This document shows, piece by piece, positions 1 to 64,000 of a DNA stretch of 64,000 nucleotides. The notes under the pieces are model-generated. The model had not been told where the DNA came from, did not search any database, and saw only the letters and a program-made list of their open reading frames with translations. Positions within the stretch are counted from its first letter, which is position 1. Every line of letters begins with the position of its first letter. Location: positions 18,101,001 to 18,165,000 of the forward strand of contig CM073321.1 of NCBI GenBank assembly GCA_037043015.1, in the 5' to 3' direction. The position numbers and the translations under genes are program-made. The stretch is from Bryum argenteum (taxonomy: Eukaryota; Streptophyta; Bryopsida; Bryales; Bryaceae).

Positions 1-618
1 GATTCTTTCACCAACTTCGCAATGGAGAAGAATCTAGTAGTATTTAATTGAGTTTCATCAGACTTTGATAATCAATTTCTACGTCAAAGCGGCGGAGTCT
101 CCAATAGTCTTGCAATCGCAATCTGTTTCCAAACTTAGCTTGAACGATTCCGAGAGCGATTTTGTTTTGCGCAATGGTTGACAATCCCAGTGTCCCTTCA
201 TACTTTGTTGTTTTTTGAATGCACACACATTTCTAAAACCTCAGAATTTAGACTTGCAAGATTTGAATATGAATTCGAGTTAGAGGTGGAGTCACAGATG
301 CGAAAGTGTTTGTGTGAGGATTGGTAAGTGCTGAATTGTCTCTTCCTTTGAAACTGGAAATGGAAATTGTGTATGGTAGGCATGTCCCGTGGAGGTGGGT
401 GTGATTATTGTGGAGTGCGTTGTATTGAGTAGAAGGGCGAAGAGGATAATTGAGAGATGTTGCAAGCTAAAGGAAGTGGGTGGGTATCTTGTTGGAGGAC
501 CTTGTCAGACCAGCAATGTGAGGGTTTTAGGCGGAGCACTTCCGAGTGTAGAACTTGGGGCGGTCCTGAGCACACAACAAATTTCGCTTGTTCTTAGTAG
601 TAGTACTAGTTAAATTGT
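1..618. other. No gene recognised
   Basis: This stretch holds only short open frames without family resemblance, and I see no RNA gene or transposon end in it. It may be flank or intron of a gene that lies outside the window. Confidence 0.4.
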
Positions 619-684
619 TATTGTTACCTCTGAAACAAAAGGCCATTTTTTGGGGTAACAATAATAATTTCAGAGGTAACAATA
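619..684. repeat. Perfect 17-bp inverted repeat with 32-bp loop
   Basis: The arm TATTGTTACCTCTGAAA at 619-635 is matched exactly, in reverse complement, at 668-684. The loop repeats part of the arm (GGTAACAATA). It ends 21 bp before the duplicated exon fragment at 706, so it may mark a junction or the end of a small element. Direct observation; its function is unknown. Confidence 0.8.
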
Positions 685-705
685 CCAATTTAAAGGCCAG
701 TTTTC

Positions 706-957
706 TTAAAAACGACTTTTTAAGTCTACTCGTATCTCATTTTTCTTCTGATATATTCTTATTCCTTTGGTGCAATGTTGAATTCGGTATTTTGAATTGT
801 CAGATGAGAATCTCCCAAGACCCTTCCCTTCACGAAGAACAAGACACCCAACGTCCTGTTATCGACTTTCCGATTCCAGCTCCGGCTCAAGATGAACTCA
901 ACCATGTTGATGAGAGATGTATCTCACCATAGCAAAATGTGGGAGGCATGTGCAATG
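706..957 (+). pseudogene. Duplicated fragment of a ParB-like gene exon (inverted relative to 14075-14326)
   Basis: About 250 bp here are nearly identical to the reverse complement of 14075-14326, including intron sequence, the acceptor TTGTCAG and the start of the exon beginning MRISQDPSLHEEQDT. The copy at 14 kb reads on with CAG, while this copy has TAG at 930-932 in the same place. Homology stops abruptly after GGAGGCATGTGC. Intron sequence is included, so the copy was made from DNA and not from spliced RNA. High identity implies a fairly recent duplication or gene conversion. The direction of copying cannot be told from the window. Confidence 0.85.
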
Positions 958-1304
958 TCCAAAAACGAATTGTGTTTTCTGAATTCAGGGTAATTTCATC
1001 CCAGGAGCCCTTGCATGGTGATCAAGAAGGTTTGGTGGAAAATACTTTGCATCAGACTGTTTATCAAGGAGAACAAATTTTCATTGGGACTTACTATAAG
1101 CAACGGGGTAGCAGTCGATCATCTTACATCATGGAGGACCCAAATCGACCTACGTCTATGTACTCGCACTTGGTTGTGGTAGCTAAATTCGATCTCCCAG
1201 TAGCTTCACATCGCCAGAAAGGAAGACGAGGAGGTATGCAAGTGTACAAATTCACCGATGAGGCTGAAGCTCATATACATTCTCAGCTTTTAGTATTTTC
1301 GTGA
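939..1304 (+). CDS. Unrecognised protein, last exon(s) or fragment
   Basis: An open frame runs to TGA at 1302-1304. A plausible splice acceptor (TGAATTCAG) ends at 988, so the true exon may start at 989 with VISSQEPLHGDQEG. The C-terminal half has a protein-like composition (YIMEDPNRPTSMYSHLVVVAKFDLP, then a basic stretch HRQKGRRGG), but I recognise no family. The exon follows directly on the duplicated ParB-gene fragment, whose splice acceptor could have created a chimeric transcript. It could also be an isolated fragment of a host gene. Confidence 0.3.
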   Translation: MGGMCNVQKRIVFSEFRVISSQEPLHGDQEGLVENTLHQTVYQGEQIFIGTYYKQRGSSRSSYIMEDPNRPTSMYSHLVVVAKFDLPVASHRQKGRRGGMQVYKFTDEAEAHIHSQLLVFS

Positions 1305-1961
1305 GGGTATACCTAGTAATGTCGTTGTAGATGTCAGTTTTCTTTTATGATTAGTTTCTGCTTTTCTGGAGGCTCTTTTTTCCTGGGATTTAGTGGAGGC
1401 CTAGGATTCAAGTTTCCTTTTGAATGTTCAAATTCAGGTGGACTTTGTGTTGGCTTCACGTTAATTGAGATTTGCATGACTTGCGCTCAGTATCTAAGAT
1501 TGATACAACTATGAATGGCTATTTGGACTATACGGACGTGAATAAAACCTTCCATGGCATGCTGTGAAAGAATTTCACTGTTTTTATACATGCTTTACGA
1601 AATTATCTTATCTTGATTGTCGTTTATTGTTCATTTTGTGCAATTCGTCATTGTTGTTGTGCATTCCTTACCTATGATAGAATTTGCTTGTGTGAAGTAC
1701 ATGACTTTGCATGTAGTGGCTTATCTGAGCTGAGTCACATTTTTTAGTACTAGACTCAGTTTCTATTAGGCACGAAGTACACATGCAATTACTGTCAAGA
1801 ACAGAGCCGGTCAAGGTTAAATTCTTGGATACGGTAAAAGTCATTTTGGTGCCGTAATATTGTTCATATAAGGATTAGTGAACAAATCAGGCGGTTTCAT
1901 ATCATCTCTCAACCTAGATTTTGACGATATGTTGTTCTACAGTTCTTTTATTGCATATGTA
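1305..1961. other. AT-rich sequence, no gene seen
   Basis: I see no open frame of note, RNA gene or repeat here. It is probably the 3' flank of the preceding fragment. Confidence 0.4.
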
Positions 1962-2900
1962 CAGTGGGATACACTTTGCTTACGAATTCCTCCTGAGTGG
2001 GAGTATTTGTGAAAAGTTTGAAAATTGATAGTAAGCTTAAAAATGATCAGAATTGAAATTCGTAAAGTTGGTTGGAATCACATTAGAGTGTACTACAATA
2101 CTATGATAAAATATCAATTCTTCTTTGTAATGCAATTTATCATATTACGATTACTTTATACACCATCCACCATTGACTGCTTCTACTTTTTGTTTTTTCT
2201 TTGATATACATTTCAATTGCAAGTTTGAATTTAGCTTTGGAAGTTGTTCATAAGGTACTTAGGCACATACCTAAATATTAAAAAGAATATCCTCTCTTGA
2301 CTTTTTTTGGTGATGAAGTGGTTTCTAATGAGTCTCTAATAAAAACTCAAAATGGAAATTGAATCTTCTTCTGAACTTGGCAAGAGTAATATAAGAATGT
2401 AAGCTAGGCATGAGAGTTATTACTCTAATAGCCTCTAACCATCCTCCGAGGATATTTGTTGGTCTTTCAAAAACATATGTAACTGTGTAAAAGGCTTTCA
2501 CATGTTTTGGGTAAAGTTTACTGGTTAGTAGGACTTACTAAGAACTTTCTCCAAGTGAATATCAAATAAGAGGTATATCAGTGATACCACAAATATGTGC
2601 CTAAGTACCTCAAGAACAACTTCTGAAGCTAATTTCTAATTGCAATTAAATTGTATATTTTAATAGAACAAATAGTAGGAGTAGTCTATGGTAGATGATG
2701 TATGAAGTAATTGTAATATGGTAAACGGACATTACAAGTAAAAATTGATATTTTATCATAATATTTTAGTACACTCTGATGTGATTTCAACCTACTTTAC
2801 GGATTACAATTCCGATCTTTTTTGAGCTCACAATGAATTGTCAAACTATTCACAAATACTCCCAGTGGGGAGGAATTCTTAAGCAAACTGTACCCCACTG
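1962..2900. mobile_element. Tc1/mariner-type MITE with ~310-bp terminal inverted repeats
   Basis: The ends read CAGTGGG...CCCACTG and are flanked by TA on both sides (1960-1961 and 2901-2902), the target duplication typical of the Tc1/mariner superfamily. The left arm runs to about 2270 and the right arm starts near 2600. They are inverted copies with scattered differences, for example the words GTACTTAGGCACATA and TGATAAAATATCAATT. The 939-bp element carries no transposase frame, so it is non-autonomous. The long arms would fold into a large hairpin. Divergence between the arms suggests it is not very recent. Confidence 0.85.
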
Positions 2901-2944
2901 TACATCAAATACACTGCTCCAACCAGAGTTGCAGGGCGGAGAGT

Positions 2945-3020
2945 GAGCGGAAAACCAAAGTGAGCGGGAAACCAAAGTGAGCGGGAAACCGAAGTGAGCG
3001 GAAAACCGAAGTAAGCCGAA
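2945..3020. repeat. 17-bp tandem repeat
   Basis: GAGCGG(A/G)AAACC(A/G)AAGT is repeated about four times with period 17 (starts at 2945, 2962, 2979 and 2996), a short distance right of the MITE. Similar GAGCGG runs occur near 7410 and 56180. Confidence 0.85.
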
Positions 3021-3990
3021 AAGGCTGAGAATCTTTGATTGAGAGCACATTCATTTAATGGTTTGACTTTTCATTCAGTAATTGTTTTGGATAAGGTAGT
3101 TATATATACCTTGGTGATAACCCTACAACTCAAAAACATAGATATTTTGTTAAGAGAAATGGTCATTTAAAAATTGGATATTTCATTCTTCTTTTTTTTG
3201 GAATACAATAGAGTTATTTATATGTGTTCAAGACGGTCCAATCCAAAAACATATCTATATGCATGTTATAGAGTGTTTGATTTTCATATCTTTCCGTGTT
3301 CTATTTTTGGAAGTATTTAATATCGAACCTCTATGGTGTGACAATATATGAATGAAGCATTTACTCTTTCCCAGGTGGAACCATGAAAGGCATTTTACTT
3401 TTGATACTTTTAGAGGAGAATTTTATTCGGTTCTTATTATAGCCTAAATATTTGTCTTATGAACATATATAAAATAAGGTAATCTAGATTGGTGTAAAAT
3501 TGCTAAACCATTTTAGGTGATGTTTCAAATTTAGTTAAAATAATAGAGACCTTATTAATAAGCTACCATAATAATTAGAAACGGAATATTGAAAACCATA
3601 CAATCTTGTCAAGATGGTATCCAATTTCATTAAAAAATTACTACAATTAGCAATGATTGTGGATTACCAATAGAATTTCAATACAAGACCTTGCAGAATT
3701 ATTTCAAAGAGATTAAGAAATATGAATAATCAAACCATCGAGGTTTCATCTCAGCATAGGGTTTCATCTGGGTACGATTGGATGATACTCAGAGGCTGGC
3801 TTTTGACGCAAGTTGGCTTCCGACATAGGTTGTTTGTTCTTCCAGACGCAGCGATGACGCCCTCGCTTAGGGTTAGGAATATGTGTGTTTGTGGCTGTTG
3901 TGTGTGTCGTTAGTGGCCGTTGTGTGCGCCGTTTGTGGCCGATGAGGGAACTTTGGTGTACGCCTTTGGGGGCCATGTCGTTGGCGCCGA
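3021..3990. other. AT-rich, no gene recognised
   Basis: Only short frames without resemblance are present. A GC-richer stretch begins near 3760. Confidence 0.35.
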
Positions 3991-4400
3991 TTGCGCTGCT
4001 GCTTCTGTAAGGGGCAGGAAGAAAACTATTCTCTGGGCGTTGAGAATACTTCGGTAGAGGCGGATGTGACTATGGCGTTGTTGCAATGGCGCTGCTGCTC
4101 CTGTGAGGGGCGTATAAGGCGCGGATGGTGTTGTTGCTCGTATGAGGGCGGAGGTGGCTATGGCATTGTCGCAGATAGCACTGCTGCTCGTGTGAGGGGC
4201 GGATCGGCCCGATAAAGTTATAAGGGAGGCTGGCATACAGTGTCTTAGAGGTGAAATTTGCTGATTGGCAGATGCGAGTGGATTTAAGCCTACATGTGCT
4301 AGTGTACAGCGCCGCAGAGGAGATGTACATCCCCGATCGGCAGAAGCGAGTGGATTTAAGTCGGCATGTGCGAATGAGCCTGGTCTGTGCTTTGTACATG
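3991..4400. repeat. Degenerate tandem words (GCGCTGCTGCT... and CGGCAGAAGCGAGTGG)
   Basis: A word resembling GCGCTGCTGCTCCTGTGAGG recurs about four times between 3990 and 4200 with loose spacing. GATTGGCAGATGCGAGTGG (4262) is repeated as GATCGGCAGAAGCGAGTGG (about 4334). The frames across this stretch follow the repeats and do not look like a protein. Confidence 0.5.
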
Positions 4401-5389
4401 ACTTTGTTTGTAACCTGCAGGGCGACAAGCATGGCAGGAAACGACATCCTTCACTGGCAACTGAATGTGAGATGTGCATGCATGCTTGATGCTGCAACTG
4501 TTTTGATTATTCAATGGTAGAAATCGTCAAAATTGTGTTATGAAATTTTGTGTTACTGTTGGAGGTTCCAGCCTCTCATTTTGTGGTTGGATTACGCAAG
4601 AATGGGAGTGCATAAACCAATCAAACGGCAGGATCAGCCTGCCCTCAATCTTTGAGGTACGTAGTAAATGGGCCATTCAATCGTAATTGCACATCTCTGG
4701 TGACCTGTCTGGTGACCTAATCGTGTTTTTTTGCAAGCAATATGTTTACCTGGCTTTATCACAAATTTTGGTTACATGGTTAGAAATGTTCATTTCATGC
4801 TTAGTCAAGGGTGTATTCATATGAGATTTTTGAGCAATCTCCTAGAAAACATGAGTGTCTAGTCTAGGTGAATCAATTCAGCGATAATCACTACTGTTAG
4901 TGAATTAATGTAGTGATGATTAGATAAGAGTGTTAGGTTATATGTCACATGTGACATGGTCTTCATTAGCGTCCTCTTTTATAAGAGGAAACAAGGCTTT
5001 GTTCCACGACCACATTTCTCCTTGCATCATCTGGTCTTGTGTGTTTGGCTGCTCATTTTCTTGACGTAAGCCACTGCAGGTATGTTACATTTTCTTTCTA
5101 TGTTATTTACGGCTTTTACTGCATGTCTATAGCACAATTCAATAAGGTTGTGAAAGAGCTTTTCCCTACTTCCTTAGTTTCTTTTCTCTTTGTCTAAAAG
5201 CCATCTGGTTTGCATCAAGCGAGTTAGCACCTTCAAGTCTTTGGAAGTCCACGCTATGATTCCTCCCTCTTCCCATCGTTCTTTGGAGGTCGAGGCTGTT
5301 ATTCCTCCCTCTTTCCATCGTTCCTTTTGTTGAACTATTAGGTTCATTTTGTTGTTGCTGTTGCAGCTTCCTTTGTAGCTTTTCCTTTT

Positions 5390-5515
5390 GCAGGTTCTTT
5401 TTGGTTGTTCCTTTTGGCTGCTCCTTTTGGCTGCTCCTTTTGGCTGTTCCTTTTGGCTGTTCCTTTTGGCTATTCCTTTTGGCTGTACCTTTTGGTTGTT
5501 CCTTCGCTGTTGCAG
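5390..5515. repeat. 15-bp minisatellite (TCCTTTTGGCTGT type)
   Basis: TTTTGGCTG(C/T)TCC is repeated about eight times. It encodes a hydrophobic FWLFLLAVPFGYS-like run only because the period is a multiple of three, so I do not call it a membrane protein. Confidence 0.85.
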
Positions 5516-5564
5516 GTTCCTTCTACTACTGCCACTCTTGTTTTAACTGACTTATTATTTTCAA

Positions 5565-6080
5565 ATGGAGACTGTGTACTACCCAAAGAAGAGTTGGTTC
5601 AAGTATGTTACGAGACTAAAGGCCAGTTGGCTCGTCTCAGGTCAAACTCTCACAGAGTCGCATGTTTCTAAGAGGGAGTGTATGGAGATGTTTCATTATG
5701 GTGGAACCAGAGGCAACAAAGGTTACAATCTAAAGGCTAATTGTTTCTTTTTCCAAGAAAGGTTGCAATGGCTGCACATTCAAGTTCATCAGGTAGATAG
5801 ACCAACTAACAACAACTTTTCCCTAGCTTTTGCACAGGGTTTGATCTACGAGTTGAAAAAAAAGGAGGAAATTGATTGGGCATAACTTCCTCATCGCACC
5901 GTCACTCGCTTTACTCGCAGCAAATAAGTGAAGACTGTTCATGCTACTTGGTTATGGGCTTATCCTTGTGTTACCTAAGATTTAGGGACTGAAATGCCCG
6001 TATGTAGGGATTTCAACTTCTCCAATACTCCAAGATCAACGCCGATTCGGATTTCTATCTCTACTTCTTCAAAGGTACTT
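5565..6080 (+). pseudogene. Unrecognised protein fragment, decayed
   Basis: The open frame 5565-5885 (METVYYPKKSWFKYVTRLKA...) has a protein-like composition. The same frame keeps a protein-like character beyond its stop (LPHRTVTRF, VKTVHATWLWAYP, DLGTEMPVCRDFNFS) as far as a possible donor near 6076, with several stops in between. I recognise no family. It could be a host gene remnant or part of an element. The coiled-coil exon downstream at 6.8 kb may belong to it. Confidence 0.35.
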
Positions 6081-6783
6081 AGATTTATCTCTCCCTCTTC
6101 TCATTATCTCACATAGTTGTTCAATCTTTTAACGAAGTTGCTAAATTTTTACATTTTGCAGAAATTTTTACATAGTTGCTGAATTTAGTACATGTTGATA
6201 GAAAATCAGGTTTGCAATGTTGAAATGCCTCCAAGATTTTGTATCCAAAGATATCTTGGTTCATCTTTCCCTTCTTCCTCCACCACCTACACTTCCAATG
6301 AGGAAGAAAACAATAAACTAGAGAGCATACAGAAAAAGAAATGAAGGGGGAATTCCATGGGTGGATACCAAACTCCAAATCCAAACGTTGCGTTGACATC
6401 CCAGACAAGGCCTCTTTCACCTCCCCCCCTTACTGCTACATGTGACAATGTTCAGCCTCAGGCTAAGTTTATGATGGTCGATACTGTTGGGTGAGATAAC
6501 TTTCCTCTAAATGATCTCTCCCTCTTGGTGATTACTAGCTGGATTATCCCCATGCATGTTTCTAAACCGTATGCCATGTTTTCTCAGTCCTAGCTGTGAT
6601 CCCTTGCTCCTGCAGGTTAATATTGAGTGAGTCGGAATTGTCACTCCCTCTTGCTGATTACTTGTTGAATTTCATTTCTTTTTGCTCCTTTGTTTGCAGC
6701 CCCTCCGCTGTAGTCCCATTTAAAAGACTCATCCCCCGAGTTGTTGCGGTGGCTCTTTTCTATTTTAGAGATGACATTCAGAA

Positions 6784-7090
6784 GATGGGTGAGGAGCGAC
6801 TGTCCAGACTTGAGGCACAACAAGCGAAGCTTCAAGCAAAATTTCACAGTGCCAAAGCTCAACTGTCCATTGCGAAGGCAGCTAAGACGGAGCTTAACAC
6901 TGAGCTGGTTGTCACCACTCTTGAGAATGATGATGTTCACAGAAATAGAGAAATTCGTTGCCTTGAAGAAGCGGTGAAGTTTGTAGAAGGTAGAAAGGAA
7001 GCTGCATTGAAGAAAGAGAAAGAGGAATTTTTTGCACTTCAAACCATTTCCATGAAGATTGAGGAAAGTCGCAAGGCTCACAAAGTTTAG
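6784..7090 (+). CDS. Coiled-coil protein exon, unrecognised
   Basis: From the ATG at about 6784 the frame reads MGEERLSRLEAQQAKLQAK and continues for roughly 100 residues of heptad-like, charge-rich sequence with regular L/A/I spacing (KAQLSIAKAAKTELN, RCLEEAVKFVEGRKEAALKKEKEEF). That predicts a coiled coil. It ends at TAG (7088-7090). Protein-like sequence (DEHFHAI) continues after it to a GT donor near 7120, so the stop may be a decay mutation. It is same-strand with the fragment at 5.6 kb. Function unknown. Confidence 0.4.
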
Positions 7091-7401
7091 GACGAACATT
7101 TCCATGCCATATGAGGATCAGGTACTAATTTCTTCTTCTACATTTGCTTGCGGCCTATCTAATATATTCCTCAATGTTTGCCATAGGAGGATAACGTACA
7201 GGATATTTGCTTGCACGGTGAATCACGTCTACAGGTTTCATTTGCTTCTTTGCTTGCAGGTTCCTTTTGCATGTTTGTTTTTCTCCTTCTTGGAATGTTT
7301 GCTAGCAATTTTAATTAGAGAGCAGACTCCTTTTGCTGAATGTACTCTTGCATGTTTCTTAGGCAGTAGACTCCTTTAGGGTGCAGGTTCAATTTGGAGG
7401 A

Positions 7402-7464
7402 AAGCAGTGGTGTGAGCGGAGAGCGGAGAGCGTGAATTTTTGGCATGTTTTTTTTTTTTTTTTT
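7402..7464. repeat. GAGCGGA repeat and poly(T) run
   Basis: A short run of GAGCGGAGAGCGG is followed by about 18 T. The word TGTGAGCGG also occurs near 56176, there too next to a gene-poor junction. Confidence 0.6.
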
Positions 7465-8060
7465 TGGAAGATTAAGACCCTATTACCACTCATTCTACTT
7501 GAGAAAGTGACCCTATGACCATTGAGTTAAGTGTCATGTAATTTATTTAAGACTAGTTTAGTCCAATTGAGTACCCCAAATCCGCAGAGTTAGATTCTGT
7601 TCCCACGCAAAAGTAATGTTGGCTCCATTCCATAATTCCTCAAATAATAAATAATCAAAAAAATTTCTATTGTTGTCAATAAATCAAGGCTGACGTCATG
7701 GCTTCTTACCTTATGAAATTGGAGGCCACTTTTGCCCTTGATTAAGAATTGAAATTCTTTAAACATTTTGATTCCAATTATGGGATCGAGGGAATAGCTA
7801 AATCAATGCATAGAAATTGAAGTTGAAGGATTTACATCAAAATTAGGGCTGATGTGACCGTCAGAGGCAAGCATGGCTTCGATTACAATGTATTGACATA
7901 CTTTGAGTAATACTTGAAGTACTTAGTGTAGGTTACGCTATGAACAATAATCATGACAAGTAAAAATATAAAACCGTATTAAAAAACACATAGATAAATA
8001 GTAGATGATGGCAACTACGAATATATGGCACTGCCATGTCGAGTACCTATTGTAAACAAA
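7465..8060. other. No gene recognised; 3' flank of gene B
   Basis: AT-rich sequence with no family resemblance. It lies downstream of the last recognisable exon of the minus-strand gene B. Confidence 0.35.
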
Positions 8061-8529
8061 ACACATACTAAGCTGAAGGTGTAGCACCATTAAAGTGTTG
8101 TTACACTCATCAGCCTCAAAGTCTATAAACTTAAGCACATTATTGCTGAAACGTGGACGTGTACTCTCAGACAGGATGGGAGATGGAGCTCGAACAAACT
8201 CTTGTGCAAGATGCTTAGCGTAGGAAGGTAGTGTGAATGTTGATCGAGGGCTGTTATAAAGATGAGTGTTGCGAGTCAATCGCTCTTTCAGACCTGCGAT
8301 GCTACAGGTACAAAGAAAGTCACTACAATATATTTGTAAGTGCGGATTATTAAATATATGAAGAGAATAGATGATGATATTACGCACCAATGAACTTTCA
8401 CTACTAGAAAATCGTGACCAATTCAACAAAAAATCAACACAATTTTGTTGCTTGGGGCACTAGATGAAAGCAACAGAAACTTTTGTTGACTAAGATAGTG
8501 CGATGACCAAATCAACAAAATTTTGTTGA

Positions 8530-9160
8530 AGTTTGGAATCTTTTGGAACATTTTGGGATTTTTTCGGAATTAATTAAAAATCTTTTCAAATCGGTTGACA
8601 ATCTTTCAGAATCTTTGGAATTTGTTGAGAATCTTCTCAAACCAGTTGACAATCTTTCAGAATCTTTTGGAAATCTTTTAAAATCTTTTGGAAATCTTTT
8701 AGAACCTTTTGGAAATCTTTTAGAACCTTTTGGAGATCTTTTAGAACCTTTTGGAATTTGTTGGGAATCTTTTTTAGTCTGTTGGGAATATGTTGGAATC
8801 TTTGGAATCTTTGGGGGAATCTTTTGTATTTTGTTAGGAATATTTTGGAATCTTTGGAATATTTTGGAATTGAATGAGAATAGTTTGGAATCTTCTGAGA
8901 ATCTTTTGAAATCCGTTTAGAATCTTTTGGAATCTAGTGAAATCTATTGGAATCTTATAGAATCTTTGGGAATCTTTAGAAATCTTTGGGAATCTTTCTG
9001 GAATCTGATGGTCGTCTATTGAGAATCTTTTGGAATATTTTGGGAATATTTTGAATTTTGGGATTCTTTTGAAATCTTATGAAAAATATGTTGGATTATT
9101 AAATATCGATTGAAATATTATAGAATCTTTTGGAATCTTTTTAATCTTTTGCTATTTGCG
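8530..9160. repeat. TTTTGGAATCT minisatellite inside the CACTA element
   Basis: Irregular tandem repeats of (T)TTTGGAATCT / TTTTGGAAATC run for about 600 bp. The 125-residue frame across them (EPFGNLLEPFG...) is a repeat artefact. Confidence 0.8.
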
Positions 9161-10137
9161 GACTCTATTTTTCAAAAGGTAATTCGATAGACTGCGATTT
9201 TCTACCTTTATGTACTCTAAGGGTGTGAACAAATTTTTAAACTTTTTTAATTCCTAAAAGTCCAAGAAAGCCAAAACAACATTTTGCTATGTTGGGCAAC
9301 TTAGATGAAGGGGTAATTTTATTTTTTTTCCAAAGCTTTAGGGGTAACTTGGGAAAAATTGCAAAGTCAAATTCCAAATTTTGATGTTTAACCCCTAAAG
9401 TCAAATCGACCCGAATCTTTGAAACCATTGGCAGGTTATAGGGTTTTTCCATATCTTTCCGAAAAGATCATTCCTGGTTCAAAATTCCTCATACTTCAGA
9501 AGATATTCAAGGTCAAAGTTTGAAAATACTATTTGAAAAGTGCCCAAAAGTGCCCAAACTACGGTTTATTCTCATTTATTCTCAAAATCTGCCTAACATC
9601 AATATGATCGCAGAAACTCTGAAAATTCACCAAAAATTAAGATTTTACTTTTTTCAAGTTTTTTTGTCACTACATGTAGAACCGATACCAAGGAATTTCA
9701 TCGTTTTGATTTCCGATCCAATGATCTTTGACATGTCTTTTATATTGTTATAGACCGGCCTTTGTATTTGGATTTCAACATACTTTCATGTGAATAATAA
9801 AGTATTTCTTTAAGTTTTATAAGTCCAATAAGGATAAAATTTTTGTGTAATGTGTATTATAGTGTGTTTTATGAGTCCAATGAGTAACAAATATTTTCTT
9901 TAATATGTTTAAACACCCCTTCCAAATTTTGTGTATAACTTTTGACTCGGGGCTCAAAATCACAAACTGTTTTTCGGAGATCAAACCTTACTTGATTACT
10001 CAACCTTTCTTTGTTCCAAAGTTTTTGCAAAAAGTTACTTTACTATGCAAAACTGACCACCAAAGTCTGTTGATCTTAAAACAATGTAATGTAAGTCTAT
10101 ATGTACTACAAACACACTTATTTGGGCATCAAAGTAA

Positions 10138-10212
10138 CAAGGCGGTGAGGTCGTCAAGGCGATGTGCTGTAATGAAGAGGTTCAGGGATCGAGTCCCTTC
10201 GGAGGACGATAG
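10138..10212 (+). other. tRNA-like / SINE-like remnant (B-box)
   Basis: GATCGAGTCCC matches the RNA polymerase III B-box GGTTCGANTCC at nearly all positions and lies at the end of about 70 bp of non-repetitive sequence (GGTCGTCAAGGCGATGTG...). The A-box is poor and no cloverleaf is obvious. It could be chance. Confidence 0.25.
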
Positions 10213-10224
10213 TGAGGATGAACC

Positions 10225-10345
10225 TGCGGTCGGGCAGCCGCAACCCATTCTGCCCGGACTATTCGGCCAGCTGGACCCCATCTGCTGTCCGAACTTTTCG
10301 GGCAGCCAGACCCCATTTCCTGCCCGGACGTTTCGGGCAGCAGAG
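10225..10345. repeat. GGGCAG/CTGCCC dyad cluster
   Basis: Words like CGGGCAGCC and TGCCCGGACTTTTCGGGCAG repeat four times with inverted symmetry. The same TGCCCGGGCTGCCC motif, next to a poly(T), occurs near 29100-29150. This may be another small palindrome family. Confidence 0.5.
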
Positions 10346-10599
10346 AAAAAAATTTAGATTTTTAAATTTTTTTTTCTTTTATTTTTTTAAATTTTATTTT
10401 TAAAAATTTTATTATTATTATTTTATTTTATTTTAATTTTGAATTTGTCCAAATCAACGAAAAATTTCACGAGATTCTTGTTGATAAATGGCCAAATCAA
10501 CGCGTCCAAATCAACAGAGAAAATCAACACTTCTCTGTTGATTTGGACGCTGATCTTTCTAGTAGTGTTTTGTAGCTTCTTCCCTTGCGGTTCGTCAAA

Positions 10600-11440
10600 G
10601 TCATAATCCGCGGGGTGGAGCTGACGGTTTGATCGGGCCCAAACAATAACAAATGCACCTAAACATTCAAAGACCGACATTAGCAATGCAAAGTGCATAA
10701 GCTAAACTAAAATATACCGCCACCAAAGCATTACTTGTACTAGCGCTCCACTCGAAGTCAATTCCTCCATCGTTCGTAAGACAATCCACAAAGCATTAAA
10801 TGAAAGAGGGGTCATTTTCTCATGAGCCTAGCCATGGCGTACCGTTCGGACGATAACGCAATATCGTTTGCAAAGTTACAAATGTGGTCTTGTTCGTCAG
10901 GCATAATTGCCACACCCGCGTATGCGTATGCCACCTGCCAAGATTTAAACTTTGAAACAAACATAGACCTTGATATTGAAGTTGTGAGACTGCGAAACAC
11001 AAATATTAAGATACAAGCCTATAGGCCATTCATAATGAATTGTGAAATTAGAAACTATAAAATTAAATTGTTCCGTAGTTGTTTCAGGTGCGGTAGGGTA
11101 GAGGCCATTGGCAAGGGAATATATCCGCACTAGTCTCAATCAACACAAAAATTATATGTTGCAGACTCAGAATCGAGAGTTTGCTCAATTCTACGATCTT
11201 TGGGACGCATTACGAGGATGGCTCCAACGTCTGTCAAGTGGTATGCGGCAAAGATGAAGAGGTTCTCAAAGTGGTTTTTATCACATTGATTTCAGTATGG
11301 AATTTCCGTAGGAGACACACCAGGCACAGGCAAGTTCTTGGGAGCATCTGTTAAAATAAGGTCAATCCCTGGATGCTTGGAATTATATTCCATTGTCGTA
11401 CTCGGGTACTTCCAATCTTTTCCAATTTGAGGAACAAGTG
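10600..11440 (-). pseudogene. Methyltransferase-like part of gene B
   Basis: Reading the minus strand from 11440, the frame gives PGIDLILTDAPKNLP, then PY, a stop, NQCDKNHFENLFIFAAYHLTDVGAILVMRPKD. The order hydrophobic strand, D-x-P-x-N, helix, then a GAILV strand resembles motif IV (DPPY) and the following strand of amino-methyltransferases. DAPKN is a poor match to DPPY. Later exons give AFVIVWARSNRQLHPADYDFD and KKLQKFIGA; the last is split by the CACTA insert. It is an inference from motif order only and could be a different Rossmann protein. If right, its link to a ParB-like motif recalls phage and bacterial ParB-methylase fusions. Confidence 0.35.
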
Positions 11441-11522
11441 AATAATTAAATAATGGAGACAAGATTTACAATTTGGGAATGAAAGTAAGGAGGAAATAAA
11501 TGTCAATTGTAAGTAATAGTAC

Positions 11523-12315
11523 CTTGTTGATGTGTTCGAGGATGTCCAGGAGTTGTGAATCCCAATTTCCAGTGGCGAACGATTGATAAACTAAATCACC
11601 GATGTTCCCCTTCTCGATATACATAGGCAACGTGACTGATATTCTTGACGACGAGCTGCAACCGATGTGTTTGGTTTCGGAACATGAAGTTTGGCAAATT
11701 TGGGATGATTGACGCAACAAGGAGATTGTGGAAAGTTGAGGTCCAAGGTGAAAGGTTGAGGGGGGGATCCTCCATTTGGAAGTCCACCTGCCGAGATTTG
11801 CGTCAATCGTGCACCGCGTCTAACTGCATTGGCTGTCGCTCCTTGTAAAGCGTGAGTCTGATCAGGTTCTTGAGGACTTGCAATGTCTTGTGGGATAGGA
11901 GAAATTTCTTCTCATACTTCTTCCGGATCTAGTACAGGATCTGCGGCTGCGTTGCATCGCATCTTGTTTGCTCGAGGTTTGGGCTGTGCACGAGATGAAG
12001 TAGGTAGAAAGTTTAGGACATGTGCAAGGGGTAAAATCGAGAAGTCGTCGTCGTCATTGTCGTCAATCTCCATAGGTGCATTGCTAGCTGCGTTTGAACT
12101 GACATTTTGAAGGAGATTTTTCTCTTCCTTGTGCACGAAGTTATCATTGCACTCTAGAAACCAACCACCACTCAGCAATTGTGGTGTAGTAAACCGCCTC
12201 TGTTGGTCGTCGGAGAAGATGGTGGAGGGATTGTTGGTGACAAAATGTCTTTGAACTCTACTGGAATCGACCATGAATCTAATACTCCTTTGGCAACAAG
12301 TTCTGCTTCAAGTAC
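11523..12315 (-). pseudogene. Acidic/proline-rich middle exon of gene B
   Basis: The exon opens after ...TGTAG at 12315 (VLEAELVAKGVLDSW) and ends at an AAG|GTACTA donor at 11523. It carries an acidic run (MEIDDNDDDDFSILP), then proline/glycine-rich linker sequence (GGLPNGGSPPQPFTLDLNFPQ). At least two changes of frame are needed to read through. No domain is recognised. Confidence 0.35.
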
Positions 12316-13590
12316 CTACACTCAAGCAAACATATTAGAACAATAAAATTAAATATGTGATACAAGCTTTGCTAAAAGTGAAAAGAAAATTGAATGCATA
12401 TCGGAATAACAGTCGTTTTATAATAACTTTGCCAACACCAATCTTATGAATATCGGACCCTTTAATGAACCTTGGGCTTGCATTAGGAGCAAGGTACTTT
12501 CCAAATGCCTTCTCTCATAAGAGCAACCTTCACTTCTCAACATACGCGGAAAGCTTTAGAACAACATCAGACCACTGAATGTTGAGATTGCCATTTTCCA
12601 CAATTTTTTGCAATTCACTTTGAAGTGATTGTTCTAGCTGAGAAAAGAGAAAACCCGTTAGAAATAAAAATATTGTAACGACAATAATAATGTAAACACG
12701 TTGGTAAATTGCAAGTTACCTGAGCCCAAAGAGACGCGTGATGGAGAAATGCAACCAAAGTTTTATCTTTCATTGGGCGGTCTTTAGGAAAGTGTACAGA
12801 TCGACGAACTTTGTTTGTTGCGTTCCACCATTGCAGCCACTTTCCCTTGAAATCAAAGTGAACATTGGTAGAGTCCACCATGTGTAAGCGATCGATTGTC
12901 ATATCTGGTTTAAGATTTTGGCTGTAATGAAAATAAATGTGCACACAAGAGAGATTGACAATGTTGAGTTGAGTAGTGGAACGTAATAACAATTAAACTC
13001 AAATCGAAACTAAAAAGAGAGCCATGTATACCTCTTTCGCAAATACTTTCCCGAGTTTATTATTAGCCACTGCGATCATCTTGTCGAAACTCTTCCCACA
13101 AATTGATTTGAGTTCTGCTTTGGTGGCGCTATCCATGGCACTCCATACTCCTAATCTTGTTTGTTTATCTTTTGGAGCAATGGCCTAGTAAGTGGTTTCA
13201 GCATCGTCTGATGCTTTTGCTAACCTCCTCTGTGCAGCAAACAAACAAAAGTGAGAATATGTATAGAAATTAATTTAAGGTAGAAAATTCATGCACATAA
13301 ACAGTGAACTCACCGCATATAAGAATTTTACAAAGACGACAATTGTGACAGGATACCAAGTGTCCTTTTTAGTTTTGGCGCTATTGCAGATCCTGTAATC
13401 CTCCGCAAAAACAAGATCCTTAAAATCTTCAAGTTTCAATTTTCCAAACTTCCTCATGCGTTGCAGTTTTGCACAGATACTATCTTCGACATCGTCATCT
13501 TTGGTAGACCTACAAAGGATGATCGAAGATGAGCATACTGTAAATGAAAAGACTATAAAATAAAATGACTTGAAGAAATGTATTATTTAC

Positions 13591-14229
13591 TTAGCAGTTT
13601 ATGTCGTCCATAGCATCAAGGAGCAGATAGCTCTCTCCACGAGCATCAAAGAGCAGATAGCTCTCTCGACGAGCATCAAGTACGATGCATGTACCCGAAA
13701 CGTACCAGGATGGATCCTCCTTGTGGTACCTCTCTATATGTCGCATCCATGCCGTAAAATGGTGGTTACCTTCGTAGACATGGAAGTACTTATCACTGAG
13801 GTGGTGGAAATCAAGATCGCACCTCAGCGACTTATCAAATTGCTTATGCAACCTGTTTATGATGGCAACCAAATCACTCTTGTGAATCATCCGCATCTCG
13901 TTTCCACTTCATTCGGGATCCTTGTTTTGAGATGTGCAGGTATGTGCATGTTGCCGACGATCACGCTTCTGGGCGATGTAGGTTCTTCATCACCGGAAAG
14001 GGATTCATGTCCTTCTTGAGCTTGAGTTGATTGTGGAGGATGTATAGCATCCGGAGGACTTTTGTGCTGAAGTGCATCGCACATGCCTCCCACATTTTGC
14101 TGTAGTGAGATACATCTCTCATCAACATGGTTGAGTTCATCTTGAGCCGGAGCTGGAATCGGAAAGTCGATAACAGGACGTTGGGTGTCTTGTTCTTCGT
14201 GAAGGGAAGGGTCTTGGGAGATTCTCATC
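13591..14229 (-). pseudogene. ParB-like exon of gene B
   Basis: The exon starts after the acceptor TTGTCAG with MRISQDPSLHEEQDT. After a frame change near 13890 it reads MRMIHKSDLVAIINRLHKQF...DKYFHVYEGNHHFTAWMRHIERYHKEDPSWYVSGTCIVLDARRE...LLLDAMDDIN. The stretch VYEGNHHFTAW corresponds to the D/E-G-x-H-R-x-x-A motif of ParB/Srx-fold proteins, with His where Arg is usual. RRESYLL(F/L)DA(R/M) is partly duplicated (FDARGESYLLLDAM). The first 155 bp are present in near-identical form at 706-957. Biochemical role unknown. Confidence 0.5.
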
Positions 14230-14371
14230 TGACAATTCAAAATACCGAATTCAACATTGCACCAAAGGAATAAGAATATATCAGAAGAAAAATGAGATAC
14301 GAGTAGACTTAAAAAGTCGTTTTTAAAAAAAAATAATGTAAATGTATCATGTAATCTTAGCATCTATCTAC

Positions 14372-14685
14372 TTTGTTTTAGATTTGGCTGCAAGTCGCGG
14401 AGAACGTCGAGGTGCAATTCCGGCTAATGCCTTTGCTCTGAGACGACGGGCTTTCGCTTTCACGTAATACTCTGGCATGTAATTCGCTTGTGCAATCGGA
14501 TCAACGTCATCACTTGAAGTGTGACGGACATGAGATGCAACAGAGGCAATTACTGAGACAACGGACAATGCTATTACTAAATAACGAGACTCCACGACAA
14601 CCATGACTCGAGCTCTCATAGCGGATAAGTCACTATCAACATCCAACACCTCATCTTGGTCGACTTCAACTTCCTTAAATGGGTC
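14372..14685 (-). pseudogene. Gene B exon with basic tail
   Basis: Bounded by the acceptor TATTGCAG and a donor in AAA|GTAGATAG. It encodes an acidic start (DPFKEVEVDQDEVLDVDSDLS), then a basic C-terminal part ending RRSPRLAAKSKTK that could be a nuclear-localisation or DNA-binding tail. No family is recognised. Confidence 0.4.
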
Positions 14686-15249
14686 CTGCAATACCTCTCA
14701 TAACGATCAGTAAGCGAAATATCAACAAGTTTTGAAAAGCAAGTAACAAATCTACAACATTATAACTAAATCAAGTTAATCTTAGTCCTCAAAAAAGGCT
14801 AATTAGTATCAATTTAAACAATCCTGTAATGTATTTGCTTATCACGTGGACCCATTTTGAGGAAAAAACTCAGAATTCAAAGAAATGTATTAATGTAAAA
14901 GTTGAAATAACTTCAACACATTACTCGAAACATCAAAGAAGCGAATCAAAATATAAACGAACACCATAAATCCACATTTAGCACGACCATCAATACCATC
15001 AATCCACATTCAGATCTGGAGCCATCAATCACAGACTACAAAAATCAAACATAATCATCCGATTCTCAGCTCGACCCCAATATATCACTCCCAATCAAAT
15101 CCAACAGAACCTGCAGGCCAACCTCATTACAACACCATAGCCAGAGTGTAAACAATTCGGTTTGAAAGAAAAAAGGAAAGCTCGCAATTTATCAATCCAG
15201 GTCGACCTCGAGCATCTTGGAGGGCACTCCCATGACAAATTCTTAAATC

Positions 15250-15740
15250 CAGTTCGGAAGAAGTAGTTTACACATGGGTCGACACAAGTCTGACCTGCCT
15301 TTCAAAAATCCAGAAATCACACTTCATGCTAAGCTTGCAATATCAGAATTTGGAACACAAACGGCAATCAAACTAAGCAACTTTAGTCGGAATTCGCCTC
15401 CCCAACACATCAACGTCATTCCAGTTGCACTCGGGACCTTCATTTGGCATTATGAAGCCATCCAACACCAGGACTAGATCAATTACGAAGATGGCACCAG
15501 GACCCATCTCCCGGCATCATTGAGAACATCACCATTGAAAACATGGAAGCGAAGGCCACTTTGGGAGAAGTAGTTTACACCTGCGTCGACGCAGGTCTGA
15601 CCTGCCTTTCAAAAATCCAAAAATCACACTTCATGCTAAGCTTGCAATATCAGAATTTTGCATAGAAACGGCAATCAATCCAAGCAATTTCAGTCGGCAT
15701 TTGCCTCTCCAACAGATCAGCGTGATCTAGCAAATTCTCA
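15250..15740. repeat. 311-bp tandem duplication with an 18-bp palindrome
   Basis: About 165 bp at 15256-15420 recur at 15567-15731 (for example AGAAGTAGTTTACAC, CTGACCTGCCTTTC, CTTCATGCTAAGCTTGC). The right copy has the perfect palindrome ACCTGCGTCGACGCAGGT near 15574; the left copy has decayed it to CATGGGTCGACACAAGT. It lies between two minus-strand exons of gene B, so it is probably intronic. Confidence 0.8.
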
Positions 15741-16427
15741 CATTGCCTTACAAGACCATCGAGTACAAGCTAGAAGATGTGCAATCTGGTGCAGTTGGAC
15801 TATCCGACCTTGTGCATGTCAGTCCCTTATTGGACACAAAACAGGAAAACCCTCAATCGGCATCAGTCGGATCGAACAACCTAGGAAAAACTACCACTTG
15901 CAGAACCTTAATACGCATCACCTAGAACCCAAAAGTGAGCATCTGAGCTTTAAAGCATCATTGGAATCAAACAAGACCATCCCGAAATATTAATCAAGGA
16001 ACAACATGATGAGTCCCCATTCTAGAATGGGTACACAAATCAGCACCAAACACGATTCTAAAGATTTCAACATACTAATAAGTTATTTGGAAGTTATTTA
16101 CTACACAAACCTTGAAGCCGGAAGAGTAAAACTGCTCCAATTCTTCTCGCGTTTTCAGTACTTCTCTTGGAGCATAATGATGCGCTCTGTAGAACTCTAA
16201 AAAGAAGCTTGACTCTATGGATTGTAAACCCACATTTTGCACATCCCTTCCGACATTCTCTCTTTTGCACGGCGTTGTGACCTCTTCGTCGCCAAAGTTC
16301 GCCATGCGATCTTCTTCTACTAAAATCGCAGCTCCTTCCTACACATGAACTCCTACTCTGAAGGGAGACAAGCAATAGACACCTGCACATGGTGAAATAA
16401 ACACCATCGAGAGGTACCTTTGGTAGT

Positions 16428-16515
16428 ACCGGCGCTGCCTGTTGAGGTCCCGCTTCTACCTGAGAGGACCGGCCTCTATCGTAGAGGTCCGGCCTCTATA
16501 GGAGAAGTCCGCGCG
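16428..16515. repeat. Palindrome family D (GGCCTCTA...TAGAGGTCC)
   Basis: Four dyad copies of the type ACCGGCCTCTATCGTAGAGGTCCG occur in tandem at about 20-24 bp spacing. The sequence is unrelated to the other palindrome families. Confidence 0.65.
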
Positions 16516-16935
16516 ATATACAGTGTCCTTATCCAGACCTCACCTTCCAATGTAGTTGGTACCGCAAGATTTAATATAGGATCGTCATTCACCCCGTCAT
16601 AGTTAAATATGTTACTTTTGATTAGAGGTTATTCTAGTACTTATTTTTAATTGTGCACTCCATAATAACTTTACGCACATACCGAATTGTAGTTACAAAC
16701 ATGAATTTCAATTAGTCACACATTCCACAAACAATACTGATAAGTTTTTTATGTATTACATCAAATGGAATGTACACTTAGTAATTTATCCTATTTTTCT
16801 TACTGCACGTACTATTTATGTAATTCTGCATTTGCATGGGGTGAAAACATAATGGCTACTCTAAACTACAAAGGTGAATGCTAAGATATGCCCACTCTCA
16901 TTCATGACACTCAAATAAAATGACATATCATTTAC

Positions 16936-17519
16936 CTCCCGTAGTAAAATTCGATCAGTGGTGACTTCATCTTCTTCCACGTCAATCAACTTTGTCGATG
17001 GATCTATCTGCTCTTTGTCTTCAGAACAGTCGTTAACATGCGTCGTCTCATTGCCAACACATAAATCTTCAACGTCGTCGTCTTCTAGGTCTTTTTCGGC
17101 ATCACCCTATTTTTCAAACATAAGAATCAGTGAACTTAAACTGTAATAATTTATTAGCAAAAAATTGCATAACTAGCGTATCCGTCCGTTGAAATCCACG
17201 GCGATCCCATCACCTTTGATGTATTAACTCTGGGATTTGCTCGACGTTGAATTCAAACATTCAATTACCTCATTTGATTTATCGTTCTCGGCGATCTCCT
17301 TAACCGTGTCAAGATTGATCGAACACATTTTTAGATTACGCCTATACTGTGGCCCAACCTCTTCATCATCCTGGTCGATATCATCTGAGCCTCGCTCGTC
17401 TCCACTTGCTCATGATACTCCCACCTTTCACAATGCACTTTGCTTTTTTGCTTTCGTGTTACTAAATCGTGTCCCACCTCTCGTCTTCTTCCTCTAAGGC
17501 ATTACGTCATTAGACTTCT
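16936..17519 (-). pseudogene. Companion gene, left copy (paralogue of 60977-61714)
   Basis: Two minus-strand exons, about 17490-17269 and 17106-16936, with GT-AG borders. They encode RKKTRGGTRFSNTKAKKQSAL...SGDERGSDDIDQDDEEVGPQYRRNLKMCSINLDTVKE, then DAEKDLEDDDVEDLCVGNE...VEEDEVTTDRILLRE. This matches in order the plus-strand gene at 61 kb (KKKRRGGTKFTNSKAQRRSALW...DDDVLPPFRRTIKMRSLNLESVLE). Stops near 17485, 17430 and 17415 show decay. It lies directly upstream of gene B on the same strand, an order repeated at the right end of the window. Function unknown. Confidence 0.6.
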
Positions 17520-17559
17520 CAACAATGATGCTCACTACATCCATGTTGACAAGTCTCAG

Positions 17560-18200
17560 TTCAAGCAGACACAATTATAATCGTCTCAAACACAAAAACC
17601 TCAAAAACACAATGAACAATAAAAAAGGACGATACCATTCTTCTCCTCTTATTTAAACACTTTCTTCCGCCCAATCTAAGACAGCGACACCCATAAGCAT
17701 CCCTATCTCCATTGGCGTGATCTATAAATGTACCTATTGCTGATCTTTTCAGACCCATAGCTAACTGTTGTGAAAAAGGGACGGTAATGGGTGTACATTA
17801 GAACGTTCTTTACTGCCGACTGGTTGGAAATGGATGTTGTATGTCATGGTGTAAAGTGCATAGTGTTATAATGAATGTTTTAATCATAGTTCTTGCTTAT
17901 CCACAACTTGAAATTTTGAACCACGGTGGGACGTTTTTCAATTCTCTGTTTAACTTTAATAGGAACTACAGGACAACAAACACTTCAGTGGTGGTCATTT
18001 TTAGCTCCACTTCTAGACAAGCATATAAGTATGTTCATTTTGTACTTTGAAAAATTCTTATAAATTCAGGCTTGTCACAAATCCTCATCTCTCAAAGCAA
18101 ATAATTTTCACTCCCAATTTCTAATCTGTAGATATATTTTTCAAGCTTCCTTGGTGGTTGTAATCAACCATATTTGATGCACTATTTGACTAAATATGGT
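17560..18200. other. No gene recognised
   Basis: AT-rich sequence without clear frames or repeats, lying upstream of the left companion gene. Confidence 0.35.
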
Positions 18201-18229
18201 CAATCCAGAGTCCATATTTAACTAGCACC

Positions 18230-19175
18230 AAAAGTGGCATGAATGGATAGATCACCCGATGCAATGGTAGTGAGGAAGCCTGAGGCATTGAGGTCGTAAA
18301 TTTAGGAAGTAATTCAGTGAGGAATTGGTTTGGTTAACAAGAGAAAGAAAAAATTGATGGGATAGATCGAGATATCCACCGATCTATAATTGTGGTTGGA
18401 GGAGTAAATTACAGTAGTGGATAGTCTAAAAAGAAGACTAGAAAAATTAAAACTTGTATTGTGCACATAGCAAACTGGGAAAAATAAAGTTACGACATTA
18501 TCAAGACGAAAGAGTAAGGAACCAAATCCATAGCAGCGGTGGGTTCTGAGAACTATGAGTGAAACATCGAAAAGATACAGAACTACGAGTACCTATTTCG
18601 CGAAGCAAGAAACACCGATCCTTTGCACAAAATCAACTGGATAATAAAAGAAAAGAAAGGCAATCAGAGAAGGAAAACAAGAAATGACCATTAAACCTGA
18701 TACTTATGGGTCGATCCCCCGACACAAATAAGGAAATTGGCATCATTACGTAATATTCACAAAATGCGGGAACAAACCAAAAGCAGGGGGTCAAACACAG
18801 CTAGCCATAATACATCAACTGCATGAGTGGGGTAGAAAGAAAATGCCATCTTCTAGGTGAAAGATAACTAGTACGAAAGATAACCAGTATGAAAGAAAAA
18901 AGAATACAAAGTTGGAGTACATGACATCGGGCGATCGCCCCATGGCAAGTGTCATTTTAATCTTTAAGTATTGGAACTATCGAATCGCCTTGAGCAAGTC
19001 GCATCATCTGACAGGAAGCAACTGCGGTCACAAAAGCGGACGTAGTCTACAGTTGATATGGGGGGATCCACCGATGCAGTATAGTATAATAGAGTTAGGA
19101 AAACTAAAGAAATTCATACGAACGAAACAGACTGGTGGACATTTACATATGGGTGGATCCCCTTATGTATAAGTG
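18230..19175. repeat. Scattered family B palindromes
   Basis: At least five copies of the CATCGG(G/T)CGATCGCCCGATG family lie near 18235, 18700, 18925 (CATCGGGCGATCGCCCCATG), 19062 and 19150, separated by 100-450 bp of unrelated sequence. Where the frame is open they encode GDRPM. No gene is seen between them. Confidence 0.7.
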
Positions 19176-19395
19176 AGACTGCAGAGCATGAATTTATCGT
19201 CATTCATTGTACTAAAATACGGTATAAGTCACTTGAATACGTCACACGAATGGATAGAGCGGGACTAAGTATGCATATGAAAATTACAGAAACCAACATC
19301 CATGAAATAGTTTGGGCATTGGACAAATAACAAAGTTTGATGGCTACTTTTAAGCTATCTATACAAACGGAAATGAAATTCATTACACTGATCGC

Positions 19396-20700
19396 TAGAC
19401 CACTTCATGGAGCGACATGAGCTCTTCAGGGCTCATTTCAGCTAATGGCTTGTGAACGTAGACACTTCGATAGAAGGCAGCTTGAGGACCACACTGCAAC
19501 TTCTTGAAGTCAGACCATATCGTCCGCACCTGGAAGACGACTTGTTGAGCTGGAGAAACCCAATACGGAACCTGCGATATTGCTGCATAATAAACGGCTA
19601 ATTTCAGAGCAAAATACTCCATACGGGTGTGAAGGTACGTCCTGAAAAGTGAGCATAACACATAATTCGTTATAATGGGAATATATACTGATTTTGGTAA
19701 TAAGAGAGATTTTCATTTAGATCGATTCTGACCTGATTAGTTACCAAATCACCAGGTTTTTACTGATAATAATGAATTTTCTCAATATAAAAGACAATCA
19801 TAGAAAAGAATTCATAATGCAAGCTAAGAAATATGCTCCCCCAAGAGAATATTTTATTCATATGAAAGCACAAATACAATTTATTGGTGTAATTGTAGAC
19901 CTCCAACAGGTAGGCACTATATTATCTACCAATTACGACGTGGCGGAGAGGAGGTATCACCAGAAGTATCATTCTTAGTAAATAGAGGGTCCTCACTACG
20001 TGTGTAGTTAGAGAAGGCAGGTTCGTCCATCTCCATAAGCCCACCACTTCTACGACGCTTCGGTGCAAGTCTCCGTAATAGACGGTGAGTCTCAGTCGAA
20101 AATCGTGTTGGATGAACGCGAGTGTTTGCCCCAAGAGATAAGGAGCAATGAGCCAGAGTATTTGGCAAGGAACTATTTAGCTCGAATCGAGCGAAATAGG
20201 CACGGGCGTCGACGACGGGGTTGCGTAATACAGCTTCACCTTGGGGAGCCGCTGCAACCGAGGTCATCACACCGATTCGATCATTGCCGGTTGCAATAAT
20301 TGGTTGAATCTCAATAGGGGGACTGTCTACTACACCATCATCGTCATTATCCATGTCCTCCTTCGTGTAGTCTACAGCCGACGCATCGTCCGGAGCAAAG
20401 TAGATTAGCCGTCCCCGCATTCGTTCTGAGAAAGTTCTGGAGTCGTCACTTGTAATGGAAGCCTCTAAACCGTCGAAGGACCAATTACAAGATTTGCTTG
20501 CAAAGCATATGATGGATGTGGAGAGAGCTGACGTCCAACAGCAGCAACCTGGTTCATAAACACAGCCATATTAGCAAGTGAGTCCAGGACACTAAGTGCA
20601 ATGAAAAAGGTACACAATATAACAACGCATTTAATCATGTATGTCGAGGGTGGATTCACCAATCGATCTACAATATATCTCCATCTAAGCAACCGGTAAA
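19396..20700 (-). pseudogene. Unrecognised multi-exon gene C, decayed
   Basis: Minus-strand frames include about 20540-20465 (VAAVGRQLSPHPSYALQANLVIG), 20420-19926 (acidic YTKEDMDNDDDGVVDSPP, later KRRRSGGLMEMDEPAFSNYTR) and a last exon about 19638-19396 after an acceptor TTTTCAG (TYLHTRMEYFALKLAVYYAAISQVPYWVSP...MSPEELMSLHEVV). A family A palindrome at 20176-20196 lies in frame and adds ARFELN. These pieces may be the 3' part of the FCP1-like gene upstream or a separate gene. I recognise no domain. Confidence 0.3.
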
Positions 20701-20749
20701 CATAAGCTCTCTAGGGTAAAAACCAGAATAATACCACTATTAAAAGAAT

Positions 20750-21821
20750 TTAAGGCAAATTCTTCCCACTGATTCGGTCCTGATTCCACAAATATGGAAG
20801 ATTACGGCTCAAGAGCATATACAACTCTGAGTCCTTCGACAGTTCATTATGCGTGGGTCTACGATGGCGCATAGTCTCGGCAAAATTCTCAGGACCTTTC
20901 AAATGCACGGCAAGACAAATCTCGCCTATCTTTTTTAATAACTCGGACTTTGGCTCCTCCGACAGGAATAGTTCCACAGAACAGTGAAAAGTGTGTTCTT
21001 TGTGGGAACCGCAATGCAAGTCTCAGGCTCGGAATCGACAATGAGCAAGTTATCGTCATTGAAATTGGCACCCTTCCTAGGATACAACCGACGCCGAGGA
21101 TATTTTAAGAAGATGGGATTTGTCGTGCCGGGGTACTTGGCGAATGCGTAATTCTTCAACAACAGATTATCGCATTGGTTGGAAGTCAAGACAAGTCCAA
21201 GGGCAGCGTCTGACTTTGAGAACAAAAAAGAGCAGAATCTATGGACAACCTTAGGATCTAGGGTACTCTAGACGTGGATGTGGCAAAACAAATCTAATAT
21301 GCGAAGGAACCCGGTCAACCCGGGACGACAGTAGACGACCCTGCCGGCAACTAAGGTTGGGACGGTGGAGGAAAACACCGGAGGACTACTGGGATCCGGA
21401 AAAGATAGGCACTCTGCAGGCGTTGGGGTAGACACAGAGGCCATCGAACATATAACCCCGTCCAACTCCAACATCACATTCAACCACTTGGGCTTGGATC
21501 GTAAAAGACTGCGGGAGATATGCGTAATGGGTAGCTCGGGCGAGATACGCTGTTTGGGATGTTTGGACGGTCCTACCTGCAGCGAGGGAACACGTAACAA
21601 TGGCAAATGGTATTAAAACAAGAGGGTGTGTACCTTGCAAAATGCTGAAGTATGCAAAGAACTGCCAACACTGATTGGGTACTGAACCGCCACACCCAGA
21701 GGTAACATGAGGTGGTTGGCGGGGGATTTGGAAGCAATCGGACGGAACAAGGTATTCAGAAGGGGGGCCTGATAGAAAAGGACGAAGTTTAGGGCCTTGT
21801 GATGAGAAGGACGCAGACTCA
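20750..21821 (-). pseudogene. Probable FCP1/NLI-interacting-factor-like HAD phosphatase homologue, decayed
   Basis: Exon 21821-21634, donor GTACAC, acceptor CTGCAG, second exon from 21576. It reads SKPKWLNVMLELDGVICS, then VVYCRPGLTGFLRILDLFCHIHV, stop, STLDPKVVHRF, SNQCDN, and FNDDNLLIVDSEPE. The order LDGV, RPG-x-x-x-FL, HVWS-like, QC, N-x-L-L-I-x-D-S matches the FCP1-homology (HAD) fold of CTD phosphatases. The nucleophile position of DxDG reads ELDG, so catalysis is doubtful. A TAG (21268-21270) sits where the family has Trp, and a frame change is needed near 20990. The reading frame of the first exon is unresolved. It lies between gene A and gene C on the same strand. Confidence 0.5.
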
Positions 21822-21860
21822 CTGAAGATAAAAAGTGATGTGAAATAAAAGAGTCTCAAT

Positions 21861-21866
21861 TTTATT
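21861..21866 (-). terminator. AATAAA polyadenylation signal, probably of gene A
   Basis: On the minus strand CAATAAAATTGAG lies about 250 bp after the last clear exon of gene A and just before the acceptor of the FCP1-like gene. The assignment is by position only. Confidence 0.35.
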
Positions 21867-23362
21867 GAATGATGTTCCAATAAGTACAACGATTATAATT
21901 GTACTATGTACAAAAAGCGAAACAACATCCAATAATTCGGAGACTACTCGTCGACCTACTCGCCGCCATCGGTGCCGGACTCGTGTCAAACAAGCAGCGC
22001 CGACTTTAAGATTACTCAATGCGAAAACTTGAAGACATGAGGGAATAGCAGAGCAACTGCCATCACCATCAACGTTCACAAAGACAAAGAGAAGGAAAGG
22101 ATAGTAACTAACCTCTGGATTTACCGGTGAAGTTATAGCCGTCTCAGTAGCAGCCACAGAAGAGTCATCGGTAGGAGGAACTTCGGTAGCAGCCACGGGA
22201 GAGTCATGGGTAGGAGCATCTTCTGCATGCGCCCCCAATGCGACAGCAGAGGTGTGATGGATCGGCGTCGGCGCTGCCTCAATCGGGACTTCATCCTCTT
22301 TCTCCGGCTTCTCCAAAATCTCGAGGGGTATGGGGCGGGGTGCGATCTCCGGTTCAGCAACAGTAGGAGGTTGTGGAGGCGCGACGATGGGAGGTTGTGG
22401 AGGCGCGACGATGGGAGGTTGTGGAGGCGCGACGATGGCTGGTGGACTCGCGTCACAGATGCTGAGGCGAGGTTGATCGGGGTTGATGGAGGCAATGGGT
22501 TTAGGATAACTAGGCAGTTGGGATAAGATATTTCCGAATGATTGAAACATCTGCTCCATCTTGCCTAGTGCCATGCGGTTTTCGGACTGAGAGCTCAGGA
22601 ATGTGGACTCCAATCTGTCCACTCGAGCATTCGCGGCTGCGATATCTGCTAACCTTTGCTTCTCTCTCTCCGCTTCTCTCTCCGCTTCTTCCTTTGCCTT
22701 GCGAGCCTACAGAGCCTCCTTCTCTTGCCGCTTCTGTGCTCGCTTCTGATCCTTCGTGAGCATGGGGGCGACAACTTCCACTTTCACTGGTGGTTGTGAA
22801 GGCTCTCCTTCTTCCCTGAGCAGAGGCACGACATGGAGAAGAGGATCATCCTCAGCCCTCAAAGGCTTTGGAGAACTAGGCTCCTCCGAGAAGTCGTAAA
22901 ACCGGATTTCCAGAGTATCCTCCGGCTCGTCCTCGGGCTTCCAAACACCTTTCACGAACCATTTGTCGTACTTCCCCTTCTCAATCTGCCTCCTGGGTGC
23001 GCTCTGCGGGCCTTGGGGAGGAGGCGCCAAAGTAGTCTCCTCCTGGGATGGATCAGGAGCCACCTTGTCGTCTAAGGTCATGGCCGCGAGATGAGCATCA
23101 TCAGCTTGGTCATCGTCGTCCCCGTCGCCATGGCTCGCACCCACAACATCGTCATTGTGTGACGAGTCAGAGCTGTCGGATGATGATGCATCCCGTGGCA
23201 CACGCTCTTGCCCGAGTTCTACATCGTCTTTGCCAAAGAGATCCCGGTAGATACGATCGTTCGAGTTCTTTGAACGAACCTCCCTCCAAAACCCCGGGGG
23301 TGGAACACTGTGCTGAACCGGAGTCCTAGCGGCCCCAAATCGACGACCCTGGAGACTGCTGG

Positions 23363-23383
23363 TTTAGCTCGACTCGAGCTAAA
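23363..23383. repeat. Family A palindrome inside an exon of gene A
   Basis: A 21-bp perfect dyad (TTTAGCTCGA, one C/G centre base, TCGAGCTAAA) lies in the last coding block. In the upstream frame it reads LARVELN and a stop follows within 45 bp. Taking out 22 nt (the palindrome plus one base) joins the upstream frame to the long downstream frame QGRRFGAARTPVQHSVPPPGFW. This fits insertion into a once continuous exon. Confidence 0.8.
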
Positions 23384-24083
23384 TCCTCCTCCGATGGTCG
23401 ACCACGACGCAAGCGCTGGAGGGGGGGGCTCTCAATGTCCCCGACGACATCGCGGGCGCCATAGTTGGCTTCGAGCGCCGTCTGTGCTTGAGGCACAGTA
23501 GCGCTTCTGGACCGAGAAGCCTCTCCAGCTCGCGCCTCAGAAGAAGAACGCTTGGTAGATTCGCTCGGAGGTGCGCGTGCTGTACCGCGGCCATGAGACG
23601 CAGAAGACCGAGCTCGACCGCTTCCACGACCCTGAGGGGGAGCACGAGCAGTACCACGACCACGAGGGGGAGCACGAGCAGTACTGGACGGAATTGCCAC
23701 CGCAGCCCAGTCAATTGCGGGAGGAGACACTAGAGGAACAGCTGAATCCATGGGGGAATTCATCCCCGCCGGAGAAGAAGGACCACCTTCATCTTCACGC
23801 TCGTGCTCAGAAGCGGAAGAGTCGTCGCTTACAGGCTGGGTGGTCTTCTTCTTAGACTTCCTCTTCTTTCCCTTCCCCGGCCCTTCAGCAGAAGGCTTGG
23901 GACCGCGATTAGCTTCCGGATTTACGTATGTTGCGACGTTGATATCGTTGTAGTCTATATGTTGGTAATCCGTCGCAGCATTCGTATAAGCCTCCTTCTC
24001 GGTCTCGCTGATAACAACATATATCTCAGCCTGGCACATCTGTTTTAGAAGGAGACAGAAACTTATAAGAAGACTAAGAGAAA

Positions 24084-24206
24084 ATAGCTCGACTCGAGCT
24101 AAAAGGCCATGGACAAAATACAAAATGAAGAGATTTAAGCATGAGACCGTTTAGCTCGACTCGAGCTAAACGAGCATGAGACCGTTTAGCTCGAGTCGAG
24201 CTAAAC
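24084..24206. repeat. Three family A palindromes in one intron of gene A
   Basis: Copies at 24084-24105, 24149-24170 and 24184-24206 lie within the intron 24250-24040. The second and third share flanks (GAGCATGAGACCG), which suggests local duplication of a 35-bp unit. Confidence 0.9.
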
Positions 24207-25634
24207 GAGCATGAGAAGTTCAAATTGAAGGAATGGTGCGAGGTACTTACAATTCCAGCCAACAGTGGCTTTGTGCCACCCATAATCGATAAAAACTTCC
24301 CACCCGGAGATGAGAACATCTTCAACACCCAACAGTAGAACTCCAATCGCAGCTCGGTGTCACTAAGACCAAGGTCGTGTTCTCTGTACGCGTCGGGCTT
24401 CGAGTAGAGGGGCAACTCTGGAGCGTAGAATACAGAGGGTATCGCATCAAACACACTCTGAGCATGGCTGCTCTTCTTGACAAGCAAGAGGAGGGGGAGC
24501 AAGTGCTTCCCTGAAGCTTTTCCCTCTGCAATGCCGTTGAAACGCTCGTTGCTGGCCGGCATGTAGTTGGCTGCCTTGCGAGAGTACTCGTCCTTCAACT
24601 TCTTGTCGACATAAACCATTGCCTGGCAGTGACGGTCGATGTTGGAGGTGATGAACAACCAAACCTCGGGATTCTTGATGTGAGGATCGGTCACGGTGTC
24701 TGCCCACACATCAAGGAATTCTTGGAAGTATGGACTCTCTGTGTCGTCCACTCTACTTCCACTCCCTGGGACAGCTCGCAAATCAATCAAGCCTAAATCA
24801 CACTTGCTAGATTGGTTCCAGGCGTAGTTCTTGTCCCAAATCCCGAATTTGAACTCGGAAGAGTAAAAGAGCCGCGTGTAAACAATCGGTGCAGGAGGTT
24901 CAAACGTCCCTTTGACATCCAGGAACTTCTTGAACAACTCGGCTGCATATTCCGAAATCTCTGCTGCACTCCTATTCTTCGTCTGCTTTTGGCGGTAGAG
25001 GGTGAAGAACGAGTCGCCCGGGACCGAGAGAAGCATGGACATAGTCTGACGAGTCAGATTGTATTCCACCTTGAATTTCCTCCAGTTGTCGACGTCGAAG
25101 TGCCACTCGGAGTCGAACAAACCAAGCGAGGGCTTGAGGTTGTGCAATTCCCTCGCGACAGTGTTCTTCCTCTTCCGATTCTTGACCCACTGCTTCGCAC
25201 TCATACACTGGAAGTATTTCTTCGCAGGCTTCCTCACGGCCACCTTGGGGTAGGGCATCGTTCGATCCGGAGTCTCGTTCAGCAAGTGCTGCGCCAAGAC
25301 CTCGAGGTTCTCCGCGTCTAACTGCCCCATTCCCTTGAAGAACTCCCTGCTCAAGGTGAACTTCTTTGAGACGGTCTCCCAATCTTTCCCCTGATTGAAT
25401 GGGAGCTCGGTGTCGGGGTCGATCAGCTCACCAAGACTGTAGTCTGTGATGAACCTCTTCCACAACTCGTAGACGTCGTCCGGAGATGTGATGATGAGGA
25501 GCTCGTTGCGAAGGTCGGATGGTCTGACGATCTTGTCCTTCGCGTTATTTGTGTTGATGCTGATGAACCTCTTCACCATTGCAGCCGCGAATGCCTGCAC
25601 GAAAGCCTAAACGATTAAGAAACAACCTATGCTG

Positions 25635-25658
25635 TTTTAGCTCGAGTCGAGCTAAAAC
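25635..25658. repeat. Family A palindrome in intron of gene A
   Basis: The extended dyad GTTTTAGCTCGA/TCGAGCTAAAAC lies in the intron 25732-25595. Another copy, TTAGCTCGATTCGAGCTAA at 27096-27116, lies in the first intron. Confidence 0.9.
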
Positions 25659-27378
25659 GACGTCCCTAAAAACGTCGACAGAGAATGCAAACAATGTCAA
25701 CCAGAGAAAGAAAAGAACAAGTAATCTCATACCTCATAACGCTTCCGGTTATCTACTTCAACCGGTGTCTCACGTCGATGCGGCTTCTTGAGTTTCTGAG
25801 GGCGGCCATAGTCTTCCCAAACCTTTCTTGCGCCCATGATGTTCGTTGCCCAGGAAGGTATGAACGTCCCAGAATTGTTCGTCTTGTTCGCCATGGCCGA
25901 CACGTCCAGAATCTTGCTGATGTCGAAATGCCACACAACATGGGCTTTCCATGTCTGAAGGGCAAGGATCTTTGAGTCGTCGATCTTCTTGTCACGAATC
26001 AACTATTTCGCAGCCTCAACGTGGTGTTGCCCGTCGATAATTCGGAACCGACAAGATTGGACCAGATCTCCCCAATCCCACATCTCAGGCTCAGCTTTGA
26101 TCTTCGGCATAATAATGATGGTTTGCCTCGAAGTAACATCGAGGGAATTCATCAAGATGTTCTTGTAATGCGCGATGCCGGCCGGTTCCAAAGATCGCAC
26201 GATAAACCTTGGTTCTACAGGGTCGAGCAGGTCGATCGATACGTCAAGCGGATTGTCACGTCCGAAGACATAACACTCTGCACAGTTGTCCCAGTAGTCC
26301 TTCAGAGACTTTGTCGCTTCCTCATACTTCATCTCCTTCTCCGAGACAGCCACGTTCATTGTAGGGTTCATGAACGTAAGTGCGCTGCCGGAGGATTTGC
26401 TCCTCTTGGAGCCAGAGCTGGATGATATCGGGTTTGCCCGCTTCGTTCCCTGCACGCCTAGACTTCCCTCTGGAGTGCCTAGACCCGACGGAGCATTCTC
26501 GGATGGAGCCTGCAACAGTAGACTCCCGGACCGTTTCATCAGAGCCTTGCCTTTCTTCTTTGCAGTCTCGAAATCAGACAGAGCCTTCCAGATCTGCGCA
26601 GTGTATGGAATGTACGATCTAACGAAGGCTTTCGGCGAAGACACATTCGGCTGCAATCTCGTGTCGATATGAAGAAGCTGAGTGGGATCGACCTTCCCGA
26701 CCATATAGTTGCGGATGAAGTCGTGGGAGAAACGGACTTCATTGGGGGGAAATACAATAGTGAAGACGAAACCTTCGACCTCCACTGCTTCGAACTTGAT
26801 CATGAGGAATTCGTCTTCATAAGTAACAAGTTCGATGAAGGCATCAAGACACAGAGGTAAAAATGCCCCGTGAGACCCGGATTGTTGATAGAAGAAGAAA
26901 TGGGTCTTGTTCATCGGACGAATAGACCAAGACTTTATGGAATTTGGCTTGGGGTCCACAACCTCCCCCATTGCGCGTCCACAGCAATAGCTGCAAGCGG
27001 ATCGTCTGGTGCTTCGAGTTGTACAGGTGCAAGGAATCCCTCCAGGGCTTGCATGTTATAAGTGACCTGTGGATAACAAATTAACAGAGGGCGAATTAGC
27101 TCGATTCGAGCTAAATAGACACATGAGATGGGAACATAGATATGAAGTGGACTATTACCTCAGGAACAGACTCTTGCTGCACCGCATCCATGTCCACTTC
27201 AATTTCCGGCTCGGCAGGTGCATTCGCAGCCATCTGAACAATTCTGGCAGTCTGTTTGGTTCTCGGCATCACTGTCATTCAACAACTGAGAATCACATGT
27301 AAGATTCACAAGGGCAGTAAAATATCGTCATTATCTTGACGCTCAAATCCGACATGTCTAGATTAGGTGGCGAGATCA

Positions 27379-28324
27379 ATTAGCTCGACTCGAGCTAAAT
27401 GGGCTTGACCTTAAAACAAGGATCGCGACCATGTAGCTCGAGTCAGGCTTCATATGCATGAGGCTGAACCTAATAGAAAGTCCATTTAGCTCGACTCGAG
27501 CTAAATGGGCTTGATATCTAATACGGAATATGGATTTGACGTCAAACAAGGCCAGGCCCATTTAGCTCGAGTCGAGCTAAATGTGCTTGACCTTCAACAA
27601 GTCAGTAAGCCCATTTAGCTCGAGTCGAGCTAAATGGGCATGACCGGCTACAGGACTGTAAGCCCATTTAGCTCGAGTCGAGCTATATGGGCTTACTGCC
27701 CTGTAGCAGGTGAAGTCCATTTAGCTCGACTCGAGCTAAATGGTCCTGACCTTGTTTCAGGTCCGTGACCATTTAGCTCGAGTCGAGCTAAATGGGCATA
27801 CTGCTCTGTGGCAGTTCAAGCCCATTCAGCTCCACTCGAGCTAAATGGTCACAGACGTCAAACAAGGCGAGGCCCATTTAGCTCGACTCGAGCTAAATGG
27901 GCTTACTGCTTTTTTGCAGGTCGAGCCTATTTAGCTCAACTCGAGCTAAATGGGCCTGGCCTTGTTTGAGGTCCGTGACCATTTAGCTCGACTCGAGCTA
28001 AATGGGCTTGAACTGCCACATAGCAGTAGGCCAATTTAGCTCAAGTCGAGCTAAATGGTCACGGACCAGACACAAGGTCAGGCCCATTTAGCTCGACTCG
28101 AGCTAAATGGGCTTTACCTGCAACACGGCAGTAAGCCTATTTAGCTCGAGTCGAGCTAAATGGGCTTCACCTGCGACAAGGCAGTAAGCCCATTTAGCTC
28201 GATTCGAGCTAAATGGGCTTACTGCCTTGTTGAAGGACAAGCCCATTTAGCTCGAGTCGAGCTAAATGGGCTTACTGCCTTGTCGCAGGTGAAGCCCATT
28301 TAGCTCGACTCGAGCTAAATGGGC
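27379..28324. repeat. Palindrome family A array, ~53-bp period, 18 copies
   Basis: Eighteen copies of the 21-bp dyad (arms TTTAGCTCGA and TCGAGCTAAA around one C or G) start at about 27380, 27434, 27486, 27561, 27613, 27666, 27720, 27772, 27826, 27879, 27929, 27982, 28036, 28088, 28140, 28193, 28246 and 28299. Apart from one 75-bp step the spacing is 50-54 bp. The roughly 30-bp spacers are themselves a degenerate hairpin (GGGCTTACTGCC...GCAGGTGAAGCCC) that appears in both orientations, so the array alternates two dyads. Substitutions in the palindrome are mostly CG to CA or TG. The array lies just 5' of gene A. Confidence 0.95.
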
Positions 28325-28363
28325 GTGGTGGTCTTTGTGATAAATAATTTGATGAAGTTATAT

Positions 28364-28475
28364 GAGCATCAAGCTAAATAGGCATCGAGCTAAATGGGCA
28401 TCGAGCTAAATGGGCATCGGGCTAAATGGACATCGAGCTAAATGGGCATCGAGCTAAATGAGCACCGAGCTAAAG
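28364..28475. repeat. 16-bp tandem half-palindromes (GAGCTAAATGGGCATC)
   Basis: Seven tandem copies of one arm of family A joined to a short linker directly follow the array. They look like a secondary tandem expansion from half a palindrome. Confidence 0.85.
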
Positions 28476-28499
28476 GAGCTGAAAGTTGTAAATGAGCGC

Positions 28500-29170
28500 A
28501 TTTCAACAGCAAAACACAAATTTCGAAGCGAAAAACACAAATTGGAAGACCTCCATTACTCCGCGAGCAACATTTCATAACATTGTGCCCTGGAAATCTG
28601 AAAAAGCTATGAAACTGCAAACTGATTCCAAAACCTAAACGTCTAGAATTACGAACTTACAAGATAGCTCGTGAAAAATTGCGCTGCAATACGCAGGCAG
28701 GGGCGATGGAGGAGGCAGGTGCGATGGAGGAGGCGCGAAAACCTGCGACAGCGAGCGCAGGAAGGGCGCTGAAAGCAGCGACGCGGAGAGACAGATTCGG
28801 CGCAGACAGCAAGCGCAAACCTTGGCGGGAGCGGACCTCGACACAGCTGGCGCAGAGACACAGAAACACGCAAACACAGATGGAGGAGGGTGCAAGCAGA
28901 CAACAGAGGGCGCTCAAACACAGATGGAGGAAGGTGACAGCACACAACGGAGGGCGCTCGACACAGCGGTGGAAAGGGGAGCGACGGAGCGGCGGGAGCG
29001 ACTCTGCACTTGCGACAACGGAGGGAGGGTTCTGTGAGGCGGGCGGATTGCTGTCGGCGGAGGTCGTTCCCGCCCAAGCAGCCCGTCCGCCGCCTTTTGG
29101 AGGCTGCCCGGGCTGCCTGCACGGCCCTGTCTGCCCGGGCTGCCCAAATTTTTTTTTTTTTTTTTTTAAT
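28500..29170. other. GC-rich low-complexity DNA, no convincing gene
   Basis: The frames on both strands (180 and 201 residues) overlap each other and follow repeated words such as CACAGATGGAGGAGG. It ends in TGCCCGGGCTGCCC followed by about 18 T. It may be promoter or 5' flank of gene A. Confidence 0.4.
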
Positions 29171-30890
29171 ACTTTCTTTGTACTTTTTTTGTATAAGGAG
29201 TTGGTGCATGGGTATGGATAAAAAAATGGGGAGAAAATATTTTGTGTACTTCATACTTTATATAAGCTATGGAAATAATCCTAGTGCCAAAAACAAATAC
29301 TAAATCAATATTCAAAAATCATTTGGTTTCATTAGGACTACTTGAAGTTTTTAATGAGTGGGTGGTGCCTTTGTTTAGGAAATAAAGGGTTGAAAATTTT
29401 TTGGAAATTTTCCTAGGTGATTGGTACCCTATAAAGTATATAGCGTGTGTTTTGGAAGCATGCAAGAAATAAAAGTATTTTTGAAGTAGTACACAAGTTT
29501 AATTATTTAGACTTATCAAAATAGGAGGCGCTTTGAGATGTATTTAAAAGAAGATGAGAAAAACTATTTTTAAATCGTAGGTTAGCTAACCTATAAAATG
29601 GATGGTGATATTTAGAAATTTGTGAGAAACAGGCATCTATATGCTATGAGTTTCTTACAAAAGTTTTAACACATTGGAACTTAAAATAATAAGGGAAGAA
29701 TAAATAAAATGCGGAGAAAAAAGATTTTTGTACTGTGACTAGCTAATAATAACCTTAAAAAAATTAATGGATCATAAAATAAATCATAGGAGTAACCCAT
29801 CTATGTGTCATCATTTACGTGGACCTTCCAGAAATTTGAATAAGGGGGTGAATAAGAAAATGATGGAAAGAAGGTGATTTTAATATCTAAAATAGCTAAA
29901 TAGGACCATATGAATGTGGTGGAAGTGTAAAAAATATCATAGGGCAAATGGAACTATGTCTAAAAAATTTTGTGAGAATTCAATAACCCAGCAGAATTTG
30001 AAGTAGGAGGCAAGTGCAAGTGTAATTATGCGCAAAAAGGGAGGGAGAGTGGTTTTTATAACTTTGATTCATAATTCATGTCATATGATAATTATGGTGA
30101 AAATATTAGGACCACGAGAGCAAAAGAAGTATTTTTTTTTTCAATTTTTTTTTCTGATTACTTTAAAATTTTATGTTTATTTTATATGTTTTTGTTTTCA
30201 CGCATTGAATTAGATTAGTTCATTTCTATGGTCAAAGCTTAAATTAATTCGTAGGAAATCAAAATAAAGTGAATAAAGATATTTTTAAATCCTAGAGTAA
30301 TTATCCTATAAAATTGTTAGTAATACCTATAACATTTATTACTTCAGCAAAACGAATCTACACGCTATGATTTTTTTGCTTGGATTGTCTTGTAAGTTAC
30401 CAATGGTAAAGATATTGAATATATTATAGATTGATAACCATACTATGTACATGTTTAAGCCTGTGTTTTGTTTTCAAATGCACTTTAGGGACAGCCAAGA
30501 ACAGAATATGAATCCCAACTGATTCTCGAAATCTAATTTTATCATTTTATTTAAATTAGTGCATAGAACTAAAGTCCAATTAAATTTACATATAATCCGC
30601 TTATTTATGTTTAAATGTTAAATTCAAAAGACAAATCCCAATGAAATCTTAGAAATCGGATTTCATGATTTTATCACAATTAGTGAATAGAACCAAAGTT
30701 TAAACAAATAAGATCTTATTAATTATATTTTCATTCCTGTCGATCATAATTTAGGAGGAAAACTGTACGCCCAATGTAACGGGTGACATTGTAAGATTCG
30801 AATCATACCAGAAGAACCATTGCGCTTCTACTACATCGCTTTCTAGCTACTGGAAAGGGGGGTGGGAATGAGGCTTTGTTTGAGGGAGGG
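29171..30890. other. AT-rich, no gene recognised
   Basis: No long frames, RNA genes or transposon ends are seen in this 1.7 kb. Confidence 0.45.
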
Positions 30891-30903
30891 GACGACTATG
30901 AAC

Positions 30904-33855
30904 GTTGGGGCCCCAACTGGAATAGTTGGAGCCCCATTTACATCGATTGGGGCCCCAATCGAATAGTTGGGGTCCCAAATTTGAATAGTTGGGGCCCCAC
31001 CGCATCGATTGGGGCCCCACTTGGAATAGTTGGGGCCTGTTTTGCATCGATTGGGGCCCACTGGAATAGTTGGGGCCCCACTGGATCGATTGGGGCCCAA
31101 TTTGAATAGTTGGGGCCCCAGCTGGAATAGTTGGGGCCCCAATGCACTAGTTGGGGCCCACTTGGAATAGTTAAGGTCCCCAACAAGACTAGTTGGAGCC
31201 CCAATCGGAATAGTTGGGGCCCCCACCAAGATCGATTGGGGCCCCACCGCATCGATTGGAGCCCTAGTCGGAATAGTTGGGGCCCCACCGCATCGATTGG
31301 GGCCCCACTGAATAGTTAGGGCCCCACAAGATCGATTGGGGCCCAACTGAATAGTTGGGGCCCCAAATGGGATCGATTGGGGCCCAAATTTGAATAGTTG
31401 GGGCCCAAACAATAGTTGGGGCCCAGGGCCACAATGAATAGTTGGGGCCCCAAACACTAGTTGGGGCCCCAAATGAAATAGTTCGGTCCCCACAAACACT
31501 AGTTGGAGGCCCAACTGGAATAGTTGGGGCCCCATGGAATAGTTGGGGCCCCCAAATTTGCTAGTTGGGGCCCCAATGGAATAGTTGGGGTCCCCAACAC
31601 ACTAGTTGGAGCCCCAATCGGAATAGTTGGGGCCCCACCATCGATTGGGGCCCCAATGCATCGATTGGAGCCCTATTTGGAATAGTTGGGGCCCCACCGC
31701 ATCGATTGGGGCCCAAATGGAATAGTTGGGGCCCCAACAAGATCGATTGGGGCCCAAATTTGGAAATAGTTGGGGCCCCCAAATGGATCGATTGGGGCCC
31801 AGTTTGAATAGTTGGGGCCCAAATGGAATAGTTGGGGGCCCAACGCACTAGTTGGGGCCCATTTGGAATAGTTGGGGTCCCAAAAAGCACTAGTTGGAGG
31901 CCCAACTGAATAGTTGGGGCCCCAACAGACATCGATTGGGGCCAGGGGCCCAAATGAAATAGTTGGGGTCCCCAGCTGCACTAGTTGGGGCCCCAACTGG
32001 AATAGTTGGGGCCCCCAGCTGCATCAATTGGGGCCCCAACTGGAATAGTTGGGGCCCCCAGCTGCATCAGTTGGGGCCCCAGCTGGAATAGTTGGGGCCC
32101 CAACAAGATCGATTGGGGCCCGAATCGAATAGTTGGGCCCCCAAGAAGATCGATTGGGGCCCCAATCGAATAGTTGGGGCCCCAACAACTAGTTGGGGCC
32201 CCAATCGCATCGATTGGGGCCCAAATGAATAGTTGGGGTCCCACCGCACTAGTTGGGGCCCTAATCGAATAGTAAGGGCCCCCACAAAGTGATTGGGGCC
32301 CCAACTGGAATAGTTGGGGCCCCAGCTGCATCAGTTGGGGCCCCGAGCTGCACTAGTTGGGGCCCCAGCTGGAATAGTTGGGGTCCCCAGCTGGAATAGT
32401 TGGGGCCCTAACTGCAATAGTAAGGGCCCCCAGCTTGAATAGTTGGGGCCCCAACCGCATCGATTGGGGCCCAAATTGGAATAGTTGGGGTCCCACAAGC
32501 GCTAGTTGGGGCCCCAATCGGAATAGTTGGGGCCCCAATTGCATCAATTGGGCCCCAAATTGAATAGTTGGGGCCCCCAAATGCATCGATTGGGGCCCCA
32601 CTGAATAGTTAGGGCCCCCACCGCATCGATTGGGGCCCGAACTGGAATAGTTGGGGCCCCCAGCTGCATCAGTTGGGGCCCTTGCTGGAATAGTTGGGGC
32701 CCCAAACAGATCGTTGGGGCCCCAAATGATCGATTGGGGCCCCAAATGAATAGTTGGGGCCCCGAGCTGCACTAGTTGGGGCCCCAGCTGGAATAGTTGG
32801 GGTCCCCAGCTGCATCAGTTGGGGCCCCAACTGAAATAGTTGGGGCCCCGAGCTGCACTAGTTGGGGCCCCAGCTGGAATAGTTGGGGTCCCCAGCTGGA
32901 ATAGTTGGGGCCCTAACTGCAATAGTAAGGGCCCCAACAGCATCGATTGGGGCCCCACTGAATAGTTGGGGCCCCAACAGATCGATTGGGGCCCCAACTG
33001 GAATAGTTGGGGCCCCCAACTGCACTAGTTGGGGCCCAAACAAGATCGATTGGGGCCCCAATCGCATCGATTGGGGCCCCACTGAATAGTTGGGGCCCCG
33101 AGCTGCACTAGTTGGGGCTCCAGCTGGAATAGTTGGGGCCCCCAGCTGCATCAGTTGGAGCCCTAGCTGGAATAGTTGGGGCCCCAGTGCAGCGATTGGC
33201 GCCCACTGAATAGTTGGGGCCCCTGCTGCCGCATCGATTGGGGCCCCAACCGAATAGTTGGGGCCCCAACAGCATCGATTGGGGCCCCAATTTGAAATAG
33301 TTGGGGCCCAAATTGCACTAGTTGGGGCCCCACTGAATAGTTGGGGTCCCAACAAGCACTAGTTGGAGCCCCAATCGGAATAGTTGGGGCCCCGGCTACA
33401 TCGATTGGGGCCCCACTACATCGATTGGGGCTCAAATGAATAGTTGAGGTCCCCAGCTGCACTAGTTGGGGCCCCCAGCCGCATCAGTTGGGGCCCGAGC
33501 TGGAATAGTTGGGGCCCCATTTTGCATCGATTGGGGCCCCACTGAAATAGTTGGGGCCCCAGTGCATCGATTGGGGCCCCACTGAATAGTTGGGGCCCAA
33601 CAAGCACTAGTTGGGGCCCCAAATGATTGGGCGATTAGCCCCAATCGATGCAAACTGGGCCCCGAGCTGCACTAGTTGGGGCCCCAGCTGGAATAGTTGA
33701 GGTCCCTCGCTGCTCTAGTTAGGGCCCTAACTGGAATAGTAAGGGCCCCCAGCTGCATTAGTTGGGGCCCTAACTGGAATAGTTGGGGCCCCAACTGGAA
33801 TAGTTGGGGCCCCCAGCTGCATCAGTTGGAGCCCTAGCTGGAGTAGTTGAAGCCC
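30904..33855. repeat. Palindrome family C array (GGGGCCCC dyads), ~3 kb
   Basis: More than one hundred units of about 23-26 bp, each centred on GGGGCCCC and separated by short words of a few kinds: AACTGGAATAGTT, AATCGCATCGATT, AACTGCACTAGTT. A typical dyad is AATAGTTGGGGCCCCAACTATT-like. Long frames on both strands (to 230 residues, GPQLFQLGPQ-type) come from the repeat. No gene lies inside. Such sequence should be very prone to hairpins and replication slippage. Confidence 0.95.
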
Positions 33856-34102
33856 GAGGTTTAGTTTGAATTTATACTTTTACATTTTTAAAACTGATTT
33901 TAGAATTTTAGATTTTTCAAACCTACTATAGACTTTTACATTTTCTATTTTTAATTTGAAAAGCACATTAAAAGCTTGTTTAAGTAACTATATAATATTA
34001 AGACTGTATATTATATTTATTATAATATATATAGATATTTTGTGCGTTAAACTTTATTGCCTTATATTTCATTAGTCTATAATTACTCACTTTATTGTAA
34101 AG
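33856..34102 (+). other. AT-rich 5' flank of the RING-like gene
   Basis: Base composition changes sharply from GC-rich repeat to more than 75% A+T at about 33860, leading into the open frame at 34103. TATA-like words are abundant, so none can be picked as promoter. Confidence 0.3.
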
Positions 34103-34645
34103 ATGGATGAGGTTGTAGTACATGAGGCAAAAAAACCTAGAATTGCACAAGTGACTGCCCTTAACTTCATAGAATCGCAAAATGTTTTAGAGTTAATATA
34201 TGATTCTAAAACGAGAGGTTGTAAAGCTCCACAACACTCTCAAAAATTGTTCGATTGTTTGTATGTTCTTTCATGCAAAAAAACTTTAGAGTGCGAGTAT
34301 TTCCATAAAATATTTATGGACCCAGCATCTAGAGTAGAATTGCCTATTCTTGCGAAACAACAATATTATGTTCATTATTGCCACAAAATTTGTGGTACTT
34401 GCCTTGAAAAGACATCACATTGTCCCATATGTGAAAATTTGTTGAACGTTGATTTCCGAAAGCACACAAAATATATCTTAGATACATCGATCACTAAAGA
34501 TATTGAAATAACTTCTTTACAAGATTTTCATGATACTTTTGATCGATTACAAATCTTTTTACTAAAAAGGAGTGAAAAACAAAAAGAAGATGCCGCTTTC
34601 AAACAAGATATTTCAATGTGCATTGATGCAAAAAGGATATCTTGA
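34103..34645 (+). CDS. RING-like zinc-binding protein, unknown
   Basis: An ATG-initiated frame of 180 residues. After a basic start (HEAKKPRIAQV) it shows Cys/His ligands in DCLYVLSCKKTLEC and HYCHKICGTCLEKTSHCPICENLL. The second block matches the H-x2-C-x2-C-x6-C-x2-C half of a RING finger; the first half is atypical. Codon usage is very AT-rich compared with the genes on either side. It stands alone between a GC-rich repeat array and 3.6 kb of AT-rich DNA. A second frame overlaps its end. Possible roles are ubiquitin ligase or DNA-binding factor, and origin by transfer is possible. I do not recognise a close family. Confidence 0.5.
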   Translation: MDEVVVHEAKKPRIAQVTALNFIESQNVLELIYDSKTRGCKAPQHSQKLFDCLYVLSCKKTLECEYFHKIFMDPASRVELPILAKQQYYVHYCHKICGTCLEKTSHCPICENLLNVDFRKHTKYILDTSITKDIEITSLQDFHDTFDRLQIFLLKRSEKQKEDAAFKQDISMCIDAKRIS

Positions 34646-34925
34646 ATTATTTATTCTCAAGAAATTTGATATAAAAACTGACATGAGAATTGTTATTAGC
34701 TACACAAGCATTCCAGCAGATAAAAGTAAAAAAGAAACACCATATTGGGAGAATGTCAAATTTGAAAATGCATGGCAAGAAGTTTATGAAGACAATCATC
34801 TTATACCAACAACATCTATTGCTTCATTATTATTAGATGGTAATAAAATAATAAATGATAAAATATTAAATCCAAGCGATTTATCACTGAATCATGTTTT
34901 ATTCATTTATATACCTGAAATATGA
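34572..34925 (+). CDS. Unrecognised ORF overlapping the RING-like ORF
   Basis: This frame overlaps the RING-like gene by about 75 bp and runs to TGA at 34923-34925. It is hydrophilic with some beta-strand-like segments (MRIVISYTSIPADKSKK, NHVLFIYIPEI) and has the same AT-rich codon use. The two frames may be parts of one ancestral gene or two overlapping genes. The sequence alone does not decide. Confidence 0.35.
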   Translation: MKNKKKMPLSNKIFQCALMQKGYLELFILKKFDIKTDMRIVISYTSIPADKSKKETPYWENVKFENAWQEVYEDNHLIPTTSIASLLLDGNKIINDKILNPSDLSLNHVLFIYIPEI

Positions 34926-35574
34926 AATAATGATCTGGTTGCATATCAAAGCACATTAGCTGAAGCAGATATATATTATGAAACTGCTCCGTACAAGCGG
35001 AGGTCCAATCAAACAGACCCAAAAAGGGGTTATTATAAGTCCGTGGGCCATGGGTACATAGCTCATGGAGGAGTAGACTCAAGAGGAGATGTGGTACCAT
35101 ATGATCGGAAAAACATGCCTTAAAGCAAAAAACTTGCTTTCAGACGTATAGGAGATTCTGTTGCAACAAAAATTGAAACTACTTTATCTACATTGTAATA
35201 AGTCGTTTCTCTGAAATCGTTTAAAGTTGTTTTTCATTCTAACAACAGAATCAGCATGGAGACCTGCTAATACGTAAACATTAACCAATTCAGGAATAGT
35301 ACCATGCCATATTTACTTGACAACGAAATATGTATGCAGAATGGATGACTTAGAAAATCCACTCAAATTTCCACAGAACCATCCAGCACGACAAAGTTAC
35401 CGAACGAGTAACTAGGCCAAAAAATGTATCAGGAAATCCCTATCCCCGTCACACGCTACAACCGTTCATGAATATAGCGCTTCAGTAACGAGAAACCGCA
35501 ACAAGTAACAAATTATGTCGATGACCTTTTATCGTGAATAATGTAGGAACGGAGCAATGAACCGGGCAGCTTGT

Positions 35575-35640
35575 TTTACGGGTCTCAAGCAGATTCGAAC
35601 CTGCGACACAGAAAAAGCGGATCCACCCGTCCCTGAATTC
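35575..35640 (-). other. tRNA-like 3' half / SINE remnant
   Basis: On the minus strand, GTCGCAGGTTCGAATCTGCTTGAGACCCG contains a perfect B-box (GGTTCGAATC) in a T-arm-like stem-loop. No matching 5' acceptor half or A-box is seen upstream, so this is a tRNA-derived fragment and not a working tRNA. Confidence 0.4.
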
Positions 35641-35789
35641 ATGAAAAACTGTACAGGTTTCAGTGGGCGAAGCCACCCATTGGTCCGAGGTTTTGATTGG
35701 CTGGATCGTAATCCCCACATGACGGATGGGTTCACGAACGTCGCCGCCCCCAAGTCGTTGAGGACAGCTTTCTACTAGTGTCTATTCCG

Positions 35790-38575
35790 ATTGTTTACAT
35801 TCTTTAAAAGAAATATGAGAGACGACACGGAACTTGTCTTAAGTTTCAATTTGGTGCGTAAAGTTTGAAGCAAACACTCGAACGTTCTGCAGTCTACCAT
35901 GTTCAATAATGACGTCGCTGCTTTCTCATTGCTTAGGAGCTGTTAGATCCACAAAAGTACAACGCTTTTTGTTACAAAGTTTGCGATTTCGCTGTTGCCA
36001 CAACAAATACACATAGGCAAACCTAAGATTCTCAAGATTGTAAGTTACAGAATTACGGTAAAACATTTTCGATTGTTCATACACAACTCTCTTTAGTAAA
36101 ACATGCTCGATGTTTGATATACACCGTTGGTGATGTAATGATTTTATGATTTACCTTTATTACATTATTATCTTCTATTATAACAAAATTTTATAAGATC
36201 CTAAATCTATTGTAAATGTTATAATATTGTAATTTATTGTTGATAGAGTCTTGTCCACGATTGTATGGACCAAACATGATTTACGTATATTTAATATATG
36301 ATGGTTTAATATCACATGATTTAACATGATATGATATAATAATTTTTAATTTAATACAATTTAATAAAGTAAAATAGAATATATAAACATTTTCCATAAT
36401 ATTTAATATACATTTATAAGAAATATATTTTCAAATAGTATAATATAGTAAAATAAAACATATTAGAATATTGAATAAAAATTAATATAGTTTAATATAA
36501 TAGAATAATTAATTTTATTTGATATAGGTTAAAAAACTATAAAACTTTGTGTAAAGTAAACCGACCATTTGAAAAATTCATAGTAATTATTCAAATTCGG
36601 TACTGCAAAAAAAGGGTTTCCAATGTTACAAACATTTCTTACTTGGATATTCAATGTTTCATTGCATCATTGCAAACCCCCCTCTTTGTGAGTAGTGAAT
36701 GCAATACTGAAACATGAAATCTGATTAATTAAATATTGTTGTAAATTTGAGAAAATACTCGCATTCTTTCGTATACCAGAACTCGTAATATACGCCTAAC
36801 ATTATAATAATTTTAACGTAGTTTATTAAGTGATAATTTTTTATTTAAACTTGGTTTAATTTATTTTTTTACATTTGGTTTTAATTATTTATTCTATAAA
36901 ACAATTTAATCTTGAGATTCTTAAAAAATTTGCGTAATACTAATAAATACCTTTGACTAGTTTTCCTCAAAAATTATATAGTGTTCGTCGGAAGAATTCT
37001 AAAATTTATGTTTTTCGATATTTTTCCATTGATACAGATTGGAATTCAAAGTAACTACCAGACAAGTTTATAATCTTTTATAGTGTCAGCTGTAGTTATG
37101 ATTCAAATTTAAGTGTTTAGGGATAAGGGTTTAGTCTAGAATTTAAGGTTTAGAGTTTACAAATTAAGATTTAGGTTATAGTGTGTAGGGTTGAGGATTA
37201 AGGGTTAATTAATTTTAAAGATCATGATTTAGGATTGCAATGTAAAGAGAAGCTAGATAGCAACTTTGTGGAAGAAAGCGTAGATGTGGATACATTCTAA
37301 ACTTTTGAAAACAAGTTAAGAATACCATTGATACTAAAAAACTCATCTTAGCATAAGAATTGAAGTAAAACTAAATATTATTAAGTTTGAATATCACACA
37401 TAGAATATGAAACCAGTAACATATATAAACTCACTGAATGTTAACAAGACTTAATTCTAAACCAATAATTATATATTTCAAATATCATATATGGTAATAA
37501 TACACTTGAAAAAGCTAAGTATTAAACTTATAATTCCTCAACTTATTCACTGTCTAAATACTTATATAATAGTATCTCACATAAATATATTGAATATTGT
37601 ATTTACAATATGCATTTGTAAAATAATACATTCAACCTATTGAATATCATACTTAATATAGCAGACCTAATTAGGTAGAAACTAATCTTATAGAATCACA
37701 TTTTAAAAAACTCAATATTATATTTACTATAACCGTTGTAAAGTGCAAGATATTAGTCATTTAATATTACACATGTTTTAGTAAGTGCGAATGTTACAAT
37801 ACCTCACATCACCTGTCGGTACCTTACTGCTCTAATTTAGTATGAAATAAAATTAAGTCATTTAAGACTACATAAATCCAAGGTCCACGACGAGAACAAT
37901 TTGTGTTCCATCTAAACATTTGATAAGTTAGTATAAATTTCAGGTAATTTAAACATTTTCTATTATTTACCCTATACTCTATTTAAGGTAATCTTGTAAA
38001 CTATGATTCAAATAACAAATGACACTATCTCTTTAACAACTAGATAGAAGTTTCTTTTTCTCGTTGTGTAGTCGGATGAATTGCGGTAAAAAATGATTGC
38101 AACAATGGCAAAAGTATTATTATTATTAAAGTTATTGATTTATGAAATATCAAAGGTTAAGTTAATTATGGACTAGGGACTAGAGTTTTTCATTACGGTT
38201 TTATGCTTTGATGTAAACTTGACTAATTTCCAATAAAATAGAAGAGGTGTCTTCACTAAAGTGCATTCCATTGATTCATACTTTATTCCAAGGTTTAGAA
38301 TACAAACTAGACTTGATTTGGAACAATACCCAAGTGATTTCATCCAAAACGGACCTCGGATGAAGAAGATATGGCTATTCAAAGTACTGCCTTCTATCCA
38401 AAATATCGTTTTTTGACATTCGGCGCATTTAGGGGTTAACATTCTAGTGCCCAATATGAAATTATTTTGTTAGTTTAAGTTTGGGTTATCCATTTTCCTC
38501 GCGAATCCGGCTTTTTTCATTACAAATTATGAAATTTCTATTTTTAGAAATATTCCGGATTTCTCGGTGACTTAA
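35790..38575. other. AT-rich intergenic DNA, no gene recognised
   Basis: Very AT-rich (TAATATAA runs at 36250-36540) with no coding signal. A 93-residue minus-strand frame at 38173-38454 has no recognisable domain. Confidence 0.45.
37108..37212. repeat. Degenerate plant telomere-like repeats
   Basis: TTTAGGGATAAGGGTTTAG, AAGGTTTAGAG, GATTTAGG, TGTAGGGTTGAGG and TTAAGGGTTA follow one another. They are variants of TTTAGGG, as often seen at interstitial sites in plant genomes. They are far too degenerate to be a chromosome end. Confidence 0.4.
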
Positions 38576-38582
38576 CTTCAAA

Positions 38583-38960
38583 TGATTTTTACTGGCCCAA
38601 GATGTCCTCGTTCCTCCCAAAGTTCCCAAGATGTCCTCGTTCCTTGCGAAGTTCCCCGTTCCTCGTGAAGTTCCCCGTTCCCGCCGAAGTTCCCAACCAC
38701 ATCGCTTTTACTCAATACCGTTACTGGCCGTTTTTGGCGCCCTTTCTCTTTTGAGTTCGTGCTCTTTTTTGGCGCCATTTCTCTTCCCGCTTGCTCTAGC
38801 TCTCTCCTCATTTGCGCACTATGCGCTTTCCGCTCCTCTGCTGCTCCGCTCCTGTGCTCTTTCCGCTCCTTCGGTCCTGCTCCGCTCCTGTGCTCTTTCC
38901 GCTCCTCTCGTGCTCCGCTCCTGTTGCCCCTCGCCTCACCTCCGCACCTTCGCATCTCTG
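38583..38960. repeat. Pyrimidine-rich tandem words upstream of the DUF7869 gene
   Basis: TTCCTCGTGAAGTTCCCCG-type 20-bp units (about five) are followed by CTCCGCTCCTGTGCTCTTTC units (about four). Frames here are repeat artefacts. The stretch may be the promoter or 5' untranslated region. Confidence 0.6.
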
Positions 38961-39139
38961 CCCCTCATCTCTGTACACTACGTTTCGCCTAAACTCCCTA
39001 TTACCATTAGTGCTTCCAGTTTTGAAAATTTTGATTAGGGTTTGGGACTCTTAGTAGCTCTGGAGTTGATGCGCGTGCTGCTATTGAGGATGCCCAGGGC
39101 CTTCGTTGAAGTATTGCAGCTGTCAAGCACGGCGTGAGG
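38960..39139 (+). promoter_or_regulatory. Probable 5' untranslated exon with telo-box (DUF7869 gene)
   Basis: A telo-box (AGGGTTT) lies at 39037-39043, a known plant promoter or 5'-leader element. The sequence runs to a good donor, GAGG|GTAAGTT at 39140. A matching acceptor, GGCATTCAG, ends at 40236, seven bases before the ATG. The transcription start is not visible. Confidence 0.45.
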
Positions 39140-39418
39140 GTAAGTTCGATCTATATCCTCAATGTCAATGTATAACAAGAATTTGTTGTTGATTGGTCAT
39201 ATCTTGCGTTCATCGTGGTGCATTCCTGATGGCAATGGGGATATCGTCGGAGTAGTTGTGCACGGAAATCGAGGCAAAGATATTGTTTTACTTGTGCACA
39301 GTTCCCAAGAACGATTCTTAGTATTTGCTGTGCACGAATATCGAGGCAGTTTCATATAACAAATGCATGAAATATGGACAAGCTCATGAAATCCTGTACT
39401 TAAGGATTCATTGGATGA

Positions 39419-40142
39419 CCATTTAGCTCGACTTGAGCTTATTGGGCGTACTGCTCTGATTCAGTGCAAGCCCATTTAGCTCGAGTCGAGCTAAGTGGGC
39501 TTGACCTGCTACAGGGCAGTAAGCCCATTTAGCTCGACTCGAGCTAAATAGGCATGCAATGTATCAGAGCTGTAAGCACATTTAGCTCGAGTCAAGCTAA
39601 ATGGGCTTGACCTGCAAGCGTGTGGTATACCCATTTAGCTCGACTCGAGCTATAATGGTCATTGAGCTTTAACTCCGTCGTGGTGAGTGGTGAATAGTTT
39701 TCTTGAAGACTTGTTAGCTCGAGTCGAGCTAAATGGTCATTAAGAAAACTGTACATCACGCTTACCTCGAAGCTGTTGAAGCTTGAAGATCATTTAGCTC
39801 GAGTCGAGCTAAATGGTCTTCCTCTTCGTCATGCTTCAGGGTAAGAGTCATGTATTAAGATCTTCAAGACCATTTAGCTCGACTCGAGCTAAAAGGTCAT
39901 CCAGCTTTTACTTCTTCGCGGTGAGTCGTGAACAATTATCTTGATGACCATTTAGCTCGATTCGAGCTAAATGGTCATTAAGAAAACTGTTCACCACGCT
40001 TTTCTCGAAGGTGGTCATGTATTAAGATCTTCAAAACCATTTAGCTCGACTCGAGCTAAATGGTCTTCAATATACACGTGCATCGTGAGTATGTGGTAGA
40101 TTCTTACCTCGAAGCCCATTTAGCTCGAGTCGAGCTAAATGG
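39419..40142. repeat. Family A palindrome array in the 5' intron of the DUF7869 gene
   Basis: Eleven dyads start near 39419, 39475, 39529, 39580, 39634, 39714, 39793, 39872, 39950, 40037 and 40118. The first five are about 53 bp apart with the same hairpin spacer as the 27-28 kb array (GGGCTTGACCTGCTACAGGGCAGTAAGCCC type). The others are about 79-87 bp apart with a different, related spacer (ATTAAGAAAACTG, CACGCTT). The whole array lies inside the predicted intron 39140-40236. Confidence 0.95.
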
Positions 40143-40242
40143 TCATATATTCTCAATGGTCTTAGACATTATGGACTGCACGTAGATTAAGTTACCAGTG
40201 ATTTCTCATGATTGTATGTTTATTGCTGGCATTCAGGTTATC

Positions 40243-43200
40243 ATGGAATTGAGTGAATCCGATGGCGACGGTGGTTTTCAACATCTTTTTTCAGAGGTAC
40301 TGAACTTACTTATTTTGCATAATACAATTTTGTTCTGAATTTATCCATTCGTACTAATTCGTCTATGTTTGTGGTCCTTTAGGACTTGGATGGTCCTTCC
40401 GAGCTTGTTCTTCCGGACCACTTAAAAGATTGCCCCGGACTGCCCAGTAGTAAATGGGTTACGAAATTTGTGACACTTCTCAACGATAGTGGGGACGTTG
40501 TTCGTGAAGGCATTTGTCAGACTCTGGACGCTGAAAGAATGCTTGAGAGTAATGACGAGCCCGTATGTGAAGATCAGGTAGTTGTGCAGATCGTGAAGTG
40601 CTTGAATTACGACTTCGTACCTGCTGAGACCATTTATGGAACTAGGAGCTGGAAGCTCAGCCATGCTATGCATGAGGGTTGGTCACTACTTGATCATTTA
40701 CGAGTTGATCAGTTCAACGTCGCTGTTTACGCCCGCGATCATCCAAAGAAGAAGGGGGTGCGTCCGTATGAGTTGGGACAACGAAACCAACGATTCTTAA
40801 GGACCAAGAGAGAAGAGGAGCTCCTGACGTTAGATTCAGTCAACTTGGTTGCAAGCAAGATTTGCTGCAGCAAGAACTACTGCCAACCTTTTCCTCGAGA
40901 GAAAATTATGGCTCTCCGAAAGCAGATGTACGAGGCGTCGGGTTTTAAATTTAAGTCACATTTCAAAATAGATGTTCATAATCGTTTTCATCAGGCACCG
41001 AACGGCACGATGATGGTAACGACTGAAGGCATTGACGTTTGCGCGCGTGCATGGCAACATATAAGTGGAGTTCCGATTTCAACATTCTACAGGAGGAAGG
41101 CAGAGGCTGCAGCTGGACTAAGTGCTCGCCACCATGGGAATGTTGGTCAGAAGAAACCACAATTGCATGTAAAGCAAGTTGTAGCTACTCTGAAGACATT
41201 CATTGACAATGCTGCTGATCATATGCCTCACCAGACGAAGATGTTGACATCTGGTGAGAAGGTTGTGTCTCGGTCCTTGCCGTCGTCCTTCAGATGGAAG
41301 GATGCCATACCCGGGATCAATGACATCAATGAGAGGTTGGGCTTGAAATCTATTTCTCAAAGCACACTGAGCAGGATTAGGAGGTCAAAATTTTCTGAGT
41401 ATTCAAAGAAGGCGCCTGGGTACAACTTTGCTCGTTGCTCAACTTGTGACAGGATGGAGACAATGATCAAGTCTATGGTACCTGATTCATGTGAGGAGTT
41501 AATGTGGATCAAGAAGCTTGAGGAGCATTTGCATCATCAAGAAACGCATCGTGAGTATTATTATTCAAATCGTTCTCTTTGTATTCAGAGGCCGAGAGAT
41601 AACCTTTGTATAATACATGATAAAATGGATCATGCGAAGACTGCCTGCCCTGTATTTTCACATAAAACAAAGGCAAACGATGCATTGATGAAGCTTCCAA
41701 TTGGTGTGACTGGCATGATTGCTCACGGGCATTGCGATGTCCGGTATGCTCATTATGGGCTCGATATTTATCCAAGTGATTGCAATCACACTATTGGATC
41801 AATATTAAAGCTTTTACGAGATCTAAAAGGTGTTCCGCTCTCGTATTCGAAGTCATTATCCGCAAATTCGGGGTCGCTGCCTTTATTTGAAGCTGTATTG
41901 TTTGGAAAAAAAGGGTGTTTAAACTCTCTTCTATCTGAAAGTGAAGTTTCTGGGGTGGCGGAGCCTCTACCTCCTGTCTTGCATGTGCAACTGGACAACG
42001 CAGCTTCTGACAACAAGAATAGATTTATGTTTTGCTTTTGGTCTCTTCTGGTACACATGGGTGTGTTCCGTGAAGTATATGTCAATTTCTTGTTAGTTGG
42101 ACATACCCACGAAGATATTGATGCCCTCTTCGGACGTTGGAGCATGAATCTCAAAGAGAATGACTTTCTCACACTTCCTCAGTTGATGAAGTCATTTATG
42201 GACGCAGAGTCTTTGCCGGTCATTCCTCATTTGATAGAGGAAATACCTGACTTCAAGGGTTATATCAAAGACTACATTGGTTCCAGAGATGAAATTCTAG
42301 TTGGGCATTCGGAGGGTCAGCAGTTGAAGTTTTACAAGCATGACAATGGATGGCCCATGATGCAGTATAAGATGCTATGCACAGACAATGAGTGGTTAGC
42401 TTCTACTAATGGAGGTATAAAATTGTGGAAGGAGGATCGAAGTACGGGAAAACCATTGTTACCTACAGGTGAGATGAAACCTTTGGCGCCCATTCCCATG
42501 AAGAACCGTGATGACATTGTAAAAGGCATTGGAGGGTTTATTAAGATGTGGGAGACTTCAAGTGCGGAGGACATATCTGGAGAATTTGGTCGGCGTCATG
42601 AATTTGTTATTCGCTATTGGCGAGCTGTAAAGCTTGCGTTGGTTGAGCCTATAGAAGTGTCTTCATTTTTGAAGAACGGGTGTTGGCCTTTAACTCGAGT
42701 ACCTGCGACACGAGAAAATTTAAATACTGGCGAATTGCGAGAGGAATATGGGCGTGATCCGCACTTTATCGGACGGTTGTGTGATAGACCAAGGGAGTCG
42801 TTTCGGGTTGGTCGAGATGTTTTTGCTGGATATTTTGTAGCTCTACGGCCAGCTGATGGGGATGCTCGTCCTTTCTGGATTGCTAGGCCTCTAACTGATT
42901 TCGATGTTGATCACAACTATCTAGGCTGTATTCAAATGCAATATTTTCAACCTACATCGAAAAATATTGTTGTTCAGGAAACCTATGCTGGTTGGGATAC
43001 AAAGAAGACATTCAAATGGAAAGTTGAAGACACTCACATTCCGGAATGGCTTCATGCTGATGCTATTTTTACGTCATGGAAATCAAGTGCAAAACTTGGC
43101 TCTCGGCGTCCGATTATTTCATTATCGGAGCGTCAAATCGACATCATCAAACAAAGTATTGAGCGGTTCGGCGGTGGAGAGGAGTCGCCTGACATCCCTC

Positions 43201-43259
43201 CTTTATTTGGGCATGCCAATTTAGCTCTAGTCGAGCTAAATGACCTCAATGCAATTTGA
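40243..43259 (+). CDS. DUF7869-family protein, probable RNase-H-like (DDE/D) transposase-type gene, intact
   Basis: Exon 40243-40296 (MELSESDGDGGFQHLFSE), intron 40297-40382, exon 40383-43259; 976 residues with no internal stop. The core includes ICCSKNYCQPFPREK (about 175), a zinc-ligand set CSTCDRM...HLHHQETH (about 370-400), then IIHDKMDHAKTACP (about 430), LHVQLDNAASDNKN (about 553) and VGHTHEDIDALFGRW (about 590). Three acidic positions in this order (DKMD, QLDN, HEDID) look like an RNase H-fold catalytic triad, which is my inference. The domain is known as DUF7869 and is multicopy in bryophytes, ferns and other eukaryotes. Its last residues (LALVELND) are supplied by a family A palindrome at 43219-43241. 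It is probably functional in coding terms; no terminal inverted repeats were identified. Confidence 0.85.
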
Positions 43260-43499
43260 GCTATCAATTTATCGTGTCGTGACTTTTTGCCAATAGATTC
43301 ATCTTAGAAATGCACGTAGAAGTCCTACCTCTCAACCGTAGTTAAGTATTGGTACAGTTGTTATGCCTTAAAGTCAACAATTCAAGTGTTTGTAAATTTT
43401 TGGAGTTGATTGTCGATTCCCAGTTTAATTGAGTTTATCGTTTTATTGTGCTCTTTTTGCAAATTGCTGTGAGGATGCATTTTGCTTTTGCTACTTTTA

Positions 43500-43600
43500 T
43501 CATCTTTTGTATTCAGTTTAACTCTACCACATGCGCGTTTAGCTCTACATCACGCGCGTTTTGCTCTAGAACACGCGCGCTTAGCTCGATATATATGTTG
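43500..43600. repeat. Degenerate family A half-copies with CGCGCG words
   Basis: GCGCGTTTAGCTCTA, GCGCGTTTTGCTCTAG and GCGCGCTTAGCTCGA follow each other at about 24-bp spacing. They resemble one arm of palindrome A. Confidence 0.6.
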
Positions 43601-43651
43601 GAATTTAGGTCGATTGGTTTTTGAGAGTTTGAATATTCCCATTATAACAAA

Positions 43652-43798
43652 TTACGTGTTGCATGTTTTAGCGAGGTCGACGATGAGTTGCAAGGACTCA
43701 AAGTCCAGGTCGATCTGAAACTCCGGATCCCACACACAGTCTGTATGGATGGACTGCAGAATGAAATCTGCAAATGTAGCGACGAACGTCGGATCCAT
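43652..43798 (-). CDS. Short ORF, possible first exon
   Basis: An ATG-initiated frame of 48 residues, MDPTFVATFADFILQSIHTD... to ...LVDLAKTCNT. It has an amphipathic, protein-like composition (CVWDPEFQIDLDFESLQL). It is too short for a full gene and may be the first exon of a lost or truncated minus-strand gene. No family is recognised. Confidence 0.3.
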   Translation of the reverse strand: MDPTFVATFADFILQSIHTDCVWDPEFQIDLDFESLQLIVDLAKTCNT

Positions 43799-43799
43799 C

Positions 43800-45140
43800 T
43801 TCAAACACCGAAACAAATCAATCAGCTTAGTTGACGGTCATCAATGTGATATAGAGACAGCAAGAGTGCGTGTGCACCGAATACAGAAAAAAGAATTTGA
43901 AACTAGAGAACAAGAGCAGAAGTAAGAAGATCACCTGAGATTCTTTACTTTCGCCTTGATTTGCAACAGTGGAAAACAAAGAAGACATGCTTCAGGAATA
44001 AGGTAGTCTAGGAAGTTGCAACCTCTTCGGAGCGAGTTTTGTCGCCTCCTCTGAAAGGAATGAACAAGAGAACTAGAAAGTGAACTGCCTCCGAACAGTA
44101 GAATTCTAGACGAACTGCAGAGGAGTGAGGAAGATCACAATGAAGCATATCCTAAATGGTAGCATGGATTTGGGAAGAGAAGCTCCAAATATACAGAAAG
44201 GTCGACTCCAACATCAGGCAATATGAGGACCACTCCAGGTTCGATGACGGCGGCGGGCGGCACACGTAATCATGGGAGCCATCATAAGGACTGAAGTACT
44301 TAAGGAGAAGACTGCTCATGATGAGTATTCACGTAATTGAAGAGGACAATGCCTAAACAATGGATTATTAGGCGCAGCCATTGTTAATGGGCCTTAAAAT
44401 AATGCAATTCCATAATATAAGAAGTGATCGGTGGGCGCCCCGAAGGACAATAGAAGAGAGGTCTTTGAAGAGAGAAATACCTATTAAATAAAACACTACC
44501 AATGCATTAGGGACAGAAAGCAACAGTAGCTTAGCTAATCATCATTTGTGATCATAAGAAGGATATAAACGAATCACGCCCGAGATTATATCGTTTGTAT
44601 GATATGAACATTTGACGCCCTCAAAGACTTTGACAAAGATGTAAATTCAAACATACCGCGCCCGATAAGATCGTCACGCATGAATGAATCAAGCCAAGAG
44701 TACTCACGGATAGCCTTGTGATTATAGAAATTAAAGCAAAAAACCAAAGAGAGGTAAGCTAATTACCTTGTCCATCGTAGAACTAGGAAAGAAAAAGATA
44801 GGGTTAAGCAGTAGGCTCCTGAAAGTGAAAGAGGTAAGGGTAAGACCTACCTGAACACAATATTCGAAGAAGCAGGGTGAACTCTCATGTTGTAGTTAAA
44901 ATTGTGATTAAGGTAGACTCTCATATGAAAACGTTATATAAATGAATTTGATACAAATAAGACTCATGAACTGAGCTATGACAAAACGTATAATCTTTAT
45001 AATGTCGACTGGGAAAAACAAGTCCAAAAAAATATCTGTAGGACGGATTGATGTATATGAAAATAAAACTATAGCCGAAGCTTGTTAGCTGATCAGAAAA
45101 CAAGATATAAAGAAGATGTAGACATAGACAGTGAAAGAAA
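43800..45140. other. No gene recognised
   Basis: Mixed-composition sequence without long frames, tandem repeats or element ends. Confidence 0.4.
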
Positions 45141-45149
45141 AAGAAATAT

Positions 45150-45375
45150 ATCTGTTATCGGGGGATCGCTCGATGGTGCACTTCAGTCAGACCCACAAAG
45201 AAATGCCTCCATTACGAGTCAGCAACGAGAAGTAAATCTGACATGGGTGGATCGCCCGATGATGCAAATCACTCAGCCCCACAAAGAAATGCCTGCAAAG
45301 GGACAGCTTTGAAAAGAATATCTGACATCGGGGGATCGCTCGATGACGCACTTTACTGAGCCCCACGAAGGTATG
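45150..45375. repeat. Family B palindromes (three) in ~95-bp tandem units
   Basis: Copies near 45155 (TATCGGGGGATCGCTCGATG), 45243 (ATGGGTGGATCGCCCGATG) and 45329 (CATCGGGGGATCGCTCGATG) share following sequence (CACTCAGCCCCACAAAGAAATGCC type). They lie just 3' of the decayed DUF7869 copy. Confidence 0.85.
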
Positions 45376-45381
45376 CCTTCA

Positions 45382-48300
45382 TTAAGGGTCAGCAACGTTG
45401 GCTCTGGTTAAGTTGTCCAGGGCAGGGGCTTTATCTTTCTTGGGAATAGTACGAGACTTCGGGTTACTAATCTTTGAATATGACGCATACAAGACGGTGC
45501 CAACGTCGATCCACTCAGGACGACTATCCTCCACAACCCACTTAGCCGACCAACAATTCTCGTACTTCTTTGCCATGTCTTGCGCTGCGTTCTGGGGCTC
45601 CCAATACTGGATAAGAAACTTCCCGTACTCAGGAACACCCTCGTCTCTACAAACAACGGACACTGCATGACCTAGCCACACAGTGCATACTGCTGGGTCT
45701 TCTGGTCGGAGGAGGACCCACCAAAGGAGAGCGATCTGGCGCCAGGGGTTAAATCTTTCTTCACGCCTCTCATTAGCAGGCCCGCAGTATGCCTCGATAT
45801 CCTCGTTCTCTGGAGTAACATCCACATGAAGCAAAGTCAGGCGTGGAACGGGGAACAAGGGCCCTCGCCAATCGTGAAGCGGCCAGAAGCCCTCAACTAA
45901 TCGAGACGGTGTGGGGGCAAAGGCTTCTGGATTTCTGTCGGCACCCGAGACCAGTACTCGACATATGGCTGGAATGCAGCAGCAAACATTGAGTACCTCC
46001 TCCGACCACTCTCCCAATACTCAATGTATTTACGAATTCCATGCATCATGAAAGTCTGTCGGTCTGTTGCTTTGGCTGCAGCCTCATGCGCCTTCGCTTG
46101 ATTCCCCGTCTCAGATGGAACTTTGCAACCCCACATATTCTTAAAAGGAACGGGGTTCGGATCACCGGACGGTAGTAAAGGTAGCCCGTTGATGTCCTCT
46201 TTCCAAAGACGAATTGGTGGTTTGTTATGCGGTTGCCACTGGAAATCCCTCGCTGACTTCTTCCATCTCATTACTGGCTAGTCGTCCGAGTCAACATAGA
46301 ATTTGAAAAGGTGCATCTCCCCGAGTCCAATCAATCGATTTGCTCCGTTACATTGGTAACCCTTGACGTAAGACTTGAAATCTGCAACTTCCTGCACAAA
46401 CTCCGGCATGAACGACAATTCTTGAGACTGCATGAAAGCTTTCATAAGGTCTGCAAGCGCGAAGGTATTCCTGCTCTTGAGAGCCTTCGAGAGATGGCTA
46501 AAGTACGCATCAATATCCTCATGGATATGTCCGACTAAAAGAAACCCAACCTGAATTTCCTCAAATACTCCCTTGGCCGTAAGCAGTGATAGAAATGACA
46601 TCAGGTTCTTGTTCTTGTTGTCCTTCGCGGAATTGTCTAACTGAAGATACATTTTCCTAGGCAGTGGAGAGGCGCCAGTAAACTTGTTCGGATCCATGAC
46701 CGTTAGGGCATCGATGCACCTGGATTTTCCGCGCAACAACGCTTCAAAGAGAGAATTAGCTGGAGGATGAGGAAACAGCGCCCTCGATTCTCGAATTGGA
46801 GGCTCCAAAAGCTGCCTAAACAGCTTTGCAAGAGAGGAAATCGTGGCATTGGGATCGGAGGGCCAGCAGTCCGGTGAGTAATGCGCATAGGCGCCGTCAC
46901 TGTGGCCATGAGCAACCATTCCCGTCACGTTCATTGGAAGCTCGCCCAAGCCAGAGGTTGCCTTCGTTGTAGTCCTCATCTGTGGAAGAGCTGTCTTCGC
47001 GGTATCCATTCTATCATAAATCACACATAGATATTCTTGAGGATTCCGCTTTGACTCTTCACGCCAAGATGCATATAGCCGACGACAAGATGCCTGGTGA
47101 TGCAAATGAGAAAGTTTCTGCTTTATGAATGAAACATACTCAGGACTGCCATTCGGACTCCTTGAAATAAACTGCTAAAGGGTGTCGCACTCGGTACATT
47201 TTGCGAAACTACTCCCAGCGGGTTTGATAGCAACATTATTGAACATGCCAGTCTTGATTCGGCTTATCGCAGACTGACTGACTGGCGGCAGGCCGTAGGA
47301 AAGGTTCGTCTGCGGAACAATTCAAATAAATCCCATTAGATAAAAATCGACTCATTTACAAATCCAAGCGAAGCAGAGAAATTATTACATAGACGTAGAC
47401 CATTGAAACCTCGCTCAGGCATGGGGCGATCGCCCCATCCCAACCTAACATACATGTCAATGCGAAGGTCGGAATTTACCTCATTAACGTCGGGGTGAAC
47501 TTTCGTCCAGTTGTTAAGGGCCGAACGATACTTCAATGTGTCGATTCGGTGGGGTTTTCCAGTTCCACGCATTTGATTAGGCATCTGATCAGCGTTCTCA
47601 GACACAATGGCTGCAATTGTGCCCATTGCTTGAACCGTCCCGATGCGGGGACGCTTGATACCTTTATTTTCATGCTGACCAGAAGAAACACCTTCCTTGA
47701 AGTTCCAAATGTATTCATGGAACGTCGATTTGGCGATACCATGGATTTTATACCACGTCGTAGTGCACCCCTCAAGTCCCATTAGAGTCATGAACTTCAG
47801 TCTGACCGCCGGTTTGGAGTGCAATTGTCCCCCAACCGCGATGCAGTACTCACGCCTGTCCTGATACTCTTTTAAATAGAACAACTGTCTAACGGAGCGA
47901 GTATGTGACCAGGGAAATCGTTGGCAACACCGTGAGTCGGAACACTTCTCCGCGTTGATTTGACGAATCTCGCTATCTTCCGTCACTTTCGTGTACATGG
48001 AAATGACTGGACTCTCACGGCGCTTCCTGCTGACAAATCGATAGGGAGGTTTCTAAATCCCCCCCATATATGCGTCAGGGTCGACGACTTTGGGCAGGGA
48101 CGCAAAGTGATGAAGTGTGTCAGTCAGGGATCGACCGCTGAATGCGAAAAAGCATTCTGAGAGGGGTCACTTCTGATGCATCATAATGGACATAATATCA
48201 CCGATCATCACCTGAAGTACGGGGACTCCAACACAGTCCTCACCAAGAACACCATCCTGGTAGGGGTCACTGGAATCGCAGCAATTGATTCTCCCCGAGG

Positions 48301-48754
48301 CTATAACAACACCGCCATCCCCTTTTCGCATTACCTCGTGTCCTACCCACTGAGATCTTGCAATATAAGGGGCGTCGACACCCTCATCAGTATCATGAGT
48401 GTGGGAATCCTCCGGTAGAATCATCAAGTCCAGAACTTTCCAAAGCACAAACTTATCAACTGCCTGGCCGAGGACACTAATACCACCCAGGCGTGGATCG
48501 ATGGGCAAATCCAAAAATTGTGGAATGATCTCGGATGGCCGTAGCAAGACATAGTCATTACTGTTGCCATGCAACTGAACACCCCTCCAGTTGCCAGCAG
48601 GATGGGCTTCAAGAATGAAACCAGACTCCACCTCGCTAAGCCGAGGATAAAGAAGCGTGACATCCATCCCATTCCAGTACACAATGTCGTGTGAACTACT
48701 TCCACTAACCCAATCAGAACTTGAGAAGCTACCCGACGCCATTATGTAGAGCAA
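45382..48754 (-). pseudogene. Second DUF7869 gene copy, decayed
   Basis: Minus-strand frames align in order with the gene at 40-43 kb: WVGHEVMRKGDGGVV (48.3 kb), CSDSRCCQRFPW (47.9 kb), FAKCTECDTL (47.2 kb), HLHHQASCRRLYASW, VIYDRMDTAKTALP, MYLQLDNSAKDNKNKN, VGHIHEDIDAYFS, RLWKEDINGLPLLPSG, and VEGFWPL near the end. One intron, 47479-47310, holds a family B palindrome. Interruptions are TGA near 48170, TAG at 48053-48055, 47175-47177 and 46278-46280, and a frame change near 45930. The TAG at 46278 sits where the intact copy has Trp. The protein is well diverged from the 40-kb copy, so these are old paralogues and not a recent duplication. Confidence 0.8.
47420..47439. repeat. Family B palindrome in an intron of the decayed DUF7869 copy
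   Basis: The perfect 18-bp dyad ATGGGGCGATCGCCCCAT lies mid-intron, parallel to the family A copies in introns of gene A and of the intact DUF7869 gene. Confidence 0.9.
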
Positions 48755-48759
48755 ACGTA

Positions 48760-49285
48760 TATCAGGCGCTCGCCCGATGCAGCTCAGTAGGGGTAAGGTA
48801 CCAATGCTGAAATGTCACGGTCGACCGAGGCTGATAAAACAATGTTGCACTCGTCACGATGATGGTAGTCTCGACCGATGTTGGCGGTCACCGAATATCC
48901 CGGAGGTGTATTGGTGGATCGTCCGATGTGTCCGATCACAACAACCTTGTCCCGCGTATCGGGGGATCGTCCGATGCGGGCTTTCACTAGAACGTCGTCC
49001 GGTGTGTACAAAGAACTGTTACTATTGGCATTCACTGGGACCTTATCAAAGGATCGCCCGACGTTGGCCCCTAGAAGAATCCCCTTTATGTATCGGGGGA
49101 CCGCCCGATGCTATCTTCAACGGATATTTCCAACCAGAGTCGAGGATTTCCTCGGTGATTTCAATGACAACATTCACGCCAGTGTATCGAGGGATCGACC
49201 GATGCTCACCTTAAGTGAAGATAAGGAATCCGCCCGATGAACGCAACCGCGGCAAACACAAAGGTCTATTGGGGGATTGCTAGAT
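48760..49285. repeat. Family B palindrome array (about ten copies)
   Basis: Copies near 48765, 48817, 48872, 48910, 48960 (TATCGGGGGATCGTCCGATG), 49045, 49090, 49186 (TATCGAGGGATCGACCGATG), 49225 and 49267, at about 35-95-bp spacing with mostly unlike spacers. The array lies immediately 5' of the decayed DUF7869 copy, as the family A array does for the intact one. Confidence 0.8.
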
Positions 49286-49289
49286 ACCT

Positions 49290-51400
49290 AAGCTTAGGAG
49301 ACAGTCAAGGCCGCATTAAGTCTGAGATACGCGCAGCAGGAAATGGATGTCTTATTGTCAAGGCATTAGTTTAGTCTGACCGGGTGATTCGAGGTGATCG
49401 AGTTGCCTTTGATGCTCAGCCTGCAAAAAGGGTAGGTGGGGAGTAAAATGTTAATTCAGTAAGAATACTCACAGGCATACTCTGATCCAATCAAGGTGTA
49501 ATATGAAATACACCACAACGATTCCACCACAACTATTATAATCTTGAGCTTGCTCAGATCATCCTTCTCACAGATTCTATACAAGATCTTTCGTAGGTTG
49601 ATCTAAGAGTGCTTACTGATTATTCAGAACAAATACAACTCAAACATGTCGTTTCATAAGGAATGACTAAAAGGACTGTGATGACTTCCTCTGGCATATA
49701 TCGCAATCTAGTAATAAGACAGGATTACAGAAACCACTAACTGTTCTGATGACAACTTCAAGATTGGTACTGGATATTGAGCAATGTACCTCAATTAGCG
49801 GCGAGGCCGTCTTGTGCAGCAGAAGTCTGATGCAGAAATCGCAAGTTCTTGGAAACACGTCGAACAAAAATTTCAAGATGAGTAGCAAGTAGCCAACAAC
49901 TCCAGATTGAACCGCCGACACTTTGCTGCCGATAGAAAAGAATGTCTCCACCAACTAGAAGGACCCCAACTCCAGCATCAACTCCGTTCACACAAACACA
50001 TCGTGACACAATGAAATCAAAATACGTAATGTTCTGCAGAAAATGGCATGGGCGAGTGCTACTACTGTAAGTCAGTCGGAATCTGAAGAGAATGTGGAAC
50101 ACAGATTTATATAATAGGTCCTGGCCTGAGAAATGGCGGGAAAGACCGTGAATTAAATATTCATTACCGGTTTCTTGAAAATGGAGGGAGATCCGAGATG
50201 AGGGAGATGTTAGTCGCCAGAACAATGAAATAGAATAAAAAGGAATTTGTACGAGACGTGGGAGTCGGTGTCAGCCGCACGGCGGCTTACATTATGATTG
50301 TCCTCTACGCTTGCAACCGTTAGTGATTGCATAGTCCTGTACCACAGCTAGTCTTTCAATTTACTCCACATTCTAACATTTTGTAGGATTAAGCATGAAA
50401 CGGTTCAACGTGTAAAGTTCTAGTTTATAAACAATAAACATAATTATGCATCTCTTAACCACTAAACGTTCCAGCCTATATTTATTCAACAATTACGTTT
50501 CCGAGAAAGTGTCATTGACAGATGAAAATGAATATAAGCTATTTAGATCTCAACCGTACAAACTTGTAATAGAGTTGTTGTAGGTCATGTGGACTAAACT
50601 TTGAGTCTTGAGGCCTTTCAGATTGCAAGACCAAAACATATTACTGCGCAAAACACGCTACAAATTTTCACCATTTTCACTTTAGAGTGAAAAATTTACC
50701 AACAAAAGCTACTCCAATGAAAAAATCACGAATTACAAAGTGTTCCATCTTCATCTTAATGCTACCTCTCGGTAAAAAATTATCATCAGAATAATTACTT
50801 GGCTCAAAAATTACCCTTGCAATGGAGAAAACTACCTAAAAATTTACGAAGGGAAAACGGTCCAAATCCAGTCCCTTTGCACTAAACTGTACGCCTTATC
50901 TACGAAATATCTTCGATTTTGTCAAGATTTGTACTACAATGTATTCAAAGTAGACTCTAATTAGAATCCCTTCCAAAAAAATAAAGTTGAAATCTAACGA
51001 TGGATGAAGAAGGTATACCTGTTAGAAAATCATCCATTTTTTCACTTTTTTCATTCTGGAAACATCATTGCAAAATGTAAATAGTACTAAAAGTATGTGG
51101 ATCACAAATCTTCCAAGTAAAAATCAGTTACAGTTCATCTAAAGACCATGATCTTCATGTAAATTTTTTTCACCAAATAATTCTTCCTTTCACATAATTC
51201 TCTTGAGGACGTTTAGGGTTAATATCATTATTCGTAATCATGTAGGAATATTATTTAATTCTAATATATCAAATGAGCATACTTATACAACTATTAAAGG
51301 TGATAACCTTGTCATAATTATGTAAAAACTAATTATGATCATGTCACTAAATAATATAACTTCCTATCTATATTTCATGAATCATGGTATATTAATGTTT
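49290..51400. other. No gene recognised
   Basis: Minus-strand frames at 49.7-50.2 kb (144 and 95 residues) are mutually overlapping and without domains. AT-rich and silent beyond 50.3 kb. Confidence 0.4.
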
Positions 51401-51403
51401 TCA

Positions 51404-52945
51404 TTTGGGTAACACTGCGTGATTATTGGTTACTAGCTAAGAATTGATTCTACAAGTTGCAAATCGATTGCACCATACAACCATGTTGTTGCCTTTCATA
51501 AAATCCGCTCACAAATCATGGAATCGCCATAGAAATATAAGAATAATGTCAGGAATCATGACCTCAAGTCGTCATTTATTCAGGTAACACTGCGTGATAA
51601 TGAATTACTAGCTAAATGTTGATTCTACAAGTTGCAAATTGTAGGATCATATTGATGCCTTTCATAAAATCCGCTCACAAAACATGGAATCGCCATAGAA
51701 AATATAAGAATAATGTCTGGAATCATGACCTCAAGTCATCATTCATTCACGTTACACTGCCTCATAATGGGTTACTAGCTAAAAATTGATTCTACAAGTT
51801 GCAAATTGTTTGCACCATACGATCATGTTGTTGCCTTTTACAAAATTTGCCCACAGCATTTGGAATCGGCATAGAAATTATAAGAATAATGTCCGGAATC
51901 ATGATCTCAAGTCATCATTCGTTCAGGTAACACTGCTTGATAATGAATTACTAGCTAAAAATTGATTCTAGAAGTTGAATCGGTTGGACTATATGATCAT
52001 GTTGATGCCTTTCATAAAATCCGCTCACAAAACATGGAATCGCCATAGAAATATAAGAATAATGTCCGGAATCAAGACCTCAAGTCATCATTCACTCGGG
52101 TAACACTCCCTGATAATGAATTACTAGCTAAAAATTGATTCTAGACGTTGCAAATCTTTTGCACCATACAATCATGTTGTTGCCTTTCATAAAATTTGCC
52201 CACAGCACTTGGAATCGGCATAGAAAATATAAGAATAATGTCCGGAATCATGACCTCAAGTCATCATTCGTTCAGGTAACACTGCCTGATTATGAATTAC
52301 TAGCTAAATATTGATTCTAGAAGTTGCAAATCGGTTGGACCATATGATCATGTTGTTGCCTTTCATAAAATCCGCTCACAAAACATGGAATTGCCATAGA
52401 AAATATAAGAATAATGTCTGGAATCAAGACCTCAAGTCATCATTCATTCAGGTAACACTGCCTAATAATGGGTTACTTGCAATAAATTGATTCTACAAGT
52501 TGCAAATCGTTTGCACCATACGATCATGTTGTTGCCTTTTACAAAATTTGCCCACAGCACTTGCAATCGGCATAGAAAATATAAGAATAATGTCCCGAAT
52601 CATGACCTCAAGTCATCATTTGTTCAGGTAACACTGCCTGATAATGAATTATCAAGTAAAAATTGATTCTATAAGTTGCAAATCCTTTGGACCATAGGAT
52701 CATGTTGTTGCCTTTATAAAATCTGCTCTCAAAACTTGGAATCAACAAAGAAAATATAAGAATAACGTTAGGAATCATGACCTCAAGTCATCATTCATTC
52801 GGGTAACACTGCCGGAAAATGAATTACTAGCTAAAAATTGATTTCTAGACTTTGCAACTCTTTTGCACCATACGATCATGATGTTGCCTTTCATAAAATT
52901 TGCCCACAACACTTGGAATCGGCATAGAAAATATAAGAATATCGT
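51404..52945. repeat. 175-bp satellite, about nine monomers
   Basis: The word GGTAACACTGCCTGATAATG recurs near 51406, 51582, 51749, 51924, 52098, 52273, 52449, 52625 and 52800 (steps 167-176 bp). Each monomer continues with TTACTAGCTAAAAATTGATTC, TTGTTGCCTTTCATAAAAT and ATATAAGAATAATGTC. Monomers alternate between two forms (CCGCTCACAAAACATGG and TTGCCCACAGCACTTGG), hinting at a roughly 350-bp dimer. The unit length is typical of plant satellites. Confidence 0.95.
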
Positions 52946-52949
52946 TGTA

Positions 52950-53324
52950 TAGTGAGAAGACTATTATGCCATATATCAATACACAAGTGTGAACAGGATA
53001 AGTATCGTACTCATGTATTAGGAACATGTATAATTCCAATGTATCAAATGCATGTGTTAGTTTATATATTTAATGGAAGTAGTTCAATTTTGGTAGTTCT
53101 TGAAAAGTTGATATTACAATGACAAGAAAATTCTGCAATGTGTAAATATGTTGTTATTTGTTAGTTGCATTCAAATTTGAATAAAAAATCCTCCAAACTT
53201 ACTTTAAACTTGATTGGAACAAATAGAACATGGGTATTGGTAATCTCAAAATTATGTATAACTGACCTTAATTCCCAAGAAAATGACAATATTATATGAG
53301 CTTACCAAACACATGTTGCATTAA

Positions 53325-53364
<40 letters not shown>

Positions 53365-54330
53365 AACTCATAACATAGAAAAATACATGATTTGATTTCA
53401 AATAACACTTTTTAAATTGTAATTGATGATCAACTTCGTAAACAAATTCAATTATAGTTAATTTACAAATATTGAATAATTAAAGCCTTTAGGTGTTTGC
53501 GACTCTTCATGTCTTTAGAACCTCTTCATGTCTTTAGAACGTCACCATGATGCAATTCACAAAGACTTCCAATCATTTAATAAGCAATTGCAGTGAGTTT
53601 GTAGAGCTTTCCATTAGGTTCATATGATCTGTCATATCTACTCATAATCATGAAAAGAACATGAAAATGAATTGAATTAGCATAGAAGACATTAATTTTG
53701 CAGAAACCAATTCTTTTTAAAGAAATTAATTATTGCTTTGCACATAAATTGAAGGAGAAATTTACGTAAAATGGATCTTGAAGATAATCTGAAGGAATCA
53801 ACCTCAGATTGATTTCAAACATACTAGTGTGTAGCTTGTGACATCTAAATTTTAAAGGGAAAAAAATCGTAGCCTCGTAAGTTTCAACTTATAAATTTAC
53901 TTTGGAGAACTCATAGTTTCAAAAACCAACTCAAAATTGGCAACCTAGTCATTGTAAGTTGTATTAATATGTTTTGTAAGAATTTTATTTGGTAATACAC
54001 TATGAGGTACATCAAAATCACTGCATTATTGATTCATTTCTACTTCATCATCCCATGATACAATTACATGTGAAATATTTCTAAAATTTAGATTCTATGA
54101 AACCCTTTCATAAAGATCATAAAGATCAGCCAAATGCGCATACGTGATATTCCTCATGGTTTGTGAATAAAAACATTATTAACTTCATTTTCACTTTGAA
54201 GATGAATTTATATGAATGTCAAGAATATATGTTTCCGAGTTGATTATAAAATAATTTCGTTTTATTACCGAGTGCAAATAACAAGTATTTCATTTACATA
54301 TGCATTCATATTGCATTGAATACGTATTTA
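52950..54330. other. AT-rich, no gene; poly(A) run at 53327-53363
   Basis: No frames or structures of note. The roughly 37-bp poly(A) may be the tail of an old retroposed copy, but no recognisable body precedes it. Confidence 0.4.
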
Positions 54331-54335
54331 CTTGA

Positions 54336-54664
54336 AGCCAAGGTAAGGGTATAAATATCAGCCAAGGTATTAATATTAGCGAAGGTAAGGGTATAAATAT
54401 TAGCCGAGGTATTCATATTAGCCAAAGTAAGGGTATAAATATTAGCCAAGTCATAAATATTAGCCAAGGTAAGGGTATAAATATTAGCCAAGGTATTAAT
54501 ATTAGCCAAGGTAAGGGTATAAATATTAGCCAAGTCATAAATATTAGCCAAGGTAAGGGTATAAATATTAGCCAAGTCATAAATATTAGCCAAGGTAAGG
54601 GTATAAATATTAGCCAAGGTATTATTAATAGCCACAATATAATTGTTAGCCAAGGTAAGGGTAT
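54336..54664. repeat. 24-bp tandem repeat (AGCCAAGGTAAGGGTATAAATATT) with 15-18-bp variants
   Basis: About seventeen units alternate a long form (GCCAAGGTAAGGGTATAAATATTA) and short forms (GCCAAGGTATTAATATTA, GCCAAGTCATAAATATTA). All are multiples of three or nearly so, which keeps a 131-residue minus-strand frame (NIYTLTLA) open by chance. Confidence 0.95.
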
Positions 54665-54934
54665 GAATATATTCTATTTTGTACATATAAATATACGACA
54701 ACGAAGTGATAGTGGACAGTGAAAGTATGATTGTGCAGGGTCATCATAACTGAAGGTGGCGGCGTAATGAGTTCAGAAAGTGTTCGAGAAGCGAAACAAG
54801 GAATTACTCGGCGAAGAAGCAATGACTGAAGAAGCAAATCCCAACTGTACGGATCCTCCGAATGTGAAGTAAGTTCACTTCGTGGTTTTGTGTCTATTTG
54901 GGAATGAATGTCATTAGGATTTTGGGGTTCAGTT

Positions 54935-55921
54935 GCGGATCAACCGATGCAGCGATTTCTTGTGTTTTCTAGCGTAGTAACTGTCCGTACGATGAACTAT
55001 GTACGATACGCTCAGTCTCAAAGCATTGATTTCAGCATATGGGTCGATCGCCCGATGGAGGACGACTATTAGGACGTAGTTGTACTCGCGGATATTGCTT
55101 CTGTAAATTCTTCGGTCAGTGTATGGGGGGATCGATCGATGCACGAAACGATTAAGCGATCCTATACATACATCGATCGATCGCTTTGATGCCAGGCATA
55201 CCACCCATCTCTATCACTAGATACTTGCTTGCATCGTTTCTACAAATTCTCACTGGACATGGGGCGATCGACCGATGCACTGAACAGCTAACCAGTCCTA
55301 TGCATCGGTCGATCGCCCGATGCCAGACCTCCAGTTTTGTTCATCGGTCGATCGCCAAATGCCAGACAGCCAGTCCATCTCAATCAGATACTGCTGTTTT
55401 TTTATACCAATTCTCTCTGGACATGGGGCGATCGACCGATGCACTGAACAGCTAACCAGTCCTTTGTATCGGTCGATCGCCCAATGCCAGACAACCAGTT
55501 CTATTCATCGGTCGACCGCCCGATGACAGACAACCACTCCATCTCTATTTTGAGATTCTGCTGTTGTCTTATAGTAAATCTCAGCGGACATGGGGCGATA
55601 GACCGATGCATTACGTTTGTGCACATTATGGAACTGAGACTCAGAAGCAGGTTTTAATCCAGAAGTCCGTAGCCTCTAGAATCCGGCTCATGACCAGCCT
55701 GATTCATCGGTTGATCGCCCGATGCAGGAAAACCAGTGTTTCTAAATATTGAATTGATGAATTGTTTTGTGTTCGCACTGTCCATCGGGCGGTCGACCGA
55801 TGACTGTTTACAATAGAGAGGACAAGTGACTTGGAATTTTGAATCGCAATTAACCGAGTGGGTCATCCCATACCACGGGTGTATCGTTATGCGGATGTCA
55901 TTATCGGTTGATCGCCCCATG
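54935..55921. repeat. Family B palindrome array with ~164-bp higher-order unit
   Basis: About fourteen copies of CATCGGTCGATCGCCCGATG and variants. From 55258 and again from 55422 a unit of about 164 bp repeats three palindromes with their spacers (ATGGGGCGATCGACCGATGC, ACTGAACAGCTAACCAGTCC, then two more). Spacers outside the unit are unlike one another. Confidence 0.9.
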
Positions 55922-55939
55922 TAAATAAGCATGTCTTTC

Positions 55940-56610
55940 TGTTCAGATCCTAATTCTCGGCTTTCCTTCCTTCAGACATCCATCATTTCAAGAAGCCCCG
56001 GAGGACTTGCGACCGATCCGAACTGCTCGCTTTGTCGAATTTTGGCTTTGTGACAAGAACCTGCTTATGCCTGATAAGAGTAAAGTCCCAACAGTATATA
56101 GTGTGCTCCGTCAATTGGAGGCAGGGGATTCGTCTGGAAGGAGCTTCCATGTGACAGGGGGACGTTGCTACGGTGTGAGCGGTGAGCGGTGAGCGGTAAG
56201 ATTTTAGAATTTTGAGGGCTGACTTTGTATTTTTAGTAAAAAAAATTCTAAAAATAGTATAATATATTTTATTAGAGAATTATTTCCGAATATTCTCGAT
56301 AATATTCGAATATTCTCGACTTATTACCATGGATTTAGGGACCCAAACCCGTGGAAATAAGGTTCAATTTCCCTGAAATTGGTTAGACTTGAGCTCAAAA
56401 CTCGACAGAAAATCAGAATTTGTAAATGTCAAGAGGTTTCTAAGGTAATGTTTCTAAGTGTTTAGTACACCAAGTAATACAAATTGGCAAGGTTCGTGGT
56501 ACATGTAGTTACTGGTATAATTATTTTTAATCAGTTGTGAAAAAATATCACATACTGTGTAAAGCACACAATCTTAAGACTAACTTATAGCGTATGTAGA
56601 TGATGAGATA
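55940..56610. other. No gene; GAGCGGT repeat near 56175
   Basis: TGTGAGCGGTGAGCGGTGAGCGGTAAG at 56176-56202 begins an AT-rich stretch and resembles TGTGAGCGGAGAGCGGAGAG at 7410. It may be an end of the MULE or a small repeat. Confidence 0.4.
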
Positions 56611-56619
56611 TAATGCATT

Positions 56620-58059
56620 CTAATCTGTAGCATGGTCTAGGATTCTACCCTCCAAAATCTTCTTCACCTCGTTGAAACTAAGAGTAGCCGCGTGGATAAA
56701 GAGGTCAGTGTCCGGATCAAATTTGCAAACCAATACCGTGATGAAGTATAGGTGCTTGCACGATCGGTATGGATCTCTCCGTCCTAACGAAGAAATTGTT
56801 TTCTTGAACACTGGGCATGAGCAATCCGGGAATTTACTAATTGAAAGTCTATAAACTGCATCCAAATCCGACTCCAAGTCTACGATACATCCAAATCCGG
56901 GTTGCGGGATCATAGTCACCTTTAGAATTTTGGCCTGCATTGAGGTGGCGGACTCAATATTCTTCATGTGCTTTGAAGTCATAGCTGGAATGCGTTTCAT
57001 GTTCTTCGATCTTCTTGACCTAGGGAACACGTCCGGCTTCTCCGCGACTGGAATATGGGACAAGTTTCTGGGTGGGGCAGCATTATTGAATGTGCGGTTT
57101 TTAGGAAGCTGTACTTTTTGGGGTAGTCGGAAGCCCGCATTCTCTAACGCCTCCATCTCATCACGTGTAAGGTTAGTCCCTATCTTAACAGGCCATATTG
57201 AAGGGATAGGGGAGCTATCCTCGCTTAGAGAGAATGGCTCAATCCACTTGCGACGATGACCCTTCACACACCTATCAATATCATCCGCACAAAAAAAGAA
57301 CTGATCAATTTTTCTTGGCCCCTCTTGAGGGCGTTGCCATACTCCAGTGTAAGTTGGAGCTGCGGTCGCCTTCCCCTTCTGAATAATTCGTGAGTCACAT
57401 CTTTTTTTACTCTTTCGCATGATACCCCAACAAGCCTTGGCAGAATTCTCCCTCAAACGGGCAATGTGCCACAGCCTCTCGTCTACTTTGGTCTCCTGAA
57501 CAGCGGTCACCCGTTCAATACTAGGTCCAGCAAAAGCGGATGGTATTGTCGGTGGCTCCTGAACTTCATCCTCTTCATGGATAGTACTCAGATTTTCAAC
57601 ACAAGCTTGGGTAACCCTTCTCCCAATTCGAGGACGTGAGTAGCTCACGGTGTCAGGTCTGTGCGTTTCATCATCAGCTCCAATCGGAACATCAGCCTTA
57701 CGTTTCTTGGAGCCGAACACCTCGGCCCCCTCAAGGTGGGCGTCGCGGGTACAAATCTTTTCAGCTCCTGGATAGTCAGAAATTGCCTTCGTGAGGCCTG
57801 ATGGATCGCCGGTTCGTTGAGCTTTATGGGCAACACGAAGTAATAGTTCTTCGGATGTTGGTCCACTACCACCCTTGCCACCTCCGTTGAAGTCGTGGTA
57901 ACCCACAACTTGGAGGAAAGCACGAACATAATCATCTACAGCTGCAACGTACAAGTCTCCACCCTTGTTCCCGGACGCTTGCAACCATTTGTTATGGATA
58001 GATTCCGCAAGGTTGCATGAAGGCATCTCCGCCAACTCATCTGCAGAATATTTATTTTC
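56620..58059 (-). CDS. SWIM-domain C-terminal exon of the MULE
   Basis: The open frame begins after the acceptor CATTGCAG with ENKYSADELAEMPSCNLAESIHNKW and ends at ...GRILDHATD. Residues near 405-440 carry C-x-C-x(n)-C-x-H (DCSCPVF...RSCKHLYF), the SWIM ligand set found in MULE transposases. Between them lie low-complexity, probably disordered linkers (EEDEVQEPPTIPS). At 480 codons without a stop it is much better preserved than the catalytic exons upstream. Confidence 0.7.
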   Translation of the reverse strand, partial: ENKYSADELAEMPSCNLAESIHNKWLQASGNKGGDLYVAAVDDYVRAFLQVVGYHDFNGGGKGGSGPTSEELLLRVAHKAQRTGDPSGLTKAISDYPGAEKICTRDAHLEGAEVFGSKKRKADVPIGADDETHRPDTVSYSRPRIGRRVTQACVENLSTIHEEDEVQEPPTIPSAFAGPSIERVTAVQETKVDERLWHIARLRENSAKACWGIMRKSKKRCDSRIIQKGKATAAPTYTGVWQRPQEGPRKIDQFFFCADDIDRCVKGHRRKWIEPFSLSEDSSPIPSIWPVKIGTNLTRDEMEALENAGFRLPQKVQLPKNRTFNNAAPPRNLSHIPVAEKPDVFPRSRRSKNMKRIPAMTSKHMKNIESATSMQAKILKVTMIPQPGFGCIVDLESDLDAVYRLSISKFPDCSCPVFKKTISSLGRRDPYRSCKHLYFITVLVCKFDPDTDLFIHAATLSFNEVKKILEGRILDHATD

Positions 58060-60455
58060 CTGCAATGTGCAAAGTCATTTGACTTAATAACACAAGGAGT
58101 TGATCACGATATCTAGAGTGGGTTAGACTTGCTGCACCGCAAGACTGATCTAAAAATAGATATTTGTTCAAAAAAACTTTAAATAATTGTTAAAGTAAAA
58201 GTTGATAAAATCAGGAAATTAGATAATAAAAAATTAAATAATTTTACGGATTTACCAAACATAAATGCACGTTTACATACTTGCTACAGTGACAGCGACC
58301 TCACCAATTCCATGAAGCCACCCCATTGCCTATATCGGAAACGCCAGAATGCAAGCCAGTGTTCGAGGTGACCTAATCCAACTTCGGAGGAGGCCTGCGC
58401 CGACGCCCACCATGCTCGGATCGCCCAGTATCTTGTCTCCGCCTCAGCCATAGTGCGTGCATCTTTGTATTGCTTACAAAGATGTCGATGTTGATCCTGC
58501 AGCTCGTGCACGATATATTGTTTGGTGTGTTTCTCTAGGGATTGCGTCCAATGGAAGTAACAAGTCCGTTCGCGGCCTTCCATTGGCACTTTAGGGTCTC
58601 CTGAGGAGCCGTAAATGATCCGCACACAGCGTTCGCTTGGCTTGCGACCGCCGGCCATGAACCCTTGAAATCTGGGCGCTTCCACTCCGTTCCTCGCCCA
58701 TGACGTGGTTTAGGTTCTTCCGTAAGACGATTTGAGCTTTTCCGTCTTGGACCGAAATCACAAAGATGCAATAGTTAAAATGCGGCGATTTTTGAGTCAT
58801 AAACGTGGCACGCTATGGTCGTCCGATTCTTGACACGTTTGACATGGTCGAACATGATCCACGCGTGGGATAAGTCGCCTTGGGGTCGATATACGACGAA
58901 CAAGGTCTACACCGCTTCGGCCCGACCTCCGACATCTTGAAAATGAAAACTTTGTCACTTTCATGTCCTTGGCCCGAACTCAGTTACGCCGAATGTAAGC
59001 CCGATTCTTTGAGGCCTCGAAGCTTGGTGATCCCATCAAGAACACCGTATCTGCGCAAGTGTTTAAACGTGGTAATACGATTCCTGACGCTCGGGGAGTT
59101 CAGCTCTTTACACTGCTCAAAGATAGGTTCTAGCTCCTGGAGGGTGAGCTTGGAGGTTATAGGGTCACCTTCTTCACGGAGAAGTAAGTTTCCGAGTAAG
59201 TCCTTGCTTGCCTCCATGACTATTTTGGACGTGGTAGCTTGTGGATTACGTTCTACGTGCTCCTCTATTAACTCATCAATTATTTTACGTGCACATCTGT
59301 AGTCTCCGACCTTGACAGGATGTTCGTGCGTACCGATATGCTCACACGCCCTCTCTTGACTCTCCTCTCCGAATACATAGAATATTTTAGGACATATAGC
59401 AACACAAACGGGAGGTTCTTTGCAAATCTTACAGACCAGTGTTGAAGGAGGAGGAGGCGCGTGGCCGACAAAGAAGGAGTCCTTGGTAAAGCCCTCGAAC
59501 TCCACTTCATTCACTTGTGCTCTGCGGTCAGGTCGTAGCAAGAAGCCACACTTGTCATTGTGGCATTGAAGATGCCCTACACAGTTAGAGTAGCGGAAAG
59601 ACAACCCGAGGTTGTTGCTGATGTTAGTAGTCATTGTCTTGGTCCACACATGACCGTCGTATCTCTTGTCCATGCCTTCCATAGATTTGGCTACCCTGAC
59701 AGCAGTAGTTGGTCGAACTGGAGGGAGAATGTACATGACATCACCGTTGAAAGTGGGAGGCAGGAAAGAGACGCTGTGAGTACGAATGGAATGGAAATCA
59801 AATTTTTGAGTATAGTTTTGTTGCGAGACATACTACCTAGTCTACGGAGCGAGGAAAGAATGTTTTTGGGTTGTACAACTTTGGAGTCAGGAAGAGAAGT
59901 GGGGTTGGTTCTGAGATTGTGTTGAGAACGAGACGAGGGGGGAGACAGATTCGATGATAGTCGACGGGACGGGATGGACGATTTCCTTTCCCCGTCGGAT
60001 GAATCAGAAATATCAATTCGGACTTCGAGTCTCGGTTCAACCTTGACACGAGGAAGAACTGGAACAACTATGGAGATAGTAGAAGAACTACGAGGAGTGA
60101 GGAGGACAGTGGAAGCATTCATTACGGACTCTGTCAATCCGAACAATCGATACTGTCCAGGCCAAAGCTTATACATTTTGCAATTACTCTCTAGATCGAT
60201 AGGTTCGACTAGGACGGAGTACTGGACAAGATTAGTGTTTGGGTCTAATACATGTTTCTCTAACCAGAGAGAGGACTCATCAAACCCAAATCGAATTGCT
60301 GGCCAAGAGGGAGTGACTTCAGCCACACCATCTACCCCCGGAGGAATGCAGATTGGGGGACTTAAGTCTTCAGACCTAATGGCAATGACGTCTCCAGCGA
60401 GAGGCAAGGGAGCAGAGGATGCCATGGTAGACGGAAGCGACGAAGACAACATCAA
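56620..60455 (-). mobile_element. Mutator-like (MULE) transposase gene with WRKY/FLYWCH-type and SWIM zinc fingers, decayed
   Basis: Minus-strand exons at about 60455-59837, 59773-58690, 58685-58281 and 58059-56620. After an N-terminal S/P-rich part come YDGHVWTKTMTTNISNN, a Cys/His cluster (CVGHLQCHNDKC; CKICKEPPVC; ACEHIGTHEHPVK with the G-x-H-x-H end of WRKY/FLYWCH-type fingers), IMFDHVKRV (first Asp), FQGFMA (second Asp lost here), RERTCYFHWTQSL, FRYRQWGGFM and a SWIM finger CSCPVFKK...SCKHLYF. This is the MULE layout. Defects include a stop at 58983, TAG at 58284-58286 and about three frame changes between 58.9 and 58.6 kb, so it is inactive. No terminal inverted repeats were identified. 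The long final exon is intact. Confidence 0.75.
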
Positions 60456-60976
60456 CAAGTTTGCAGAGAAAGAGAGTCCGAGTTGAGTTTCGAATGTTCA
60501 AATACGAGAAATTGGTGTAGGGTGTTTGCAGACGTATTGAGTACTTAATAAAGGTTATTGCTTATAATAAAACGTACAGGTACTCGATACTCTTCATTGT
60601 AAGCAAGATCAATTGAAAGCACATTACTTATGATACTTAAAATATCTAGATTGACAGAATAGCATTAAGTAGGCAAGATTAAACATATGAGGTCCGCCCA
60701 TAAAATAAGTAGGTACAGAAGAAAAAGTGACAGCGGCAGTCATTGTCAGAGATCTAGTTGGATAATAGATGCGTTCAGAAGTTAGCTTATTTTGGATTGT
60801 CAGACACGGTGAGAGCGAGATGTATAGGAAGACGCGTTGGTTGATTAGTGATTTTGAGCCGCATGGGGGAACTTATATATTGGAGTTGAAAATCATACTT
60901 CAACCTCTTCATTTTCAGCGAGAACACTTAGACTCGTTTAGTAGAACGTGTGAAAAGTTATCTAGCTGTAAGCAAC

Positions 60977-61714
60977 ATGGACGAAATCGCTAGCGGTAGT
61001 GAGAGAGGAAAGGAGGTAGGTCAGAGAAAGAAGAAGCGGAGGGGTGGAACGAAGTTCACTAATTCTAAAGCACAAAGGCGTAGTGCTTTGTGGAGGCGTG
61101 ATGGGAGAAGCTCAAGTGGCGATGATCGAGAGCCAGACGGGTACGATATCTTGATTGACGATGATGTGCTACCACCATTCAGGCGGACTATCAAAATGCG
61201 TTCACTCAACCTCGAAAGTGTCCTGGAGAGTGTCGGGACTGACGAAGCTGAAGAAGAGGAGGAGGAAGGGAGTAGAGGGCAATTCAGGACGTCGAGCGAG
61301 ACAGTTTGTGCGGATGGGGATGACGATGGAGGTGTAGACTCTACACATGAGGTAACGAAGTAGTATATGTTACTAATAAGTTGTTATTTATAAAAGGTAT
61401 ACTATTTCCGATTACAAGTAGGGATTGATATCATCATGTGTTGACTTCAGGATCGCAGAGGATTGGAAGATAAAGACGATCGATCAAGAGACAAAACAAC
61501 AAAGTTTGAGGAGAAAAGAGTCACTGATGTGGGGGACACAGCGGAAGTCACTTTACATCAGGAAACAGACAATGATGTACCGGATGAAGTTGACACAAGC
61601 CCCAAAGAATTAGAGGAGGAGGTACACGAGAAACCCTACTTCCTGGTTTACTGGGAGGACTTAGGGTTGATTAAGTACACAATGAACGAAAGTTCTTTCT
61701 TCAATATGATGTAG
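60977..61714 (+). CDS. Companion gene, right copy (basic-acidic nuclear-type protein), intact
   Basis: Exon 60977-61351 and exon 61451-61714 joined by GAG|GTAACG...ACTTCAG|GAT give 212 residues. A basic N-terminal part (GQRKKKRRGGTKFTNSKAQRRSALWRRDGR) is followed by FRRTIKMRSLNLESVLESV, a long acidic stretch (DEAEEEEEEGSRG) and a hydrophobic end KPYFLVYWEDLGLIKYTM. A decayed paralogue lies at 17519-16936. The ATG was chosen because it starts the conserved region. It is divergent from the MULE (520 bp between starts) and upstream of a gene-B-like exon. Function unknown; the composition suggests a chromatin or nuclear protein. Confidence 0.65.
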
Positions 61715-61719
61715 CTTGA

Positions 61720-62135
61720 ACTTATGACAGTAGACAGTTCCATGATATATATGGATCCCATAGGGATGATTATATTTATTAATGATTTTATAATGCACAC
61801 AGCGTTTCTTGTTGTGGCCCCAATCTTCTACTTGCGGGTCTCAATATCGTAAACATGGGTATCAAGTTCGTACTTCCGGAATATGTGACTTTTGAAAATG
61901 ATGTAGAAGTTGATGAAAAAAGTTAATGAGCAGAATTAACAAATGTAAATATAAATTAAATTATGAATGTATTCGGAGCTAAGAAGGACCAGGGTGGGAC
62001 CTAGTAAGGTAGGGGGGTCCGGTTATTGTATTGGAAGGAGCGGGTAAGGGTCGAGTTTAGGAAGGGACGGGTATCAGCGGGGACGGGTCTAGTAAGGGAC
62101 CAGAGAAGGAACTGCAGCGGGGTATTTAACGTCAG
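61720..62135. other. No gene recognised
   Basis: AT-rich 3' flank of the companion gene, then a purine-rich stretch (GGGACGGGT words) from about 62030. Confidence 0.35.
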
Positions 62136-62137
62136 GA

Positions 62138-62305
62138 ACCGGCTAGTTGCCGGGGTACCGGCGAGCTGTCGGGTACCGGTGAGCTGCCGGGTACCGCCGG
62201 CGAGCTGCCGGGTACCGCTGGCAAGCTGCCGGGTACCGCCGGCGAGCTGCCGGGTACCACCCACAAGCTGCCGGGTACCGCCGGCGAGCTGCCGGGTACT
62301 GCAGG
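62138..62305. repeat. Palindrome family E (GAGCTGCCGGGTACCG)
   Basis: About seven units of GAGCTGCCGGGTACCGCCGGC at 18-26-bp spacing; GCCGGGTACC and GGTACCGCCGGC give local dyad symmetry. The sequence is unrelated to families A-D. The frames across it are repeat artefacts. Confidence 0.85.
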
Positions 62306-62646
62306 CTCTGATCAAAAAAAGCCGCGGGTGGCAGCATTTCGGCGCAGGCCCTCCCCGCCGATGAAGCTCCTGTCGTTTTTGGAGACGGCTCTCTGTGTAC
62401 GCTAGAGGCGCCTCTCTTTCAAGGCCAAAGTCGTCGCTACTGAATTAGCGGATTCGTTTATTAAACTACTTTTGAATAGGACAAGGAGGGAACCGCCAAT
62501 GCGCTCGGCAGGTAGTCAATTGTTAATAGAAGCAGCAAAACGTTCTGGCAGAATGGGAGGCACTTCGATACTGTCAAGTTGTGCGAGGGTGGTTTTTGAT
62601 GAAGCTGCACACAATTGCTGTCAAGAAATTGCAGGCAGAAGAAATC

Positions 62647-62850
62647 ATGGCGGAATCAGCAGAGAAAGAGGTGGCAATGCAAGGAGGTAGTGAGCGCGTC
62701 GAAGAAGGTTTAGAGAATGTGAGTTCCCAGTCCTCAGATTCAAGTCTTTTCGCAAAGTTTTACAAGGAAATCTACAAGGCGCATCGTGCTCCTGATGAAT
62801 CAATGAAAACAAGGGCGGAGTTAGAGGCGTGGTAATGCTCAAAATTCACG
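62647..62850 (+). pseudogene. First exon of a gene-B-like gene, right copy
   Basis: The exon reads MAESAEKEVAMQGGSERVEE...SSDSSLFAKFYKEIYKAHRAPDESMKTRAELEAW, stop, CSKFT, then the donor ACG|GTATGTG. It aligns with the minus-strand exon 16305-16111 (SIESSFFLEFYRAHHYAPREVLKTREELEQFYSSGFK, then GTTTGTG). The TAA stands where the left copy has Tyr (TAC). The rest of the gene would lie beyond the repeat array and the window edge. It follows the right companion gene on the same strand. Confidence 0.6.
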
Positions 62851-63009
62851 GTATGTGTTCAGCAGAACTTCTTGTAACCTTAAACTGTAAGAAATCCAAA
62901 AACCCTAAGTTTTGTATCCCGCAGTAGCTCAAACTCGTGGATCACACATCCGCTTTGTTTTTTGTACTCTGTGATGTTTTAGAGCATGTCCTCTTTTTGT
63001 TAAACTGAG

Positions 63010-64000
63010 TCGCGAGCAGAGAGCTGCGGTGCCGAGGGTCAGCCCTAGGCCCAAGCTGCTCTTTCATCTTTTTGTGATTGAATGGTGGATGTGCTATATT
63101 CTTGCTCGTCGTCGCCAGAAAAAGCTGCTGAGGGTCAGGCCTGAGCCCCAACATGTCACTGTTTGACCTTCGTGGCTGTGCTGAACTTCTTGCTCGTCGC
63201 TGCCAGGGTAGAGCTGCGGTGCCGAGGGCTTGGCTCGAGGCCCCAGCTGCGTCATTTTCCTTCTTGTAATTGCATTCGGGATTTGCTGATCTCCTTGCTC
63301 GTCCGTGCCACGACAGAGCTGCGGTGCCGAGGGCTTGGCACGAGGCCCGAGCTGCTTGCTTTTCCTTCTTGCAATTGCATTCGGATGTGCTCATTTTTGT
63401 GCTGATCTCCTTGCTTGTCGTTGCCAGGGTAGAGCTGCGGTGCCGAGGGCTTGGCTCGAGGCCCCAGCTGCGTCATTTTCCTTCTTGTAATTGCATTCGG
63501 GATTTGCTGATCTCCTTGCTCGTCCTTGCCACGACAAAGATGCGGTGCCGCGGGCTTGGCTCGAGGCCCCAGCTACTTGCTTTTCCTTCCTGTAATTACA
63601 TTCAAATTGTGTTAAACTTCTTAGTCGTCGTTGCCGGGGTAGAGCTGGGGTGCCGAGGGCTTGGCTCGAGGCCCGAGCTGCGTCATTTTTCTTCTTGTAA
63701 TTGCATTCGGAATTTGCTGATCTCCTTGCTCGTCCTTGCCACGACAGAGCTGCGGTGCCGAGGGCTTGGCTCGAGGCCCCAGCTGCTTGCTTTTTCTTCT
63801 TGTAATTGCATTCGAATGTGCTCTTTTTTGTGCTGATCTCCTTGCTTGTCGTTGCCAGGGTAGAGCTGCGGTGCCGAGGGCTTGGCTCGAGGCCCCAGCT
63901 GCGTCATTTTCCTTCTTGTAATTGCATTCGGGATTTGCTGATCTCCTTGCTCGTCCTTGCCACAACAGAGCTGCGGTGCCGAGGGCTTGGCACGAGGCCC
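63010..64000. repeat. Tandem array with 431-bp higher-order unit (four ~108-bp monomers)
   Basis: GAGCTGCGGTGCCGAGGGC begins monomers near 63020, 63211, 63317, 63432, 63538, 63642, 63748, 63863 and 63968. The step pattern 106/115/106/104 repeats, so corresponding monomers are 430-431 bp apart. Each monomer holds an imperfect dyad (AGCTGCGGTGCCGAG...CTCGAGGCCCCAGCT) and a TTCCTTCTTGTAATTGCATTC spacer. It follows the donor of the exon ending at 62850, so it may be intronic. It continues past the window. Frames on both strands are artefacts. Confidence 0.95.

Follow-up and report, generated by a model that had tools for sequence, protein, structure and literature searches.

Why does a gene on a moss transposon begin with the N-terminal tail of histone H3? 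The question is raised by the window, a stretch of 64,000 nucleotides of Bryum argenteum (positions 18,101,001-18,165,000 of the 44.1-Mb contig C1, in a 258.8-Mb assembly of 25 contigs), where an earlier note had described an H3-like start on a predicted gene, here gene A. The minus-strand ATG at 27269 indeed opens the series ATG CCG AGA ACC AAA CAG ACT GCC AGA, or M-P-R-T-K-Q-T-A-R, and residues 2-8, RTKQTAR, are identical and in exact N-terminal register with those of host H3, which starts ARTKQTARKSTGG (the five H3 loci read, L072, L073, L075, L077, and L078, start ARTKQTARKSTGGKAPRK). The H3-tail observation is confirmed and reaches wider than first reported, while the function ascribed to the tail remains a proposal.

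A decayed gene in a complete transposon

Beyond MPRTKQTAR the window copy continues with IVQMAANAPAEPEIEVDMDAVQQESVPE, up to a splice donor, and the likeness to H3 stops with the tail, as the earlier note had stated: Pfam scans found no histone domain in the 482-aa product of exons 1 and 2 or in the window frames of exons 2-4, and thus no sign of a histone fold. The window copy is interrupted by a frameshift near the start of exon 2, by in-frame stops in both exon 2 and exon 4, and by another break of the reading frame within exon 4; it is therefore a pseudogene from which no full-length product is expected. In another copy (L016), exons 1 and 2 are both open. With Pfam at E up to 10, exons 1 and 2 gave a single match, to N-glycanase_N (E 0.09, below its cut-off); Pfam scans recognised no accepted family in the pieces of gene A, and NCBIfam returned zero matches. 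The ParB label once attached to the gene finds no support: no ParB match was obtained in Pfam (E up to 10) or NCBIfam, the N-terminal ParB domain is not recognised by profile, and only the short string DGQHHVEAAK of exon 2 resembles the ParB motif. Further downstream, a NIF/CTD-phosphatase-like stretch interrupted in the window by an in-frame stop belongs either to C-terminal exons of gene A or to a separate gene; its equivalent in copy L080 matches PF03031 with E 6e-05 and 23.2 bits (cut-off 21.8). This stretch reads LELDGVLC, with Glu in place of the Asp that normally occupies the first position of the DxDx motif.

The unit that carries gene A is a TIR DNA transposon, which the earlier note had missed together with the pseudogene state of this copy (table 1). 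It has terminal inverted repeats and a target-site duplication; similar terminal-repeat sites number 1,319 genome-wide at up to 3 mismatches (control 0), and perfect 4-bp duplications flank 11 of the 11 elements read, namely the window element and 10 others on C1 that share its ends and enclose a start of the gene A type (CAAG, ATAT, TTCT, TTTT, TATT, TAGG, TAAT, GATG, CACC, and AGAA). VANDAL transposons are Mutator-like, with a duplication of about 9 bp; the moss element, with other ends, 4 bp in 11/11, and a DUF7869 protein, does not fit a Mutator-like VANDAL. The DUF7869 protein shows a weak RNase H-like match and has 92 database homologues, of which all that carry a species name belong to two mosses, Ceratodon purpureus and Physcomitrium patens; the locus tag of one Ceratodon purpureus relative suggests a place on the V chromosome. 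The window copy probably acquired by insertion the segment 30846-35780 (~4.9 kb), which holds a tandem array of the GGGGCCCCAACTATTC type with a period of roughly 21 bp (30.9-33.9 kb) and a 189-codon open frame (34076-34645), because the flanks of this segment are adjacent in 6 of 20 longer copies (L010, L018, L022, L023, L027, and L028).

The palindrome array reported beside gene A is present, with 17 sites, and forms part of a larger set. The window holds 36 TTTAGCTCGASTCGAGCTAAA palindromes (up to 3 mismatches; expected 0), all between the transposon ends: besides the 17 before gene A, 11 precede the DUF7869 gene, 5 lie in introns 1-3, and single ones occur in exon 4, near the DUF7869 stop, and at 20176. 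The two coding palindromes are in frame and read LARVEL (23363-23383, exon 4) and LALVEL (43220-43240, end of the DUF7869 protein).

Table 1. Features of the transposon that carries gene A (positions within the window)
Feature	Position	Strand	Details and basis
Complete DNA transposon, 24,004 bp, holding gene A	19657..43660	.	ends are 28-bp inverted repeats, each flanked by the 4-bp duplication GCAT
Terminal inverted repeat, end beyond gene A	19657..19684	+	93% identical to inverted 43633-43660
NIF/CTD-phosphatase-like stretch (C-terminal exons of gene A or separate gene)	20935..21612	-	PF03031 on the equivalent L080 stretch
Exon 4 of gene A, low-complexity, charged	22110..24039	-	interrupted in window copy; 3′ end approximate
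Exon 3 of gene A, ~450 aa	24251..25606	-	5′ end uncertain by ~12 bases
Palindromes in intron 2 and intron 3	25636 (intron 2); 24083, 24150, 24185 (intron 3)	.	palindrome scan
Exon 2 of gene A, contains DGQHHVEAAK	25733..27066	-	acceptor CACAG/GTCACTTA; tblastn of copies, gene models, dN/dS
Palindrome in intron 1	27095..27115	.	palindrome scan; present in 51/52 copies
Exon 1 of gene A, MPRTKQTARIVQMAANAPAEPEIEVDMDAVQQESVPE	27159..27269	-	translation and donor GTAATA; same exon, with changes, in 51 other copies read
H3-tail mimic codons, (M)PRTKQTAR	27244..27269	-	translation; genome-wide degenerate DNA pattern
Upstream palindrome array TTTAGCTCGASTCGAGCTAAA, 17 sites, mostly ~53 bp apart	27379..28319	.	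palindrome scan
Second palindrome array, 11 sites, upstream of DUF7869 gene	39422..40139	.	palindrome scan
DUF7869 gene, likely transposase	40383..43259	+	PF25273, E 1.5e-42; one palindrome in frame near stop
Terminal inverted repeat, end beyond DUF7869 gene	43633..43660	-	pairs with 19657-19684

Recurrence of the tail across the genome

A degenerate DNA pattern for MPRTKQTAR matches the assembly 52 times and its reversed control 0 times; these starts are thus not due to chance. All 52 were read (the window and 51 others). Exon 1 and the upstream palindrome array are common to every copy, with 3 to 19 palindromes each, and exon 2 begins with VTYNMQALEGF or close in the 42 of 52 that match the acceptor pattern. 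A search with the exon-2 protein yielded 150 scored matches of 320 candidates, which we divide into family 1, that of the window (identity of 60% or more, at least 105 matches), and family 2 (below 60%, at least 45). According to the earlier note, paralogues lacking the motif would refute it, a check that the claim for the most part withstands. The exact motif occurs within 1.5 kb upstream of exon 2 in 46/105 family-1 and 32/45 family-2 scored matches, and many of the others that were read or matched carry close variants; absence of the exact motif upstream of 59/105 and 13/45, respectively, counts against the claim, as do tails that differ much, such as MARTGSIAV and MAGIKSTAR, and many copies are decayed. 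Conversely, 20 of 98 motif sites have no scored exon-2 match nearby. Thirty-eight exon-2 matches retain an open frame of at least 430 aa with zero stops: the exact motif is present in 26 of them, a variant in 10 (MPRTNQTAR, MPRTKHTAR, MPRTKQSAR, MARTGSIAV, MPRTKQTVR, MPRTSTTAK, MPRTKQIAR, MARTRTTAR, MARTKQTPT, and MAGIKSTAR), and a wrecked motif stretch in one (C9:7644990), while one is unread at the motif (C1:16815727).

In family 2, M is followed by ARTKQTA, which is the start of H3; that of CENH3 is ARTK. The codon pattern finds 46 such sites, 43 of them directly after ATG, and 12 further ATG-ARTKQTA sites resemble H3 genes (5 read). The 12 family-2 loci read share an exon 1 of MARTKQTATIVPAPAERDIRSGSQDE or close; in each, a single ATG follows an in-frame stop that lies at most 25 codons upstream. 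Their exon 2 and the exon 2 of gene A are homologous, at ~48% identity, with a dS between families of ~4.7 (NG86; only L016 and L094 yielded a value), and the rest of exon 1 is unlike that of family 1 by eye. The family-1 palindrome is found in 0/12 of these loci; instead, a 30-bp repeat, TTAGGTAGMTGCCTGCTAAACGCACATCT, lies upstream in 12/12 and also downstream of exon 1 in 9/12. One relative within the family-2 clade (L091/L092, MARTRTTARII) carries an intronic palindrome of the family-1 type. A third family comprises 15 ARTKQTA sites with GCGCGTACAAAGCAAACTGC, and the three read show LARTKQTARI, then RGRGPDLVQKVFEKR or a close variant, a donor, and an intron with palindromes of yet another type, CATCGGKCGATCGMCCGATG. 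Each family therefore has its own noncoding motif. The codon before ARTKQTA is CTG in 17/19 non-H3 matches (L064, L067, L071, and 16 others), the pattern fixing TG and leaving the first base free, and it is possible that this CTG acts as a non-AUG start, which would again give an H3-like N-terminus.

Which ATG family 1 uses was left undecided in the earlier note, and its sequence context suggests an answer. The first in-frame ATG, at 27278 and three codons 5′ of the motif ATG (MTVMPRTKQTAR), stands just 5′ of an acceptor-like CAG (context ..TTGAATGACAG/TGATGCCG in family 1), and CAG/ACATGGC occurs in 11 of the 12 family-2 loci. Were this CAG used as a 3′ splice site, the motif ATG would come first in its exon, the upstream one of family 1 probably being removed with a 5′-UTR intron; the upstream arrays would then lie in or before that intron.

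The copies are unevenly spread over the assembly. C1 makes up 17% of it and holds 31/52 family-1 and 37/46 family-2 motif sites. Old transposons seem to persist on this contig, as expected of a chromosome that does not recombine, and it may be a sex chromosome. Among family-1 exon-2 matches, median identity to the query is 82% on C1 (n=81) and 92% elsewhere (n=24). The window also holds a truncated copy of the family-3 type without the tail (54771-54869, exon piece VQKVFEKRNKELLGEEAMTEEANPNCTDPPNVK), within a related unit at 54771-55925 (+) with 45156-49204. The 20 CATCGGKCGATCGMCCGATG palindromes of the window, one of them at 18925, lie mostly near this copy or near a broken DUF7869 homologue (45918-48388, minus strand).

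Conservation and constraint

When residues 4-6 are left free, 100 starts are found (reversed control 1). They have R2 in 96, T3 in 99, K or R at residue 4 in 96 (K in 84, R in 12), Q or T at residue 5 in 73 and 19, respectively, T6 in 90, and A7 in 95, where R2, T3, and A7 are partly fixed by the pattern and the counts, coming from related copies, are not independent. Relatives departing from H3 (MARTRTTAV, MPRTKTTAK, MAGIKSTAR, and MARTGSIAV) carry R4, T5, or worse; thus exact K4 and Q5 appear dispensable in some of them. At the codon level, a test on 70 family-1 sequences gave no significant synonymous excess within the motif (5/11 shared changes vs 27% expected, p 0.15), and singleton changes in the family-1 motif are synonymous in 1/10. 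In exon 2 of open copies, dN/dS ranges from 0.17 to 0.70 across nine family-1 pairs and is 0.10 in one pair between families 1 and 2 and 0.08 in one pair within the family-2 clade, from 12 pairs of which 11 gave values and whose selection for zero stops favours low values. Judged by these ratios, exon 2 of open copies is under constraint.

The residues kept in the tail, A/P1, R2, T3, and a basic residue 4, are those that readers of the H3 N-terminus use. The N-terminus might instead serve another job, such as docking to DUF7869, nuclear import, or contact with DNA, and its H3 likeness be incidental. We consider this unlikely, as the conserved residues are those used by the H3 readers, two diverged families share exact RTKQTA, and a third has ARTKQTAR with a continuation that shows no relation.

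Possible roles of an H3-like tail

We propose that gene A is a sequence-specific, VANC-like anti-silencing factor with the H3-tail mimic as its effector, a reading to which we give an even chance. It builds on what is observed, namely the anatomy of the element, the recurrence and constraint, and the family-specific arrays. As accessory gene of a large moss TIR transposon, gene A would encode a protein from which Met is removed, leaving P/A-R-T-K-Q-T-A as a free tail in imitation of the H3 N-terminus. The protein body would bind the element's own repeats, in the arrays before both genes and in the introns, so that many H3-like tails would be held at the element. These tails would trap or obstruct host proteins that recognise the N-terminus of H3 or modify it, the candidates being the UHRF1/VIM PHD finger, LSD1-type demethylases, and other PHD readers, and the element's promoters would be kept free of silencing, as VANC does for VANDAL. 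The proposal presumes expression of gene A, DNA binding, a partner, and a direction of effect. Besides the codon test and the missing or diverged tails described above, two points count against it: no DNA-binding domain was recognised in gene A, and recruitment of LSD1 or another repressor would silence rather than activate.

We favour this decoy or recruiter because of the VANC/VANDAL layout, the precedents of SNAG and DPPA3 as H3-tail mimics, and the kept reader residues. No transposon-encoded H3-tail mimic was found in the literature searched, and we know of no earlier case of H3-tail mimicry by a DNA transposon. SNAG domains, as in GFI1 and SNAI1, read MPRSFLV rather than RTKQTA, with a hydrophobic residue at position 4, and belong to animal host factors; for DPPA3/STELLA, no DNA targeting is known to us. 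VANC proteins bind short motifs in noncoding tandem repeats and remove DNA methylation, with targets that differ between families, and their effector step was stated as open in 2017 (PMC5735166). A transposon protein together with the element's own family-specific repeat arrays is the VANC/VANDAL anti-silencing layout (PMC5735166, PMC10398659). The moss element has the same layout, in that an accessory protein is encoded by the transposon, family-specific arrays of short motifs occupy noncoding parts and introns, and related families have different motifs; the likeness is one of layout, and the available sections of the VANC paper mention no H3-like tail (PMC5735166). SNAG domains occupy the LSD1 cleft as H3-tail mimics, and they resemble gene A, whose own DNA binding is presumed, in placing such a mimic at the extreme N-terminus of a DNA-binding protein (PMC5896174). 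DPPA3 inhibits maintenance methylation by binding the PHD finger of UHRF1 in competition with the H3 tail, which leads to passive DNA demethylation; in contrast to gene A, its mimic is not N-terminal (the first 60 residues are dispensable) and it is a mammalian host gene (PMC7686362).

The same precedents allow the opposite effect. A DNA-bound tail could act as SNAG does, recruiting LSD1/CoREST-type or other repressors, and so limit the element's own transcription, since the substrate cleft of LSD1 accepts SNAG peptides that mimic the H3 tail (PMC5896174). Palindrome arrays do stand before both genes. The MPR start is also shared with SNAG, but residue 4 is basic in 96/100 starts and hydrophobic in SNAG, families 2 and 3 have A instead of P, and family 1 alone, with at least 105 exon-2 matches, points to an element that multiplied well; such self-restraint, with another job of the tail the main rival to our proposal, is in our judgement improbable. 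That transposons picked up the opening codons of an H3 gene of the host and retain the motif as a passive remnant is very improbable: family-2 and family-3 codons are near those of host H3, and the 29-base family-3 pattern matches an H3-like site (C2:30784778) with 3 mismatches, but family-1 codons differ (AGA for both Arg, mostly AAA and CAA), family-1 relatives have the intermediate tails RTRTTA and RTKTTA, the H3 likeness ends with the tail, and a passive remnant is not expected to keep a basic residue 4 (96/100) and T6 (90/100).

Returning to the anti-silencing effector, we extend it tentatively, and with less confidence, to an evolutionary scenario: starting from an RTRTTA-like ancestor, and perhaps each on its own, at least two diverged families would have approached the exact H3 sequence, their array-bound tails disarming locally the host silencing factors that depend on the H3 tail, and the third may use a CTG start. 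Overall, the retention of the tail in at least two long-separated transposon families suggests that the host chromatin machinery is fooled by transposons. If true, an effector copying seven residues of H3 would turn the open step of VANC-type systems into something concrete and testable, and would point to a small natural module with which plant epigenomes could be edited locally.
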